IMG/VR virus record: IMGVR_UViG_3300021142_000070
Location: 1 to 41,534 of that record
Length of the DNA: 41,534 nt
Direction: 5' to 3' (one strand)
Source: a virus
The notes beneath the pieces are model-generated. The model made no database searches, was not told the DNA's origin, and was given only the letters and a program-made list of their open reading frames with translations. The translations under genes and the position numbers were made by a program. Shown here piece after piece: positions 1-41,534 of this stretch. Every line of letters starts with the position of its first letter. Position 1 is the first letter of the stretch.

Positions 1-1
1 A

Positions 2-289
2 GCAACAGGAGATGAATATGATGTATCGTTTTTGGCTACTCCTCATCGTCATATATTCCATTTTCGCGTTTGGCTTTCAGTTACCCACAACGACCGTGAT
101 GTCGAATTCATCCAGTTCAAACGCTGGGTGGAAAATCTATACAAAGATAGTATACTAAAACTAGATTATAAAAGTTGCGAAATGATGTCAGATGATTTAT
201 ATGACATGATTTCACAAAAGTATCCTGACCGTGAGGTTTGGATTGAGGTCTCCGAAGATGGAGAAAATGGTTCATTTATCAAATACTAA
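2..289 (+). CDS. 5'-truncated T-fold-like phage protein (distant QueD/PTPS resemblance)
   Basis: The frame is open from the left edge, so the N-terminus is missing; 95 codons remain. Visible features are an H-R-H pair near the start, then HNDRDVEFIQFK, SCEMM and a C-terminal VSEDGENGSF. The order (HxH in a beta strand, then an S/T-C/S-E segment, then a late acidic loop ending in G) recalls the T-fold of 6-carboxytetrahydropterin synthase, which would suit folE and queE downstream. However, the catalytic Cys four residues before the HxH of QueD is replaced by Leu, and the first zinc His would lie outside the window. It is probably a T-fold relative of unknown activity. The stop is 12 bases before the next gene, so they are probably cotranscribed. 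Confidence 0.6.
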   Translation, partial: ATGDEYDVSFLATPHRHIFHFRVWLSVTHNDRDVEFIQFKRWVENLYKDSILKLDYKSCEMMSDDLYDMISQKYPDREVWIEVSEDGENGSFIKY

Positions 290-301
290 CAAGAGGCTAT
301 A

Positions 302-559
302 ATGGCTAAGAACTACAAAGAAATCAGTTATTTTTCAACCCGTCCTGATATCGTTAAAATCTTTGACGATCTTGAGGCTTTTCATAACTGGTGTCGTTTG
401 GAATTACATCCATTCGATGAGAGTCATCTCTATAACAGAGAAAGCTGGGTCTGGCGCAACTTTGAAAAGAGCCGTCGTCCTAAGAAACCGTTCACTGGTG
501 AACGTAAGCCTTATCTAGGTAAGAATCCGAGATACAACAATGACCGTATTTCTAATTGA
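302..559 (+). CDS. small conserved phage protein, function unknown
   Basis: An 85-residue protein with no recognised domain. It has an acidic/aromatic N-terminal half (FDDLEAFHNWCRLELHPFDE) and a basic C-terminal tail rich in Arg, Lys and Pro (SRRPKKPFTGERKPYLGK), a layout that would suit a small nucleic-acid-binding or adaptor protein, although this is inference from composition only. The ATG has AGAGG seven to eight bases upstream. Its last 20 bases overlap the following glycosyltransferase gene in another frame, suggesting coupled translation. No membrane segment or signal peptide is visible. Confidence 0.7.
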   Translation: MAKNYKEISYFSTRPDIVKIFDDLEAFHNWCRLELHPFDESHLYNRESWVWRNFEKSRRPKKPFTGERKPYLGKNPRYNNDRISN

Positions 560-1631
560 TTTAGAAGCAGTTGAGACAAGGTACACTGGCGAATGGAAAC
601 GCCATGTACCTAATCTCTTACGAAAGGCAGGACACAATGTTCAAATTATATCTGGCCCTGAGGATATTCCTTCAGCCACTACTCCTGGTGCTTTTCTTAA
701 TTTTGGCGGCACCAATATCTATAAGTCTCGACAAGTGGAACAAATGGGGCGTCTATTTTGCTCCGGATCAGTTCAGCCTGGCGATCATTTCATCTTCACT
801 GATGCTTGGCATCCTGGCATAATAAACTTAAAATATATGAGTGAACTACTAAACATTCCAGTAGTCACACATGGACTATGGCATGCCGGTAGTTATGATC
901 CTCAAGACTTCTTAGGGCGCCTTGTTGGCAACAAGCCTTGGGTACGTCATGCAGAAAAATCATTCTTTGCGGCATTTGATCATAATTACTTTGCCACTAC
1001 TTTCCATATTGATATGTTCCATCATAATTTATTAAATGATGGCATGGTTGAAAATCCTTGGGAAGAAGAGGACAAAGCAGATATGCTAGAAGATGGAAAA
1101 TATGTTCGAACTGGCTGGCCAATGGAGTATATGAATGATACATTAACCATGTATAAGAATATGCCCAAGCGTGATTTAATTCTTTTTCCTCATCGCATTG
1201 CACCTGAGAAGCAAGTTGAGATTTTTAGAGACTTAGCTACACACTTACCGCAGTATGAATTTGTAGTGTGTCAGGATCAACAACTAACAAAAAATGAATA
1301 TCATAACTTGTTAGGCGAAGCCAAGATGGTGTTTAGTGCTAACTTACAAGAAACTTTAGGCATTAGTTGCTATGAAGGTGCGGTAGTTGACGCTATTCCT
1401 ATGGTTCCAGATAGATTAAGTTACACAGAAATGTATTACGACATGTTCAAATACGACAGTAAATGGACTGAAGATTTTAACACATACACAGTTTACAGAC
1501 CAGACTTATGCCGTAAAATAATAGAACACATGGATAATTATTCTACAAGAATACCTTCCATACGCAAACAAGCAAAGGACTTACATGACAACTTCTTCTC
1601 AGCTAGAGGATTACTTGATAACATCCAATGA
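540..1631 (+). CDS. GT-B fold glycosyltransferase-like protein
   Basis: A 363-residue protein. The N-terminal half has alternating strands and helices with a dipeptide pattern typical of GT-B proteins (HVPNLLRKAGHNVQII, residues 22-37). The C-terminal half carries a PHRIAPEKQ segment (about 217-225), matching the nucleotide-sugar domain entry loop of GT4-like enzymes, then ETLGISCYEG (271-280), an E-x7-E-like motif where donor sugar is usually held, followed by an AIPMVPDRLSYTE segment. No membrane segment is seen, so it should be cytoplasmic. Donor and acceptor cannot be read from sequence; phage DNA bases, virion proteins or host glycans are all possible. It overlaps genes on both sides. 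The family level is fairly secure, the substrate unknown. Confidence 0.75.
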   Translation: MTVFLIDLEAVETRYTGEWKRHVPNLLRKAGHNVQIISGPEDIPSATTPGAFLNFGGTNIYKSRQVEQMGRLFCSGSVQPGDHFIFTDAWHPGIINLKYMSELLNIPVVTHGLWHAGSYDPQDFLGRLVGNKPWVRHAEKSFFAAFDHNYFATTFHIDMFHHNLLNDGMVENPWEEEDKADMLEDGKYVRTGWPMEYMNDTLTMYKNMPKRDLILFPHRIAPEKQVEIFRDLATHLPQYEFVVCQDQQLTKNEYHNLLGEAKMVFSANLQETLGISCYEGAVVDAIPMVPDRLSYTEMYYDMFKYDSKWTEDFNTYTVYRPDLCRKIIEHMDNYSTRIPSIRKQAKDLHDNFFSARGLLDNIQ

Positions 1632-1986
1632 TACTGTTACACTAAACACCGGAGCAGTTTCAGGAAATATTACTATCGGTAACACTACAGGAACAAGTTT
1701 TTACTATACCGGTGCTGGCATTGGCGGGATTAGTGCTAATACTATTACTATTAGTAGTGGCGGAACTAGTAGTTCTAGTTCAGGATTTACTATCGGAGGC
1801 GCTGGTACCGGTTACGAATGGCAGATGCAGGAAGAGTTTGTGAACTGTATGCCAGATTTTAATCGAATACAAAAAATGTGTGAAGAATATCCAGGTTTAA
1901 AGATAGCCTTTGAAAAATTTAAAACAACTTACAAACTAGTGAAAGACCACTATGATACTCCAGAAGATCAAAGACCACGTCCTTAA
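1585..1986 (+). CDS. virion-like Gly/Ser/Thr-rich protein with helical C-terminal domain
   Basis: A 133-residue protein in two parts. Residues 1-75 are low in charge and rich in Thr, Ser, Gly, Ile and Asn (for example NTITISSGGTSSSSS), like beta-structured fibre or decoration proteins. Residues 80-133 form a charged helical domain with Cys, Trp and a Pro/Arg-rich end. The start ATG at 1585 lies 47 bases inside the preceding glycosyltransferase gene and has AGGA at 1575-1578, so the overlap appears genuine. The next gene starts 35 bases before this one ends. The design matches the protein at 2421-2783. A structural or decoration role is inferred from composition. Confidence 0.7.
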   Translation: MTTSSQLEDYLITSNDTVTLNTGAVSGNITIGNTTGTSFYYTGAGIGGISANTITISSGGTSSSSSGFTIGGAGTGYEWQMQEEFVNCMPDFNRIQKMCEEYPGLKIAFEKFKTTYKLVKDHYDTPEDQRPRP

Positions 1987-2440
1987 TTGGCTTGAACGCC
2001 ATGACCGTAAACGTGTTATTATGGATCGTACTGAAAACGAACCATATTTAGAACGTTACTATGTCTTGTTTAAGGAACGTGTAACATTTCCATACAATGT
2101 ATTCTTACACAAGTTCTTAAAATCGGATCCAGATGATGTGCATGATCACCCATGGAACTACTTTACTATTATTCTTGCTGGCGGCTACTACGAGTGGGTT
2201 GCTCAGTTTAACGAAGAAGGAATCAAAACATGCGAAGTAAGATACTGGCGTGGTCCAGGTAGTTTCCGTTTTGGAAACACACATACTTTCCATCGTATTG
2301 AATTGGCAGAAGGCGTTACTCCATGGACATTGTTCTTTGTTGGAAAACGTCAACGTGAGTGGGGATTTATTGTTAAAAATAAATGGATCCACTTTGAAAA
2401 ATACTTATCAGATAGAAAGAATGGCTTACTTTCCAACTAA
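1952..2440 (+). CDS. cupin-like protein
   Basis: A 162-residue protein with a single cupin-type beta-barrel signature: YNVFLHKFLKSDPDDVHDHP followed by WNYFTIILAGGYYEW (first cupin motif with an HDH cluster, about residues 50-80) and, later, GNTHTFHRIEL plus TPWTLFFVG (second motif). The His residues could bind a metal, but the classical G(X)5HXH(X)3-4E(X)6G spacing is not exactly reproduced, so catalytic activity is uncertain. The ATG at 1952 gives the longest protein and overlaps the previous gene by 35 bases; an in-frame ATG lies at residue 24. It sits between two virion-like proteins, so a sugar- or capsid-related role is possible but unproven. Confidence 0.7.
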   Translation: MILQKIKDHVLNWLERHDRKRVIMDRTENEPYLERYYVLFKERVTFPYNVFLHKFLKSDPDDVHDHPWNYFTIILAGGYYEWVAQFNEEGIKTCEVRYWRGPGSFRFGNTHTFHRIELAEGVTPWTLFFVGKRQREWGFIVKNKWIHFEKYLSDRKNGLLSN

Positions 2441-2783
2441 CGTAACATTACCAACTATACCAGCAGGATCATATCTAACAGCAGGATCAAACGGTACTTC
2501 GTGGACTACAGCAACATCAGTAGCTAGTCCTTATGATGCAGTAATGGTTGTCAATCAAGGTGATAATCCTACTCTAGAAGTTAAAGGTAATATGGTTATT
2601 AATGGACGTGATTTGGAAGAACGGTTAAGTACAATCGAAAAGGTATTGCAAATTCCCGAACGAGATGTTAAACTAGAAGCTAAACATCCAAAGCTGAAAG
2701 AATTGTACGATGCGTACATTAACGCTTTAGGCAAATACAGAACATTTGAAGCAATAAAAGGAGATGAAGATGGAACTACATGA
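2421..2783 (+). CDS. virion-like protein with low-complexity head and coiled C-terminus
   Basis: Starting from the ATG at 2421 (MAYFPTNVTL), this is a 120-residue protein. The first 55 residues are rich in Thr, Ser, Gly, Ala and Val with no charge clusters. Residues 56-120 include LEERLSTIEKVLQIPERDV and a Lys/Glu-rich helix ending KYRTFEAIKG, which would form a coiled coil or short helical bundle. It resembles the 1585-1986 protein in layout: a variable beta-rich head joined to a conserved helical anchor. It overlaps the cupin gene by 20 bases and the next gene by 14. A structural or fibre-adaptor role is inferred from composition and neighbourhood; no family is recognised with certainty. 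Confidence 0.7.
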   Translation: MAYFPTNVTLPTIPAGSYLTAGSNGTSWTTATSVASPYDAVMVVNQGDNPTLEVKGNMVINGRDLEERLSTIEKVLQIPERDVKLEAKHPKLKELYDAYINALGKYRTFEAIKGDEDGTT

Positions 2784-3000
2784 ATCAGTTAGAGGAACAT
2801 TTAAAACAATGGTTATCAAAGAGCACGAAGGATTTCGATTAACTCTTAACAAACACGAAGTACTAAGTCCTAAAGGTTTGTTTAGTATTGACATGGTTCA
2901 AGAGTCTTTGAAAGACGGAGAAGTTGTTGAAAGTCAAACATACAATTTCTTTATGACTAAAGAAGAATGTCAAACACTTGCATACGGATTAACAGCATGA
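2770..3000 (+). CDS. small phage protein, function unknown
   Basis: A 76-residue protein beginning MELHESVRGTF. Two in-frame ATGs are present, at 2764 and 2770. The AGGAG at 2759-2763 abuts the first but is six bases from the second, so 2770 is preferred. The sequence is mixed alpha/beta with a predicted strand-rich middle (FRLTLNKHEVLSPKGLFSI) and a hydrophilic end (MTKEECQTLAYGL). No motif or domain is recognised. Its stop codon overlaps the start of the next gene (ATGA), so the two are translationally coupled. Confidence 0.65.
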   Translation: MELHESVRGTFKTMVIKEHEGFRLTLNKHEVLSPKGLFSIDMVQESLKDGEVVESQTYNFFMTKEECQTLAYGLTA

Positions 3001-3212
3001 GTGATGAATTACAAGATTTGTACGATACTTATCTAGAATTTACCACTGAAATGGTTGAACGTTATGGATCTATGGAAGTTGCCGCTATTATGATGGCACA
3101 AGCTATGAGCATTTACAAAACAGCCTTAGACGAAATTGACTATAATAAAATGGTAGACAGCATTTCATCTAGTCGTGGACAAGTTAAAAAATTTACGCCA
3201 ACATTCTTATGA
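2997..3212 (+). CDS. small helical phage protein, function unknown
   Basis: A 71-residue, mainly helical acidic protein (MSDELQDLYDTYLEFTTEMV, then MEVAAIMMAQAMSIYKTAL). The start at 2997 overlaps the preceding stop as ATGA; an upstream non-ATG extension inside the earlier gene is rejected for lack of a ribosome site. The pattern of a helical core ending in SSRGQVKKFTPTFL resembles small conserved proteins of marine T4-like phages as I recall them, but no function is known to me. It in turn overlaps the phosphoribosyltransferase start by four bases. Confidence 0.65.
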   Translation: MSDELQDLYDTYLEFTTEMVERYGSMEVAAIMMAQAMSIYKTALDEIDYNKMVDSISSSRGQVKKFTPTFL

Positions 3213-3703
3213 TAAAAAAAGTTTATTATACCTGGCAACAAGTTGAAGGAGCAGTATTAGATATTGCTCGCCAAATGTCAGCACACAATTGGAAACCTGA
3301 TTATATTGTAGGCATTACTAGAGGCGGGCTTGTTCCTGCTAATCTCTTAAGTCAATATACTGGTATTAAAATGAACAGTTTAGATATTAGTTTACGTGAC
3401 GGTGGAGATAAGGTTAGTAATTTAAACATGGCAGAAGATGCTTTTGAAGGTAAAAAGATACTAGTTGTTGATGATATCAATGATCAAGGATCTACTGTTA
3501 ACTGGATTAAGAAAGACTGGGAATCAAGCGCATTACCTGGACATCCTGCTTGGTCAAGCATCTGGGGAGACACTGTTCGCTTTGCCGTATTGACACACAA
3601 TTTTTCAAGTGAATTTAAAGATCCAGACTATTATGTTTGGACCGTAAACAAAGCAGAGGAAGACTGCTGGTTAGTTTATCCGTGGGAGGATTTTTGGTTA
3701 TGA
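3209..3703 (+). CDS. phosphoribosyltransferase (type I PRTase family)
   Basis: A 164-residue protein with the type I PRTase core. The PRPP-binding loop is LVVDDINDQGST at about residues 85-96, with the paired acidic residues (DD) that contact ribose and the following Gly-Ser-Thr that bind the 5'-phosphate. An earlier VGITRGGLVPANLL segment (34-47) is the usual pyrophosphate-binding loop. Length and pattern fit hypoxanthine/xanthine-guanine-type enzymes, which convert a purine base plus PRPP to a nucleotide, but the specificity hood is divergent. It is likely cytoplasmic, in nucleotide salvage or modified-base supply. It is four-base coupled to genes on both sides. Family confidence is high; base specificity is unknown. 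Confidence 0.85.
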   Translation: MIKKVYYTWQQVEGAVLDIARQMSAHNWKPDYIVGITRGGLVPANLLSQYTGIKMNSLDISLRDGGDKVSNLNMAEDAFEGKKILVVDDINDQGSTVNWIKKDWESSALPGHPAWSSIWGDTVRFAVLTHNFSSEFKDPDYYVWTVNKAEEDCWLVYPWEDFWL

Positions 3704-3894
3704 CATCAGCATTAATTAAATTAATTTTTGGTATTACATTCATTGTAATTGCTATTGTATTTGGGCCTATTGTAGGCATATGGAGTTTAAATACACTGTT
3801 TCCAGTGCTACATATTCCATATACATTAGAAACATGGCTTGCTTATTTCTTATTGTTAGGTAGCATTACTGGTTTACGTTTTGGAAAGAAATAA
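3700..3894 (+). CDS. small two-helix membrane protein
   Basis: A 64-residue protein starting at the ATG that overlaps the phosphoribosyltransferase stop (ATGA). Residues 5-29 form a strongly hydrophobic segment (LIKLIFGITFIVIAIVFGPI) and residues 44-58 a second (TWLAYFLLLGSITGL), with a short loop between and a basic FGKK end that would stay in the cytoplasm. It is therefore an inner-membrane protein. Phage proteins of this size are often unassigned; some act in superinfection exclusion or lysis, but nothing here identifies such a role. The stop overlaps the next start (TAATG). Confidence 0.65.
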   Translation: MTSALIKLIFGITFIVIAIVFGPIVGIWSLNTLFPVLHIPYTLETWLAYFLLLGSITGLRFGKK

Positions 3895-4055
3895 TGAAAG
3901 AGTTATCTATACAAGAACTTGAAGATAAAATTAAAATGATTCAAGAAGATATTACACGCTCGTTAACTGATAAAGGTCGTGAAGCACTAACTATGTATCT
4001 TGACTACTTAAAAGATGAGCTTAACGAATTAAAAAAACGTGAAAAAGCATCGTAA
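3894..4055 (+). CDS. 53-residue coiled-coil peptide
   Basis: The ATG at 3894 shares one base with the preceding TAA stop, a typical coupled start. The 53 codons encode a highly charged, Leu/Ile-heptad helix (MKELSIQELEDKIKMIQEDI at the start; ending ELKKREKAS) with a single break near residue 27. It looks like a short parallel or antiparallel coiled coil. It fills an otherwise empty 145-base gap with the same spacing logic as its neighbours, which supports a real gene. No function can be assigned. The next gene probably starts 17 bases inside its 3' end. Confidence 0.6.
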   Translation: MKELSIQELEDKIKMIQEDITRSLTDKGREALTMYLDYLKDELNELKKREKAS

Positions 4056-4284
4056 TGTAGGGACTATTGCCGCTAGGCAAGAAGGTCCTGTTTATATAGT
4101 TAGTTTGCCGTGGCAAGGCCAAAATAAGTTTTGGTGGAATGAAGCATGTGCCAATGTTATAGAAGTATTTGGTTTACCAGGTGATCGTTTTACGAGCCAT
4201 CCTGCTATGGACAAAATGGATTTTTATTTTAAATCAAAAAAGGACGCAGACTTATGCAAGATACTTCTATCAGACAAAATTTAG
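4039..4284 (+). CDS. small phage protein, function unknown (GTG start)
   Basis: An 81-residue protein with GTG as the only sensible start; the one nearby ATG (4055) is followed at once by TAG in its own frame. The body (PVYIVSLPWQGQNKFWWNEA, then EVFGLPGDRFTSHPAMDKMD) is a compact alpha/beta fold rich in Trp and Phe, ending in a Lys/Asp-rich helix. No catalytic motif is recognised. It overlaps the previous gene by 17 bases and the next by 31, consistent with the compressed layout of this operon. Confidence 0.6.
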   Translation: MKKHRNVGTIAARQEGPVYIVSLPWQGQNKFWWNEACANVIEVFGLPGDRFTSHPAMDKMDFYFKSKKDADLCKILLSDKI

Positions 4285-4472
4285 ATTTTTATAGTGTAAT
4301 AGTATTAGGTATTGCAGGTATTATTTTTGCAATTTATTGGAACTATACACATCCTCATATGACTGTAAGATATGATTGTTCGATATCGGAAATCTCGCCT
4401 GATTATCCGATTGAAGTAAAAGAAGCCTGCCGACAACTTCGAGCAGGAAAAATATTGCAATTGCCTAAATAA
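4254..4472 (+). CDS. small membrane-anchored protein, function unknown
   Basis: A 72-residue protein with one hydrophobic segment at about residues 14-30 (YSVIVLGIAGIIFAIYW) and a mainly polar C-terminal region with two Cys (YDCSISEISPDY ... KEACRQLRAGK) that, if exported, could form a disulphide. The topology is probably N-in/C-out. AGGA lies upstream of the ATG within the previous gene. It is the last gene before a sigma70-type promoter at 4455-4483, which overlaps its 3' end, so it likely closes one transcription unit. Confidence 0.65.
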   Translation: MQDTSIRQNLDFYSVIVLGIAGIIFAIYWNYTHPHMTVRYDCSISEISPDYPIEVKEACRQLRAGKILQLPK

Positions 4473-4483
4473 ACCTATATAAT
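4455..4483 (+). promoter_or_regulatory. sigma70-type promoter for folE
   Basis: TTGCAA at 4455-4460 and a perfect TATAAT at 4478-4483 are separated by 17 bases. The -35 lies in a small perfect palindrome (ATTGCAAT, 4454-4461). The start codon of folE is 18 bases after the -10, giving a very short leader with AAGGA. Host RNA polymerase should read it early. Confidence 0.6.
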
Positions 4484-4500
4484 AGTACAAAGGAACACTT

Positions 4501-5259
4501 ATGACAGAATCACAAACATATAAATTTGAGACAGGGTTAGATGCTATGGCAGGCGACGGCGGTTACGAAGAAGCATATCTAGGCGATCATCTTCGATTTA
4601 AAATGAAACGAGAAGGCAAACGCTTTTGGGCTGGCGATAATATTAGCGAATACGTTACAGAAGAATTTAAAGATAAACTAATTGATGAAGCAACAGAAGC
4701 ATTTGAACTAGTGCTTGACCGTTTGCTTATTGATCGTGAAAACGATCCTAATAGCAAAGGCACAGCTCGTCGCCTTGCTAAGATGTATTTTAATGAAGTA
4801 ATGAGTGGCAGATATGACCCAGCACCAGACGCAACAGCATTTCCAAACGATGGCGAAGACAGATACGAAGGTATGTTGGTGGTACGTAGTGAGTTGCGCT
4901 CTATGTGCAGTCATCATCATCAGCCCGTTACTGGTGTCGCTTACATTGGTATCATCGCCGCACAAAAACTTATTGGTTTGTCTAAGTACACTCGTATTGC
5001 TCAGTGGTGTGCTCGTCGCGGCACTCTCCAGGAAGAGTTGTGTAACGATATTGCTAGGGAAATAGAAAAAACCACAGGCGCTACAGACTTAGGTGTATAC
5101 ATTCAAGCTACGCATGGTTGCTGTGAGAATCGAGGCATTATGGCTAAGAGTAGTTTAACGCAGACTACAGTATTAAAAGGTGCATTTAAAGATGATCCAG
5201 GTACAAAGAAAGAATTCTTTGACAATATCAAAATGCAACAGGAGTATGCTTCAAAATGA
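4501..5259 (+). CDS. folE: GTP cyclohydrolase I
   Basis: A 252-residue FolE: GTP to 7,8-dihydroneopterin triphosphate, the first step toward folate and 7-deazaguanine (preQ0). The active-site block is MCSHHHQPVTG (135-145): Cys136 and His139 should bind zinc, with His138 the likely catalytic residue. The third zinc ligand is Cys207 in THGCCENRG (204-212). The substrate loop KLIGLSKYTRIAQW (156-169) is intact. The N-terminal 50 residues are longer and more divergent than in bacterial enzymes. The family is normally a cytoplasmic decamer. It is the first gene after its own promoter and shares ATGA with the next. With queE downstream, deazaguanine synthesis is more likely than folate, though thyX also makes the phage folate-dependent. 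Confidence 0.95.
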   Translation: MTESQTYKFETGLDAMAGDGGYEEAYLGDHLRFKMKREGKRFWAGDNISEYVTEEFKDKLIDEATEAFELVLDRLLIDRENDPNSKGTARRLAKMYFNEVMSGRYDPAPDATAFPNDGEDRYEGMLVVRSELRSMCSHHHQPVTGVAYIGIIAAQKLIGLSKYTRIAQWCARRGTLQEELCNDIAREIEKTTGATDLGVYIQATHGCCENRGIMAKSSLTQTTVLKGAFKDDPGTKKEFFDNIKMQQEYASK

Positions 5260-5645
5260 CTGATCTAAAAATACAAGTACCAGCCGAAGGCATTATGCAA
5301 ACAAACGACTGGGGAGACTCAAAAGCCTACCGAGTTACTTGCGAGTGCGGTGCTTCTGATCACGATCATCATGTATGGGTAGAAGCTGACGATCATGAAG
5401 TTAGTGTTACTATCTATACAACTGTAAAAAGCAATTGGTTTTACAAGGATCGGTGGCATGCTATTTGGTCGTTGTTAACAAAAGGCTACGTCGATACAGA
5501 GTCTACTCTAGTTATGCGTCGACAGCAAGCATTTAACTATGCTCAAACATTGCTCAGTGCTATAGAAGACGTAGATAATTTTAGAAAAGACCGCAAAGAA
5601 AAATCAGCAGTATCAAAATTAGCAGAACAAGGCGATTGCGAATGA
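5256..5645 (+). CDS. conserved phage protein with Cys/His cluster, function unknown
   Basis: A 129-residue protein coupled to folE by ATGA. It contains CECGASDHDHHVWVEADDHE (about residues 29-48), a Cys-x-Cys followed by four His, a plausible metal site. The rest is a helical domain with RWHAIWSLLTKGYVD and MRRQQAFNYAQTLL. I recall similar proteins in other T4-like aquatic phages with no assigned role. Position between folE and queE raises the possibility of a part in modified-base metabolism (inference from neighbours only). A short Lys-rich tail overlaps the start of the next gene. Confidence 0.65.
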   Translation: MTDLKIQVPAEGIMQTNDWGDSKAYRVTCECGASDHDHHVWVEADDHEVSVTIYTTVKSNWFYKDRWHAIWSLLTKGYVDTESTLVMRRQQAFNYAQTLLSAIEDVDNFRKDRKEKSAVSKLAEQGDCE

Positions 5646-5872
5646 ATACAGCAAAACAATTAACAGATGAATTAATTTACCGTATGAAAAATACAGAAAT
5701 GCAATGGTTTGAAATTAAAAGAGAAGTAGAACCAAACTGGTTGCCAAACGGTACTGTTCCGTTTGATGTAAAGGCAAGTAAAGGTGTTGCTACATTTAGT
5801 GTTTATGCATCTTCATTGCAGAATGCAGAAGATCAAGTAAGTCAATTTTTAGAGAAAGACGAAGATGAGTAA
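5642..5872 (+). CDS. small phage protein, function unknown
   Basis: A 76-residue protein from the ATG at 5642, which overlaps the preceding stop (ATGA). The sequence is a mixed alpha/beta domain (ELIYRMKNTEMQWFEIKREV, then VPFDVKASKGVATFSVYASS) ending in an acidic tail. No motif is recognised. It overlaps the QueE-like gene by eight bases and so belongs to the folE-queE transcription unit. It may be a small partner of either enzyme; nothing in the sequence proves it. Confidence 0.6.
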   Translation: MNTAKQLTDELIYRMKNTEMQWFEIKREVEPNWLPNGTVPFDVKASKGVATFSVYASSLQNAEDQVSQFLEKDEDE

Positions 5873-6719
5873 AATTAAGATTGCCGAGTTATTTTATAGT
5901 GTGCAAGGCGAAGGACGTTACATGGGTGTACCGTCTGTTTTCTTGCGTACATTTGGTTGTAATTTTAAATGTGCAGGTTTTGGTATGCCACGTGGCGAAC
6001 TAAGTGCGGAAGCCGAAGACATTGCTACAGTAGTACATCTATATAACAAATATGAAGAACTTCCTTTGGTTAGTACAGGTTGTGATAGTTATGCTAGTTG
6101 GCATCCTAGTTTTAAAGAACTTAGTCCAATGCTCACAAGCGATGCTATTGCAGATCGCATTATGGAGATCCTTCCATACAAACAATGGCAAGATGAGCAT
6201 TTGGTTATCACAGGCGGTGAGCCATTGTTAGGCTGGCAACGTGCTTATCCAGATCTATTGGATCATCCTAACATGTATAACTTAAAAGAAATTACATTTG
6301 AAACTAATGGCACTCAAGCATTAACTGATGATTTTCAACGTTACTTGTTACAATGGCAGACTGGGCATGAGCATTATACTAGAGATGTAACATTTAGTGT
6401 AAGTGCTAAATTGAGTTGTAGTGGTGAAAAACGTGAAGATGCTATCAAACCAGATGTGCTTTTGCAATATCAAGATGTTGGTTATACATATCTTAAATTT
6501 GTTGTAGCCACAGAAGACGATGCATATGAAGCATTAGAAGTAATGGATTTATATCGACTTGCTGGTTTTACTGGCGCAGTATATTTGATGCCAGTTGGCG
6601 GAGTAGAAAGTGTTTATACATTAAACAATCGTCGTGTAGCAGAACTAGCTATGAAGGCAGGCTTACGCTATAGTGATAGACTACAAGTGCCTTTATTTAA
6701 AAATGAATGGGGTACCTAA
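5865..6719 (+). CDS. queE: QueE-like radical SAM enzyme (7-carboxy-7-deazaguanine synthase family)
   Basis: A 284-residue protein. The start FYSVQGEGRYMGVPSVFLRT is the QueE signature, TFGCNFKCAGF (29-39) begins the [4Fe-4S] cluster loop, and TGGEPLL (116-122) is the SAM-binding motif. QueE converts carboxytetrahydropterin to 7-carboxy-7-deazaguanine on the way to preQ0, using SAM, a 4Fe-4S cluster and Mg. The oddity is the cluster loop: Cys32, Cys36 and then Cys73 (TGCDSYASWH), so the third ligand sits 36 residues after the second rather than two as in classical radical SAM enzymes. I recall similar long loops in other phage QueE-like proteins. It would supply 7-deazaguanine for DNA (protection from restriction) or tRNA. 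No queC is seen here. Confidence 0.88.
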   Translation: MSKIKIAELFYSVQGEGRYMGVPSVFLRTFGCNFKCAGFGMPRGELSAEAEDIATVVHLYNKYEELPLVSTGCDSYASWHPSFKELSPMLTSDAIADRIMEILPYKQWQDEHLVITGGEPLLGWQRAYPDLLDHPNMYNLKEITFETNGTQALTDDFQRYLLQWQTGHEHYTRDVTFSVSAKLSCSGEKREDAIKPDVLLQYQDVGYTYLKFVVATEDDAYEALEVMDLYRLAGFTGAVYLMPVGGVESVYTLNNRRVAELAMKAGLRYSDRLQVPLFKNEWGT

Positions 6720-6872
6720 ATGTTCTTTACGCTTTGTTTTACAATTGGTTGGATTATAATAATTTGTCTATTGTTAAGATGGACTAAGAATATCAATAGT
6801 GCTTGTACCGGTAATTGTAGACAAGGTAGAGATTGTAACTGTATGGAAAAGAAAAATGAAAAAACTGATTAA
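6720..6872 (+). CDS. 50-residue membrane protein with Cys cluster
   Basis: The ATG follows the queE stop directly. The 50 codons encode one hydrophobic helix (FFTLCFTIGWIIIICLLL, residues 2-19), then a hydrophilic region with ACTGNCRQGRDCNC (about 28-41). Four Cys in a C-x3-C-x5-C-x-C pattern could bind a metal or form disulphides. The end is Lys/Glu-rich and overlaps the next gene by 17 bases. The Cys-rich tail resembles short phage peptides I recall from aquatic viruses, without known function. The protein is likely inner-membrane anchored. Confidence 0.55.
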   Translation: MFFTLCFTIGWIIIICLLLRWTKNINSACTGNCRQGRDCNCMEKKNEKTD

Positions 6873-7290
6873 AAGATTATTTGGCATTGATAAGTTAGAG
6901 CAACAAAAAGAAGAAGCACTTGCCGCGGCGGAATTGGCTATGAATGCGGCTAAAGAAGCAGAAGAGGCCGCTGAATTGGCTAAAGCAACACCAAAAGACC
7001 GTGCAACTGCTCGTGGTGAACCATATGTAGCAGTTCTAGATACGCATGTTAATAAAGATAATGTTCGTAATGGCTTTTTTGAACTTGACTGGAACGACTT
7101 GTTTATAGTACAATTAAAGGACGCTGGATACGGTTTTGAAGGTGATCCAGATGAAGAGATTGTCGATCGTTGGTTTAGAGATTTAGCAGGTAACATGCTT
7201 GCAGAAGCAGGTGTTGCTAATCCAAGCCGTACAATTGGCGGTTATGTTAATGTAAACAGATTAGGTAACGGCAAAGCCGAAGTAGAATGA
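6856..7290 (+). CDS. conserved T4-like phage protein with coiled-coil N-terminus
   Basis: A 144-residue protein from ATG 6856 (MKKLIKRLFGIDKLEQQKEE). A start further upstream in the same frame would have to read through the small membrane-protein gene and lacks a ribosome site. Residues 10-45 form an Ala/Glu/Lys coiled coil (AAAELAMNAAKEAEEAAELA). From residue 49 a globular domain begins with RATARGEPYVAVLDTHVNKD and continues with FFELDWNDLFIVQLKDAGYG and EEIVDRWFRDLAGN. The globular domain resembles a conserved protein of T4-like aquatic phages as I remember it; its role is unknown to me. The stop overlaps the exonuclease start (ATGA). Confidence 0.7.
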   Translation: MKKLIKRLFGIDKLEQQKEEALAAAELAMNAAKEAEEAAELAKATPKDRATARGEPYVAVLDTHVNKDNVRNGFFELDWNDLFIVQLKDAGYGFEGDPDEEIVDRWFRDLAGNMLAEAGVANPSRTIGGYVNVNRLGNGKAEVE

Positions 7291-8279
7291 CATATATTAT
7301 AGTTGATACTGCTAACACATTTTTTCGTGCTAGACACGTAGTTCAAGGGTCGTCCGATATTAAACTCGGTATGGCATTTCATATTACTTTTAACAGTATC
7401 AAAAAAGCGTGGCAAGACTTTGGTGGCAGTCATATCGTATTCTGTCTCGAAGGTCGTAGCTGGCGTAAAGACTATTACAAGCCCTATAAGGCCAATAGAC
7501 AAGAAACTCGTGCGGCTATGACTCAAAGAGAACAAGACGAAGATAAATTGTTCTGGGAAGCATTTGACGAGTTTAAGAATTTCATTACAGAAAAAACTAA
7601 TGCTACTGTAATGCGTCACGAAAATTTAGAAGCTGACGATTTGATTGCAGGTTGGATACAAGCACATCCAGATGCAAAGCACGTTATTATTTCAACAGAT
7701 GGCGACTTTGCACAATTGGTAAGTCCTACTGTTAGTCAATATAACGGCGTAGGTGATTTACACATTACACATGAAGGTATCTTTGATGCAAAAGGTAAAC
7801 CGGTTAAAGACAAAAAGACAGGCGAGCCGAAGCCAGCACAAGACCCAGAGTGGATGCTGTTCGAAAAATGTATGCGCGGTGATACCAGTGATAATGTCTT
7901 CTCAGCGTATCCAGGTGTGCGTACTAAAGGTACAAAAAACAAAGTTGGTTTACTTGAAGCGTTCGAAGATCGTAAAGCCAAAGGATTTGCGTGGAACAAT
8001 CTCATGCTTCAGAGATGGGTTGACCATAACGGATTAGAACATCGTGTGCTAGAAGATTATCAACGTAATGTTCAATTATGTGATTTAACAGCACAACCGG
8101 ACGATATTAAAGAAAAGATTAAGGAAACGATTAAGGCTAATGCAGTTCCTAAAGACGTTAGCCAAGTAGGTATTCGTATGCTCAAGTTCTGCAATGCTTG
8201 GGATATGAAAAAGATCGCTGATAACATTCAGCAGTATGCAGAGCCATTTCAGGCAAAATATCAAGGAGAACTTAAATGA
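7287..8279 (+). CDS. rnh: 5'-3' exonuclease/flap nuclease (T4 RNase H family)
   Basis: A 330-residue FEN-superfamily nuclease, close in length to T4 RNase H (305). Metal-binding acids are placed as expected: Asp7 (VDTAN), the EADDL cluster (115-119), STDGDF (136-141) and CMRGDTSDN (195-203). The bridge segment WRKDYYKPYKANR (59-71) matches the T4 enzyme's basic helical arch. It removes RNA primers and trims 5' flaps on the lagging strand. The C-terminal region carries the helix-hairpin-helix-like DNA contact area. It is cytoplasmic and belongs to the replication genes. It is coupled by four-base overlaps on both sides. Family assignment is secure; the T4 gene name is applied by homology of motifs. 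Confidence 0.88.
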   Translation: MTYIIVDTANTFFRARHVVQGSSDIKLGMAFHITFNSIKKAWQDFGGSHIVFCLEGRSWRKDYYKPYKANRQETRAAMTQREQDEDKLFWEAFDEFKNFITEKTNATVMRHENLEADDLIAGWIQAHPDAKHVIISTDGDFAQLVSPTVSQYNGVGDLHITHEGIFDAKGKPVKDKKTGEPKPAQDPEWMLFEKCMRGDTSDNVFSAYPGVRTKGTKNKVGLLEAFEDRKAKGFAWNNLMLQRWVDHNGLEHRVLEDYQRNVQLCDLTAQPDDIKEKIKETIKANAVPKDVSQVGIRMLKFCNAWDMKKIADNIQQYAEPFQAKYQGELK

Positions 8280-8470
8280 GTGCAATTTCAGAAAAACTAG
8301 TAAAAGCAAACGAGAGCTTTACCATCAACCGTTATGACAACGGCTTTATGATTGAAGTAGGTGGACGTGATGACAATGACGATTGGAAAAGTGCCAAAGT
8401 TATTGTTGGCAGTGAAGACGAATTAATCGATGCTATTAAAGAAGCATTAGCATTACCTTTGGCAGAATAA
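8276..8470 (+). CDS. small phage protein, function unknown
   Basis: A 64-residue acidic protein sharing ATGA with the exonuclease gene. It has two parts: a strand-rich section (FTINRYDNGFMIEVGGRDD) and a helical end (SEDELIDAIKEALALP). The layout suggests a small alpha/beta domain, perhaps an accessory to a neighbouring enzyme, although nothing more can be said. The gap to the next gene is only ten bases and contains its ribosome site. Confidence 0.7.
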   Translation: MSAISEKLVKANESFTINRYDNGFMIEVGGRDDNDDWKSAKVIVGSEDELIDAIKEALALPLAE

Positions 8471-8480
8471 GGGGATAAAA

Positions 8481-8984
8481 ATGGCAACATGGACCGTTAG
8501 AACATACTATAAAAAATCTTGCCAGGAAGTCGAACATTGGGTTCGAAGTGAAGGCGAAGGTCGACTCACAGTCACTAACGGTTTCCGTTGGGGTGAATGG
8601 ACTGTAGAAACTTCAGATGATAATCCTCCAGAATTTGAGTTTACTTTTGTTCCCGGGGGTGATGGCAAAAAAGACAGTATCAATATGCTAGACTGCGAAG
8701 TTAACAACATTGAAAGTGTTGAACTTATTAGCATGGATGACGGCGGGTGCTGGTATGATATTGAATTTGAAGACCTCACTGAAGAAGAGGAAGAAGAACT
8801 TCAAGAATTCATCGATGAAAATAGTGTTTATGAATTAGAAGATCGTGAAGAAGATCCATGGAGTCAAGACGATAGCGAATGGTGGATCTGGGGTCCTATC
8901 GAAATTAAAAACGAAGCTGACGAAACTGTACGTATTATCTGTGCAGATGCAGATGGCAATGTAGTTGATTTTGTTGAAGAATGA
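8481..8984 (+). CDS. acidic conserved phage protein, function unknown
   Basis: A 167-residue, very acidic protein (for example DLTEEEEEELQEFIDE, about 107-122). It starts MATWTVRTYYKKSCQEVEHW after a clear AAGGGGA ribosome site. Trp-rich segments (DDSEWWIWGPIE) and a beta-rich first half suggest a globular domain with a negatively charged helical insert, a profile also seen in DNA-mimic proteins; that link is speculation. No catalytic motif is visible. Its stop overlaps an ATG (8981) whose frame leads into the next gene, and a T4-type late promoter and hairpin follow immediately. Confidence 0.75.
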   Translation: MATWTVRTYYKKSCQEVEHWVRSEGEGRLTVTNGFRWGEWTVETSDDNPPEFEFTFVPGGDGKKDSINMLDCEVNNIESVELISMDDGGCWYDIEFEDLTEEEEEELQEFIDENSVYELEDREEDPWSQDDSEWWIWGPIEIKNEADETVRIICADADGNVVDFVEE

Positions 8985-8988
8985 CAGA

Positions 8989-8996
8989 GATAAATA
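8989..8996 (+). promoter_or_regulatory. T4-type late promoter octamer
   Basis: GATAAATA differs by one base from the T4 late consensus TATAAATA and lies five bases after the preceding stop. The expected start site, near 9002, coincides with the foot of the hairpin at 9002-9031. The downstream gene begins at 9086. No -35 is needed for T4 late promoters, which use a phage sigma factor and a sliding clamp. Confidence 0.5.
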
Positions 8997-9001
8997 CGTA
9001 T

Positions 9002-9031
9002 ATTACTAGTGCGCCTTCGGGGCCTAGTAAT
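9002..9031 (+). terminator. UUCG-tetraloop hairpin (terminator or 5' leader stem)
   Basis: Arms ATTACTAG (9002-9009) and CTAGTAAT (9024-9031) pair perfectly; the inner GCGCC/GGGC section closes a C(UUCG)G loop at 9015-9020 with two single-base bulges. UUCG hairpins are common at T4 transcript ends. No T tract follows, so it may act as an RNA-end stabiliser or a leader stem for the late transcript rather than as a strong terminator. Confidence 0.6.
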
Positions 9032-9085
9032 TGTGTGTACGAAACAACATGCCCAAATAAATTTACGGGGTGTAAGGAGAAAAAT

Positions 9086-9565
9086 ATGACAGAGATACAT
9101 GCCAAGCCTATTGTGGATGGTAAGTTTTGGATCGTAGAGCAAGATGGCTCTAAGGTTGCAACACTACACAAAAAAGAAAATAATAAATTCGTCTTAAGTA
9201 GTACTAACGGCGAAGTTATGTTTAACAAAAAACAAGACTTAACTAAACAGTTTGGAGAAGGATTTTTCCTAACCAGCACCAAAGTTAAAGTTACTCAACC
9301 AGAAGTCCATGAATGTCACGGATTTCCAACAAGTTCAAAACCCTTTAATCCAATGTACAATGTACAAGAAAAATTACCATTGTTTACTAAGAGCAATGCT
9401 AGTAAAAGTTTGTACTGTGCAGGTTATTACACAATCAAGTTTAATAAAGGTTGGGTTAAATCATTTTGTCCTAAACTAATTACATTAGAACGTAATGAAT
9501 ATAAAGGTCCATTTAAAAGTGAACTTGAAATGAAACAGGTACTTGCTAATGCAAAATCAGATTAA
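9086..9565 (+). CDS. conserved phage protein, function unknown
   Basis: A 159-residue protein starting MTEIHAKPIVDGKFWIVEQD. The AAGGAG before 9086 decides the start. The frame is open upstream to an ATG at 8981, but that extension would cover the late promoter and hairpin. The domain looks like a beta-rich fold (FWIVEQDGSKVATLHKKENN, then EVMFNKKQDLTKQFGEGFFL) followed by a basic half with Pro and Cys (HECHGFPTSSKPFNP). I recall relatives in other T4-like aquatic phages, without function. It overlaps the next gene by 17 bases. Confidence 0.7.
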   Translation: MTEIHAKPIVDGKFWIVEQDGSKVATLHKKENNKFVLSSTNGEVMFNKKQDLTKQFGEGFFLTSTKVKVTQPEVHECHGFPTSSKPFNPMYNVQEKLPLFTKSNASKSLYCAGYYTIKFNKGWVKSFCPKLITLERNEYKGPFKSELEMKQVLANAKSD

Positions 9566-9794
9566 TTTAACACCATTAACACAATTTGCACAAATACTAA
9601 GAGCCGCTGAATTAAGTCAAAGTAAAGAAGTTAAAATGACTATTCAGCAGGCTCGCTTACTTGGCCTAGCCTTAGTAGAAATACAAGATAAAGTAAATCG
9701 AGACTATGAAAGTATGTTTAATAGCCTTAAAGGTTATGTAAGTCAAGAAGAAGTACAAATTGAAATTGACGGCGGTGGGTTTAGCGACAAGTAA
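9549..9794 (+). CDS. small helical phage protein, function unknown
   Basis: From ATG 9549, an 81-residue protein (MQNQINLTPLTQFAQILRAA). It is mainly helical, with a segment VKMTIQQARLLGLALVEIQD that has a regular hydrophobic spacing, followed by a charged helix and a Gly-rich end (EIDGGGFSDK). Size and pattern recall small conserved proteins near structural and replication genes of T4-like phages. No function is assignable. It overlaps the previous gene by 17 bases and is followed directly by a late promoter octamer. Confidence 0.65.
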   Translation: MQNQINLTPLTQFAQILRAAELSQSKEVKMTIQQARLLGLALVEIQDKVNRDYESMFNSLKGYVSQEEVQIEIDGGGFSDK

Positions 9795-9795
9795 G

Positions 9796-9803
9796 GATAA
9801 ATA
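9796..9803 (+). promoter_or_regulatory. T4-type late promoter octamer
   Basis: GATAAATA lies just after the stop of the preceding gene. A start site near 9809 would give a 24-base leader that contains the only GGGG ribosome site (9819-9822) before the ATG at 9833. The arrangement copies that at 8989-8996. Confidence 0.5.
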
Positions 9804-9832
9804 TATGCGTATATATCTGGGGTATGCATATT

Positions 9833-10117
9833 ATGAGTCGACCAAAACCTAAGGTACTATTAGAGTACGTTAACAAGAAGAACTATAAGGCTGAGCAGAT
9901 TTTGGAGGCTGATGCCATTTGGGCAGTATTTTATAAAAACGAACCATTTAATTTAAAATCGTTTAATAGCATTGTTAATTATCCCGGACCTAAGTATAAA
10001 AAAGTTTCTTTTTCAAATCCTGGCCACGCACATAATTTGGCAAAGAAATTGAATTTACAGTTTGGAACTGAGGATTTCCAAGTTGTTATGCTAACACAAG
10101 GTACAATAATAAAATGA
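9833..10117 (+). CDS. conserved T4-like phage protein (MSRPKP family), function unknown
   Basis: A 94-residue basic protein. ATG 9833 (MSRPKPKVLLEYVNKKNYKA) is preferred over the in-frame ATG at 9824 because the GGGG ribosome site ends one base before the latter but ten bases before the former. The rest contains DAIWAVFYKNEPFNLKSFNS and the strongly basic/aromatic block YPGPKYKKVSFSNPGHAHNL. I recall this family from other T4-like aquatic phages, always as a hypothetical. The basic block suggests contact with nucleic acid. It shares ATGA with the next gene. Confidence 0.7.
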   Translation: MSRPKPKVLLEYVNKKNYKAEQILEADAIWAVFYKNEPFNLKSFNSIVNYPGPKYKKVSFSNPGHAHNLAKKLNLQFGTEDFQVVMLTQGTIIK

Positions 10118-10509
10118 TTTCTCGAAATACCCTAACTAAGATTTTTTTAGAACAATGGGGTAAAAGTGCAGACGAAGCAAATCTCGAAATGTACAATCGT
10201 ACTTGGTGGCAATCAAATAGATCTGGTAAACAATCATTTCGATTAAGTGATACAGGATACATGTTCTTAGTGCAAGAACTGTCGTTAAGAGAATACGAAA
10301 TTCCCTTTACTGAACCAATTGAGCTCAGTCCCCAAACTATTATATTTTTGGAAAGATATTTAGACACTCCATATTATCTTACCAATCAAAGCATTACTGT
10401 GTTTACTGAACGCAAGAGTTTTGAGCTAATGTTGTTTTCAGACGACATTAGAAAATTTGGCTTAATTAAAGCCATAAATGAGCGAGAAAAAGATCTAGAT
10501 TCGCATTGA
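10114..10509 (+). CDS. conserved T4-like phage protein, function unknown
   Basis: A 131-residue protein coupled by ATGA. Conserved-looking blocks are LEQWGKSADEANLEMYNRTW (12-31), then FRLSDTGYMFLVQELSL, PQTIIFLERYLDTPYYL and KSFELMLFSDDIRKFGLIKA. The spacing of Trp, Tyr and Phe is regular, which suggests a compact helical domain. I remember proteins of this pattern from T4-like phages of cyanobacteria and other marine bacteria, with no proven role. It is the last gene before a strong sigma70-type promoter at 10506-10534. Confidence 0.7.
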   Translation: MISRNTLTKIFLEQWGKSADEANLEMYNRTWWQSNRSGKQSFRLSDTGYMFLVQELSLREYEIPFTEPIELSPQTIIFLERYLDTPYYLTNQSITVFTERKSFELMLFSDDIRKFGLIKAINEREKDLDSH

Positions 10510-10534
10510 CTTTCCTACAAGTTGACTGTATAAT
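10506..10534 (+). promoter_or_regulatory. sigma70-type promoter for the MoxR-like gene
   Basis: TTGACT (10506-10511) and a perfect TATAAT (10529-10534) are 17 bases apart. The -35 overlaps the stop of the upstream gene. A second TTGACT lies in the spacer at 10522-10527. The start codon is 53 bases after the -10, leaving a leader with inverted repeats. Confidence 0.7.
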
Positions 10535-10560
10535 TACTACTGTAACGAAACAAATACAGT
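10525..10560 (+). repeat. inverted repeat over the -10 and leader of the MoxR-like gene
   Basis: ACTGTAT (10525-10531) overlaps the -10 and is mirrored by ATACAGT (10554-10560). A second copy, ACTGTA at 10539-10544, can also pair with the right arm across a ten-base loop. It may be an operator or a leader hairpin. Confidence 0.35.
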
Positions 10561-10587
10561 TCACCTTTAACTAAGATAGGAAACAAA

Positions 10588-11679
10588 ATGGCAAAAGAAC
10601 TAGTAACCCGTACAGTGGGTCCAAAAGGCGCTAAAAAGTCTTTGCGTAAGGCTTTTAATAGTAAGCGTCCAATCTTTATCTGGGGCCCTCCAGGTATTGG
10701 TAAATCAGATATCATTAAACAGCTAGGTGAAGAACTTGGTGCTCACGTAATTGATGTACGTTTGAGCCTTTGGGAACCTACTGACATTAAAGGTATTCCA
10801 TATTTTGATAGCAATGAAGGTACCATGCGTTGGGCACCTCCTTCAGAATTGCCAAGCAAAGACTTTGCATCAAAGCATAAACAAATTATCCTTTTTATGG
10901 ACGAGCTTAATTCAGCGGCTCCTAGCGTACAAGCGGCGGCTTATCAGTTAGTTCTTAATCGTAAAGTTGGCACATACGAGTTGCCAGATAACGTAGTAAT
11001 GGTTGCCGCTGGTAACCGTGAAACTGACAAGGGTGTTAGCTATCGTATGCCTAGCCCGTTGGCTAATCGTTTTGTTCACTTGGAAATGACAGTAGACTGG
11101 GATGACTATTTTGAGTGGGCTGTTGATAACGGTGTTCACCCAGATGTTATTGGTTTCCTAACATTTAGTAAAAAGGACTTATACGATTTTGATCCAAAAT
11201 CTAGCTCACGCTCTTTTGCTACACCACGCTCTTGGTCTTTTGTAAGCGAATTGCTTACAGATGACGATGTTGATACTGAAACACTAACAGATTTGGTGTC
11301 AGGTTCAGTTGGTGAAGGACTTGCTATTAAGTTTATGGCTCACCGTAAACATGCGTCCAAAATGCCTAACCCATCAGATATTTTGAGTGGTAAGGTTAAA
11401 AAGATGGACTCAAAAGAGATTTCAGCTATGTATTCTTTGACTGTGTCATTGTGCTACGAGCTTAAAGACTCTTGTGAAAAGAAAGCCAAAAACTGGAACG
11501 ATCAAGTTAACTACTTCTTCCAATTTATCATGGACAATTTTGAAACAGAATTGGTTATTATGGGTACTAAAATTGCTCTTAGCCAATACAAGTTGCCGTT
11601 GGATCCAGATGAAATTAAGTGCTTTGACGACTTCCACGCTAAGTTTGGTAAGTACATTAGCGCCGCAACTGAGAAGTAA
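10588..11679 (+). CDS. MoxR-type AAA+ ATPase
   Basis: A 363-residue AAA+ protein. Walker A is GPPGIGKS (33-40), Walker B ILFMDE (101-106), sensor 1 is the Asn in AAGNRETDKG (140-149), and an arginine-finger candidate follows in LANRF (158-162). The SLWEPTDIKGIPYF insert (60-73) is typical of the MoxR group. These ATPases form hexamers that remodel partner complexes and usually work with a VWA-domain protein encoded next door, as here. It is cytoplasmic. The ribosome site is TAGGA. It has its own strong promoter and is followed by a second promoter, so ATPase and VWA protein can be expressed separately. Family confidence is high; the target is unknown. Confidence 0.9.
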   Translation: MAKELVTRTVGPKGAKKSLRKAFNSKRPIFIWGPPGIGKSDIIKQLGEELGAHVIDVRLSLWEPTDIKGIPYFDSNEGTMRWAPPSELPSKDFASKHKQIILFMDELNSAAPSVQAAAYQLVLNRKVGTYELPDNVVMVAAGNRETDKGVSYRMPSPLANRFVHLEMTVDWDDYFEWAVDNGVHPDVIGFLTFSKKDLYDFDPKSSSRSFATPRSWSFVSELLTDDDVDTETLTDLVSGSVGEGLAIKFMAHRKHASKMPNPSDILSGKVKKMDSKEISAMYSLTVSLCYELKDSCEKKAKNWNDQVNYFFQFIMDNFETELVIMGTKIALSQYKLPLDPDEIKCFDDFHAKFGKYISAATEK

Positions 11680-11695
11680 TTTGGCTTAGTACCAA

Positions 11696-11724
11696 TTGAC
11701 ACCTCCTACGGGAGGTGTTATAAT
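11696..11724 (+). promoter_or_regulatory. consensus sigma70 promoter for the VWA gene
   Basis: Perfect TTGACA (11696-11701) and perfect TATAAT (11719-11724) with the optimal 17-base spacer. It is the strongest match in the window. The spacer is almost filled by the hairpin at 11699-11718. AAAAGGAG and the ATG at 11750 follow. Confidence 0.85.
11699..11718 (+). repeat. perfect 8-bp hairpin with UACG tetraloop inside the promoter spacer
   Basis: ACACCTCC (11699-11706), loop TACG, GGAGGTGT (11711-11718). As RNA from the upstream ATPase transcript this gives a very stable C(UACG)G (UNCG-type) loop; as DNA it is a candidate operator lying exactly between -35 and -10. No T tract follows, so it is not a classical terminator. 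Confidence 0.65.
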
Positions 11725-11749
11725 ATATACATACGTAAAAGGAGCAAGT

Positions 11750-12934
11750 ATGTCACATTCAGATCCAGTCATAGACAAAATTATTGTAGCTCGTGTAGGT
11801 TTGCTTTTAAAGCATCCGTTTTTTGGTAACATGGCTACACGTTTGAAGATTCAGGAAGCAGAAAAATGGTTGCCAACTGCCGCAACAGATGGTCGTAACA
11901 TTTATTTCTGTCGTGAGTTTTTTGAAAAACTTACCGTTAAACAGGTAGAGTTTGTCATTGCACACGAAATCTTACACAATGTTTTTGATCACATGACACG
12001 TCGTGAAGGACGCGATCCTCAAATCTTTAACATTGCCTGTGACTATACTGTTAACGGACAATTAGTGCGAGACCATATCGGTGATCATCAAATCCCAGAT
12101 ATTAAAATCTTTCATGATCCTAAATATTACGGCATGAGTGCTGAAGAAATTTATGATAAGATTTATGACGATATGGACGAGGAACAATTGAATCAACTTG
12201 GTCAATTACTCGACGAGCATATTGATTGGGAAAAAGAAGGTAAAGATGGTCGCCCAACTTTAAGTAAAGAACAACTAAAAGAAATTCGTGACGAAATTCG
12301 CGAAGCAACAATTCAAGCGGCACAAGCCGCAGGTGCTGGTAATACTCCTGCAAGCGTACAACGTATGATTAAGGAACTTACAGAACCTAAAATGAATTGG
12401 CGTGATATTTTGCGTCAGCAAATCCAAAGTGTTATTAAAAATGATTACACATTTATGCGTCCTAATCGTAAGGGTTGGCACATGAATGCAGTATTGCCAG
12501 GTACACAATTTAAAGAAACAATTGATATTTGCGTAGCAATTGATATGTCAGGATCAATTGGTGATGAGCAAGCAAAAGACTTCTTGTCAGAGATTAAAGG
12601 CATTATGCAAGAATATCAAGACTTTAAAATTAAAGTATGGTGTTTTGATACTAAAGTGTATAACGAGCAAGATTATGATGGTTATACAATGGATGAGTTT
12701 GACGAGTATGAACCAATGGGTGGTGGCGGAACTGAGTTTGATGTCAATTGGGAATACATGAAGGAAAATGACATTGAACCCAAAAAGTTCATTATGTTTA
12801 CAGACGGTTATCCTTGGGGTAGCTGGGGTGATGAAAACTACTGTGATACAGTATTCATCATTCACGGCAACGATAAGATTGTTCCACCATTTGGAGAATA
12901 TGCTTATTACGAATTTGCAAAAGTAGGCGCATAA
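11750..12934 (+). CDS. metallopeptidase-like/VWA domain protein (DUF2201-type), partner of the MoxR ATPase
   Basis: A 394-residue protein in two domains. The N-terminal part carries a zinc-protease-like HEILHNVFDH (72-81); the C-terminal VWA-like domain has a MIDAS metal site made of DMSGS (265-269), a Thr in GGGGTEFD (324-331) and Asp352 in MFTDGYP. A coiled linker (DEEQLNQLGQLLDEHIDWEK, then Ala/Glu-rich) joins them. The architecture matches DUF2201 proteins, which pair with MoxR ATPases as a chaperone-like module that alters or inserts cofactors into target complexes. Whether the HExxH site is active is unknown. The start after AAAAGGAG at 11750 is certain, since anything earlier falls in the promoter. 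It overlaps the next gene (TAATG). Confidence 0.85.
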   Translation: MSHSDPVIDKIIVARVGLLLKHPFFGNMATRLKIQEAEKWLPTAATDGRNIYFCREFFEKLTVKQVEFVIAHEILHNVFDHMTRREGRDPQIFNIACDYTVNGQLVRDHIGDHQIPDIKIFHDPKYYGMSAEEIYDKIYDDMDEEQLNQLGQLLDEHIDWEKEGKDGRPTLSKEQLKEIRDEIREATIQAAQAAGAGNTPASVQRMIKELTEPKMNWRDILRQQIQSVIKNDYTFMRPNRKGWHMNAVLPGTQFKETIDICVAIDMSGSIGDEQAKDFLSEIKGIMQEYQDFKIKVWCFDTKVYNEQDYDGYTMDEFDEYEPMGGGGTEFDVNWEYMKENDIEPKKFIMFTDGYPWGSWGDENYCDTVFIIHGNDKIVPPFGEYAYYEFAKVGA

Positions 12935-13221
12935 TGGCATTAAAGACAGGTAAACCTAATCCTCTTAATTATTTTAACTTGCGGAGGGTTGAGTTTGCCT
13001 GTCCGCATTTTAAATATACTACATTAGATAAGTACAATCCAAACTTTATCAAATCTATAGACAATTGGATCCGCCATAACTTAAATAATAGGTACTACAT
13101 AGGACAAAGTCTTGAGTTAGATCACACTAACACAATCGTATATATTACTATGATTGGTTTTGAAAGTGAAAAAGAATTAAGTTTTTTCAAGATTGCCTGT
13201 CCACTTTTAGAACAAAGATAA
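12934..13221 (+). CDS. small phage protein, function unknown
   Basis: A 95-residue basic protein that shares one base with the stop of the VWA gene, so it is translated from the same message. Features are an N-terminal NPLNYFNLRRVEFACPHFKY (9-28), a middle IDNWIRHNLNNRYYIGQSLE and a strand-rich end (TIVYITMIGFESEKELSFF). The pattern suggests a small alpha/beta fold. Two Cys are conserved-looking but unpaired. Because of the coupling it may work with the ATPase/VWA pair; this is inference. No family is recognised. Confidence 0.65.
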   Translation: MALKTGKPNPLNYFNLRRVEFACPHFKYTTLDKYNPNFIKSIDNWIRHNLNNRYYIGQSLELDHTNTIVYITMIGFESEKELSFFKIACPLLEQR

Positions 13222-13254
13222 TTAAGTAAGTACAGATTATATTAAGGAGATACC

Positions 13255-13506
13255 ATGACTGATACAACACAAACCCCACAACAAGCAGATCCAGCCGCAC
13301 AAAGCACTGACCTAACAATTAATGACTTAAACGCACTTAAAGTTATTATCGATATTGCTAGCTCACGTGGCGCATTTAAACCAAATGAAATGGTAGCAGT
13401 TGGACAAACATATACTAAGTTAACTACATTCTTGGATGCAGTAGCTAAACAACAACCACAAGGTCAACAACCGGCAGACGCCACAGCGCCAGCTACAGGA
13501 GCTTAA
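13255..13506 (+). CDS. small conserved T4-like phage protein with Gln/Pro/Ala-rich ends
   Basis: An 83-residue protein after a clear AAGGAG. The ends (MTDTTQTPQQADPAAQSTD and QQPQGQQPADATAPATGA) are flexible and rich in Gln, Pro and Ala. The core, LNALKVIIDIASSRGAFKPN then EMVAVGQTYTKLTTFLDAV (residues 26-64), is a short helical domain whose RGAF and NEM elements I recall from small proteins of marine T4-like phages. A virion or assembly-linked role is possible; no experiment is known to me. It lies two bases before the next gene. Confidence 0.7.
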   Translation: MTDTTQTPQQADPAAQSTDLTINDLNALKVIIDIASSRGAFKPNEMVAVGQTYTKLTTFLDAVAKQQPQGQQPADATAPATGA

Positions 13507-13507
13507 T

Positions 13508-14137
13508 ATGGCTGAACTTAAACACGTGGCACGTGTCAAAGCTACTAATAAAAAATGTTTAGTAGCTTATCGCACATTGCCAGGCGATGCATATAATTGC
13601 CTAATTATCCCAACAGAAAATCTACCAGATATCTATCACGATGCACTTATTAATCTAGTAGAGAGTGGCAGTGGTCAAGACAGCTATGAGTTTGCAGAAG
13701 CTCTAGCACGTACACAATTTCCAGATGGCGCAACAATGCTTCCAAGCCTACATGCTTCAGGAAGACTAATTAAGGCACCAACTAGCGATATTGAAATGAC
13801 TCCAACACCGGCAACAGCTATTTTACTTTCAGAGTTAAATCAAATTATTGCCGAACAACGTGGTCTTGCGGTAGATGATTTGGCAATGAAGGATCCATCT
13901 ACACCTAGCAAGGCGGCTGATCCAAAATCTATTCCAGCTGACCCAACTGTTAAAGCTGATACTCCAAAAGCAACTGCTAAAGTAGTAGAAGCACCTGATG
14001 CTAGTGCTAGCCCAGAAGAGCAAGCAAAATTCTTCCGTAGCCAAGCAGATGCATTGGCTAAACAAGCCGCTGAAATGCGCCGTAAAGCAGAAGCGTTAGT
14101 TCCTACTGTAAAGAAGAAGGCTAAAGATCCAGCGTGA
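13508..14137 (+). CDS. conserved T4-like phage protein with Ala/Lys/Pro-rich tail
   Basis: A 209-residue protein. Residues 1-118 form a domain with HVARVKATNKKCLVAYRTLP, LPDIYHDALINLVESGSGQD and TPTPATAILLSELNQIIAEQ. Residues 125-209 are a low-complexity, Ala/Lys/Pro/Thr tail containing an Ala-rich coiled coil (RSQADALAKQAAEMRRKAEA) and a basic end. Such a folded head plus flexible basic tail suits an adaptor or DNA-contact protein. The head resembles conserved proteins in T4-like aquatic phages as I recall them. An AGGAG precedes the start. The stop overlaps the next GTG start. Confidence 0.7.
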   Translation: MAELKHVARVKATNKKCLVAYRTLPGDAYNCLIIPTENLPDIYHDALINLVESGSGQDSYEFAEALARTQFPDGATMLPSLHASGRLIKAPTSDIEMTPTPATAILLSELNQIIAEQRGLAVDDLAMKDPSTPSKAADPKSIPADPTVKADTPKATAKVVEAPDASASPEEQAKFFRSQADALAKQAAEMRRKAEALVPTVKKKAKDPA

Positions 14138-14454
14138 CGAAATCGGGAAGAAAACTTCCCAAAGACGTTATTGAAAAATGGCCAGAAGTTTTTAGTGAGG
14201 TAAAGCTCAATGTGTTACCTCTCAGGTATCTCCATACCGTTCTGGTCAATTTTAAGGATGGCAAGATTTGGGAAATAAAAATAACAGCAAAGACACGTCG
14301 AGAAGGTTGGCAGTCTTTTGAAAAAAATCTAGCGGAAATTTGTAAAAATTACGAAGACAACATCCACGATGTTGACTTTAAATTAGATACAGAAAGCATT
14401 CGCAAAGATATGGAAAAACAAACCCAACAATTTTTAAAGAAAAAGAAACTATAG
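14134..14454 (+). CDS. conserved T4-like phage protein, function unknown (GTG start)
   Basis: A 106-residue basic protein whose GTG start overlaps the upstream stop as GTGA. Blocks include GRKLPKDVIEKWPEVFSEVK (5-24), VLPLRYLHTVLVNFKDGKIW (27-46) and a helical C-terminal half with EDNIHDVDFKLDTESIRKDM, ending in a poly-Lys tail. I recall close patterns from T4-like cyanophages, where the gene also lies among virion-linked unknowns. The basic end may contact nucleic acid. It stops immediately before thyX with no spacer. Confidence 0.65.
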   Translation: MTKSGRKLPKDVIEKWPEVFSEVKLNVLPLRYLHTVLVNFKDGKIWEIKITAKTRREGWQSFEKNLAEICKNYEDNIHDVDFKLDTESIRKDMEKQTQQFLKKKKL

Positions 14455-15144
14455 ATGAATGTTAAACTACTAAGTTATAGTCAGCCAACAGCAGAGTTTG
14501 AAGCATTAGGTATTAGCGATGCTCAAGAACTTATTGCGTATTGCGCAAGAGTATCAAATCCCTCCAACCAACTTAACACAGAAACAAGTGAAAAACTCAT
14601 CAAATACCTCATCAGACATCAACACTGGAGTCCACTCGAAATGGTTTCAGCTTGCATGGAAATTACGACAACACGAGATATTGCACGGCAAATCTTGCGA
14701 CACAGAAGTTTCAGCTTCCAAGAGTTTAGCCAACGTTATGCCGACCCAACGGCAGAGCTTGATGATGCGTTTGTACTACGAGAAGCAAGATTTCAAGACA
14801 CCAACAATAGACAAAATAGTGTAGAGTTTGATATGAATAATAACGAGCAACGTCTATTAGCTATTGAATGGGAACGTGCTCAGAAACGTGTACTGTGGGC
14901 AGTTAAGCAAGAATATTCTTGGGCTATTAAGAATGGTATTGCTAAAGAACAAGCTCGTGCTGTATTGCCCGAAGGACTTACAGTAAGTCGTTTATATATG
15001 AATGGTACACTACGCAGTTGGATTCATTTTATTGAGTTACGTAGTGCAAATGGTACTCAGAAAGAGCACCAAGAAGTTGCTATAGAATGTGCTAAAGTAA
15101 TAGCTCAGGTTTTCCCTCTAGCCAACGATCTTTTAGCCAAATAA
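14455..15144 (+). CDS. thyX: flavin-dependent thymidylate synthase ThyX
   Basis: A 229-residue ThyX: dUMP to dTMP using methylenetetrahydrofolate, NADPH and FAD; the enzyme is a tetramer in the cytoplasm. The family signature RHR-x7-S is Arg82-His83-Arg84 to Ser92 (RHRSFSFQEFS). RHQHWSPLE (54-62) and the C-terminal LRSWIHFIELR complete the flavin and substrate pockets. Length is normal for the family. It supplies thymidine for phage DNA. It is the last gene of the right-pointing block: the terminator lies 20 bases after the stop, and the gene's final 53 bases overlap the 3' end of the convergent glycosyltransferase gene. Confidence 0.95.
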   Translation: MNVKLLSYSQPTAEFEALGISDAQELIAYCARVSNPSNQLNTETSEKLIKYLIRHQHWSPLEMVSACMEITTTRDIARQILRHRSFSFQEFSQRYADPTAELDDAFVLREARFQDTNNRQNSVEFDMNNNEQRLLAIEWERAQKRVLWAVKQEYSWAIKNGIAKEQARAVLPEGLTVSRLYMNGTLRSWIHFIELRSANGTQKEHQEVAIECAKVIAQVFPLANDLLAK

Positions 15145-15772
15145 AATCATTTATCTTAGCAAGTGCCTCCTTATTGGAGGCATTTTTTTCACCATATTCA
15201 CGACCTTGGATAGCACCCATATAAGCATATCCGCCAAATTGCGCATGTTGATTTAACTTACACCAGAAATATAATCTAGCCAAAGACTCTTCATTATTAA
15301 TTACAGCTAATTTACAACATTCTCTAAAAGCACTACGCCAAGTACTAAACTCATCTGTATTAAATGCTGTAATGTTACTTACTGTATCCATGGCTTTAAA
15401 TTTACTGCTAATACTCATAGTCATATCAGTAGTATTGGTATCCATGTTTATAGTCATTTGTTTTGGCAATAATTTTACTCCTCCGTATCCATAACTTAAA
15501 TTATTAATAGGATTAATACTACGCCAAACATGGACTACATCCAGCTCGTCATCTGGAACTTTATAATCAAAATTGAAATCATTTAATATAACTGCATCGC
15601 CATCCACTACCCAGAACATACGAGTAAAACATTTCTTTGCCGCGGCAATGTGTGCTTGATGTATTCCTTTGACACCATCTACACGTTTTGCTCTAGGAAA
15701 ACGTTCTTTTAGGCTAGCAAAATTTTCTTCTGCATCTGGCTCATTATATGAAATAAAAACTATATCGTACAT
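15092..15772 (-). CDS. GT-A-like glycosyltransferase (paralog of upstream gene)
   Basis: A 226-residue protein opening with IVFISYNEPDAEENFASLKE, then AKRVDGVKGIHQAHIAAAKK, and a DxD-type metal site FWVVDGDAVI (54-63, DGD 57-59). A GGVKLLPKQM segment and WRSAFRECCKL follow. This is the usual GT-A order: a nucleotide-sugar pocket, then a DxD that holds Mn/Mg, then an acceptor region. It is paralogous to the 298-residue neighbour, with the same SYNEP/SYDEP, GVKG and GGxKL blocks. Donor and acceptor are unknown. It ends the leftward operon, and its last codons overlap thyX and contain that gene's terminator. It shares TAATG with the gene before it. Confidence 0.8.
   Translation of the reverse strand: MYDIVFISYNEPDAEENFASLKERFPRAKRVDGVKGIHQAHIAAAKKCFTRMFWVVDGDAVILNDFNFDYKVPDDELDVVHVWRSINPINNLSYGYGGVKLLPKQMTINMDTNTTDMTMSISSKFKAMDTVSNITAFNTDEFSTWRSAFRECCKLAVINNEESLARLYFWCKLNQHAQFGGYAYMGAIQGREYGEKNASNKEALAKINDFIWLKDRWLEGKPELLL
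15164..15189 (+). terminator. rho-independent terminator for the thyX transcription unit
   Basis: TGCCTCC (15164-15170), loop TTATT, GGAGGCA (15176-15182), then seven T. It is a textbook intrinsic terminator in the rightward direction. It lies wholly within the coding part of the convergent glycosyltransferase gene, where it encodes the NASNKEA region; read leftward it has no T tract. Confidence 0.9.
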
Positions 15773-16668
15773 TATCGTCTTCTAATTACTCGAGGTGTAT
15801 TTAAGTAGACGGTTTTAAAAAACTTACTACCAGCTGGATCTAAATTGGCAATTTCTAATTCACTATGCTTCATTAAATATTTGCCTAAAAAATTTATATA
15901 TTCTGTTATTTTTTCTGGCTCTGCTTGTTCGTGTGTTGTTTCCCAATGAGTAGTTAACCATTCAAAATCGCGAACGTTTGCATAATCCCAGTCAGTAAAC
16001 ATTGTCATGTAACAGCCTTCTCTAGCACCTAATACACTCCAAATACCGTTTTCAACATCTGCACCTACTGTACACCAAACTAATAATCTATGATAGTTTT
16101 GCCACCATACCTTTTTTAAATCATTAGTTTTCATACCTTGATTTAAACTCATCTTAACACCTTCACGGAATCCGGCACGCCACGCTTGGAAAGGCGTAGC
16201 ATTTGTAAAACTTTCTGAATAGCTATCATTAAATTGATAATATTTGTCGTCGAAACAAAATTCTACACGGCCTTTTGCATCATCAATTGCGGCATTTTCA
16301 TGTGTACGCATATTGTTAACAAACTCTTTAGTCCACAGTTTTAGTCCACCATTGCCATACATAAGTCCATTAACATGAATTTTACCACACCATGAAAATA
16401 CATTTTCACTTGTTAGTCCTAATGCATCTAAGTCAATTTCAACTTCTAAAAATTTAGGATCTACAATATTGTCTGCATCCACTGTAACAAAATACTCAGT
16501 ATCACTTAATGCCGCACAGGCCTTGTGTGCGGCATCACTACCTTTAACTCCATGAACACGTTTTGCCCAAGGCACTTTAGTAAGTAAGTCTGCATAATTT
16601 TTTTCAGCATTTGGTTCATCGTAGCTGAGAAAGATGATGTCTTGTTCAATTATTTTAATTTTTGTCAT
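15772..16668 (-). CDS. GT-A-like glycosyltransferase
   Basis: A 298-residue protein with IIFLSYDEPNAEKNYADLLT (11-30), AKRVHGVKGSDAAHKACAAL, and a DxD site in YFVTVDADNIVD (59-70, DAD 64-66). MYGNGGLKLWTKEF and WRAGFREGVKMSL follow, matching the smaller neighbour step for step. It is likely a cytoplasmic enzyme using a nucleotide sugar with a divalent metal. It is longer than its paralog by a C-terminal helical part (TEYINFLGKYLMKHSEL) that might govern acceptor choice. It overlaps the upstream gene by 14 bases. Confidence 0.8.
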   Translation of the reverse strand: MTKIKIIEQDIIFLSYDEPNAEKNYADLLTKVPWAKRVHGVKGSDAAHKACAALSDTEYFVTVDADNIVDPKFLEVEIDLDALGLTSENVFSWCGKIHVNGLMYGNGGLKLWTKEFVNNMRTHENAAIDDAKGRVEFCFDDKYYQFNDSYSESFTNATPFQAWRAGFREGVKMSLNQGMKTNDLKKVWWQNYHRLLVWCTVGADVENGIWSVLGAREGCYMTMFTDWDYANVRDFEWLTTHWETTHEQAEPEKITEYINFLGKYLMKHSELEIANLDPAGSKFFKTVYLNTPRVIRRR

Positions 16669-17251
16669 TTATTTTTAATCCGTAACTTTGAAATATTATT
16701 TGACTAGACACTGATATTTTTTCAATTTTTGTTTCTACATTACTAGCAAATGGTATTGTAATACTTTGATTTTCTACTAGTTCTTTTACATCTATAACTA
16801 TACTTCTAATTAAAAAATCAAAATCATCTTTAAGCATTATAAAAAAGATAGTTTTAGTTAACACATCATTTTCAATTCTAATTTTAGCTTTTTTACTTAA
16901 TTTAAAATTCCATGTTTTATCAGTTTTATTCCAAGTAACTGTTAGTTCAGTGTCTTTTGTAGGAGTCTTGTTTATCCATTCAAAAATGTTATTTCTAAAT
17001 CCGTAAAGTTGTTCTGCTATTTGTATAATAGTTTTATGAGTGGTACCATCTACATTTTTAGCATACCCAATCATATGCTCGTGTAGCTTTTTTTCTCCAG
17101 TAATAAATGGTATATAATCTTCATATTTGATTTCAAGACTACCTTCATCAAGTACAGTAGGTTCGTTTGAAACTGAACGAATCACTCCAGTTTGTTTACT
17201 GTAGTGAGCCCAATACTTCTGCTCTGGCGAAATCATATACTTATTTGTCAT
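16655..17251 (-). CDS. unknown protein inside the glycosyltransferase operon
   Basis: A 198-residue protein without a recognised domain. The N-terminus has MISPEQKYWAHYSKQTGVIR; the middle is charged and helical (HKTIIQIAEQLYGFRNNIFE); the C-terminal half is beta-rich with Lys and Ile (TVTWNKTDKTWNFKLSKKAK, then SITIPFASNVETKIEKISVS). It has no DxD or nucleotide-sugar motif, so it is probably not a glycosyltransferase itself. It overlaps its neighbours by 14 and 11 bases, which ties its expression to theirs; it could be the substrate or a scaffold for the enzymes. Base composition is even richer in AT than its neighbours by eye. Confidence 0.65.
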   Translation of the reverse strand: MTNKYMISPEQKYWAHYSKQTGVIRSVSNEPTVLDEGSLEIKYEDYIPFITGEKKLHEHMIGYAKNVDGTTHKTIIQIAEQLYGFRNNIFEWINKTPTKDTELTVTWNKTDKTWNFKLSKKAKIRIENDVLTKTIFFIMLKDDFDFLIRSIVIDVKELVENQSITIPFASNVETKIEKISVSSQIIFQSYGLKINDKN

Positions 17252-18083
17252 TATGTAATTCCTCTAGCTGATCAAGTATAGTTTTAGTAACAAAATCTTT
17301 TTCCACATAATGAAATAATTTAGTTTGTTTAATATTTGATACAATTAACTCGCCTCGACTGTTTAAAATCCAAGGAATAGTATCTTGCCATCTAGTAGCA
17401 CTATCAGGCCAATCTTGTAATGGAATTTTCATGTGTATAAATTCTAAAGGGCTACAATTATCAATTACATAATTATATTCGCCTGAAATTTCAACTGCAA
17501 TAGCTGTAGCTAAATCCATGCTTAACCAATTTTGATAATAGTCGGGTGCAAACTTTGTCCAACACCATTCCCAATTATTACATACAAATTCTAATACTTT
17601 ATAAAAAGATTTTGCGGCATCATTCTTTTTAAAATAATGCAATGCATAATATGGATTAGTTAAATTGTTTGCCTTAAATGCTTTTCTGTGTATTGTATCA
17701 ACAACTGTTTCTAATTTATGATTTTTAATTTGATTACAAAATTTAACATCATAATTTCTACAATAATGCCACCATTCACTTATATCTTCTAACAATAACA
17801 TATCTGTATCTAATACTATTGTTTCGTCATACGGAGTTACGTGATATAATTTCCAACGATGCTCTGCGGCTAGAGGACTATTTTCTGTTTCTTCAAACCA
17901 AGGAATAGGAATGATTTGATCAAAAACTTCTCTATATTTTTTAGGTACATCACTATTAGTTACTAGTGAAACTGAATTAATTGTAGGCTGACTAGATTTA
18001 ATACTTAACGCAAGAGCATAGGCTTGTGTAATATAATCTACCCTGTCAGTATTTTGTGCAAATAAAAGAAATCCTTTAGACAC
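17241..18083 (-). CDS. GT-A-like (GT8-type) glycosyltransferase
   Basis: A 280-residue protein beginning GFLLFAQNTDRVDYITQAYA, with LALSIKSSQPTINSVSLVTN as the first strand-helix pair and a clear DxD motif in ETIVLDTDMLLLED (87-100, DTD 92-94). This order fits GT8-like retaining enzymes such as glycogenin relatives. A Trp-rich acceptor region follows (NNWEWCWTKFAPDYYQNWLS). It is paralogous to the next upstream gene (FAQN-x3-VDY start and the same DxD position). Substrates are unknown. It overlaps neighbours by 11 and 8 bases. Confidence 0.8.
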   Translation of the reverse strand: MSKGFLLFAQNTDRVDYITQAYALALSIKSSQPTINSVSLVTNSDVPKKYREVFDQIIPIPWFEETENSPLAAEHRWKLYHVTPYDETIVLDTDMLLLEDISEWWHYCRNYDVKFCNQIKNHKLETVVDTIHRKAFKANNLTNPYYALHYFKKNDAAKSFYKVLEFVCNNWEWCWTKFAPDYYQNWLSMDLATAIAVEISGEYNYVIDNCSPLEFIHMKIPLQDWPDSATRWQDTIPWILNSRGELIVSNIKQTKLFHYVEKDFVTKTILDQLEELHNDK

Positions 18084-18924
18084 CTGAACCTCCTGTAATA
18101 TATCGGCTTAGACTAAATTTATTCATAACGTGTACGTCTAATCCTGTAGTTTTTACAGCAGTATATTCACCGTAAAATTTTTGTTTCTGTACTAGAAAAT
18201 TCATTTTGTTGTCAACTGCATTAACTAAAAAATCTTTATCGCTGATGTATATCATTTTTCCAGGAAGTGCTGTTGCAAAATCGCCATTTGTTTTGCCATT
18301 CATAATGTGTATAGCAATACTAAAAGCAAAATCATTTCTATATGTAAATGCAGTAATGTTATAGAGCGTTTTAAAATAAATCCAGTTTTGTTTAATATAT
18401 TCTACTAGAGTAAAAAAACTATCCATTATAGCATTTTTATTGAATATAAAAACTGTAGCCCAATAAAAAGGAACACTATATCTATTGATTCTTTTAAAAT
18501 CAGTTGTGTCTCTATCTAAGGCTAAATCAAAACTACTTTGATATATTTGGAAATCGTGATCGTTATCCAATGCTGTTTTTAACAATGGAGAGTTAATAAC
18601 ATAATCGCTATCTAAAACTAGTGTGCGATCGTAAGGTGTTAAATCGTAAACTTGGCTACGTGTCCAATTTTTCCATTCGGTAAATTTTGAAGATAATGAG
18701 CCATCATGGAACATTTTGCTTTGAACTAATCCAGATGGCTGTACTTCAATAACTGAATCAAACTCATGGTTGGGATAGTTTTCCTCTAACCATTTTTTAT
18801 TATCTGTTACTAAAGATACCGGAATATCTAAATATTGTTTAGCACGGCTAGCCGCAAATACTGCTAGCTGGACATAATCAACTGAATGATTATTTTGAGC
18901 AAATATAAGTGCGCCTGTTGTCAT
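18076..18924 (-). CDS. GT-A-like (GT8-type) glycosyltransferase
   Basis: A 282-residue protein with ALIFAQNNHSVDYVQLAVFA at the start, PVSLVTDNKKWLEENYP next, and a DxD-type site in RTLVLDSDYVINS (100-112, DSD 105-107). The later half holds SVPFYWATVFIFNKNAIMDS and a FAFSIAIHIMNG segment. It shares the layout of its downstream paralog, but the DxD is DSD rather than DTD, and the acceptor half differs, so the pair may act in sequence on one glycan (inference). It shares ATGA with the small gene upstream. Confidence 0.8.
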   Translation of the reverse strand: MTTGALIFAQNNHSVDYVQLAVFAASRAKQYLDIPVSLVTDNKKWLEENYPNHEFDSVIEVQPSGLVQSKMFHDGSLSSKFTEWKNWTRSQVYDLTPYDRTLVLDSDYVINSPLLKTALDNDHDFQIYQSSFDLALDRDTTDFKRINRYSVPFYWATVFIFNKNAIMDSFFTLVEYIKQNWIYFKTLYNITAFTYRNDFAFSIAIHIMNGKTNGDFATALPGKMIYISDKDFLVNAVDNKMNFLVQKQKFYGEYTAVKTTGLDVHVMNKFSLSRYITGGSGV

Positions 18925-19271
18925 AGTTCAACTATATCTGCAATTTTTCGTTTTGTTTTAATTTCTGAATATTTTACTGTGTACTCATTTAGAGCTTCGA
19001 AGTAAACTGAAACTATGTTATCTAAAAATTCCTGTACATTAGGAATTACCACTGGAAAATCATTTGCATCTAAAAATGGAACATCTGAAATATGTCCTAA
19101 CTCTATAACTGTTTTAATAAATGCAATTAACTCAGGGGAAACTTTAAATGTAGATCCGTTAGTGTAGTAAACTAATTTTTGTTTATACTCTTCCGATATC
19201 ACTCTGCGTTGATTTGACAATGTGGCCGCATAATTAGCTACAGCAAATGCTTTTTCAATTCTTTCGTCCAT
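18921..19271 (-). CDS. conserved T4-like phage protein, first gene of the glycosyltransferase operon
   Basis: A 116-residue protein starting MDERIEKAFAVANYAATLSN. Blocks include VYYTNGSTFKVSPELIAFIK and DANDFPVVIPNVQEFLDNIV, then a basic helical end (SEIKTKRKIADIVEL). I recall close patterns in T4-like phages of marine bacteria, without function. It is first behind a strong promoter with a palindrome across the -10 and is four-base coupled to the next gene. It is not a glycosyltransferase; a regulatory or adaptor role is possible. Confidence 0.7.
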   Translation of the reverse strand: MDERIEKAFAVANYAATLSNQRRVISEEYKQKLVYYTNGSTFKVSPELIAFIKTVIELGHISDVPFLDANDFPVVIPNVQEFLDNIVSVYFEALNEYTVKYSEIKTKRKIADIVEL

Positions 19272-19282
19272 AATAAACTCCG

Positions 19283-19302
19283 TAGTGTATAATATTACAC
19301 TA
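19283..19302 (-). promoter_or_regulatory. operator-like palindrome over the -10
   Basis: TAGTGTA (19283-19289) and TACACTA (19296-19302) are perfect 7-bp arms with six bases between, covering the -10 hexamer. The 20-bp size and position are those of a dimeric repressor site; no matching repressor gene is recognised in the window. Confidence 0.45.
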
Positions 19303-19320
19303 TGTAGTTAGCTGTGTCAA
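19292..19320 (-). promoter_or_regulatory. sigma70-type promoter of the leftward glycosyltransferase operon
   Basis: On the minus strand, a perfect TTGACA (19320-19315) is followed after 17 bases by TAATAT (19297-19292), four of six matches to the -10 consensus. The first ATG (19271) is 20 bases further on, with GGAG between. This places the six-gene operon under host-type early control apart from the late tail genes upstream. Confidence 0.7.
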
Positions 19321-19343
19321 GAGCTTAGGATAAATTAATTTGA

Positions 19344-20312
19344 TTAATTGCTTGAGAAACTAGCACCGATACCCGAAGCTGGATAAAATGCACTAGCCGA
19401 AACGTTTGAACTAGACGGATAAATTGCGGCTACCGTACTAGTTATTTGACCAGTGATAGCATAGTATTGCGCTTGAGGATATCCTGCCGACGGATATGTG
19501 TTTATACCACGGCTAGTATAAGTGTTGCCATAATACATTCTAAAAGTTAATACAGGCGCATTGTATTGAACAGTAATCCAAAATCTATCAGCAGTGCCAC
19601 TAGTGTAAAGACCGTCACCGATGGTTTTACTGAATATAGTAGTTTCTGTATTTGTTGCGTTGATAAATCCAGTAGATGGGCTAATCACACCTGCTTGATA
19701 TCCACTGCTTGATGTACTGCTACGTCCATAAGTAATTGTACCAGAACTGCTTAATAAATTAAACCAATCATTATCTAGAGTTGCAGGACTTTGAGCACCA
19801 CCTGAAGTTTGATACTGATTTAAATTTGCACTTAGATTAATTATGCTTCCTGTATTAAAGAAATAAGTTGCGTAAGCGGAACTAGAAAATGTCATAGTTA
19901 CTGTATGAGTTGCAGTTTTGCCAACACCTACGTTCACATAATTTAAACTACTTACTGTTGCAGAAGTTACTGTGTCTGCTGGAAGACCGTAATATTGAGA
20001 TGGATTATTAAGAGCTGTGGCCGCTGTCAAATATGCGGCTCTATCAGAATCTTTAATAACTAAACTTGAAGATGCTGTGGTTATAGATGGGCGAGCAATA
20101 CCTAAATGATCTGCAATTCTAAACATATCATTTTGTAAAGCATTCCATTCAGCTACTGTAATTTTTGTAGCGTTACTAGCAGGCGGTGGAGCGGCCACTG
20201 CACTACTGTTTAAATTTGTTTGTCCATATTGTGTTGAAAGAACTGCGGCTATTTGAGCATAGATAGCGTTATATTCAGCAATTTCAATTTGGTTATTTAC
20301 ACCTGCTGTCAT
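19344..20312 (-). CDS. tail structural protein (paralog of upstream gene)
   Basis: A 322-residue Ser/Thr/Ala/Tyr-rich protein. The N-terminal block has IEIAEYNAIYAQIAAVLSTQ, then YGQT and WNALQNDMFRIADHLG; a middle IKDSDRAAYLTAATALNNPS is followed by a long beta-rich region (THTVTMTFSSSAYATYFFNT and on). The blocks repeat in the 374-residue neighbour, so the two arose by duplication. It is probably a virion component of the tail or fibre attachment. AAGGAG sits before the ATG. The stop lies within a short AT-only inverted repeat (AATTAAT/ATTAATT, 19333-19349), too weak to be a sure terminator. Confidence 0.7.
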   Translation of the reverse strand: MTAGVNNQIEIAEYNAIYAQIAAVLSTQYGQTNLNSSAVAAPPPASNATKITVAEWNALQNDMFRIADHLGIARPSITTASSSLVIKDSDRAAYLTAATALNNPSQYYGLPADTVTSATVSSLNYVNVGVGKTATHTVTMTFSSSAYATYFFNTGSIINLSANLNQYQTSGGAQSPATLDNDWFNLLSSSGTITYGRSSTSSSGYQAGVISPSTGFINATNTETTIFSKTIGDGLYTSGTADRFWITVQYNAPVLTFRMYYGNTYTSRGINTYPSAGYPQAQYYAITGQITSTVAAIYPSSSNVSASAFYPASGIGASFSSN

Positions 20313-20331
20313 ATTTGTCTCCTTAAACTAC

Positions 20332-21456
20332 TTATGCGGTTAGAGGAGTAGTGATGACAGGAGTTGGCAAATAATTAGTTGGCGTAGTCATTGATACATA
20401 ATTGCCTGATGCGTACCAAATAGTAAGATTATTTGATATTGTAGCAGTAACTGGAGTATCTATAGAATATGTTAAACTATCACCCGGACTTTGTCCAGAA
20501 GCAACTTTAGTTTGTGCTGTAGAAAGATCTTGAAGTTGCATGGTAATTGTTAAAATTGTACCAGCTGAATTCAAATTACCAGTGATGGTATAAGCATTTG
20601 GGGCATACAACTGCGAAGATGTAGTAATAGTATACAATAGTTGTGTAATATTTCGGTTAGCGTTAAAATAACTCCAACCATAACTAGATCCAGATCCGTT
20701 GCTGTTTGAAGAACTAACTCCGGCGTAATTAAAAATTACATTGCCCATTTGTGACAATAGAACTGCCCAAGAATAATCTTTAGTATTAACTGTACCAGTT
20801 TGTCCTGAAGTTGCATTACCAGATATTACAATCGATCCGCCTGTATTAAAATAATATTGTGCGGCTGCGGCATTTGGGAAAGTTAATGTAACTACTTCAG
20901 AAATTGTACCTTCCTCGTTTGGCTGTTGTCCTTGATTAATTACAGCAGTACCGCCCGATGTACTTCCCCAAGGACTTGAAGCGCCAACTCTAATACTTGG
21001 TGCTAAAAATACGCCTGCGGCAACTTGTGTTTGCTCTGAACTGTTAGAACTAATAGAATAACAACCAGGATATGTTACTCCGCCAATTGTAGTAGAAACT
21101 GGATTAGCAAGAGCTTGTGCTACTGCAAGGTATGCGGCTCTGTCTGCATCTTTAACTTTAACTGCTGGAGCCGCATTAGTATAGGTTGTTGAACCAATTG
21201 CTTGACTTATTCCAGTACCGTTTGAAGGGATCGTTAAAGCATAACTATTAAATTTTGGACCAGTATTAAGTTGATGATAATTTATAGCAGTAATATCATA
21301 CAATAGTGCTTGCCATTGACTTGCTTGAATAACTTGGGTAGTTGAAACTTGACTACTTTGAACTGGTTGTCCGTAAGTATTTGCTAATAGATTATTTACT
21401 ATTCCTTGAATAGTATTATAATCGTTAGCGGCAATGATTGTTCCTATACCTGTCAT
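20332..21456 (-). CDS. tail structural protein
   Basis: A 374-residue protein rich in Ser, Thr, Gly, Asn and Gln. N-terminal blocks IIAANDYNTIQGIVNNLLAN, TYGQP and WQALLYDITAINYHQ, then VKDADRAAYLAVAQALANP, match the shorter neighbour in order and spacing. The remainder is beta-structured (VVTLTFPNAAAAQYYFNTGG; the FFNTG/YFNTG element is also shared). Typical of phage fibre or tail-tip proteins; there is no enzyme motif. A late promoter octamer (AATAAATA) lies 26 bases before the start. The ribosome site is AGAGAG. Confidence 0.75.
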   Translation of the reverse strand: MTGIGTIIAANDYNTIQGIVNNLLANTYGQPVQSSQVSTTQVIQASQWQALLYDITAINYHQLNTGPKFNSYALTIPSNGTGISQAIGSTTYTNAAPAVKVKDADRAAYLAVAQALANPVSTTIGGVTYPGCYSISSNSSEQTQVAAGVFLAPSIRVGASSPWGSTSGGTAVINQGQQPNEEGTISEVVTLTFPNAAAAQYYFNTGGSIVISGNATSGQTGTVNTKDYSWAVLLSQMGNVIFNYAGVSSSNSNGSGSSYGWSYFNANRNITQLLYTITTSSQLYAPNAYTITGNLNSAGTILTITMQLQDLSTAQTKVASGQSPGDSLTYSIDTPVTATISNNLTIWYASGNYVSMTTPTNYLPTPVITTPLTA

Positions 21457-21481
21457 TTAATTCTCTCTTTTTACTGTCTGT

Positions 21482-21489
21482 TATTTATT
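21482..21489 (-). promoter_or_regulatory. T4-type late promoter octamer
   Basis: Minus-strand AATAAATA lies two bases after the stop of the upstream fibre gene and 26 bases before the ATG at 21456. It matches seven of eight bases of the T4 late consensus. Confidence 0.4.
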
Positions 21490-21490
21490 T

Positions 21491-22990
21491 TTATAAGATT
21501 ACGCATTCAACAAGAGTGATATTTCCGTCTGCACAATCTTCTAGAGCCACTGCAAAACAGATGTTGCTAGTATTATCGCCACCAAAATATCCAGGAATAC
21601 TTGCGGCTAAACCATCACCGTATGGTGCTAGCATATCGCCCTTAGAGCATCCGCCAAATACTTTAACTGGCACACGACCTTTTAGAGCAACATAAACTCC
21701 GCCTACTAAATCTTTATTCATCATAAAAGCTGGATTTTGGCTAATTACACCGATAGCTTTATCTCCATATGATGCTCCGCGTACTTCAGCAGGGCCACCT
21801 ACTGCCATAACTGTACCTACATCGTATGTACGTGATGGATCAGGAAGATATTTTTCTGCTAAGTCAGCGTATTGTGCCGCTGTAGCAGTACCATTGAATA
21901 CATTAGCATAGATATTAGCACTGCTATCTCTAGCGGCAATAGTTCCAGCTACTGCACTTGTACTAGCTGTTACATAAACGTTATTTACGTTAAGCGCATC
22001 TGCTTGTTGTGCTGTTCCATAGTGATAACTAGCATAAACTGCGGCCCATTGTAACAAACTTGTTCCTAAATTACTTGTTCCACTTTGTCCCGGTGTAACA
22101 TCATTACCGTTAATAATTAAAGGATTTTTTGTTGATCCAGAAACTAACGTTTCAAATGAAATTTGTGAACCGTTAATGTTTTGAATTGTTGGTGTTGTTT
22201 GATTATAATTATAAATTGCTAGTTTAGAAATTGGACTACCAACTGTAAAACCAACGTCTGCAAAGTTAACTAATGAACTAAATTGCGGTGTTCCTGTGTT
22301 TAGAACGAAATCGCTAATAGTATGTCCGTTTAATCTATCGGAGTTAGTAGCAGTTCCCCAGAAACGTTGGCTTCCAGATGTTTGTCCATTACTTGCTTGC
22401 TGTGTATATTGTAAAGTAACGCCTTGTTGAATGTAATCAAAACCAACGATTGGGTTAGTTGTGCCATTTAACTGGAATGGAGCATCACTTCCTGCAATCG
22501 TAAATACTGTTTGACCGTTAACAATACCTTGAATAATAGCATGGCTAACATTACTAGTGTCAAGAACACTAACTGATTGCATTTGTGTAGTGCCTGCACC
22601 AGTAACTTCTTGTGGGCCAATTAGAGTAAATGTGCTACCTGTCCATGCATACAACTGATTACTTTGTGTATTAAACCAGAAATCACCCTGTGTTAGTCCT
22701 GTTGGAGCTGAAGAACCAATTTCAGCGCCTCCGGTGTTACGGAAATTAGTGCCGTCCCAGAATTTTAATTTTTTATTGCCGCTGTCATACCAAAGTTGTC
22801 CTGCAAGTGGGTTTGGAGGGCTACTTGTATTTGCAAAATTCTCTAACAACCATACAAAGTTGTCGTTCTGTGCTTGCCCATAACCGGCGTAATTTTTACC
22901 AATCAGAGTTAAATCTGTGGATGTATCTACTGTTCCGTCAGAAACTGTGGTTAGTAATGTACCGTTATAATGGTTAATTGTGTATGACAT
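21491..22990 (-). CDS. tail fibre protein with shared N-terminal module
   Basis: A 499-residue protein. Residues 1-125 hold the module shared with the two genes upstream: LTLIGKNYAGYG, NFVWLLENFANTSSPPNPL, GQLWYDSGNKKLKFWDG and a GDFWFNTQSNQLYAWTG strand pair. The middle is repeat-like and beta-rich. The C-terminal domain begins YADLAEKYLPDPSRTYDVGT and contains GDKAIGVISQNPAFMM and GRVPVKVFGGCSKGDM, a domain I recall at the ends of T4-like phage fibres and which suits a trimeric tip. It is probably a host-contact protein. A late promoter octamer lies 27 bases before the start. Confidence 0.8.
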   Translation of the reverse strand: MSYTINHYNGTLLTTVSDGTVDTSTDLTLIGKNYAGYGQAQNDNFVWLLENFANTSSPPNPLAGQLWYDSGNKKLKFWDGTNFRNTGGAEIGSSAPTGLTQGDFWFNTQSNQLYAWTGSTFTLIGPQEVTGAGTTQMQSVSVLDTSNVSHAIIQGIVNGQTVFTIAGSDAPFQLNGTTNPIVGFDYIQQGVTLQYTQQASNGQTSGSQRFWGTATNSDRLNGHTISDFVLNTGTPQFSSLVNFADVGFTVGSPISKLAIYNYNQTTPTIQNINGSQISFETLVSGSTKNPLIINGNDVTPGQSGTSNLGTSLLQWAAVYASYHYGTAQQADALNVNNVYVTASTSAVAGTIAARDSSANIYANVFNGTATAAQYADLAEKYLPDPSRTYDVGTVMAVGGPAEVRGASYGDKAIGVISQNPAFMMNKDLVGGVYVALKGRVPVKVFGGCSKGDMLAPYGDGLAASIPGYFGGDNTSNICFAVALEDCADGNITLVECVIL

Positions 22991-23016
22991 GGTTGTCGCT
23001 CGTCCTTATTTCAGTG

Positions 23017-23024
23017 TATTTATC
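23017..23024 (-). promoter_or_regulatory. T4-type late promoter octamer
   Basis: Minus-strand GATAAATA in the 47-base gap before the 499-residue fibre gene, 27 bases from its ATG. AAGGA lies between. This is the same octamer as at 8989, 9796 and 27210. Confidence 0.5.
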
Positions 23025-23037
23025 ATAGTTTGAGCTG

Positions 23038-24357
23038 TTAGAAGGTTCCTAACGCTACTCGCTTCCATGTAGCATTACCTGTTGTTCCGCCCGATACGCA
23101 AATATATAGGTAATTAGTGTCCCAAGCAAACTGCCCAGTAGAGCCAGCGGCTGTACTGCTTGCTGGTGTTTTAGTTGTCGCTATTCTAAATGTTCCGTTT
23201 ACATCTAATGTTGTCTTTGGTAAGTTAGATGAACTATATCCGCCAACTCCAACAAATAATGTTGTACCATTTATATACAAACTTTGTGTAGTTGGATTTG
23301 AATTTGATGAACTAATTTGAAAATCTTGACCAGCAATATTAGATAATATCTCAAAAGTACCATAACTAGTGTTTACTGTCGTGTAACCTGCAGTACCAAG
23401 ACGTAATGGAGTTGAATTTTGTATTGAAAGTGTTCCGCTAGTCGACGATGCTGATGTAGTTGACAAGAAACTATTAGCATTTTTTAATGATCCGTCTGTT
23501 GGGCTTAACAAATAACTTGCTTGACTTACGGGAACGTTAAAAGTAATACCGCCGTATGTACTTACATTAAATCCAATTTGTAAAGTACCGTAAATTGCAG
23601 TCATCGATGTTGATGCAAGTGTAGCATTAGTACTTACTAGGTATTGTCCAACTCCGCCGTTTGCTGTTACACCGTTAACTACTAAACTAGTGATAACTGT
23701 ATTTGGAAGTATTCCAACTCCGGTTATTGTTTGTCCCACCGCAAGTGTGTTAGTTGAACAAGATGTAACAGTTAAAGTTGTTCCTACTTGGCTTGCTGTT
23801 AAAGTTATAGTATCTGTAAACCCAGTAATTGCAGTTGCAGGAGTAAAAGACTCCTTGGCAAAGATGCCCATTAAGGTATTAGCAACATATAAAGATACAA
23901 TAGTATGGCTAACACTTAACGTATCTAATATTGTACTCACAACAAATCCGCTTTGTCCTTGTTGTTTTGTATACAAAGGGCCTGCAAGAGTTGTTTCAGT
24001 TCCATCATTAAAATATAACTGGCTTGTTGTACTATTAATCCATAATCCGCCGGTAGTTAGCCCGCTAGGCACTGTGCCTGATACAATAGTATTACCGGTT
24101 GGAGTAAAAGTCGAACCGTTGTACACTTGCAATAAATTTTGACTTGTATCATACCATAACTGCCCTTTAACAGGATGATTTGGTTGACTAGTATTTGCAA
24201 AATTTTCTAACAAATGCACAAAGTTATCATTAATGAATACTCCGTATCCCGATGTATTTTGACCAATCAGCGTTAAATCTGTAGTGGTTTGATCGATACT
24301 ACCATTAGCTACAGTAGTTAATGTGTTGCCGTTAGTTAAAAGAATTGAATATGTCAT
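23038..24357 (-). CDS. tail fibre protein with shared N-terminal module
   Basis: A 439-residue protein. The N-terminal module is again present: LTLIGQNTSGYG, DNFVHLLENFANTSQPNHPV, GQLWYDTSQNLLQVYNG and GGLWINSTTSQLYFNDG. The middle contains a ~60-residue insert (TLTASQVGTTLTVTSCSTNT, then LAVGQTITGVGILPNTVITS) of the kind also found in the giant protein. The end, QFAWDTNYLYICVSGGTTGN followed by ATWKRVALGTF, is a widespread phage fibre C-terminal strand pair. The start shares one base with the stop of the collar-domain gene (TAATG), so the two are coupled. It is a probable receptor-binding or fibre-shaft protein. Confidence 0.8.
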   Translation of the reverse strand: MTYSILLTNGNTLTTVANGSIDQTTTDLTLIGQNTSGYGVFINDNFVHLLENFANTSQPNHPVKGQLWYDTSQNLLQVYNGSTFTPTGNTIVSGTVPSGLTTGGLWINSTTSQLYFNDGTETTLAGPLYTKQQGQSGFVVSTILDTLSVSHTIVSLYVANTLMGIFAKESFTPATAITGFTDTITLTASQVGTTLTVTSCSTNTLAVGQTITGVGILPNTVITSLVVNGVTANGGVGQYLVSTNATLASTSMTAIYGTLQIGFNVSTYGGITFNVPVSQASYLLSPTDGSLKNANSFLSTTSASSTSGTLSIQNSTPLRLGTAGYTTVNTSYGTFEILSNIAGQDFQISSSNSNPTTQSLYINGTTLFVGVGGYSSSNLPKTTLDVNGTFRIATTKTPASSTAAGSTGQFAWDTNYLYICVSGGTTGNATWKRVALGTF

Positions 24358-26570
24358 TAGCTTAGTCCTGCGCCAGTAAATATTATGTAGTTAACAGCCA
24401 TGAATGGGTTTAATAAGTTTACACTTTCACCAGTTGCACCTGCTGTCATACCTGCTGTTTGTTTTAATGCGTATCCTGATCCTGATGAACTAATGCTATA
24501 ACCTGAGGCAGTATTGTTGCTCGGATCCGCTACTCCGCCATTTAATCCTGGAGCATAGTATTGTGCAGTTCCGTCATTCAATGAATGTTCGTGTTGCGGT
24601 ATTTGATTAACATCTAGTACTGTTCCGTCAGTACCGCCTACTGCACCTAACACTTGTGTAAGATTTTGATTAGCTTTTACAGTTATTGTAGTTGCTGTTC
24701 CTGTTTGTCCACCAGTGTTAACTGTATGTCCACCACCGTCAAGTGCTTGAGTAAAGCCGTTGATGTTACCGTAGTTGTTCATGTTAGTTACACCTAGCGG
24801 CATACGTCCACGCATATCAGGTAAAGCAAAAGTGTTTACACCTTGTAAACTGCTCTGTGCTTTATAAATGTATCCAATTGCTAAGAATAGTTGATTATAT
24901 ACTGCGGTGCTAACTTCACTTCCGTCACATAGTAACCAACCTGCTGGAACAGCGGCCACTGGTCCAGCAAATGGCATCATAACACCAACTGGTATAGAAT
25001 ATAATCCTACTCCAGAAAGGAATGTTTGTCTAGTCATACGAACTAGATTTGACGAAGTTCCTGATGTTTGTAACACTAACATCTGGTCTGTTGCCGCTGC
25101 CGAAGTAGCTTGTGTCTTTGGATTATCTGAAGATCCTGCAATTAAACTTGAGTTAGCAACTACATTTAATGTAGCTGGACCCGAATTACCTGTAAAATTA
25201 ACAGTTGATGTAGTAATCACATCTCCTGTTATACTAAATGCGGTTGCATTTTGTAGTGCGGTTGCTGTTCCTGTAGCATTACCTAAAACTGTTCCAGTAA
25301 ATGTTCCGTTAAAACTTCCAGTGAACGTATTTGCATAAACGTTTCTAAAAGGTTGTGTTAAAGAACCAATATCAAATAAAGGACCTGATGAAGATGTTGC
25401 TGGTAAAATTACTGAACCACCACTCGTTCCAGATCCAACAGTTACTACACCGCCTACTGTTAAATTTCCTGTGCTTGTAGCATTTAAAGATGTACTAATT
25501 CCACTAACAGGATTAATTGAAAATACTGTAGTCGGGTTAGGACTTCCGCCGTCTGTGACAACAAGTCCGCCAGCCAGTCCTGCAATACCTGAAGTAATTA
25601 CACCTCCTACACTTAATGCACTAGAAGGGCTTGTATTTCCTACACCTAATCCAATGTTGCCTGAAGGATCTAAATGTACTAATGTGTTTCCGTTTACACT
25701 AAATTCAATACTTTTTGTAGTACTCTTTGAAAATATAGTGTATGCAGTATTACCTTGAGAAATATTAAAACTTAAATCTGTACCAATACTTAAACCGCCA
25801 GCATTTCTAATGTTCAATGCGCTGTTACTTGTACTAGCTACATCACCTCTTAAAAAATTTGCGGCTGGAACTGTTGTACCGCCAACTAACAATGCATCAG
25901 CTGATGTAGCTGTTCCAATAAATCTTGTTGGGTTAGTTGTTAAGTCGCTATCTATTGTACTTAAATTAACACCTTCCTGTATTGTTGGAAAGCCTAATAT
26001 ACTAACTTTAGGAACAAATGAATCTTTACTAATTATCGATACTCTATAAGATGAATTATCTGTAGAGCTAGAAACATACATTGAAATAACTGAATGGCTA
26101 ACGTTTGTTGTATCTATTATTGTTTCAACAATTGGACCTGTTTGCAAACCTGCACTAAATGTAGGACCAACTAGCAACCATGTTGCGCCAGAGAACAAAT
26201 ATAGTTGACTGTTAGTAGTATCAACCCATAAGTCACCGGCAACACTAGCCGATACGCTTGGCTGATTTGATGCTGTTGCTTTCTTTAATGCTCCTGCCTC
26301 TACCCATTGTGTACCGTTGTACACTCTAAGAATATTTGCTCCTAATGAAGTATCATACCATAGTTGTCCTTGTACAGGATTTAATGGTGCCGAACTGTTG
26401 GCAAAATTTTCTAATAAATGTAAAAAATTACTAGCTATAACAGGACCGTATCCTGAATAGTTTTGTCCAACAAACGACAAACTAGTCTGATTGTTTAGTG
26501 CGGCGTCTGCAACTGTAATCGGTGGCTTAGCAGGATTAGTTGAGTCAGAGAACGAAACTGTATATGTCAT
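24357..26570 (-). CDS. tail fibre protein with phage tail collar domain
   Basis: A 737-residue protein and the longest of the three fibre paralogs. The N-terminal module shows LSFVGQNYSGYG, NFLHLLENFANSSAPLNPVQ and GQLWYDTSLGAN. A long Thr/Ser/Gly-rich, beta-structured shaft follows. The C-terminal region is a phage tail collar domain: MPFAGPVAAVPAGWLLCDGS, then YNQLFLAIGYIY and TFALPDMRGRMPLGV. This domain is found at fibre bases and tips of T4-like phages and often precedes a receptor-binding head; here it is followed by ~170 more residues with QIPQHEHSL and a glycine-rich end. A clear AAGGAG precedes the start. It is a strong host-contact candidate. Confidence 0.88.
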   Translation of the reverse strand: MTYTVSFSDSTNPAKPPITVADAALNNQTSLSFVGQNYSGYGPVIASNFLHLLENFANSSAPLNPVQGQLWYDTSLGANILRVYNGTQWVEAGALKKATASNQPSVSASVAGDLWVDTTNSQLYLFSGATWLLVGPTFSAGLQTGPIVETIIDTTNVSHSVISMYVSSSTDNSSYRVSIISKDSFVPKVSILGFPTIQEGVNLSTIDSDLTTNPTRFIGTATSADALLVGGTTVPAANFLRGDVASTSNSALNIRNAGGLSIGTDLSFNISQGNTAYTIFSKSTTKSIEFSVNGNTLVHLDPSGNIGLGVGNTSPSSALSVGGVITSGIAGLAGGLVVTDGGSPNPTTVFSINPVSGISTSLNATSTGNLTVGGVVTVGSGTSGGSVILPATSSSGPLFDIGSLTQPFRNVYANTFTGSFNGTFTGTVLGNATGTATALQNATAFSITGDVITTSTVNFTGNSGPATLNVVANSSLIAGSSDNPKTQATSAAATDQMLVLQTSGTSSNLVRMTRQTFLSGVGLYSIPVGVMMPFAGPVAAVPAGWLLCDGSEVSTAVYNQLFLAIGYIYKAQSSLQGVNTFALPDMRGRMPLGVTNMNNYGNINGFTQALDGGGHTVNTGGQTGTATTITVKANQNLTQVLGAVGGTDGTVLDVNQIPQHEHSLNDGTAQYYAPGLNGGVADPSNNTASGYSISSSGSGYALKQTAGMTAGATGESVNLLNPFMAVNYIIFTGAGLS

Positions 26571-26580
26571 CTACTGCTCC

Positions 26581-27189
26581 TTAAACATTTACTAAGCCAG
26601 TAAGGCTTTGAATACGAACTGTATAGTCAATCTGTATCAATCTGTTTAGACTTTTTAACACAGGGTGGAAAATAACATGAGTTAGTAATAAACTTTCGCC
26701 AGTTGGGCTATAACTTTGTAGTCCTAATTCGTCAAATACATAAGTTGTTTCGCCATTAACTGTTGTATCGTACGCGGCTTGACCGCTAGGCTCGCCGTAA
26801 TCTAATAAACATGTACAAAAAATATCGCTGTAGTTTTGTCCAGTAACGTGTCTAACTTCGGTAAAATTACGTGTTGGATCTAAATTAGTACTCGAACTTC
26901 CGTCAATAACCTTTTCATAAGTTTGATTATACAAACTAGCATTAGTACCTGTAGTATTTGGTGTTAGATATGTAATAATTCCGGTTGGATCGATACTAGT
27001 TCCGCCGTTTCCAAACGCCATTGAGTAAATAAACCCTTGACCGTTGTTAATCATAGTATTAGCCAACGCTATACTCATATTTTCATAATGGATAGCATTG
27101 CGCTTATTAATGAAAATTTCCTTAGAAACGGGATCATATATCTTAATATGTCCCTCAATATGAATTCCTGTGGCGTCTTTTGTCTGCAT
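26581..27189 (-). CDS. conserved virion structural protein
   Basis: A 202-residue protein with GHIKIYDPVSKEIFINKRNA (13-32), then IHYENMSIALANTMINN and the Gly-rich FIYSMAFGNGGTSIDPTGII. The middle is Thr/Asn-rich; the end has SLNRLIQIDYTVRIQSLTGL. The pattern recalls conserved virion proteins of T4-like cyanophages that sit beside fibre genes. No enzyme motif is seen. Two tandem late octamers stand 20 to 40 bases upstream, and the AGAGAG ribosome site is six bases from the start; the fibre gene downstream starts 11 bases after its stop. Confidence 0.75.
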   Translation of the reverse strand: MQTKDATGIHIEGHIKIYDPVSKEIFINKRNAIHYENMSIALANTMINNGQGFIYSMAFGNGGTSIDPTGIITYLTPNTTGTNASLYNQTYEKVIDGSSSTNLDPTRNFTEVRHVTGQNYSDIFCTCLLDYGEPSGQAAYDTTVNGETTYVFDELGLQSYSPTGESLLLTHVIFHPVLKSLNRLIQIDYTVRIQSLTGLVNV

Positions 27190-27209
27190 ACTAATCTCTC
27201 TTTATGTTA

Positions 27210-27217
27210 TATTTATC
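27210..27217 (-). promoter_or_regulatory. T4-type late promoter octamer, proximal copy
   Basis: Minus-strand GATAAATA, 21 bases before the ATG at 27189 and exactly 10 bp (one helical turn) downstream of the perfect octamer at 27220-27227. Confidence 0.45.
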
Positions 27218-27219
27218 AA

Positions 27220-27227
27220 TATTTATA
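27220..27227 (-). promoter_or_regulatory. T4-type late promoter, exact consensus TATAAATA
   Basis: Minus-strand TATAAATA is identical to the T4 late consensus. It lies ten bases after the stop of the giant gene and 31 bases before the next ATG, in a gap with no terminator. It is the best evidence in the window for T4-style late transcription. Confidence 0.65.
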
Positions 27228-27237
27228 ATGTGCTATT

Positions 27238-30200
27238 TTAACTCTTGTAGTCCGTGTACCAAATTCCAAGTTCTGCTCTGATAAAGTTAGCAATAGCGGA
27301 ACTATCATTTAAGATATTAACTGATGGCGCAACTGTTTGATTAACTGTTGTTCCGGATTTGTTACCGTCCCATGCTATTCCTGATCTCTTAACTACTGTT
27401 ACTTGTGTGCCAAGGGACAGCGGATTTGTTAAAGTTATAATCGAAGTTGTTCCGTCGACAATAAAGTCTTCGGCAAAATTTACATCGCCGGCAGGGCTAT
27501 ATGGTGCTTTGTTAATGTTAAACACACTGTATGCTGATTTTCTTAATCGAATATTTTCTACAAAGAAATACCAGTTAGACAAATCATTACCAAACGATGA
27601 TGAACTTGTGTGTGCAGTTGAACATCTATAAGTATATGCGCCCACTGACACAATAGTTCCTACCTTATACGCAGTGTCTGGGGACCATGATACATTATCG
27701 TAACCTCCAACAAACACTTCAATTTGATCAGCGTTTGCTGGCACAAATCCAATACTAATATCTTGCCCACCCGATGTAAACGATGTGTTTGATAATGTAG
27801 CAGTAGTTAGTGTGCCAATTGGTTTACCGGCTTCTGCTAAAGATAATGATGTAGCTAAAGTGATTTGATTAGTACCAACTGACGGATTAACTATGTAATA
27901 AGTTCCAGCAGTTAATCCACCACCACCTGCACCTGTAACTACAAATTTTTGTAATGCAACTAAACCGCTATTATCACTTACTGTTATTATACTGTTAGGC
28001 ACACTGGCTATTAATCCACTTGGTGTACCAATTGTAGTTGTAACAGGAGGTCCTCCAAGCGTTTCAGACAATGTCATCGTAGATGTTCCATTTGTAGCAA
28101 CAACATAATAATTCTTTGGATTAGAATAGTTGTTTATAGTTGCGGCACTAACAGAGTATTGCTGTCCATACATTGAACCCAATGTAGTTGTAACTGCGCT
28201 ACCGTTGTAAGTTGCAGATAATGTAAATTGTGTTGAACCATTAGTAGCAATAATGTAATATCTTTGTTGATTTCCAACATATCCAGTAATTGATCCAGGA
28301 TTCAACGATACATTTAATCCAGTATCTATTACTATACCATCCGCAGGAGTACCAACTGTAGTAACCAAAGGTTGATTATCAAGAGTTGTTAATGTAAATG
28401 TAGATGACCCATTAGTTGCTGATATTTTATATGTTTCTGGAGAAACATAATTTTGAATACTTCCAGATCCTGCCACTAGTTGCCAAGTAACTCCTGTTGG
28501 AACTCCGGAGGTTGTGATCAACGGATCACCGTAATTTGAAACACCGCTAACAGAAATAGCTGTAATAGTGCCATTAGATACTCCAGCAACTGAAATAAGC
28601 AAATCATTAGTTACATTAGTGCCACCTAATGCGCCACCTAAAATTTTCATAGTGTTGCCAACAGCATAGCCTGTACCAGCTGATGCTATCGTAACTTTAT
28701 ATCCTCTATTTGCCGCATACACATTGAACACTGCGCCTGATCCTGTACCAATAATATTAGTAGCAGAAACTGCTGTAAATGTTGTAGGTGATGTAATTAA
28801 GGTGAAATTGCTATGTCCATCAGTTGCACTAATAGTATAAGTTGTACCACTTGTGTACCCTAAGATTCCGCCACCACCGCCAAATGTTCCAGTAACAGTT
28901 ACAGTTTGTCCCACTTGTAATAATGTATTTGAATATGTACATTGGAACAATCCACTTGTGTTGTTAATGGTAACTCCAGACAAGAATCGAGAAACAGTAA
29001 CTAAGCCTATTAAAGTTACTTGCTGTCCTACTACTAATGGCACTGGACTTGAAGAACAACTAAATTGACCTGATGTTCCTGTAATTGCTAGACCAATAAT
29101 TGGAGCATTAGCCGTTGAATTGTTAATAATTACAGATTGTCCAGATGCTAATGTAACAGTTGTTGGCAAACAACTAAATTGTCCATTAGTGCCTAAAGAA
29201 ACTACACCATTGAGTGTACTGTGTACAGGTTGACCACTTATAGTAATCACTTGACCTACATAATATTGTCCAGTCGATACAGATAGTTGTCCAGATGTAG
29301 TTGTTATACCAAAGTTGGCAATTGGTTCTGCAACGCTTGATGTTGTAGACAATACTGTTCCAGTTGTTCGCGGAACTCCTTGTCCTGACGATTTAACTGT
29401 TTCAGTTACTGTAGTATCGGTGTAAGGAATATATTCACTTGCACCAATTCCTTGTACGTATGATCCAGATTTATTTAAATTGTAAACTCCTGTTCCTAAT
29501 GTACCTCGACGTAATTGACTTAAAACATTTCCGTTAACATTAAAATATTCAATGCGCTCGCCACGTATTTCAATTACACCCGGTCTGTTTGCGGCTGCAT
29601 TTGGTTGATCAAGTTGACTTGCATCATTTACTACAATTTGTGTGTCATTCCATTTTAAATCTTGCACTAGTGTAGTTTGCTTATTTGCATTTAATCGAAT
29701 ATATCTTACTCTGTTTAGCATATCCTTAAACTGCATATATGAAATACCAGCTGAAGGTAAAATGTTGCTACCAAAAGTTATTAACTCTAAAACATCTGAG
29801 CTTCTTAAAGGTTTTGCTAAACGTAAACTTTGTAAATCTTCATTAAGTTTATAATCAGTACCAGAACTTAATAAAGTTTTATTTTTAATTACCCAAACAT
29901 AGTCGGCATTAATTACAGGTCTGTCTAATTGAATTAATCCGCCACCAAGAGCATTGTATTTGAAGAATTCAATTGTTCCAGGTGTTAAAGTAAATGTAGA
30001 TGAATACTGTACTTCTGTGCGTTCTATATCTAAAATATCTTGCAAGTAGTTACTAATTATTTCAACAACATCGCCGTTTGAAGGAACAGATCCTTGCGCA
30101 AATGTAATCTGACTGCTGATTGGATTGTATGTGTAACCTTCATTTGTAATGATACTAACAATTAATGATTTACCTTCGTATTCTGCGTATATGTTTTGGT

Positions 30201-33200
30201 TAATTGTTACTGAAATACCAGCTGGGTCAACAGTATAATCTGATCCAAAAGTTAATGTACTACCTTCTGCATAAACTAAAACATTATCAACTGTTGTAGA
30301 ATACGGAAGTGCCTTACTTGGATCTAATGTATAAGTTAACTGATCATTACCGATAGTAAAATAATTATTAACAGGAGCACTTAATATTTGTTGGTTAACT
30401 CTTACAATCATATTGCTTTCGTTTGGTAAAGTTATTCCAATAGGATATGTTAAAGTATATGTTGATGAGCCTGTTGCGGTAATTCTTTCAGTTTTTGTAG
30501 TTGCAAATGTTTGTTGATTGCCGCTAACAATAATAAAATTAATTAATTTTCCTACAGCAGGTGGTGTTATAAATCTAATTCCAATAGCATTAGTAAATGT
30601 GTATGTACTATCAGTTTTAAATAAATTTGCAGGAGTTGAAATTCCGTCAACATATATTAAACTAGTAACAGGAGTAATCCATGGTGCTCGAGTTATAAAT
30701 TCTGTTGTAACACCGTCACCAACAAAATAATCTAAATCTAAAATATTAGTACCGTTGAATCCAACACTAAAAATTGTTACCAACTGTCCTGTTGAAAGAA
30801 TACTATTTCCAGACGGAGTAAATGTTACTGTTCCGTTTGTATAATCTATTGAGTAGTCGGTTCCGTACGTTTGAATATTATTACCTAATTTTACAATTAA
30901 TGCTCGAGGACTATTAGGAGTTTGCCCAATGCTGTATGTATTAGTAATACCGTCTGTAATCTGTGAGTTTACTTTTATAGCGGCAGAACCTGCTTGTGAT
31001 TTATCATAAACTTTAATAGATAATGCATCAACAACTTGTCCTGGAACAACTTCTTCCGGTGCTGGACTTGAAGTTGGGGTTACAAATCCATCTCCATCAA
31101 CAACTATGTCATCTGCGGCAATACCTGTAGCAGTTGAATAAGTTAAATTTCCGCCATCCATTGATGTATCGTAATTTGCATCAGGGGTTGAAATAGAACC
31201 GTCGCTAGTAGATTCTCTTAAAATAAATTCATCTCCTGGTAATACTGTAAATGTTGCAGGGATTTCAATTACATTAGTTGGAGAGTCATCAATAATTCCT
31301 CCATCAATAATTGATGATTCAACCGTTGATGCTGAACCCCCGTCGTCTACTCCACTATATGATGAAATTGTCAATGTTGCGCCACCAGCGCCACCTTCAA
31401 CTACGTTTGTAATTACACTAACGCCAATAACCGGAGTAGGAATAATAGCATTAGTGTTAATTAATTTCCAATATCCTTGAGCAAAATCTATACTCCATGA
31501 AGAAGCGGCAGTGTGTGCAGTCTTACAAATATAAGAAATACTATTGTAAAGAACAAGATCATTAACTGCATACACAGTGCCAGTAGCCCAGTTTTGTGTG
31601 GCGGACATTCCATAATAAGGATCGTCTAATCTTACTGGTGGTTTTTGTCCAATAATATTAATTGTACTTCCAGAAGCGTATGCTTCTAATAATTGAATAG
31701 TTCCAGATGCATTAATAACTACGTCTGTTGGTTCTACTAAATTTTTAGTAAAGTTTATATTTGTTCCTGGAGTTATTGTTGAATAAAGTACTTGATTTAA
31801 AGTAACAGACGTTGAAGAATTAACTGCTGTCACAGTAGTACCGTATGCAAAAATTGTTCCGTGAGCAGTTGAGGCTGTCACAACATCGCCAACTGCTAAT
31901 CCAGTAGTATCAGACACAGTTAAAACAAATCCGCCTGCTAAGTTAGAGAATGTTATTAATCCGCTCGGAGCAGTATCTGCTACGTTATCAATAGTTAATG
32001 TTGTTGAGTTAACTACATTTACAACTTTTTGTCTTCTAGAAAAACCAGTTCCACTTACAATCATTCCTGGAACAATTCCAGTAGTATCCGATACTACTAA
32101 TGTATAGCCGCTACTAATAAATGTTATACCGTTAACAATTTGACTTGGAACATAAGTTGCGGTAATTGCTGTTGTTTGAGTAACTGTTACAACATTAACG
32201 GATACATCTAATAAAGATAAATCGTAAGCATATTGCAACGAAACTCCGTCGGATACGTAAGAAGTTGTTATCAATCTTGAGAAATAAATGTTGATCGCTG
32301 TTCCATTAGCAGGTGTATATGGCAACGTAAACACGTGAGTATTACCTGTAACTTGTACAGAATAATCTTTAAATGTTGCAGGTCTACTATCCCATGCATC
32401 TGTTAAGTACGGAGCAGAACCCCATCCGCCGGCTACATCAAAACCTAAACCGCTGACTACAACACCGCCGTAATCAACTCCAGTCATTAACTGTCCTAAA
32501 TCTTTTCCTAACTGTCCAGATGCTGGATTATAATAGTATTGAATACGATCGACCGCTGTTAATACTGACGGTGCTTTATTGTATTTGACAACTATTGTTG
32601 ATCCAGTTGCCGGAGCTGAGGCAAACGTAATTTTACCTGTATATTGTGTATATCCAGATGCAGTTGAGCTTACTACTGACAACGCATACAATTCTCTTAA
32701 AACAGGAATACCGTTAACTGTAACACTAGATTCTCCTGCACGAATGTCTGGTGCCCAAGTTAACACATACTGTAGTTTAGAACCAGTACCAGTAAATGAA
32801 TCAACTTGTTGCAAGTTTGCTAGGTAATAAGTTTGGTTAACACGGTCAAAACGCAACTCAGTTGATGTTGAACGTACAACGCTATTTCCAATAATTGCAA
32901 CTGCTTTGGCTGCTACTCCGCCTTTATCTAATCCACCATAAAGCGTTACGCTCGGCGCACTTAGGTATCCGCTACCAGCACGACCGTATGTATCAATGTT
33001 TGTTAATAATATTCTATTAACTACTCCGTTAGTAATAAATGCTTTAGCCGTAGCTGGAACAGAATTTGCACCAGTTGGCTGATCAATAATTACTACTGGA
33101 GCACTAGCATAGCCGCTACCACCACTGACGATTTTAATTTCAATAATGCTAAAACCAACATTGTCTAACCAAAACTTCCAAGGATAATTTTGTATTGTTG

Positions 33201-36200
33201 GATCTACAACACTAATACTGTTGTTAATAAATGTTGTCTCAACTGGTTTAATTTTTGTATTTGAATAATTAGGTTGTAAGTCAAAGTCTGTTACTGCTGA
33301 TTGATTAGTATCAATGCTAGTATATTGACTTACATATTCTCTAATTTTAGTTCTATAAGGTTTAACTTCTGCAACATAATCTTGGAAATTACTTAAATTA
33401 TCAACAGGATAGTTAACTGGTTGGGATAATTGTCCAACATTATGAGTAGCACGGACAAAACTAGTTTTGAACGCCCAGTCAATAAACGGCTGTTCGCTGT
33501 GCGCATATCTTAAACCGTTTAAGAATAAATCTAAATAATTTTGTTTTAGATCGTTTATTAAAATATTATTTTTTATAGTGTTAAGTATAATTCGTAATTC
33601 AGCACTAGCTTGAACGTCAAAGTTTGATGTATTAAAAATGCTAGAGTCGTAACCAATATCAGTTCCTGCAAACTCATACAAGTTAGTATTAAATTGAATT
33701 GTTCCGTCTTGAATTCCTACTACGCGATAGCTTTGTGTCCAGTCTACAGAAACAACTGAAGAGTATCTATACAACAATACCCACTTGTTTGCATTTCCAT
33801 TTAATACTTTAACTAATTGTCCATTACCAATAGTGTTATTTCGTGCTTGATTAAAGAATATATCTTGTGTAGTATTCAAATCAACAAAATTGTTAACAGT
33901 AATATCAGGAGCACTAAACTGACTGAATCCTGTTTCATACCAGTCCATATAAGACCAATATTTTCTAACATCGTAACCTTGTGTTAATACTTTAGAATAT
34001 TGTTTACTAATGGTATTATAAGAATAAATGCTCCATGTGTCAGATGAAGTACTGTCACTGTTTACTAGCACAGAGTAACTACGAACTGAGCATTGTGTAC
34101 CGCTATTATATCCAGTACCGCCATTGATAATAGTTGCACCTGTAATTTCACCTAACGCATTGATTGTTGTACGTACTACTGCACCTTCACCTGATCCAAT
34201 AATAGTAACGTAAGGAGCATAAACATATCCTTTGCCTGAATTAATTACCGTAATTCCAGTAATGCTACCATTAGTAATAATTGGTGTTAGTACCGGTACT
34301 GAGAAATAACCAATACTTGCAAATCCTAATTCTTCATAAGTATCAACAATCTTATCATATAATCCATATATTGGATTAGGGATAGGATCATAAGATTCTA
34401 AAGAACTAATATCTTTCAATTCTGTAGTTTGATATGTGCTTAATGTTGTATTAACACTTTCAATAAATTCTTTTAATGCCTCAATACGGTTCACAAACAT
34501 ACTCTGGCGAGGACGATTTTCAATACCGTAACGTAATTTAATAGGTAAAGTTGGATCTGGCACTGAACGACCGCCTTCGTCAATACCGCATAAACTATCA
34601 AACCATTTTTGTTCAATAACAGCTGGAAGGTTAACAAGTGTATCATTACTGATTAATTTCCATTGGCTGTGAACATTTTGATCTGTTTTATCGATTACCC
34701 AGTATTCAATAGCAAGAATAACTTCAGTACCTTTTAAATATCCAGCGGCATTTACTAAACTAAATGTATCAACTCCTGTAATCGCTAAACATGTATAACC
34801 TTGTGCTCGTGGATTAGCAATTAATAGTGAAACATCATTTGCGGCCATGTTTCTACCGCTAGTTGATGCTGGAACTATTTTTCTATTTTTAACCCAGAAA
34901 TAATATGTATTTCTAAATGTTTTACTAATGTTATCGTATACTTGTGTTACGCTGTAAGCTGAATTACCATATAAACTTGTTCCGCTGATACCGATAGCAA
35001 TTCCTGACGGAGTGTCTGCTAAATTATCCCAATTAGATGGCAATAAGTTAGTTGAAACCCATTCGTAAATATCAACGCTTGCGCCTTCTGCTAGTGTATT
35101 CCAAGCACTGTTTCTATAAGATGGATCATTAAAATTATTTTCTAAGAACTTGGTAGTTCTTAAATCCCACCATAATTGTCCAACAGGTATATCTGCCCAG
35201 AATTCATTTGTATTTAGAACAACACCAGCAGTGCCGTCGCTGTACGAGTAACTTGCTGGATCATAGAATGTTTGATATGTAATTTCTTCTTGTGCAGGTC
35301 CTGGAATCTTTCCTTGTAGAGGATCAACAATATCAAGATATGTTACTAGTTTTCCTAATGTTTGATCATACAAGAATGCTTTTCTAATTTTATTAACATC
35401 AGGTACTACATCTTGCTGTTCATAGATTGACCAAGAATATGTGTCATTCTGTTTTCCATAACTATAAACTTGTCCTGATGCAAGACTTTGATCAGATGCA
35501 TTAGGTGCGCTAACAATTACTTGGTTAGCACCTACTGCAAATCCTGTTCCGTAACCATCGCTAGGAAGATTTTCTGATTCTAAACTTTCACTGAATACCC
35601 AAACATTGTGATATTTGTCATATATATCTACACGCCCACTATTAACTTCTACTGTTAAGAAATTAGTAGAGCTCTTATCAAATGTAGTAGTATCATTATC
35701 AAATGTAGTTGTAATAGTGCTATCGCCATTTTTACTATAAACGACAATAGTAGTATCATCCATAAACGCTATCTTATTACCAAACAAACCGTTTGTTTCA
35801 GGTTGATGATTAACTAAAGTTTGTGACGAAGTGTATGTACCATTGCTATATTGATAAACTGTAACATTACCTTGTTGGCTTACATTACCTGATGTGTCGT
35901 CAGATGCGGCAATGTATGTGCCGTCCGGTGATATTGCAATAGCTTTTCCAAAATATGCATCGCTTCCAGTTAATACTTGTATTTCTTCTAAACCATTACC
36001 AGTATTTTTATAAATGTGAGCAGTGCCAACGGCAGTAATAGCAAGTGTGCTAGCATCTGAACTTATTGATAAATTAGATCCTAATGCATTTGTACCAGTA
36101 CCAACATAATTTTCTGTCCAGTCATATGCCCAACTATTTGTTATAAATTGAAGCATACCTGAAGGTATAACTCCAGTGTCAGGTGTTCCACTTAGTTCTA

Positions 36201-39200
36201 ATGTAGTCTCACTTAACACCGCATCCACTGTTTGTCCGCTAGTAAACCCAACACCGCTAACAATCATTCCAACTCGAATTCCGTTAGTTGATGTAACTGC
36301 TAGTGTACTGTTAATACTGCCTACAGGATTGTATTGTGTTTCAACACGCACTGTACTAGAGTATGATAATTTGTATACTCGACCTGCGCCATTATTATAA
36401 CCCACAGCACCAACATACAAGGTATTGTTACCAAAAATAAGACTAGATCCAAATTGTTCATTTGCGCTTGGCAAAGGACTTATAATAGTATCAACTAAAT
36501 TATAATTGTTATCTAAATCTTTTAAGTAGATGCTAATTACACCTTGATTTGCTAAACTTGAATCAGATCCTTGTACTTGATTTACATCAACATAAGGTAC
36601 TGCATACCAGTAAGTAGTATTAGTTGTTGGAGTGTTAATAGGAACTGCTCGGTATGCTTGATAGTAAGAATAATTATTTGTAGAATTTTGTACAGCCACA
36701 ACACTATTAATAGCGTATGTTGAGCTAGAATTGTAAACGCCTTTATAATTTGTTCTTGCATAGCCAGCATTAGGACTACCAGTTACTAACCATGTTCCAT
36801 CCGCACTTATTGCGGTTACTGTAGCAACTTGATCAGCATTTACTATGCCGTTCTTTGATATAAAAGGCTCTAACAAATGTCCTCTTGCTTCCCATTTAAC
36901 TGAACGACCCACTTTATCAAAAATAGATACCGTGCCTTGACTATTGCTAACTGCTAATATAGACCCTTGTGTGTTAATTGACAAACTAGAACCAAAATTA
37001 AAGTTAGTAGACGGTGTTGCATTTGGAATATTTTGTGTGGCATAAACAGAATTGTATTGCCATACTGCCCACTTTCCGCTACCGTCATCATCTGTCCATA
37101 TTAAAGTTTTAGGTTTTAAATGTGATAACAATAACTTGTCTAATGTATCCATAGAACTAGTGCGTTGAGTAGTTAATACATAAACGACTACTTCACTTGT
37201 ATTTGTAAATGGAGACGGAATTGTTATTGCAGTTGGTGTTACTACTGTAAATGAATTTAAAGAAACACTTGCTACTTTATAAAATCCTTTAATACTTGCT
37301 ACTTGATCTAATCCAATATAATCTCCAGCTTTTAGAACTATTAGATTTTGTGTAGTCAAAGTTAATGTTTTAGTGTCAGTTGAGTAACTTACATTAAGTA
37401 CACGGATTTGCAAATCTGTAAATCTGTAGATATTCCATGTGTTTTCGCTAAATGCAGTCCAAACATATTGACCATTACCTAATAAAGATACATCATAATT
37501 AAGTATATCTGAAATATATCCTAGTTTAAATGTCACATCAATAGGGTTTACATATCCTGCACTACGCAAGACTGGATCAGGATTTTCTAATACAGGGAAT
37601 GGTTGATTATCATACCCTAAAGGTTTAACATAAATTTCATTAGGAGTTAATTGATTAATAACAGTACTAACTTTATTATTTTTTCTAGTAGTTAGATAAT
37701 ATCCTTGAGGATTATTTTTATATTCATTTTGATCAATAACAACTTCAAAATTTTCAAACGCTTTTGCCGCACCATATTGTCCAACACGGATAGCCCACTC
37801 TTCATAGAAAGTTAGACTTTCTGTTCCGTCATTGCTCAATACATTAAACAAATGATTCAATACATTCTGTGTACCTTTATCACGAATCATTCCTTGGAAG
37901 AATTTAAATTCGCTAACTGGGTCTTGAATAATATTGTCTAAGTATTGACGTGTTTGATAACCAATTAAGTGTTGAGCAAACTGCTGTTGCTGAATATTAA
38001 AATTATCAATGTCAAGGCCGTAAAAATCTATAAATTGTGTAGCAGTATTTGTCCAGTTAGGTAATAGCTGTGCAGTTGGTTGATTTTTTAATCTTAACCA
38101 TTCCACAGAGTTAAACACTGACGCACCTGCTATAAATTTATTGGCGCTATAATAATTTCCTTGATAGGAAATAATATCAGCCATGTTATAATCTTGCCAT
38201 GGTTGCCAATTTTGTACTTTAGCACCATCATATATAAATCCAGGAATATCTAATCCGCCGTACCATCCTTCAGTTACATAACCTGAAACTTTAATACGCT
38301 CTCTGCGATATCCGCTTGGTGGATTATATATAACATCGTTGAAAATATCTGTATTGTCTATAATTACTACATGTTCATTTTGTATTAAGTAAAAACTAGC
38401 ACAGTAAATTCCAGCAGTTCCTCGAGGACTATAACTTACAACATTGTTTTCTCTATAACTATCTAACTCACTTGGTTGTAAAGGTGTGCTGTCTACTTTA
38501 AATATTTCGTATTTGTTAAACGGATTACTGATATTATCAACTACTGTTAAGTCAGTTGTAAAAGTAATTTTATTTGCAGACGGACTCAAACTAATTACAC
38601 TACTGCCTACATTGCTTAATCCAGGCAATGCTATCCATTGTGTAGTATCAAATGTATCTAACTCAGGAATATTATACTGAGCACTGTAGTATTCGCCATT
38701 GTATCGAACTATAGTTCCGTAACTATACAGTTGGTTTGGTAACCAATCAGTCCATAGTGTTTGTCCACCGGCCCAATTTTGTGTAGTCCAGAACATAAAT
38801 TCTTTTGCACTAGTTGACCAGTTGGTAACTGCATTTAAATTTCCATTGAAGTCATCAAATACGAATCCTTGGTCAATTAAATATTGTTCATATCCTAATA
38901 AGAAATCTACAACTTCTTGTACAGTAGCAAATTGTGTTCCGTAAGGAGCAACATTTAAAGTATTTTTATTCCATGTGTCTCTAAATATTGCAGTAACTCC
39001 GCCCACTATTGGAAGGCTGGGCAACTGAGTAAACATTGTTTTGTCAAAAGATACGCCTGCTACATTTTTAACAGTTGTTCTATAATATGCATTTCCATAT
39101 TGTACTACTTGCCCAACAATATATTGTTGTCCTTGTGTCCAGGTTGCAACGCTTTCAGAAATTCCGCCTATGTTAATAGCAGTTCCTGATGAAATATAAC

Positions 39201-41534
39201 TGTAATAATTAAAGTAAGGTTGAGATTTGCTATAACCTTTAACTTCAAATCCTGTAGATAATTTTGTAATAACTACACCACTGTATGTGATTTTTTTAGT
39301 AGGGTTTGAAGAATTTAAAAATACTTGATAACTTTCTTTTGGAATAAACACACTACCAGTTGCTGACGGAGTTTTACTTTCAAGCAACAAATTAAATTGA
39401 TTTTGATTTGTAAATGATCCAACTCTGTAACTTAATTGTGGAGTAATTAATTTTAAATCAGACTGATAAGAATTGTAAGAATTTTGATTGTTACTAAAAA
39501 TAATATTTAAAATAAGATCAACTACATAATTTACAATACCAGCAGTTTGCACTCTAGTTGTACTAGAATAAATGCTTGGGATTAAAATATCCGAAGGTTG
39601 AATACGTAGATTAGTATCTTTATAAACTAGTTGTCCAGCTTTGTTACGCACGACTCTTGATCTATCTAACAATAAACCAAAAGTTTTTGCAGGAGTCAAT
39701 AACATTGAAGAAATTATTACACCAAATGGATAGTAACTACTACGTCTCCATGCGGCTTCTATCGGGCTTACATCGCCAAATACAAAATCGTTTCCAGTGC
39801 TTTCTGTTATTACACCTTGTGCTAATCCAGAACGAATAGGACTTAATAAATCACCGTTCTCGTTAACTGGCAAATAATTTAACAAAAATGGTCTAGCATA
39901 TTTGTCTACAGTAATAACAGGAACGCCAGGTTCTCTTATAGTTCCAGTAGATAAATCTGTCCATAAAATTAAGTTATCGCTGGTATATGGAGCAGGTCCG
40001 TATACAGAAGTCCACCAAGATGGTTCAGTACTAAATCCTAACATCTCCCAAGGACATAGATGTGGACGATCTGTATCTAACATCCAACGATATATGCCTC
40101 TCCAGAATCCGGGAGTAGCGGCTTGATTTGGAGCAGAATCGCCTGAATAGTTATAAGTAAACGTGTTTGAACGATCATAACTTAAAGGTTTAGTAAAGTC
40201 AACTCCAACTAAACCAGCCCACTGATAAAAATTAGGTGCAAGTACTTGATTAAATTCTGCAAGAGAATAATCATTAGTTCTGCTGTATCCAGGAATGATG
40301 TCGTTTACATCAAAAATATTTGAATCGTATTTTACTTTAATATTATTGTAGATTCGTAATTCTAGTTCTAATATTAATGCATCTCTGTAGTCACCGTAAG
40401 CGGCAATAATACTGCCATCGTGTCCTTGTATTACTTCAATCGGATCAAGTAAAGTAGTATCTAAATAAATCTGTGGGATATATGCAGGCCATAAACCTAA
40501 TTTAGTAGGAGTTGCTGGAACAAAACAACCGTCAGTTGATTCATATTCAACTGTGGTAATTGTGTCTCCGTTATTCATTGCTACGCTACTAGATATTTCT
40601 ATAAATCCTTGACTATTAAATGTATAATCTCTTTGATATACCAATTGAGATCCATTTAAATAAACGCCAACTGCTTTATTAGATAATGTATCTAAAGAAA
40701 ATGCGTTAGACAATGGATATGTTTTTATTCTATAATCAACAACAGTTAAATCAGTAGAAACATTTGCTCCGTATGGAACCATATCACTAAAATAGTAAGG
40801 TGCAGTATTAGGTCTGTTTGAATTAATTTTTTGCATAATTAATTCAATTAATTGAACAGTATCACCGTCAACACCTAATGAGCTAGCAATTTCAATAAAA
40901 TTTCGTTTGAAGCTATTATAATCATCTCTAGCAGTTTCTAGAGCCTTGATAATATTATTTGTTTCTGATGCAATATGATAAATTGCAAGGCTTAGAGGGC
41001 CGCTGTGTTGTACAAATTTTGTACCATACTGAGTAATGTTACCTAAATCTCTTAAATTTCCATCGCCCGGAAAGACTCCTAAAAATTCGTTAGAAGGCAA
41101 ATTATCAATTATACTAGACACATGGTCAGTAACTTCACCTAAAGTAAATGTACCAATATCTGCATTTAAAGGATTGTTTTGTAAATTAGTAGGTATTTCG
41201 TAATACCCATTAGAGTTAACTGGCTGACTAGCAAAAGAACGAATTGTTAAAACATCTGTTGTTTTGATAGATGTTTTTAAGACTACAGTATAATAAGCTG
41301 TACCTTTTACTAATGTCCACAAAGTTGAATCTAATCTAATTCCATTTACATAAATTTTTACAGTTAAATCACTAAGATTATTAACATCATCATAAATGTC
41401 AATATTAAAATTATTTGTTAATCCAGAATTTTTGTAGATTCTTACAGCGGCTTGTAATGTTGTAGTGTTACAAATTTGCCAGCCGTTTACATATACAGGA
41501 TTTCCTGCATAGTCAGAACTAACTAAGTATCCGG
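27238..41534 (-). CDS. giant tail/virion structural protein, N-terminus outside the window
   Basis: The frame is open from the window's right edge to TAA at 27238: at least 4764 residues. The TTG at 41322 is an internal Leu. It is a mosaic of beta-rich modules. From the N-terminal side: a domain with DYSLAEFNQVLAPNFYQWAG; short W-x5-Y-x2-G-x2-V strand pairs like CBM5/12 sugar-binding folds (near 39010-39145, 38620-38757, 38070-38212, 36590-36755, 31450-31600, 27555-27692); a conserved block with FYEEWAIRVGQYGAA; a beta-propeller-like stretch (about 35430-37000); Gly-rich GSGY modules (32910-33130, 34090-34250); EVKPYRTKIREYVSQY; EIRGERIEYF with QLRRGTLGTG; and tandem repeats near the C-terminus. 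Several blocks recall giant proteins of marine T4-like phages. Probably baseplate or tail, with sugar contact. Late expression is likely. Confidence 0.85.
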   Translation of the reverse strand, partial: GYLVSSDYAGNPVYVNGWQICNTTTLQAAVRIYKNSGLTNNFNIDIYDDVNNLSDLTVKIYVNGIRLDSTLWTLVKGTAYYTVVLKTSIKTTDVLTIRSFASQPVNSNGYYEIPTNLQNNPLNADIGTFTLGEVTDHVSSIIDNLPSNEFLGVFPGDGNLRDLGNITQYGTKFVQHSGPLSLAIYHIASETNNIIKALETARDDYNSFKRNFIEIASSLGVDGDTVQLIELIMQKINSNRPNTAPYYFSDMVPYGANVSTDLTVVDYRIKTYPLSNAFSLDTLSNKAVGVYLNGSQLVYQRDYTFNSQGFIEISSSVAMNNGDTITTVEYESTDGCFVPATPTKLGLWPAYIPQIYLDTTLLDPIEVIQGHDGSIIAAYGDYRDALILELELRIYNNIKVKYDSNIFDVNDIIPGYSRTNDYSLAEFNQVLAPNFYQWAGLVGVDFTKPLSYDRSNTFTYNYSGDSAPNQAATPGFWRGIYRWMLDTDRPHLCPWEMLGFSTEPSWWTSVYGPAPYTSDNLILWTDLSTGTIREPGVPVITVDKYARPFLLNYLPVNENGDLLSPIRSGLAQGVITESTGNDFVFGDVSPIEAAWRRSSYYPFGVIISSMLLTPAKTFGLLLDRSRVVRNKAGQLVYKDTNLRIQPSDILIPSIYSSTTRVQTAGIVNYVVDLILNIIFSNNQNSYNSYQSDLKLITPQLSYRVGSFTNQNQFNLLLESKTPSATGSVFIPKESYQVFLNSSNPTKKITYSGVVITKLSTGFEVKGYSKSQPYFNYYSYISSGTAINIGGISESVATWTQGQQYIVGQVVQYGNAYYRTTVKNVAGVSFDKTMFTQLPSLPIVGGVTAIFRDTWNKNTLNVAPYGTQFATVQEVVDFLLGYEQYLIDQGFVFDDFNGNLNAVTNWSTSAKEFMFWTTQNWAGGQTLWTDWLPNQLYSYGTIVRYNGEYYSAQYNIPELDTFDTTQWIALPGLSNVGSSVISLSPSANKITFTTDLTVVDNISNPFNKYEIFKVDSTPLQPSELDSYRENNVVSYSPRGTAGIYCASFYLIQNEHVVIIDNTDIFNDVIYNPPSGYRRERIKVSGYVTEGWYGGLDIPGFIYDGAKVQNWQPWQDYNMADIISYQGNYYSANKFIAGASVFNSVEWLRLKNQPTAQLLPNWTNTATQFIDFYGLDIDNFNIQQQQFAQHLIGYQTRQYLDNIIQDPVSEFKFFQGMIRDKGTQNVLNHLFNVLSNDGTESLTFYEEWAIRVGQYGAAKAFENFEVVIDQNEYKNNPQGYYLTTRKNNKVSTVINQLTPNEIYVKPLGYDNQPFPVLENPDPVLRSAGYVNPIDVTFKLGYISDILNYDVSLLGNGQYVWTAFSENTWNIYRFTDLQIRVLNVSYSTDTKTLTLTTQNLIVLKAGDYIGLDQVASIKGFYKVASVSLNSFTVVTPTAITIPSPFTNTSEVVVYVLTTQRTSSMDTLDKLLLSHLKPKTLIWTDDDGSGKWAVWQYNSVYATQNIPNATPSTNFNFGSSLSINTQGSILAVSNSQGTVSIFDKVGRSVKWEARGHLLEPFISKNGIVNADQVATVTAISADGTWLVTGSPNAGYARTNYKGVYNSSSTYAINSVVAVQNSTNNYSYYQAYRAVPINTPTTNTTYWYAVPYVDVNQVQGSDSSLANQGVISIYLKDLDNNYNLVDTIISPLPSANEQFGSSLIFGNNTLYVGAVGYNNGAGRVYKLSYSSTVRVETQYNPVGSINSTLAVTSTNGIRVGMIVSGVGFTSGQTVDAVLSETTLELSGTPDTGVIPSGMLQFITNSWAYDWTENYVGTGTNALGSNLSISSDASTLAITAVGTAHIYKNTGNGLEEIQVLTGSDAYFGKAIAISPDGTYIAASDDTSGNVSQQGNVTVYQYSNGTYTSSQTLVNHQPETNGLFGNKIAFMDDTTIVVYSKNGDSTITTTFDNDTTTFDKSSTNFLTVEVNSGRVDIYDKYHNVWVFSESLESENLPSDGYGTGFAVGANQVIVSAPNASDQSLASGQVYSYGKQNDTYSWSIYEQQDVVPDVNKIRKAFLYDQTLGKLVTYLDIVDPLQGKIPGPAQEEITYQTFYDPASYSYSDGTAGVVLNTNEFWADIPVGQLWWDLRTTKFLENNFNDPSYRNSAWNTLAEGASVDIYEWVSTNLLPSNWDNLADTPSGIAIGISGTSLYGNSAYSVTQVYDNISKTFRNTYYFWVKNRKIVPASTSGRNMAANDVSLLIANPRAQGYTCLAITGVDTFSLVNAAGYLKGTEVILAIEYWVIDKTDQNVHSQWKLISNDTLVNLPAVIEQKWFDSLCGIDEGGRSVPDPTLPIKLRYGIENRPRQSMFVNRIEALKEFIESVNTTLSTYQTTELKDISSLESYDPIPNPIYGLYDKIVDTYEELGFASIGYFSVPVLTPIITNGSITGITVINSGKGYVYAPYVTIIGSGEGAVVRTTINALGEITGATIINGGTGYNSGTQCSVRSYSVLVNSDSTSSDTWSIYSYNTISKQYSKVLTQGYDVRKYWSYMDWYETGFSQFSAPDITVNNFVDLNTTQDIFFNQARNNTIGNGQLVKVLNGNANKWVLLYRYSSVVSVDWTQSYRVVGIQDGTIQFNTNLYEFAGTDIGYDSSIFNTSNFDVQASAELRIILNTIKNNILINDLKQNYLDLFLNGLRYAHSEQPFIDWAFKTSFVRATHNVGQLSQPVNYPVDNLSNFQDYVAEVKPYRTKIREYVSQYTSIDTNQSAVTDFDLQPNYSNTKIKPVETTFINNSISVVDPTIQNYPWKFWLDNVGFSIIEIKIVSGGSGYASAPVVIIDQPTGANSVPATAKAFITNGVVNRILLTNIDTYGRAGSGYLSAPSVTLYGGLDKGGVAAKAVAIIGNSVVRSTSTELRFDRVNQTYYLANLQQVDSFTGTGSKLQYVLTWAPDIRAGESSVTVNGIPVLRELYALSVVSSTASGYTQYTGKITFASAPATGSTIVVKYNKAPSVLTAVDRIQYYYNPASGQLGKDLGQLMTGVDYGGVVVSGLGFDVAGGWGSAPYLTDAWDSRPATFKDYSVQVTGNTHVFTLPYTPANGTAINIYFSRLITTSYVSDGVSLQYAYDLSLLDVSVNVVTVTQTTAITATYVPSQIVNGITFISSGYTLVVSDTTGIVPGMIVSGTGFSRRQKVVNVVNSTTLTIDNVADTAPSGLITFSNLAGGFVLTVSDTTGLAVGDVVTASTAHGTIFAYGTTVTAVNSSTSVTLNQVLYSTITPGTNINFTKNLVEPTDVVINASGTIQLLEAYASGSTINIIGQKPPVRLDDPYYGMSATQNWATGTVYAVNDLVLYNSISYICKTAHTAASSWSIDFAQGYWKLINTNAIIPTPVIGVSVITNVVEGGAGGATLTISSYSGVDDGGSASTVESSIIDGGIIDDSPTNVIEIPATFTVLPGDEFILRESTSDGSISTPDANYDTSMDGGNLTYSTATGIAADDIVVDGDGFVTPTSSPAPEEVVPGQVVDALSIKVYDKSQAGSAAIKVNSQITDGITNTYSIGQTPNSPRALIVKLGNNIQTYGTDYSIDYTNGTVTFTPSGNSILSTGQLVTIFSVGFNGTNILDLDYFVGDGVTTEFITRAPWITPVTSLIYVDGISTPANLFKTDSTYTFTNAIGIRFITPPAVGKLINFIIVSGNQQTFATTKTERITATGSSTYTLTYPIGITLPNESNMIVRVNQQILSAPVNNYFTIGNDQLTYTLDPSKALPYSTTVDNVLVYAEGSTLTFGSDYTVDPAGISVTINQNIYAEYEGKSLIVSIITNEGYTYNPISSQITFAQGSVPSNGDVVEIISNYLQDILDIERTEVQYSSTFTLTPGTIEFFKYNALGGGLIQLDRPVINADYVWVIKNKTLLSSGTDYKLNEDLQSLRLAKPLRSSDVLELITFGSNILPSAGISYMQFKDMLNRVRYIRLNANKQTTLVQDLKWNDTQIVVNDASQLDQPNAAANRPGVIEIRGERIEYFNVNGNVLSQLRRGTLGTGVYNLNKSGSYVQGIGASEYIPYTDTTVTETVKSSGQGVPRTTGTVLSTTSSVAEPIANFGITTTSGQLSVSTGQYYVGQVITISGQPVHSTLNGVVSLGTNGQFSCLPTTVTLASGQSVIINNSTANAPIIGLAITGTSGQFSCSSSPVPLVVGQQVTLIGLVTVSRFLSGVTINNTSGLFQCTYSNTLLQVGQTVTVTGTFGGGGGILGYTSGTTYTISATDGHSNFTLITSPTTFTAVSATNIIGTGSGAVFNVYAANRGYKVTIASAGTGYAVGNTMKILGGALGGTNVTNDLLISVAGVSNGTITAISVSGVSNYGDPLITTSGVPTGVTWQLVAGSGSIQNYVSPETYKISATNGSSTFTLTTLDNQPLVTTVGTPADGIVIDTGLNVSLNPGSITGYVGNQQRYYIIATNGSTQFTLSATYNGSAVTTTLGSMYGQQYSVSAATINNYSNPKNYYVVATNGTSTMTLSETLGGPPVTTTIGTPSGLIASVPNSIITVSDNSGLVALQKFVVTGAGGGGLTAGTYYIVNPSVGTNQITLATSLSLAEAGKPIGTLTTATLSNTSFTSGGQDISIGFVPANADQIEVFVGGYDNVSWSPDTAYKVGTIVSVGAYTYRCSTAHTSSSSFGNDLSNWYFFVENIRLRKSAYSVFNINKAPYSPAGDVNFAEDFIVDGTTSIITLTNPLSLGTQVTVVKRSGIAWDGNKSGTTVNQTVAPSVNILNDSSAIANFIRAELGIWYTDYKS
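28020..28850 (-). repeat. YxxxATNGS-x-FTL tandem modules in the giant protein
   Basis: Four copies of a strand element of the type YYIIATNGSTQFTLS occur: YYVVATNGTSTMTLS, YYIIATNGSTQFTLS, YKISATNGSSTFTLT and YTISATDGHSNFTLI. They centre near 28110, 28243, 28417 and 28825; the first three are followed by VTT and a turn. They are divergent at DNA level, which argues for old duplication with selection on the protein. Confidence 0.65.
28900..29310 (-). repeat. tandem ~38-residue GQFSC-type repeats in the giant protein
   Basis: Four successive copies of S-G-x-F-x-C or related, followed by LxVGQxVTIxG, centre near 28950, 29065, 29180 and 29290, a period of about 111-116 bases. Elements include GQLSVSTGQ, GQFSCLPTT, GQFSCSSSP and GLFQCTYSN. 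They look like a tandem beta domain array. Confidence 0.65.
35430..37000 (-). other. beta-propeller-like region of the giant protein
   Basis: Repeated blade-like segments such as FGSSLSINTQGSILAVSNSQ, VTAISADGTWLVTGSPNAGY, LSISSDASTLAITAVGTAHI, AIAISPDGTYIAASDDT and GFAVGANQVIVSAPNASDQS carry the S-x-DG-x-x-L/I-A/V pattern of FG-GAP/WD-type blades. About six or seven blades can be made out, with one sugar-binding-like strand pair inserted. It suggests a propeller domain on the tail used for binding. Confidence 0.55.

Follow-up and report, generated by a model that had tools for sequence, protein, structure and literature searches.

Promoter-early stem-loop (PeSL) cassettes are said to have been described in T4-like phages by Arbiol in 2010 and Comeau in 2014, and their stem-loops are reportedly effective terminators. 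Citing papers describe PeSLs as composite motifs, promoter and terminator in one, by which genes are shuffled (PMC4503421, PMC3950731). In the archaeal virus HGTV-1, a TATA-like box accompanied by an inverted repeat precedes many of the ORFs (PMC3950731). A search of the accessible literature on phage promoters returned nothing direct on hairpins within promoter spacers.

The locus described here resembles a PeSL in that one short cassette between co-directional genes unites a stem-loop with a strong sigma70-like promoter. It differs from the PeSL copies in which the terminator comes first: its hairpin occupies the spacer, has bases in common with the -35 and the extended -10, is followed by no U-run and is present as a single copy. 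The source record is a 41.5-kb virus fragment, which was analyzed over its full 41,534 nucleotides and is called the window below.

The 29-bp element and its neighbors

Direct reading of the sequence places TTGACA-17-TATAAT at 11696-11724 on the plus strand, exact to the base at 12 of 12 positions, as the initial annotation had stated. This is the sole 12/12 match to a sigma70-type promoter in the window. The -35 box TTGACA (11696-11701) and the -10 box TATAAT (11719-11724) are separated by the 17-nt spacer CCTCCTACGGGAGGTGT, and the promoter scan found a TG ahead of the -10 that makes it an extended -10 (TGn). From this consensus we infer promoter activity, with transcription expected to start at 11730-11732, about 7 nt past the -10. 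The second-best promoter of the region, TTGACT-17-TATAAT at 10506-10534, is located shortly before the start of the MoxR gene at 10588 and carries no dyad.

The gene upstream of the element (10588-11679, plus strand) encodes a MoxR-type AAA ATPase of 363 aa with Pfam matches to AAA and AAA_3 above cut-off. Its TAA stop codon ends at 11679, which is 16 nt ahead of the -35 and about 19-20 nt before the start of the stem at 11699. The gene downstream (11750-12934, plus strand) encodes a DUF2201 metallopeptidase/VWA-like protein of 394 aa (Pfam DUF2201_N, 5e-40; DUF2201, 2e-14) and is preceded by the ribosome-binding site AAGGAG at 11739-11744, with a GGAG-type site in the same place in most relatives. 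The TTG at 11696 was rejected as the start of a 412-aa ORF in favor of the ATG at 11750, which is conserved and has a ribosome site. Farther along, the minus strand of the window holds one ORF of 4694 aa (27238-41322), whose sole Pfam match is CBM_5_12 in two stretches and whose giant product may have a structural or adhesive role and include a carbohydrate-binding module.

The perfect 8-bp inverted repeat that had been proposed for 11699-11718, with its C(UACG)G loop, was likewise confirmed to the base. The 5′ arm ACACCTCC (11699-11706) and the 3′ arm GGAGGTGT (11711-11718) enclose the UNCG-type tetraloop TACG (11707-11710), which is closed by a C-G pair. The promoter boxes are part of this structure, with the last ACA of the -35 doubling as the base of the stem and the TGT of the 3′ arm doubling as the extended -10. 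In RNA read through from the ATPase gene, the stem is predicted to reach 10 bp (eight Watson-Crick pairs with a G.U and a U-A at the base; z = -3.5 in an 81-nt context), and the -10 box would begin an A/U-only tail. Folded alone, the 20-mer hairpin gives -14.3 kcal/mol (z = -4.9).

In the window, dyads that reach 8 bp and have loops of 3-8 nt are not rare (shuffle mean 7.0), but those with at least five G/C per arm are, with two present versus 0.2 expected. The other such dyad is a perfect GC-rich repeat of 10 bp, ATGCCGCACA/TGTGCGGCAT, with a 7-nt loop at 16509-16535, within the minus-strand ORF 15772-16668. When three mismatches were allowed, a window-wide repeat search found the element once only. 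Rfam covariance models run against 11600-11800 returned nothing up to E = 1, and no similarity was found between 501 bp of DNA and cultured phages. The arm sequences CACCTCC and GGAGGTG match the 16S 3′ end and a perfect ribosome site, respectively. An anti-Shine-Dalgarno function was ruled out because relatives swap both arms (GGACC/GGTCC, for example).

Covariation of the stem and terminators in the outgroups

Close relatives of the downstream protein are encoded at 80 IMG/VR loci, and the promoter with its hairpin is present at every one of these that has upstream sequence. Over all loci there are 85 distinct upstream regions, 81 from the clade of the window and four from outgroup contigs (L107, L204, L164 and L111) with 48-59% identity in the VWA protein. 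The clade is a jumbo-like group whose nearest cultured phages have at most about 45% identity in this protein. A lack of dyad conservation in related genomes, which the initial annotation had named as grounds for refutation, was not seen: every clade member has the dyad, and all 81 regions keep the promoter and spacer hairpin before the same VWA/metallopeptidase gene. The -35 TTGACA is without any variation in 82/82 aligned relatives with standard spacing, and the -10 in relatives is TATAAT or TATACT. Spacing is that of a sigma70-type promoter, at 17 nt in 80 clade members and 18 nt, with a triloop, in one (L072). The loop conforms to TNCG in 73 of the 80 distinct members with standard spacing, where N can be any of the four bases, and the rest have TTTG, TTAG or CTCG.

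The five inner pairs of the stem vary in concert. Stem types include CCTCC/GGAGG, GGACC/GGTCC, CCACC/GGTGG and CCGCC/GGCGG, as well as GGGCC/GGCCC, GGAGC/GCTCC, GGGTC/GACCC and GGGAC/GTCCC. Among 33 distinct 29-mers, a set that includes two of the outgroups, 95.8% of cells are paired and 51 are changed on both sides versus 18.6 after shuffling. The covariation score is 0.453, compared with 0.124 for shuffled and at most 0.164 for slid arms, and none of 500 shuffles scored as high. The tree of the VWA gene implies at least 31 changes of stem type, a count which assumes that the junction travels with the gene, which recombination could inflate and in which relatives are not independent. Conservation with compensatory change of this kind indicates that the dyad is more than a chance occurrence. 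These alignments support the view that hairpin and promoter share bases and that both are under selection. The suggestion that the upstream ATPase transcript would carry a stable hairpin is supported by the compensatory stem changes and by the fixed TNCG orientation of the loop.

All four outgroup contigs have a separate long hairpin terminator at this junction, followed by a TTGACA promoter that lacks the full dyad. In L107 and L204 the order is a strong hairpin, TTTTT(T) and then TTGACA-17-TATAAT without a dyad; L111 has the same order, and in L164 the promoter that follows the terminator carries a partial TTCG dyad. Canonical terminators also occupy the MoxR-VWA junction in four of the six cultured jumbo phages, namely Munch (where the terminator is annotated), XaC1, Atu_ph07 and Phosso, the last of which has a separate promoter after its terminator. 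None was found at this junction in PA 30-3 and Vibrio 2.275.O. In the clade of the window there is no space for a separate terminator, and the hairpin resides in the spacer. A fusion of terminator and promoter would be the simplest history. Moreover, the apparent replacement of a terminator at the same junction favors a hairpin that ends the upstream transcript over one that stabilizes it.

As in an intrinsic terminator, the hairpin is GC-rich, has a stem of at least 5 bp and follows soon after the stop codon. However, the U-run after the stem is absent, the tail being UUAUAAUAUAUAC, and the element is missing from the terminator list of the scan. A d'Aubenton-Carafa-type score gives +4.8 for the 8-bp stem and +14.3 for the 7-bp stem, and 0.5% of random 96-mers from the window attain +4.7. 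The canonical terminators of relatives score +29 to +35, well above the element in the window, and the version at the nrdA/nrdB junction of L114 has a negative score (-21.6). In view of these modest positive scores, the hairpin may terminate transcription only in part, or its main role may be protection of the 3′ end.

Loop orientation and recurrence at other junctions

Viral contigs were scanned, as a sample and not a census, for TTGACA-N5-xxxx-N5-TGTTATA with varied centers, and sites adjacent to MoxR/VWA genes were set aside. Among the matches listed, full five-pair stems were present at 28 of 64 non-VWA viral sites with a TNCG center. The corresponding counts among the matches listed were 3/95 for viral sites with the reversed CGNA center (Fisher p = 2e-10), 2/127 for viral sites with any center (p = 1e-13) and 2/117 for TNCG centers in bacterial and archaeal genomes (p = 5e-13). 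A fixed TNCG orientation points to a hairpin that functions at the RNA level, since a DNA operator has no cause to orient its loop. On these counts, the hairpin is a sense-oriented, UNCG-type and largely phage feature.

GNRA centers gave 6/115 full stems versus 2/115 for the TYNC reverse-complement control, which is no clear enrichment among the matches listed, and a GNRA-loop version was dropped as a second class despite single good cases. The 345-kb record G002 has a second spacer hairpin promoter (L635:7550 region), ATGACA-ggatggcaacatcctgt-TATAAT, with a GCAA loop of the GNRA type. In a bacterial metagenome-assembled genome (MAG) of the Lachnospiraceae, the site L451:1536 has the full form of the element, TTGACA-CCGCC-TTCG-GGCGG-TGTTATA; it may come from a prophage or from a phage contig inside the MAG.

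The junctions that bear spacer hairpin promoters include nrdA to nrdB (L090, L114 and L193), the position before a gp44-like clamp loader gene (L093, L122 and L168), the position before a gp32-like gene (L116 and L155) and others, and Pfam confirms one example each of these three types. Among the matches listed, a co-directional frame ends at most 25 nt before the -35 at 25/27 dyad sites versus 106/245 dyad-free promoters (p = 5e-7). Placement directly past a co-directional stop codon is what would be expected for a 3′-end hairpin or a terminator. Also among the matches listed, T is slightly enriched downstream of dyad promoters (0.39 versus 0.29). Each jumbo record, including those of 345 kb and 383 kb, has one perfect UNCG copy, and other strong promoters in the same genomes have no dyad. 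Because other good promoters of these long records do without it, the dyad is not part of what makes a promoter.

Readings of the element and its relation to known systems

On comparative evidence, the element is a real and compact boundary between two transcription units. We think it probable that this boundary is a fused one, in which a promoter and a terminator or 3′-end hairpin occupy the same 29 bp. As a strong sigma70-type promoter, TTGACA-17-TGn-TATAAT, these base pairs would drive the VWA/metallopeptidase gene, presumably without a regulator. In the transcript of the MoxR-type ATPase gene, the promoter bases would form a GC-rich UNCG hairpin of 8-10 bp, and the -10 region itself would supply the A/U-only stretch after it, UUAUAAUAUAUA. 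Most likely, polymerases reading in from the ATPase gene would be terminated there, fully or partly, and the ATPase message would keep a protected 3′ end. Fresh holoenzyme could then load on the same DNA, and the new transcript, starting about 7 nt past the -10, would not contain the hairpin.

A bolder version of the fused boundary, which we hold only tentatively, is that it is maximally compressed, such that the -35, extended -10 and -10 double as stem base and terminator tail and 29 bp both end one unit and start the next. UNCG-hairpin promoters would then constitute a distinct class, located at key junctions in many uncultured phages and possibly coupling termination to re-initiation. As a rule, promoters and terminators are distinct and additive elements. 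In this case, selection maintains the sigma70 DNA code and a UNCG RNA stem in exact superposition, in different phages and at junctions unrelated to one another. Should the termination half of the proposal be confirmed, the element would be a tiny natural insulator that explains how units are kept separate in dense phage genomes, and it would provide a searchable signature of unit boundaries in uncultured phages.

Alternatively, the hairpin might serve in protection only. From downstream ends made by Rho or RNases, 3′ exonucleases would degrade the RNA as far as the UNCG hairpin, which would stabilize the MoxR message, and the promoter would simply serve the next unit. A very stable short UNCG hairpin right past a stop codon, lacking a U-run, is what such a role would call for, and PA 30-3 and Vibrio 2.275.O are without a terminator at the junction. 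Nevertheless, we consider protection alone rather unlikely, since the outgroups have true terminators at the same spot, which makes a loss of termination the less simple account. Moreover, the tail is still A/U-only, and the slight excess of T after dyad promoters among the matches listed points the same way.

A role at the level of DNA is less probable still. The initial annotation had placed the palindrome where a repressor could block polymerase, and a dimeric repressor or activator bound between the -35 and -10 could control the promoter from a location well suited to a steric block; in phage RB49, where the arms GGGGATC/GATCCCC recur with loops in both orientations, a DNA-level role would be apt. 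In the clade of the window, however, arms often differ between close relatives while loop and geometry persist, the stem changes at least 31 times on the tree, the loop orientation is fixed, and the single copy in each jumbo genome coexists with other strong promoters that have no dyad. We therefore regard an operator as improbable. Of the dual-role element originally proposed, the sharing of selected bases by an RNA hairpin and the next promoter is supported, and control through a repressor site is not. Even more improbable is a role in recombination or DNA structure, in which the palindrome would be maintained for shuffling, as has been suggested for PeSLs, or would extrude as a cruciform through which supercoiling tunes the promoter. 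PeSLs are reported to be shuffling points in T4-like phages (PMC4503421), but a site that occurs once in each genome, always at the same gene junction, has no intragenomic partner, and the TNCG orientation bias is a property of RNA. Finally, although 8-bp dyads alone are not rare in the window (seven expected), a coincidence of strong promoter and dyad, or a relic of composition, has almost no chance of being correct, given that 81 relatives conserve the element with compensation and that it recurs at junctions unrelated to this one; the covariation already refutes it.

The spacer hairpin has counterparts in cultured phages. In RB49, 12 early-type promoters read TTGAC(A/G)-palindrome-TA(T/C)A(A/C)T, with GC-rich arms and the hairpin within the spacer, which shows that a cultured coliphage can have hairpins embedded there. 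An upstream stop codon lies 0-13 nt before the -35 at 11 of these 12. In contrast to the clade of the window, RB49 has mixed loops (GGT, ACC, GAAA, GCGA and GATAA) that are not UNCG, its arms recur between copies (often GGGGATC/GATCCCC), and the orientation of its loops is free (both GGT and ACC) and not fixed. Phage nt-1 has one candidate spacer hairpin, TTTATA-cgggtttaaacccgtg-TATAAT, and no spacer-embedded hairpin was found in T4, RB43 or Aeh1 under the criteria used. Aeromonas phage Ahp1_CNU-2021, a 218-kb member of the Straboviridae, has one whose first 26 bases exactly match a common form of the clade, between hypothetical genes at 149285-149313 (L557:3001-3026), with TATTGT as the -10, and BLAST located it at 12 places in the record. 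In Vibrio phages 1.170.O and 1.026.O only part of the hairpin was matched, and these candidates were set aside when an embedded promoter was not confirmed.

The canonical UUCG-loop intrinsic terminators of T4-like phages likewise have a GC-rich stem with a UNCG tetraloop just past a stop codon, whereas in the window the place of the poly-U tail is taken by the -10 box that belongs to the next promoter. The motif of HGTV-1 similarly joins a promoter element with an inverted repeat, but its promoter is archaeal, its copies are many and its function is only proposed. In the terminator-first copies of the PeSL (nine in RB49 and 12 in Aeh1), the stem-loop precedes the -35 and mostly carries a U-run of its own, and PeSLs occur in many copies that are dense in shuffling regions, unlike the element in the window. 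Nevertheless, as far as PeSLs are described in citing papers, the element would work like one, and many of the Aeh1 and RB49 copies carry the C(UUCG)G version of its loop.
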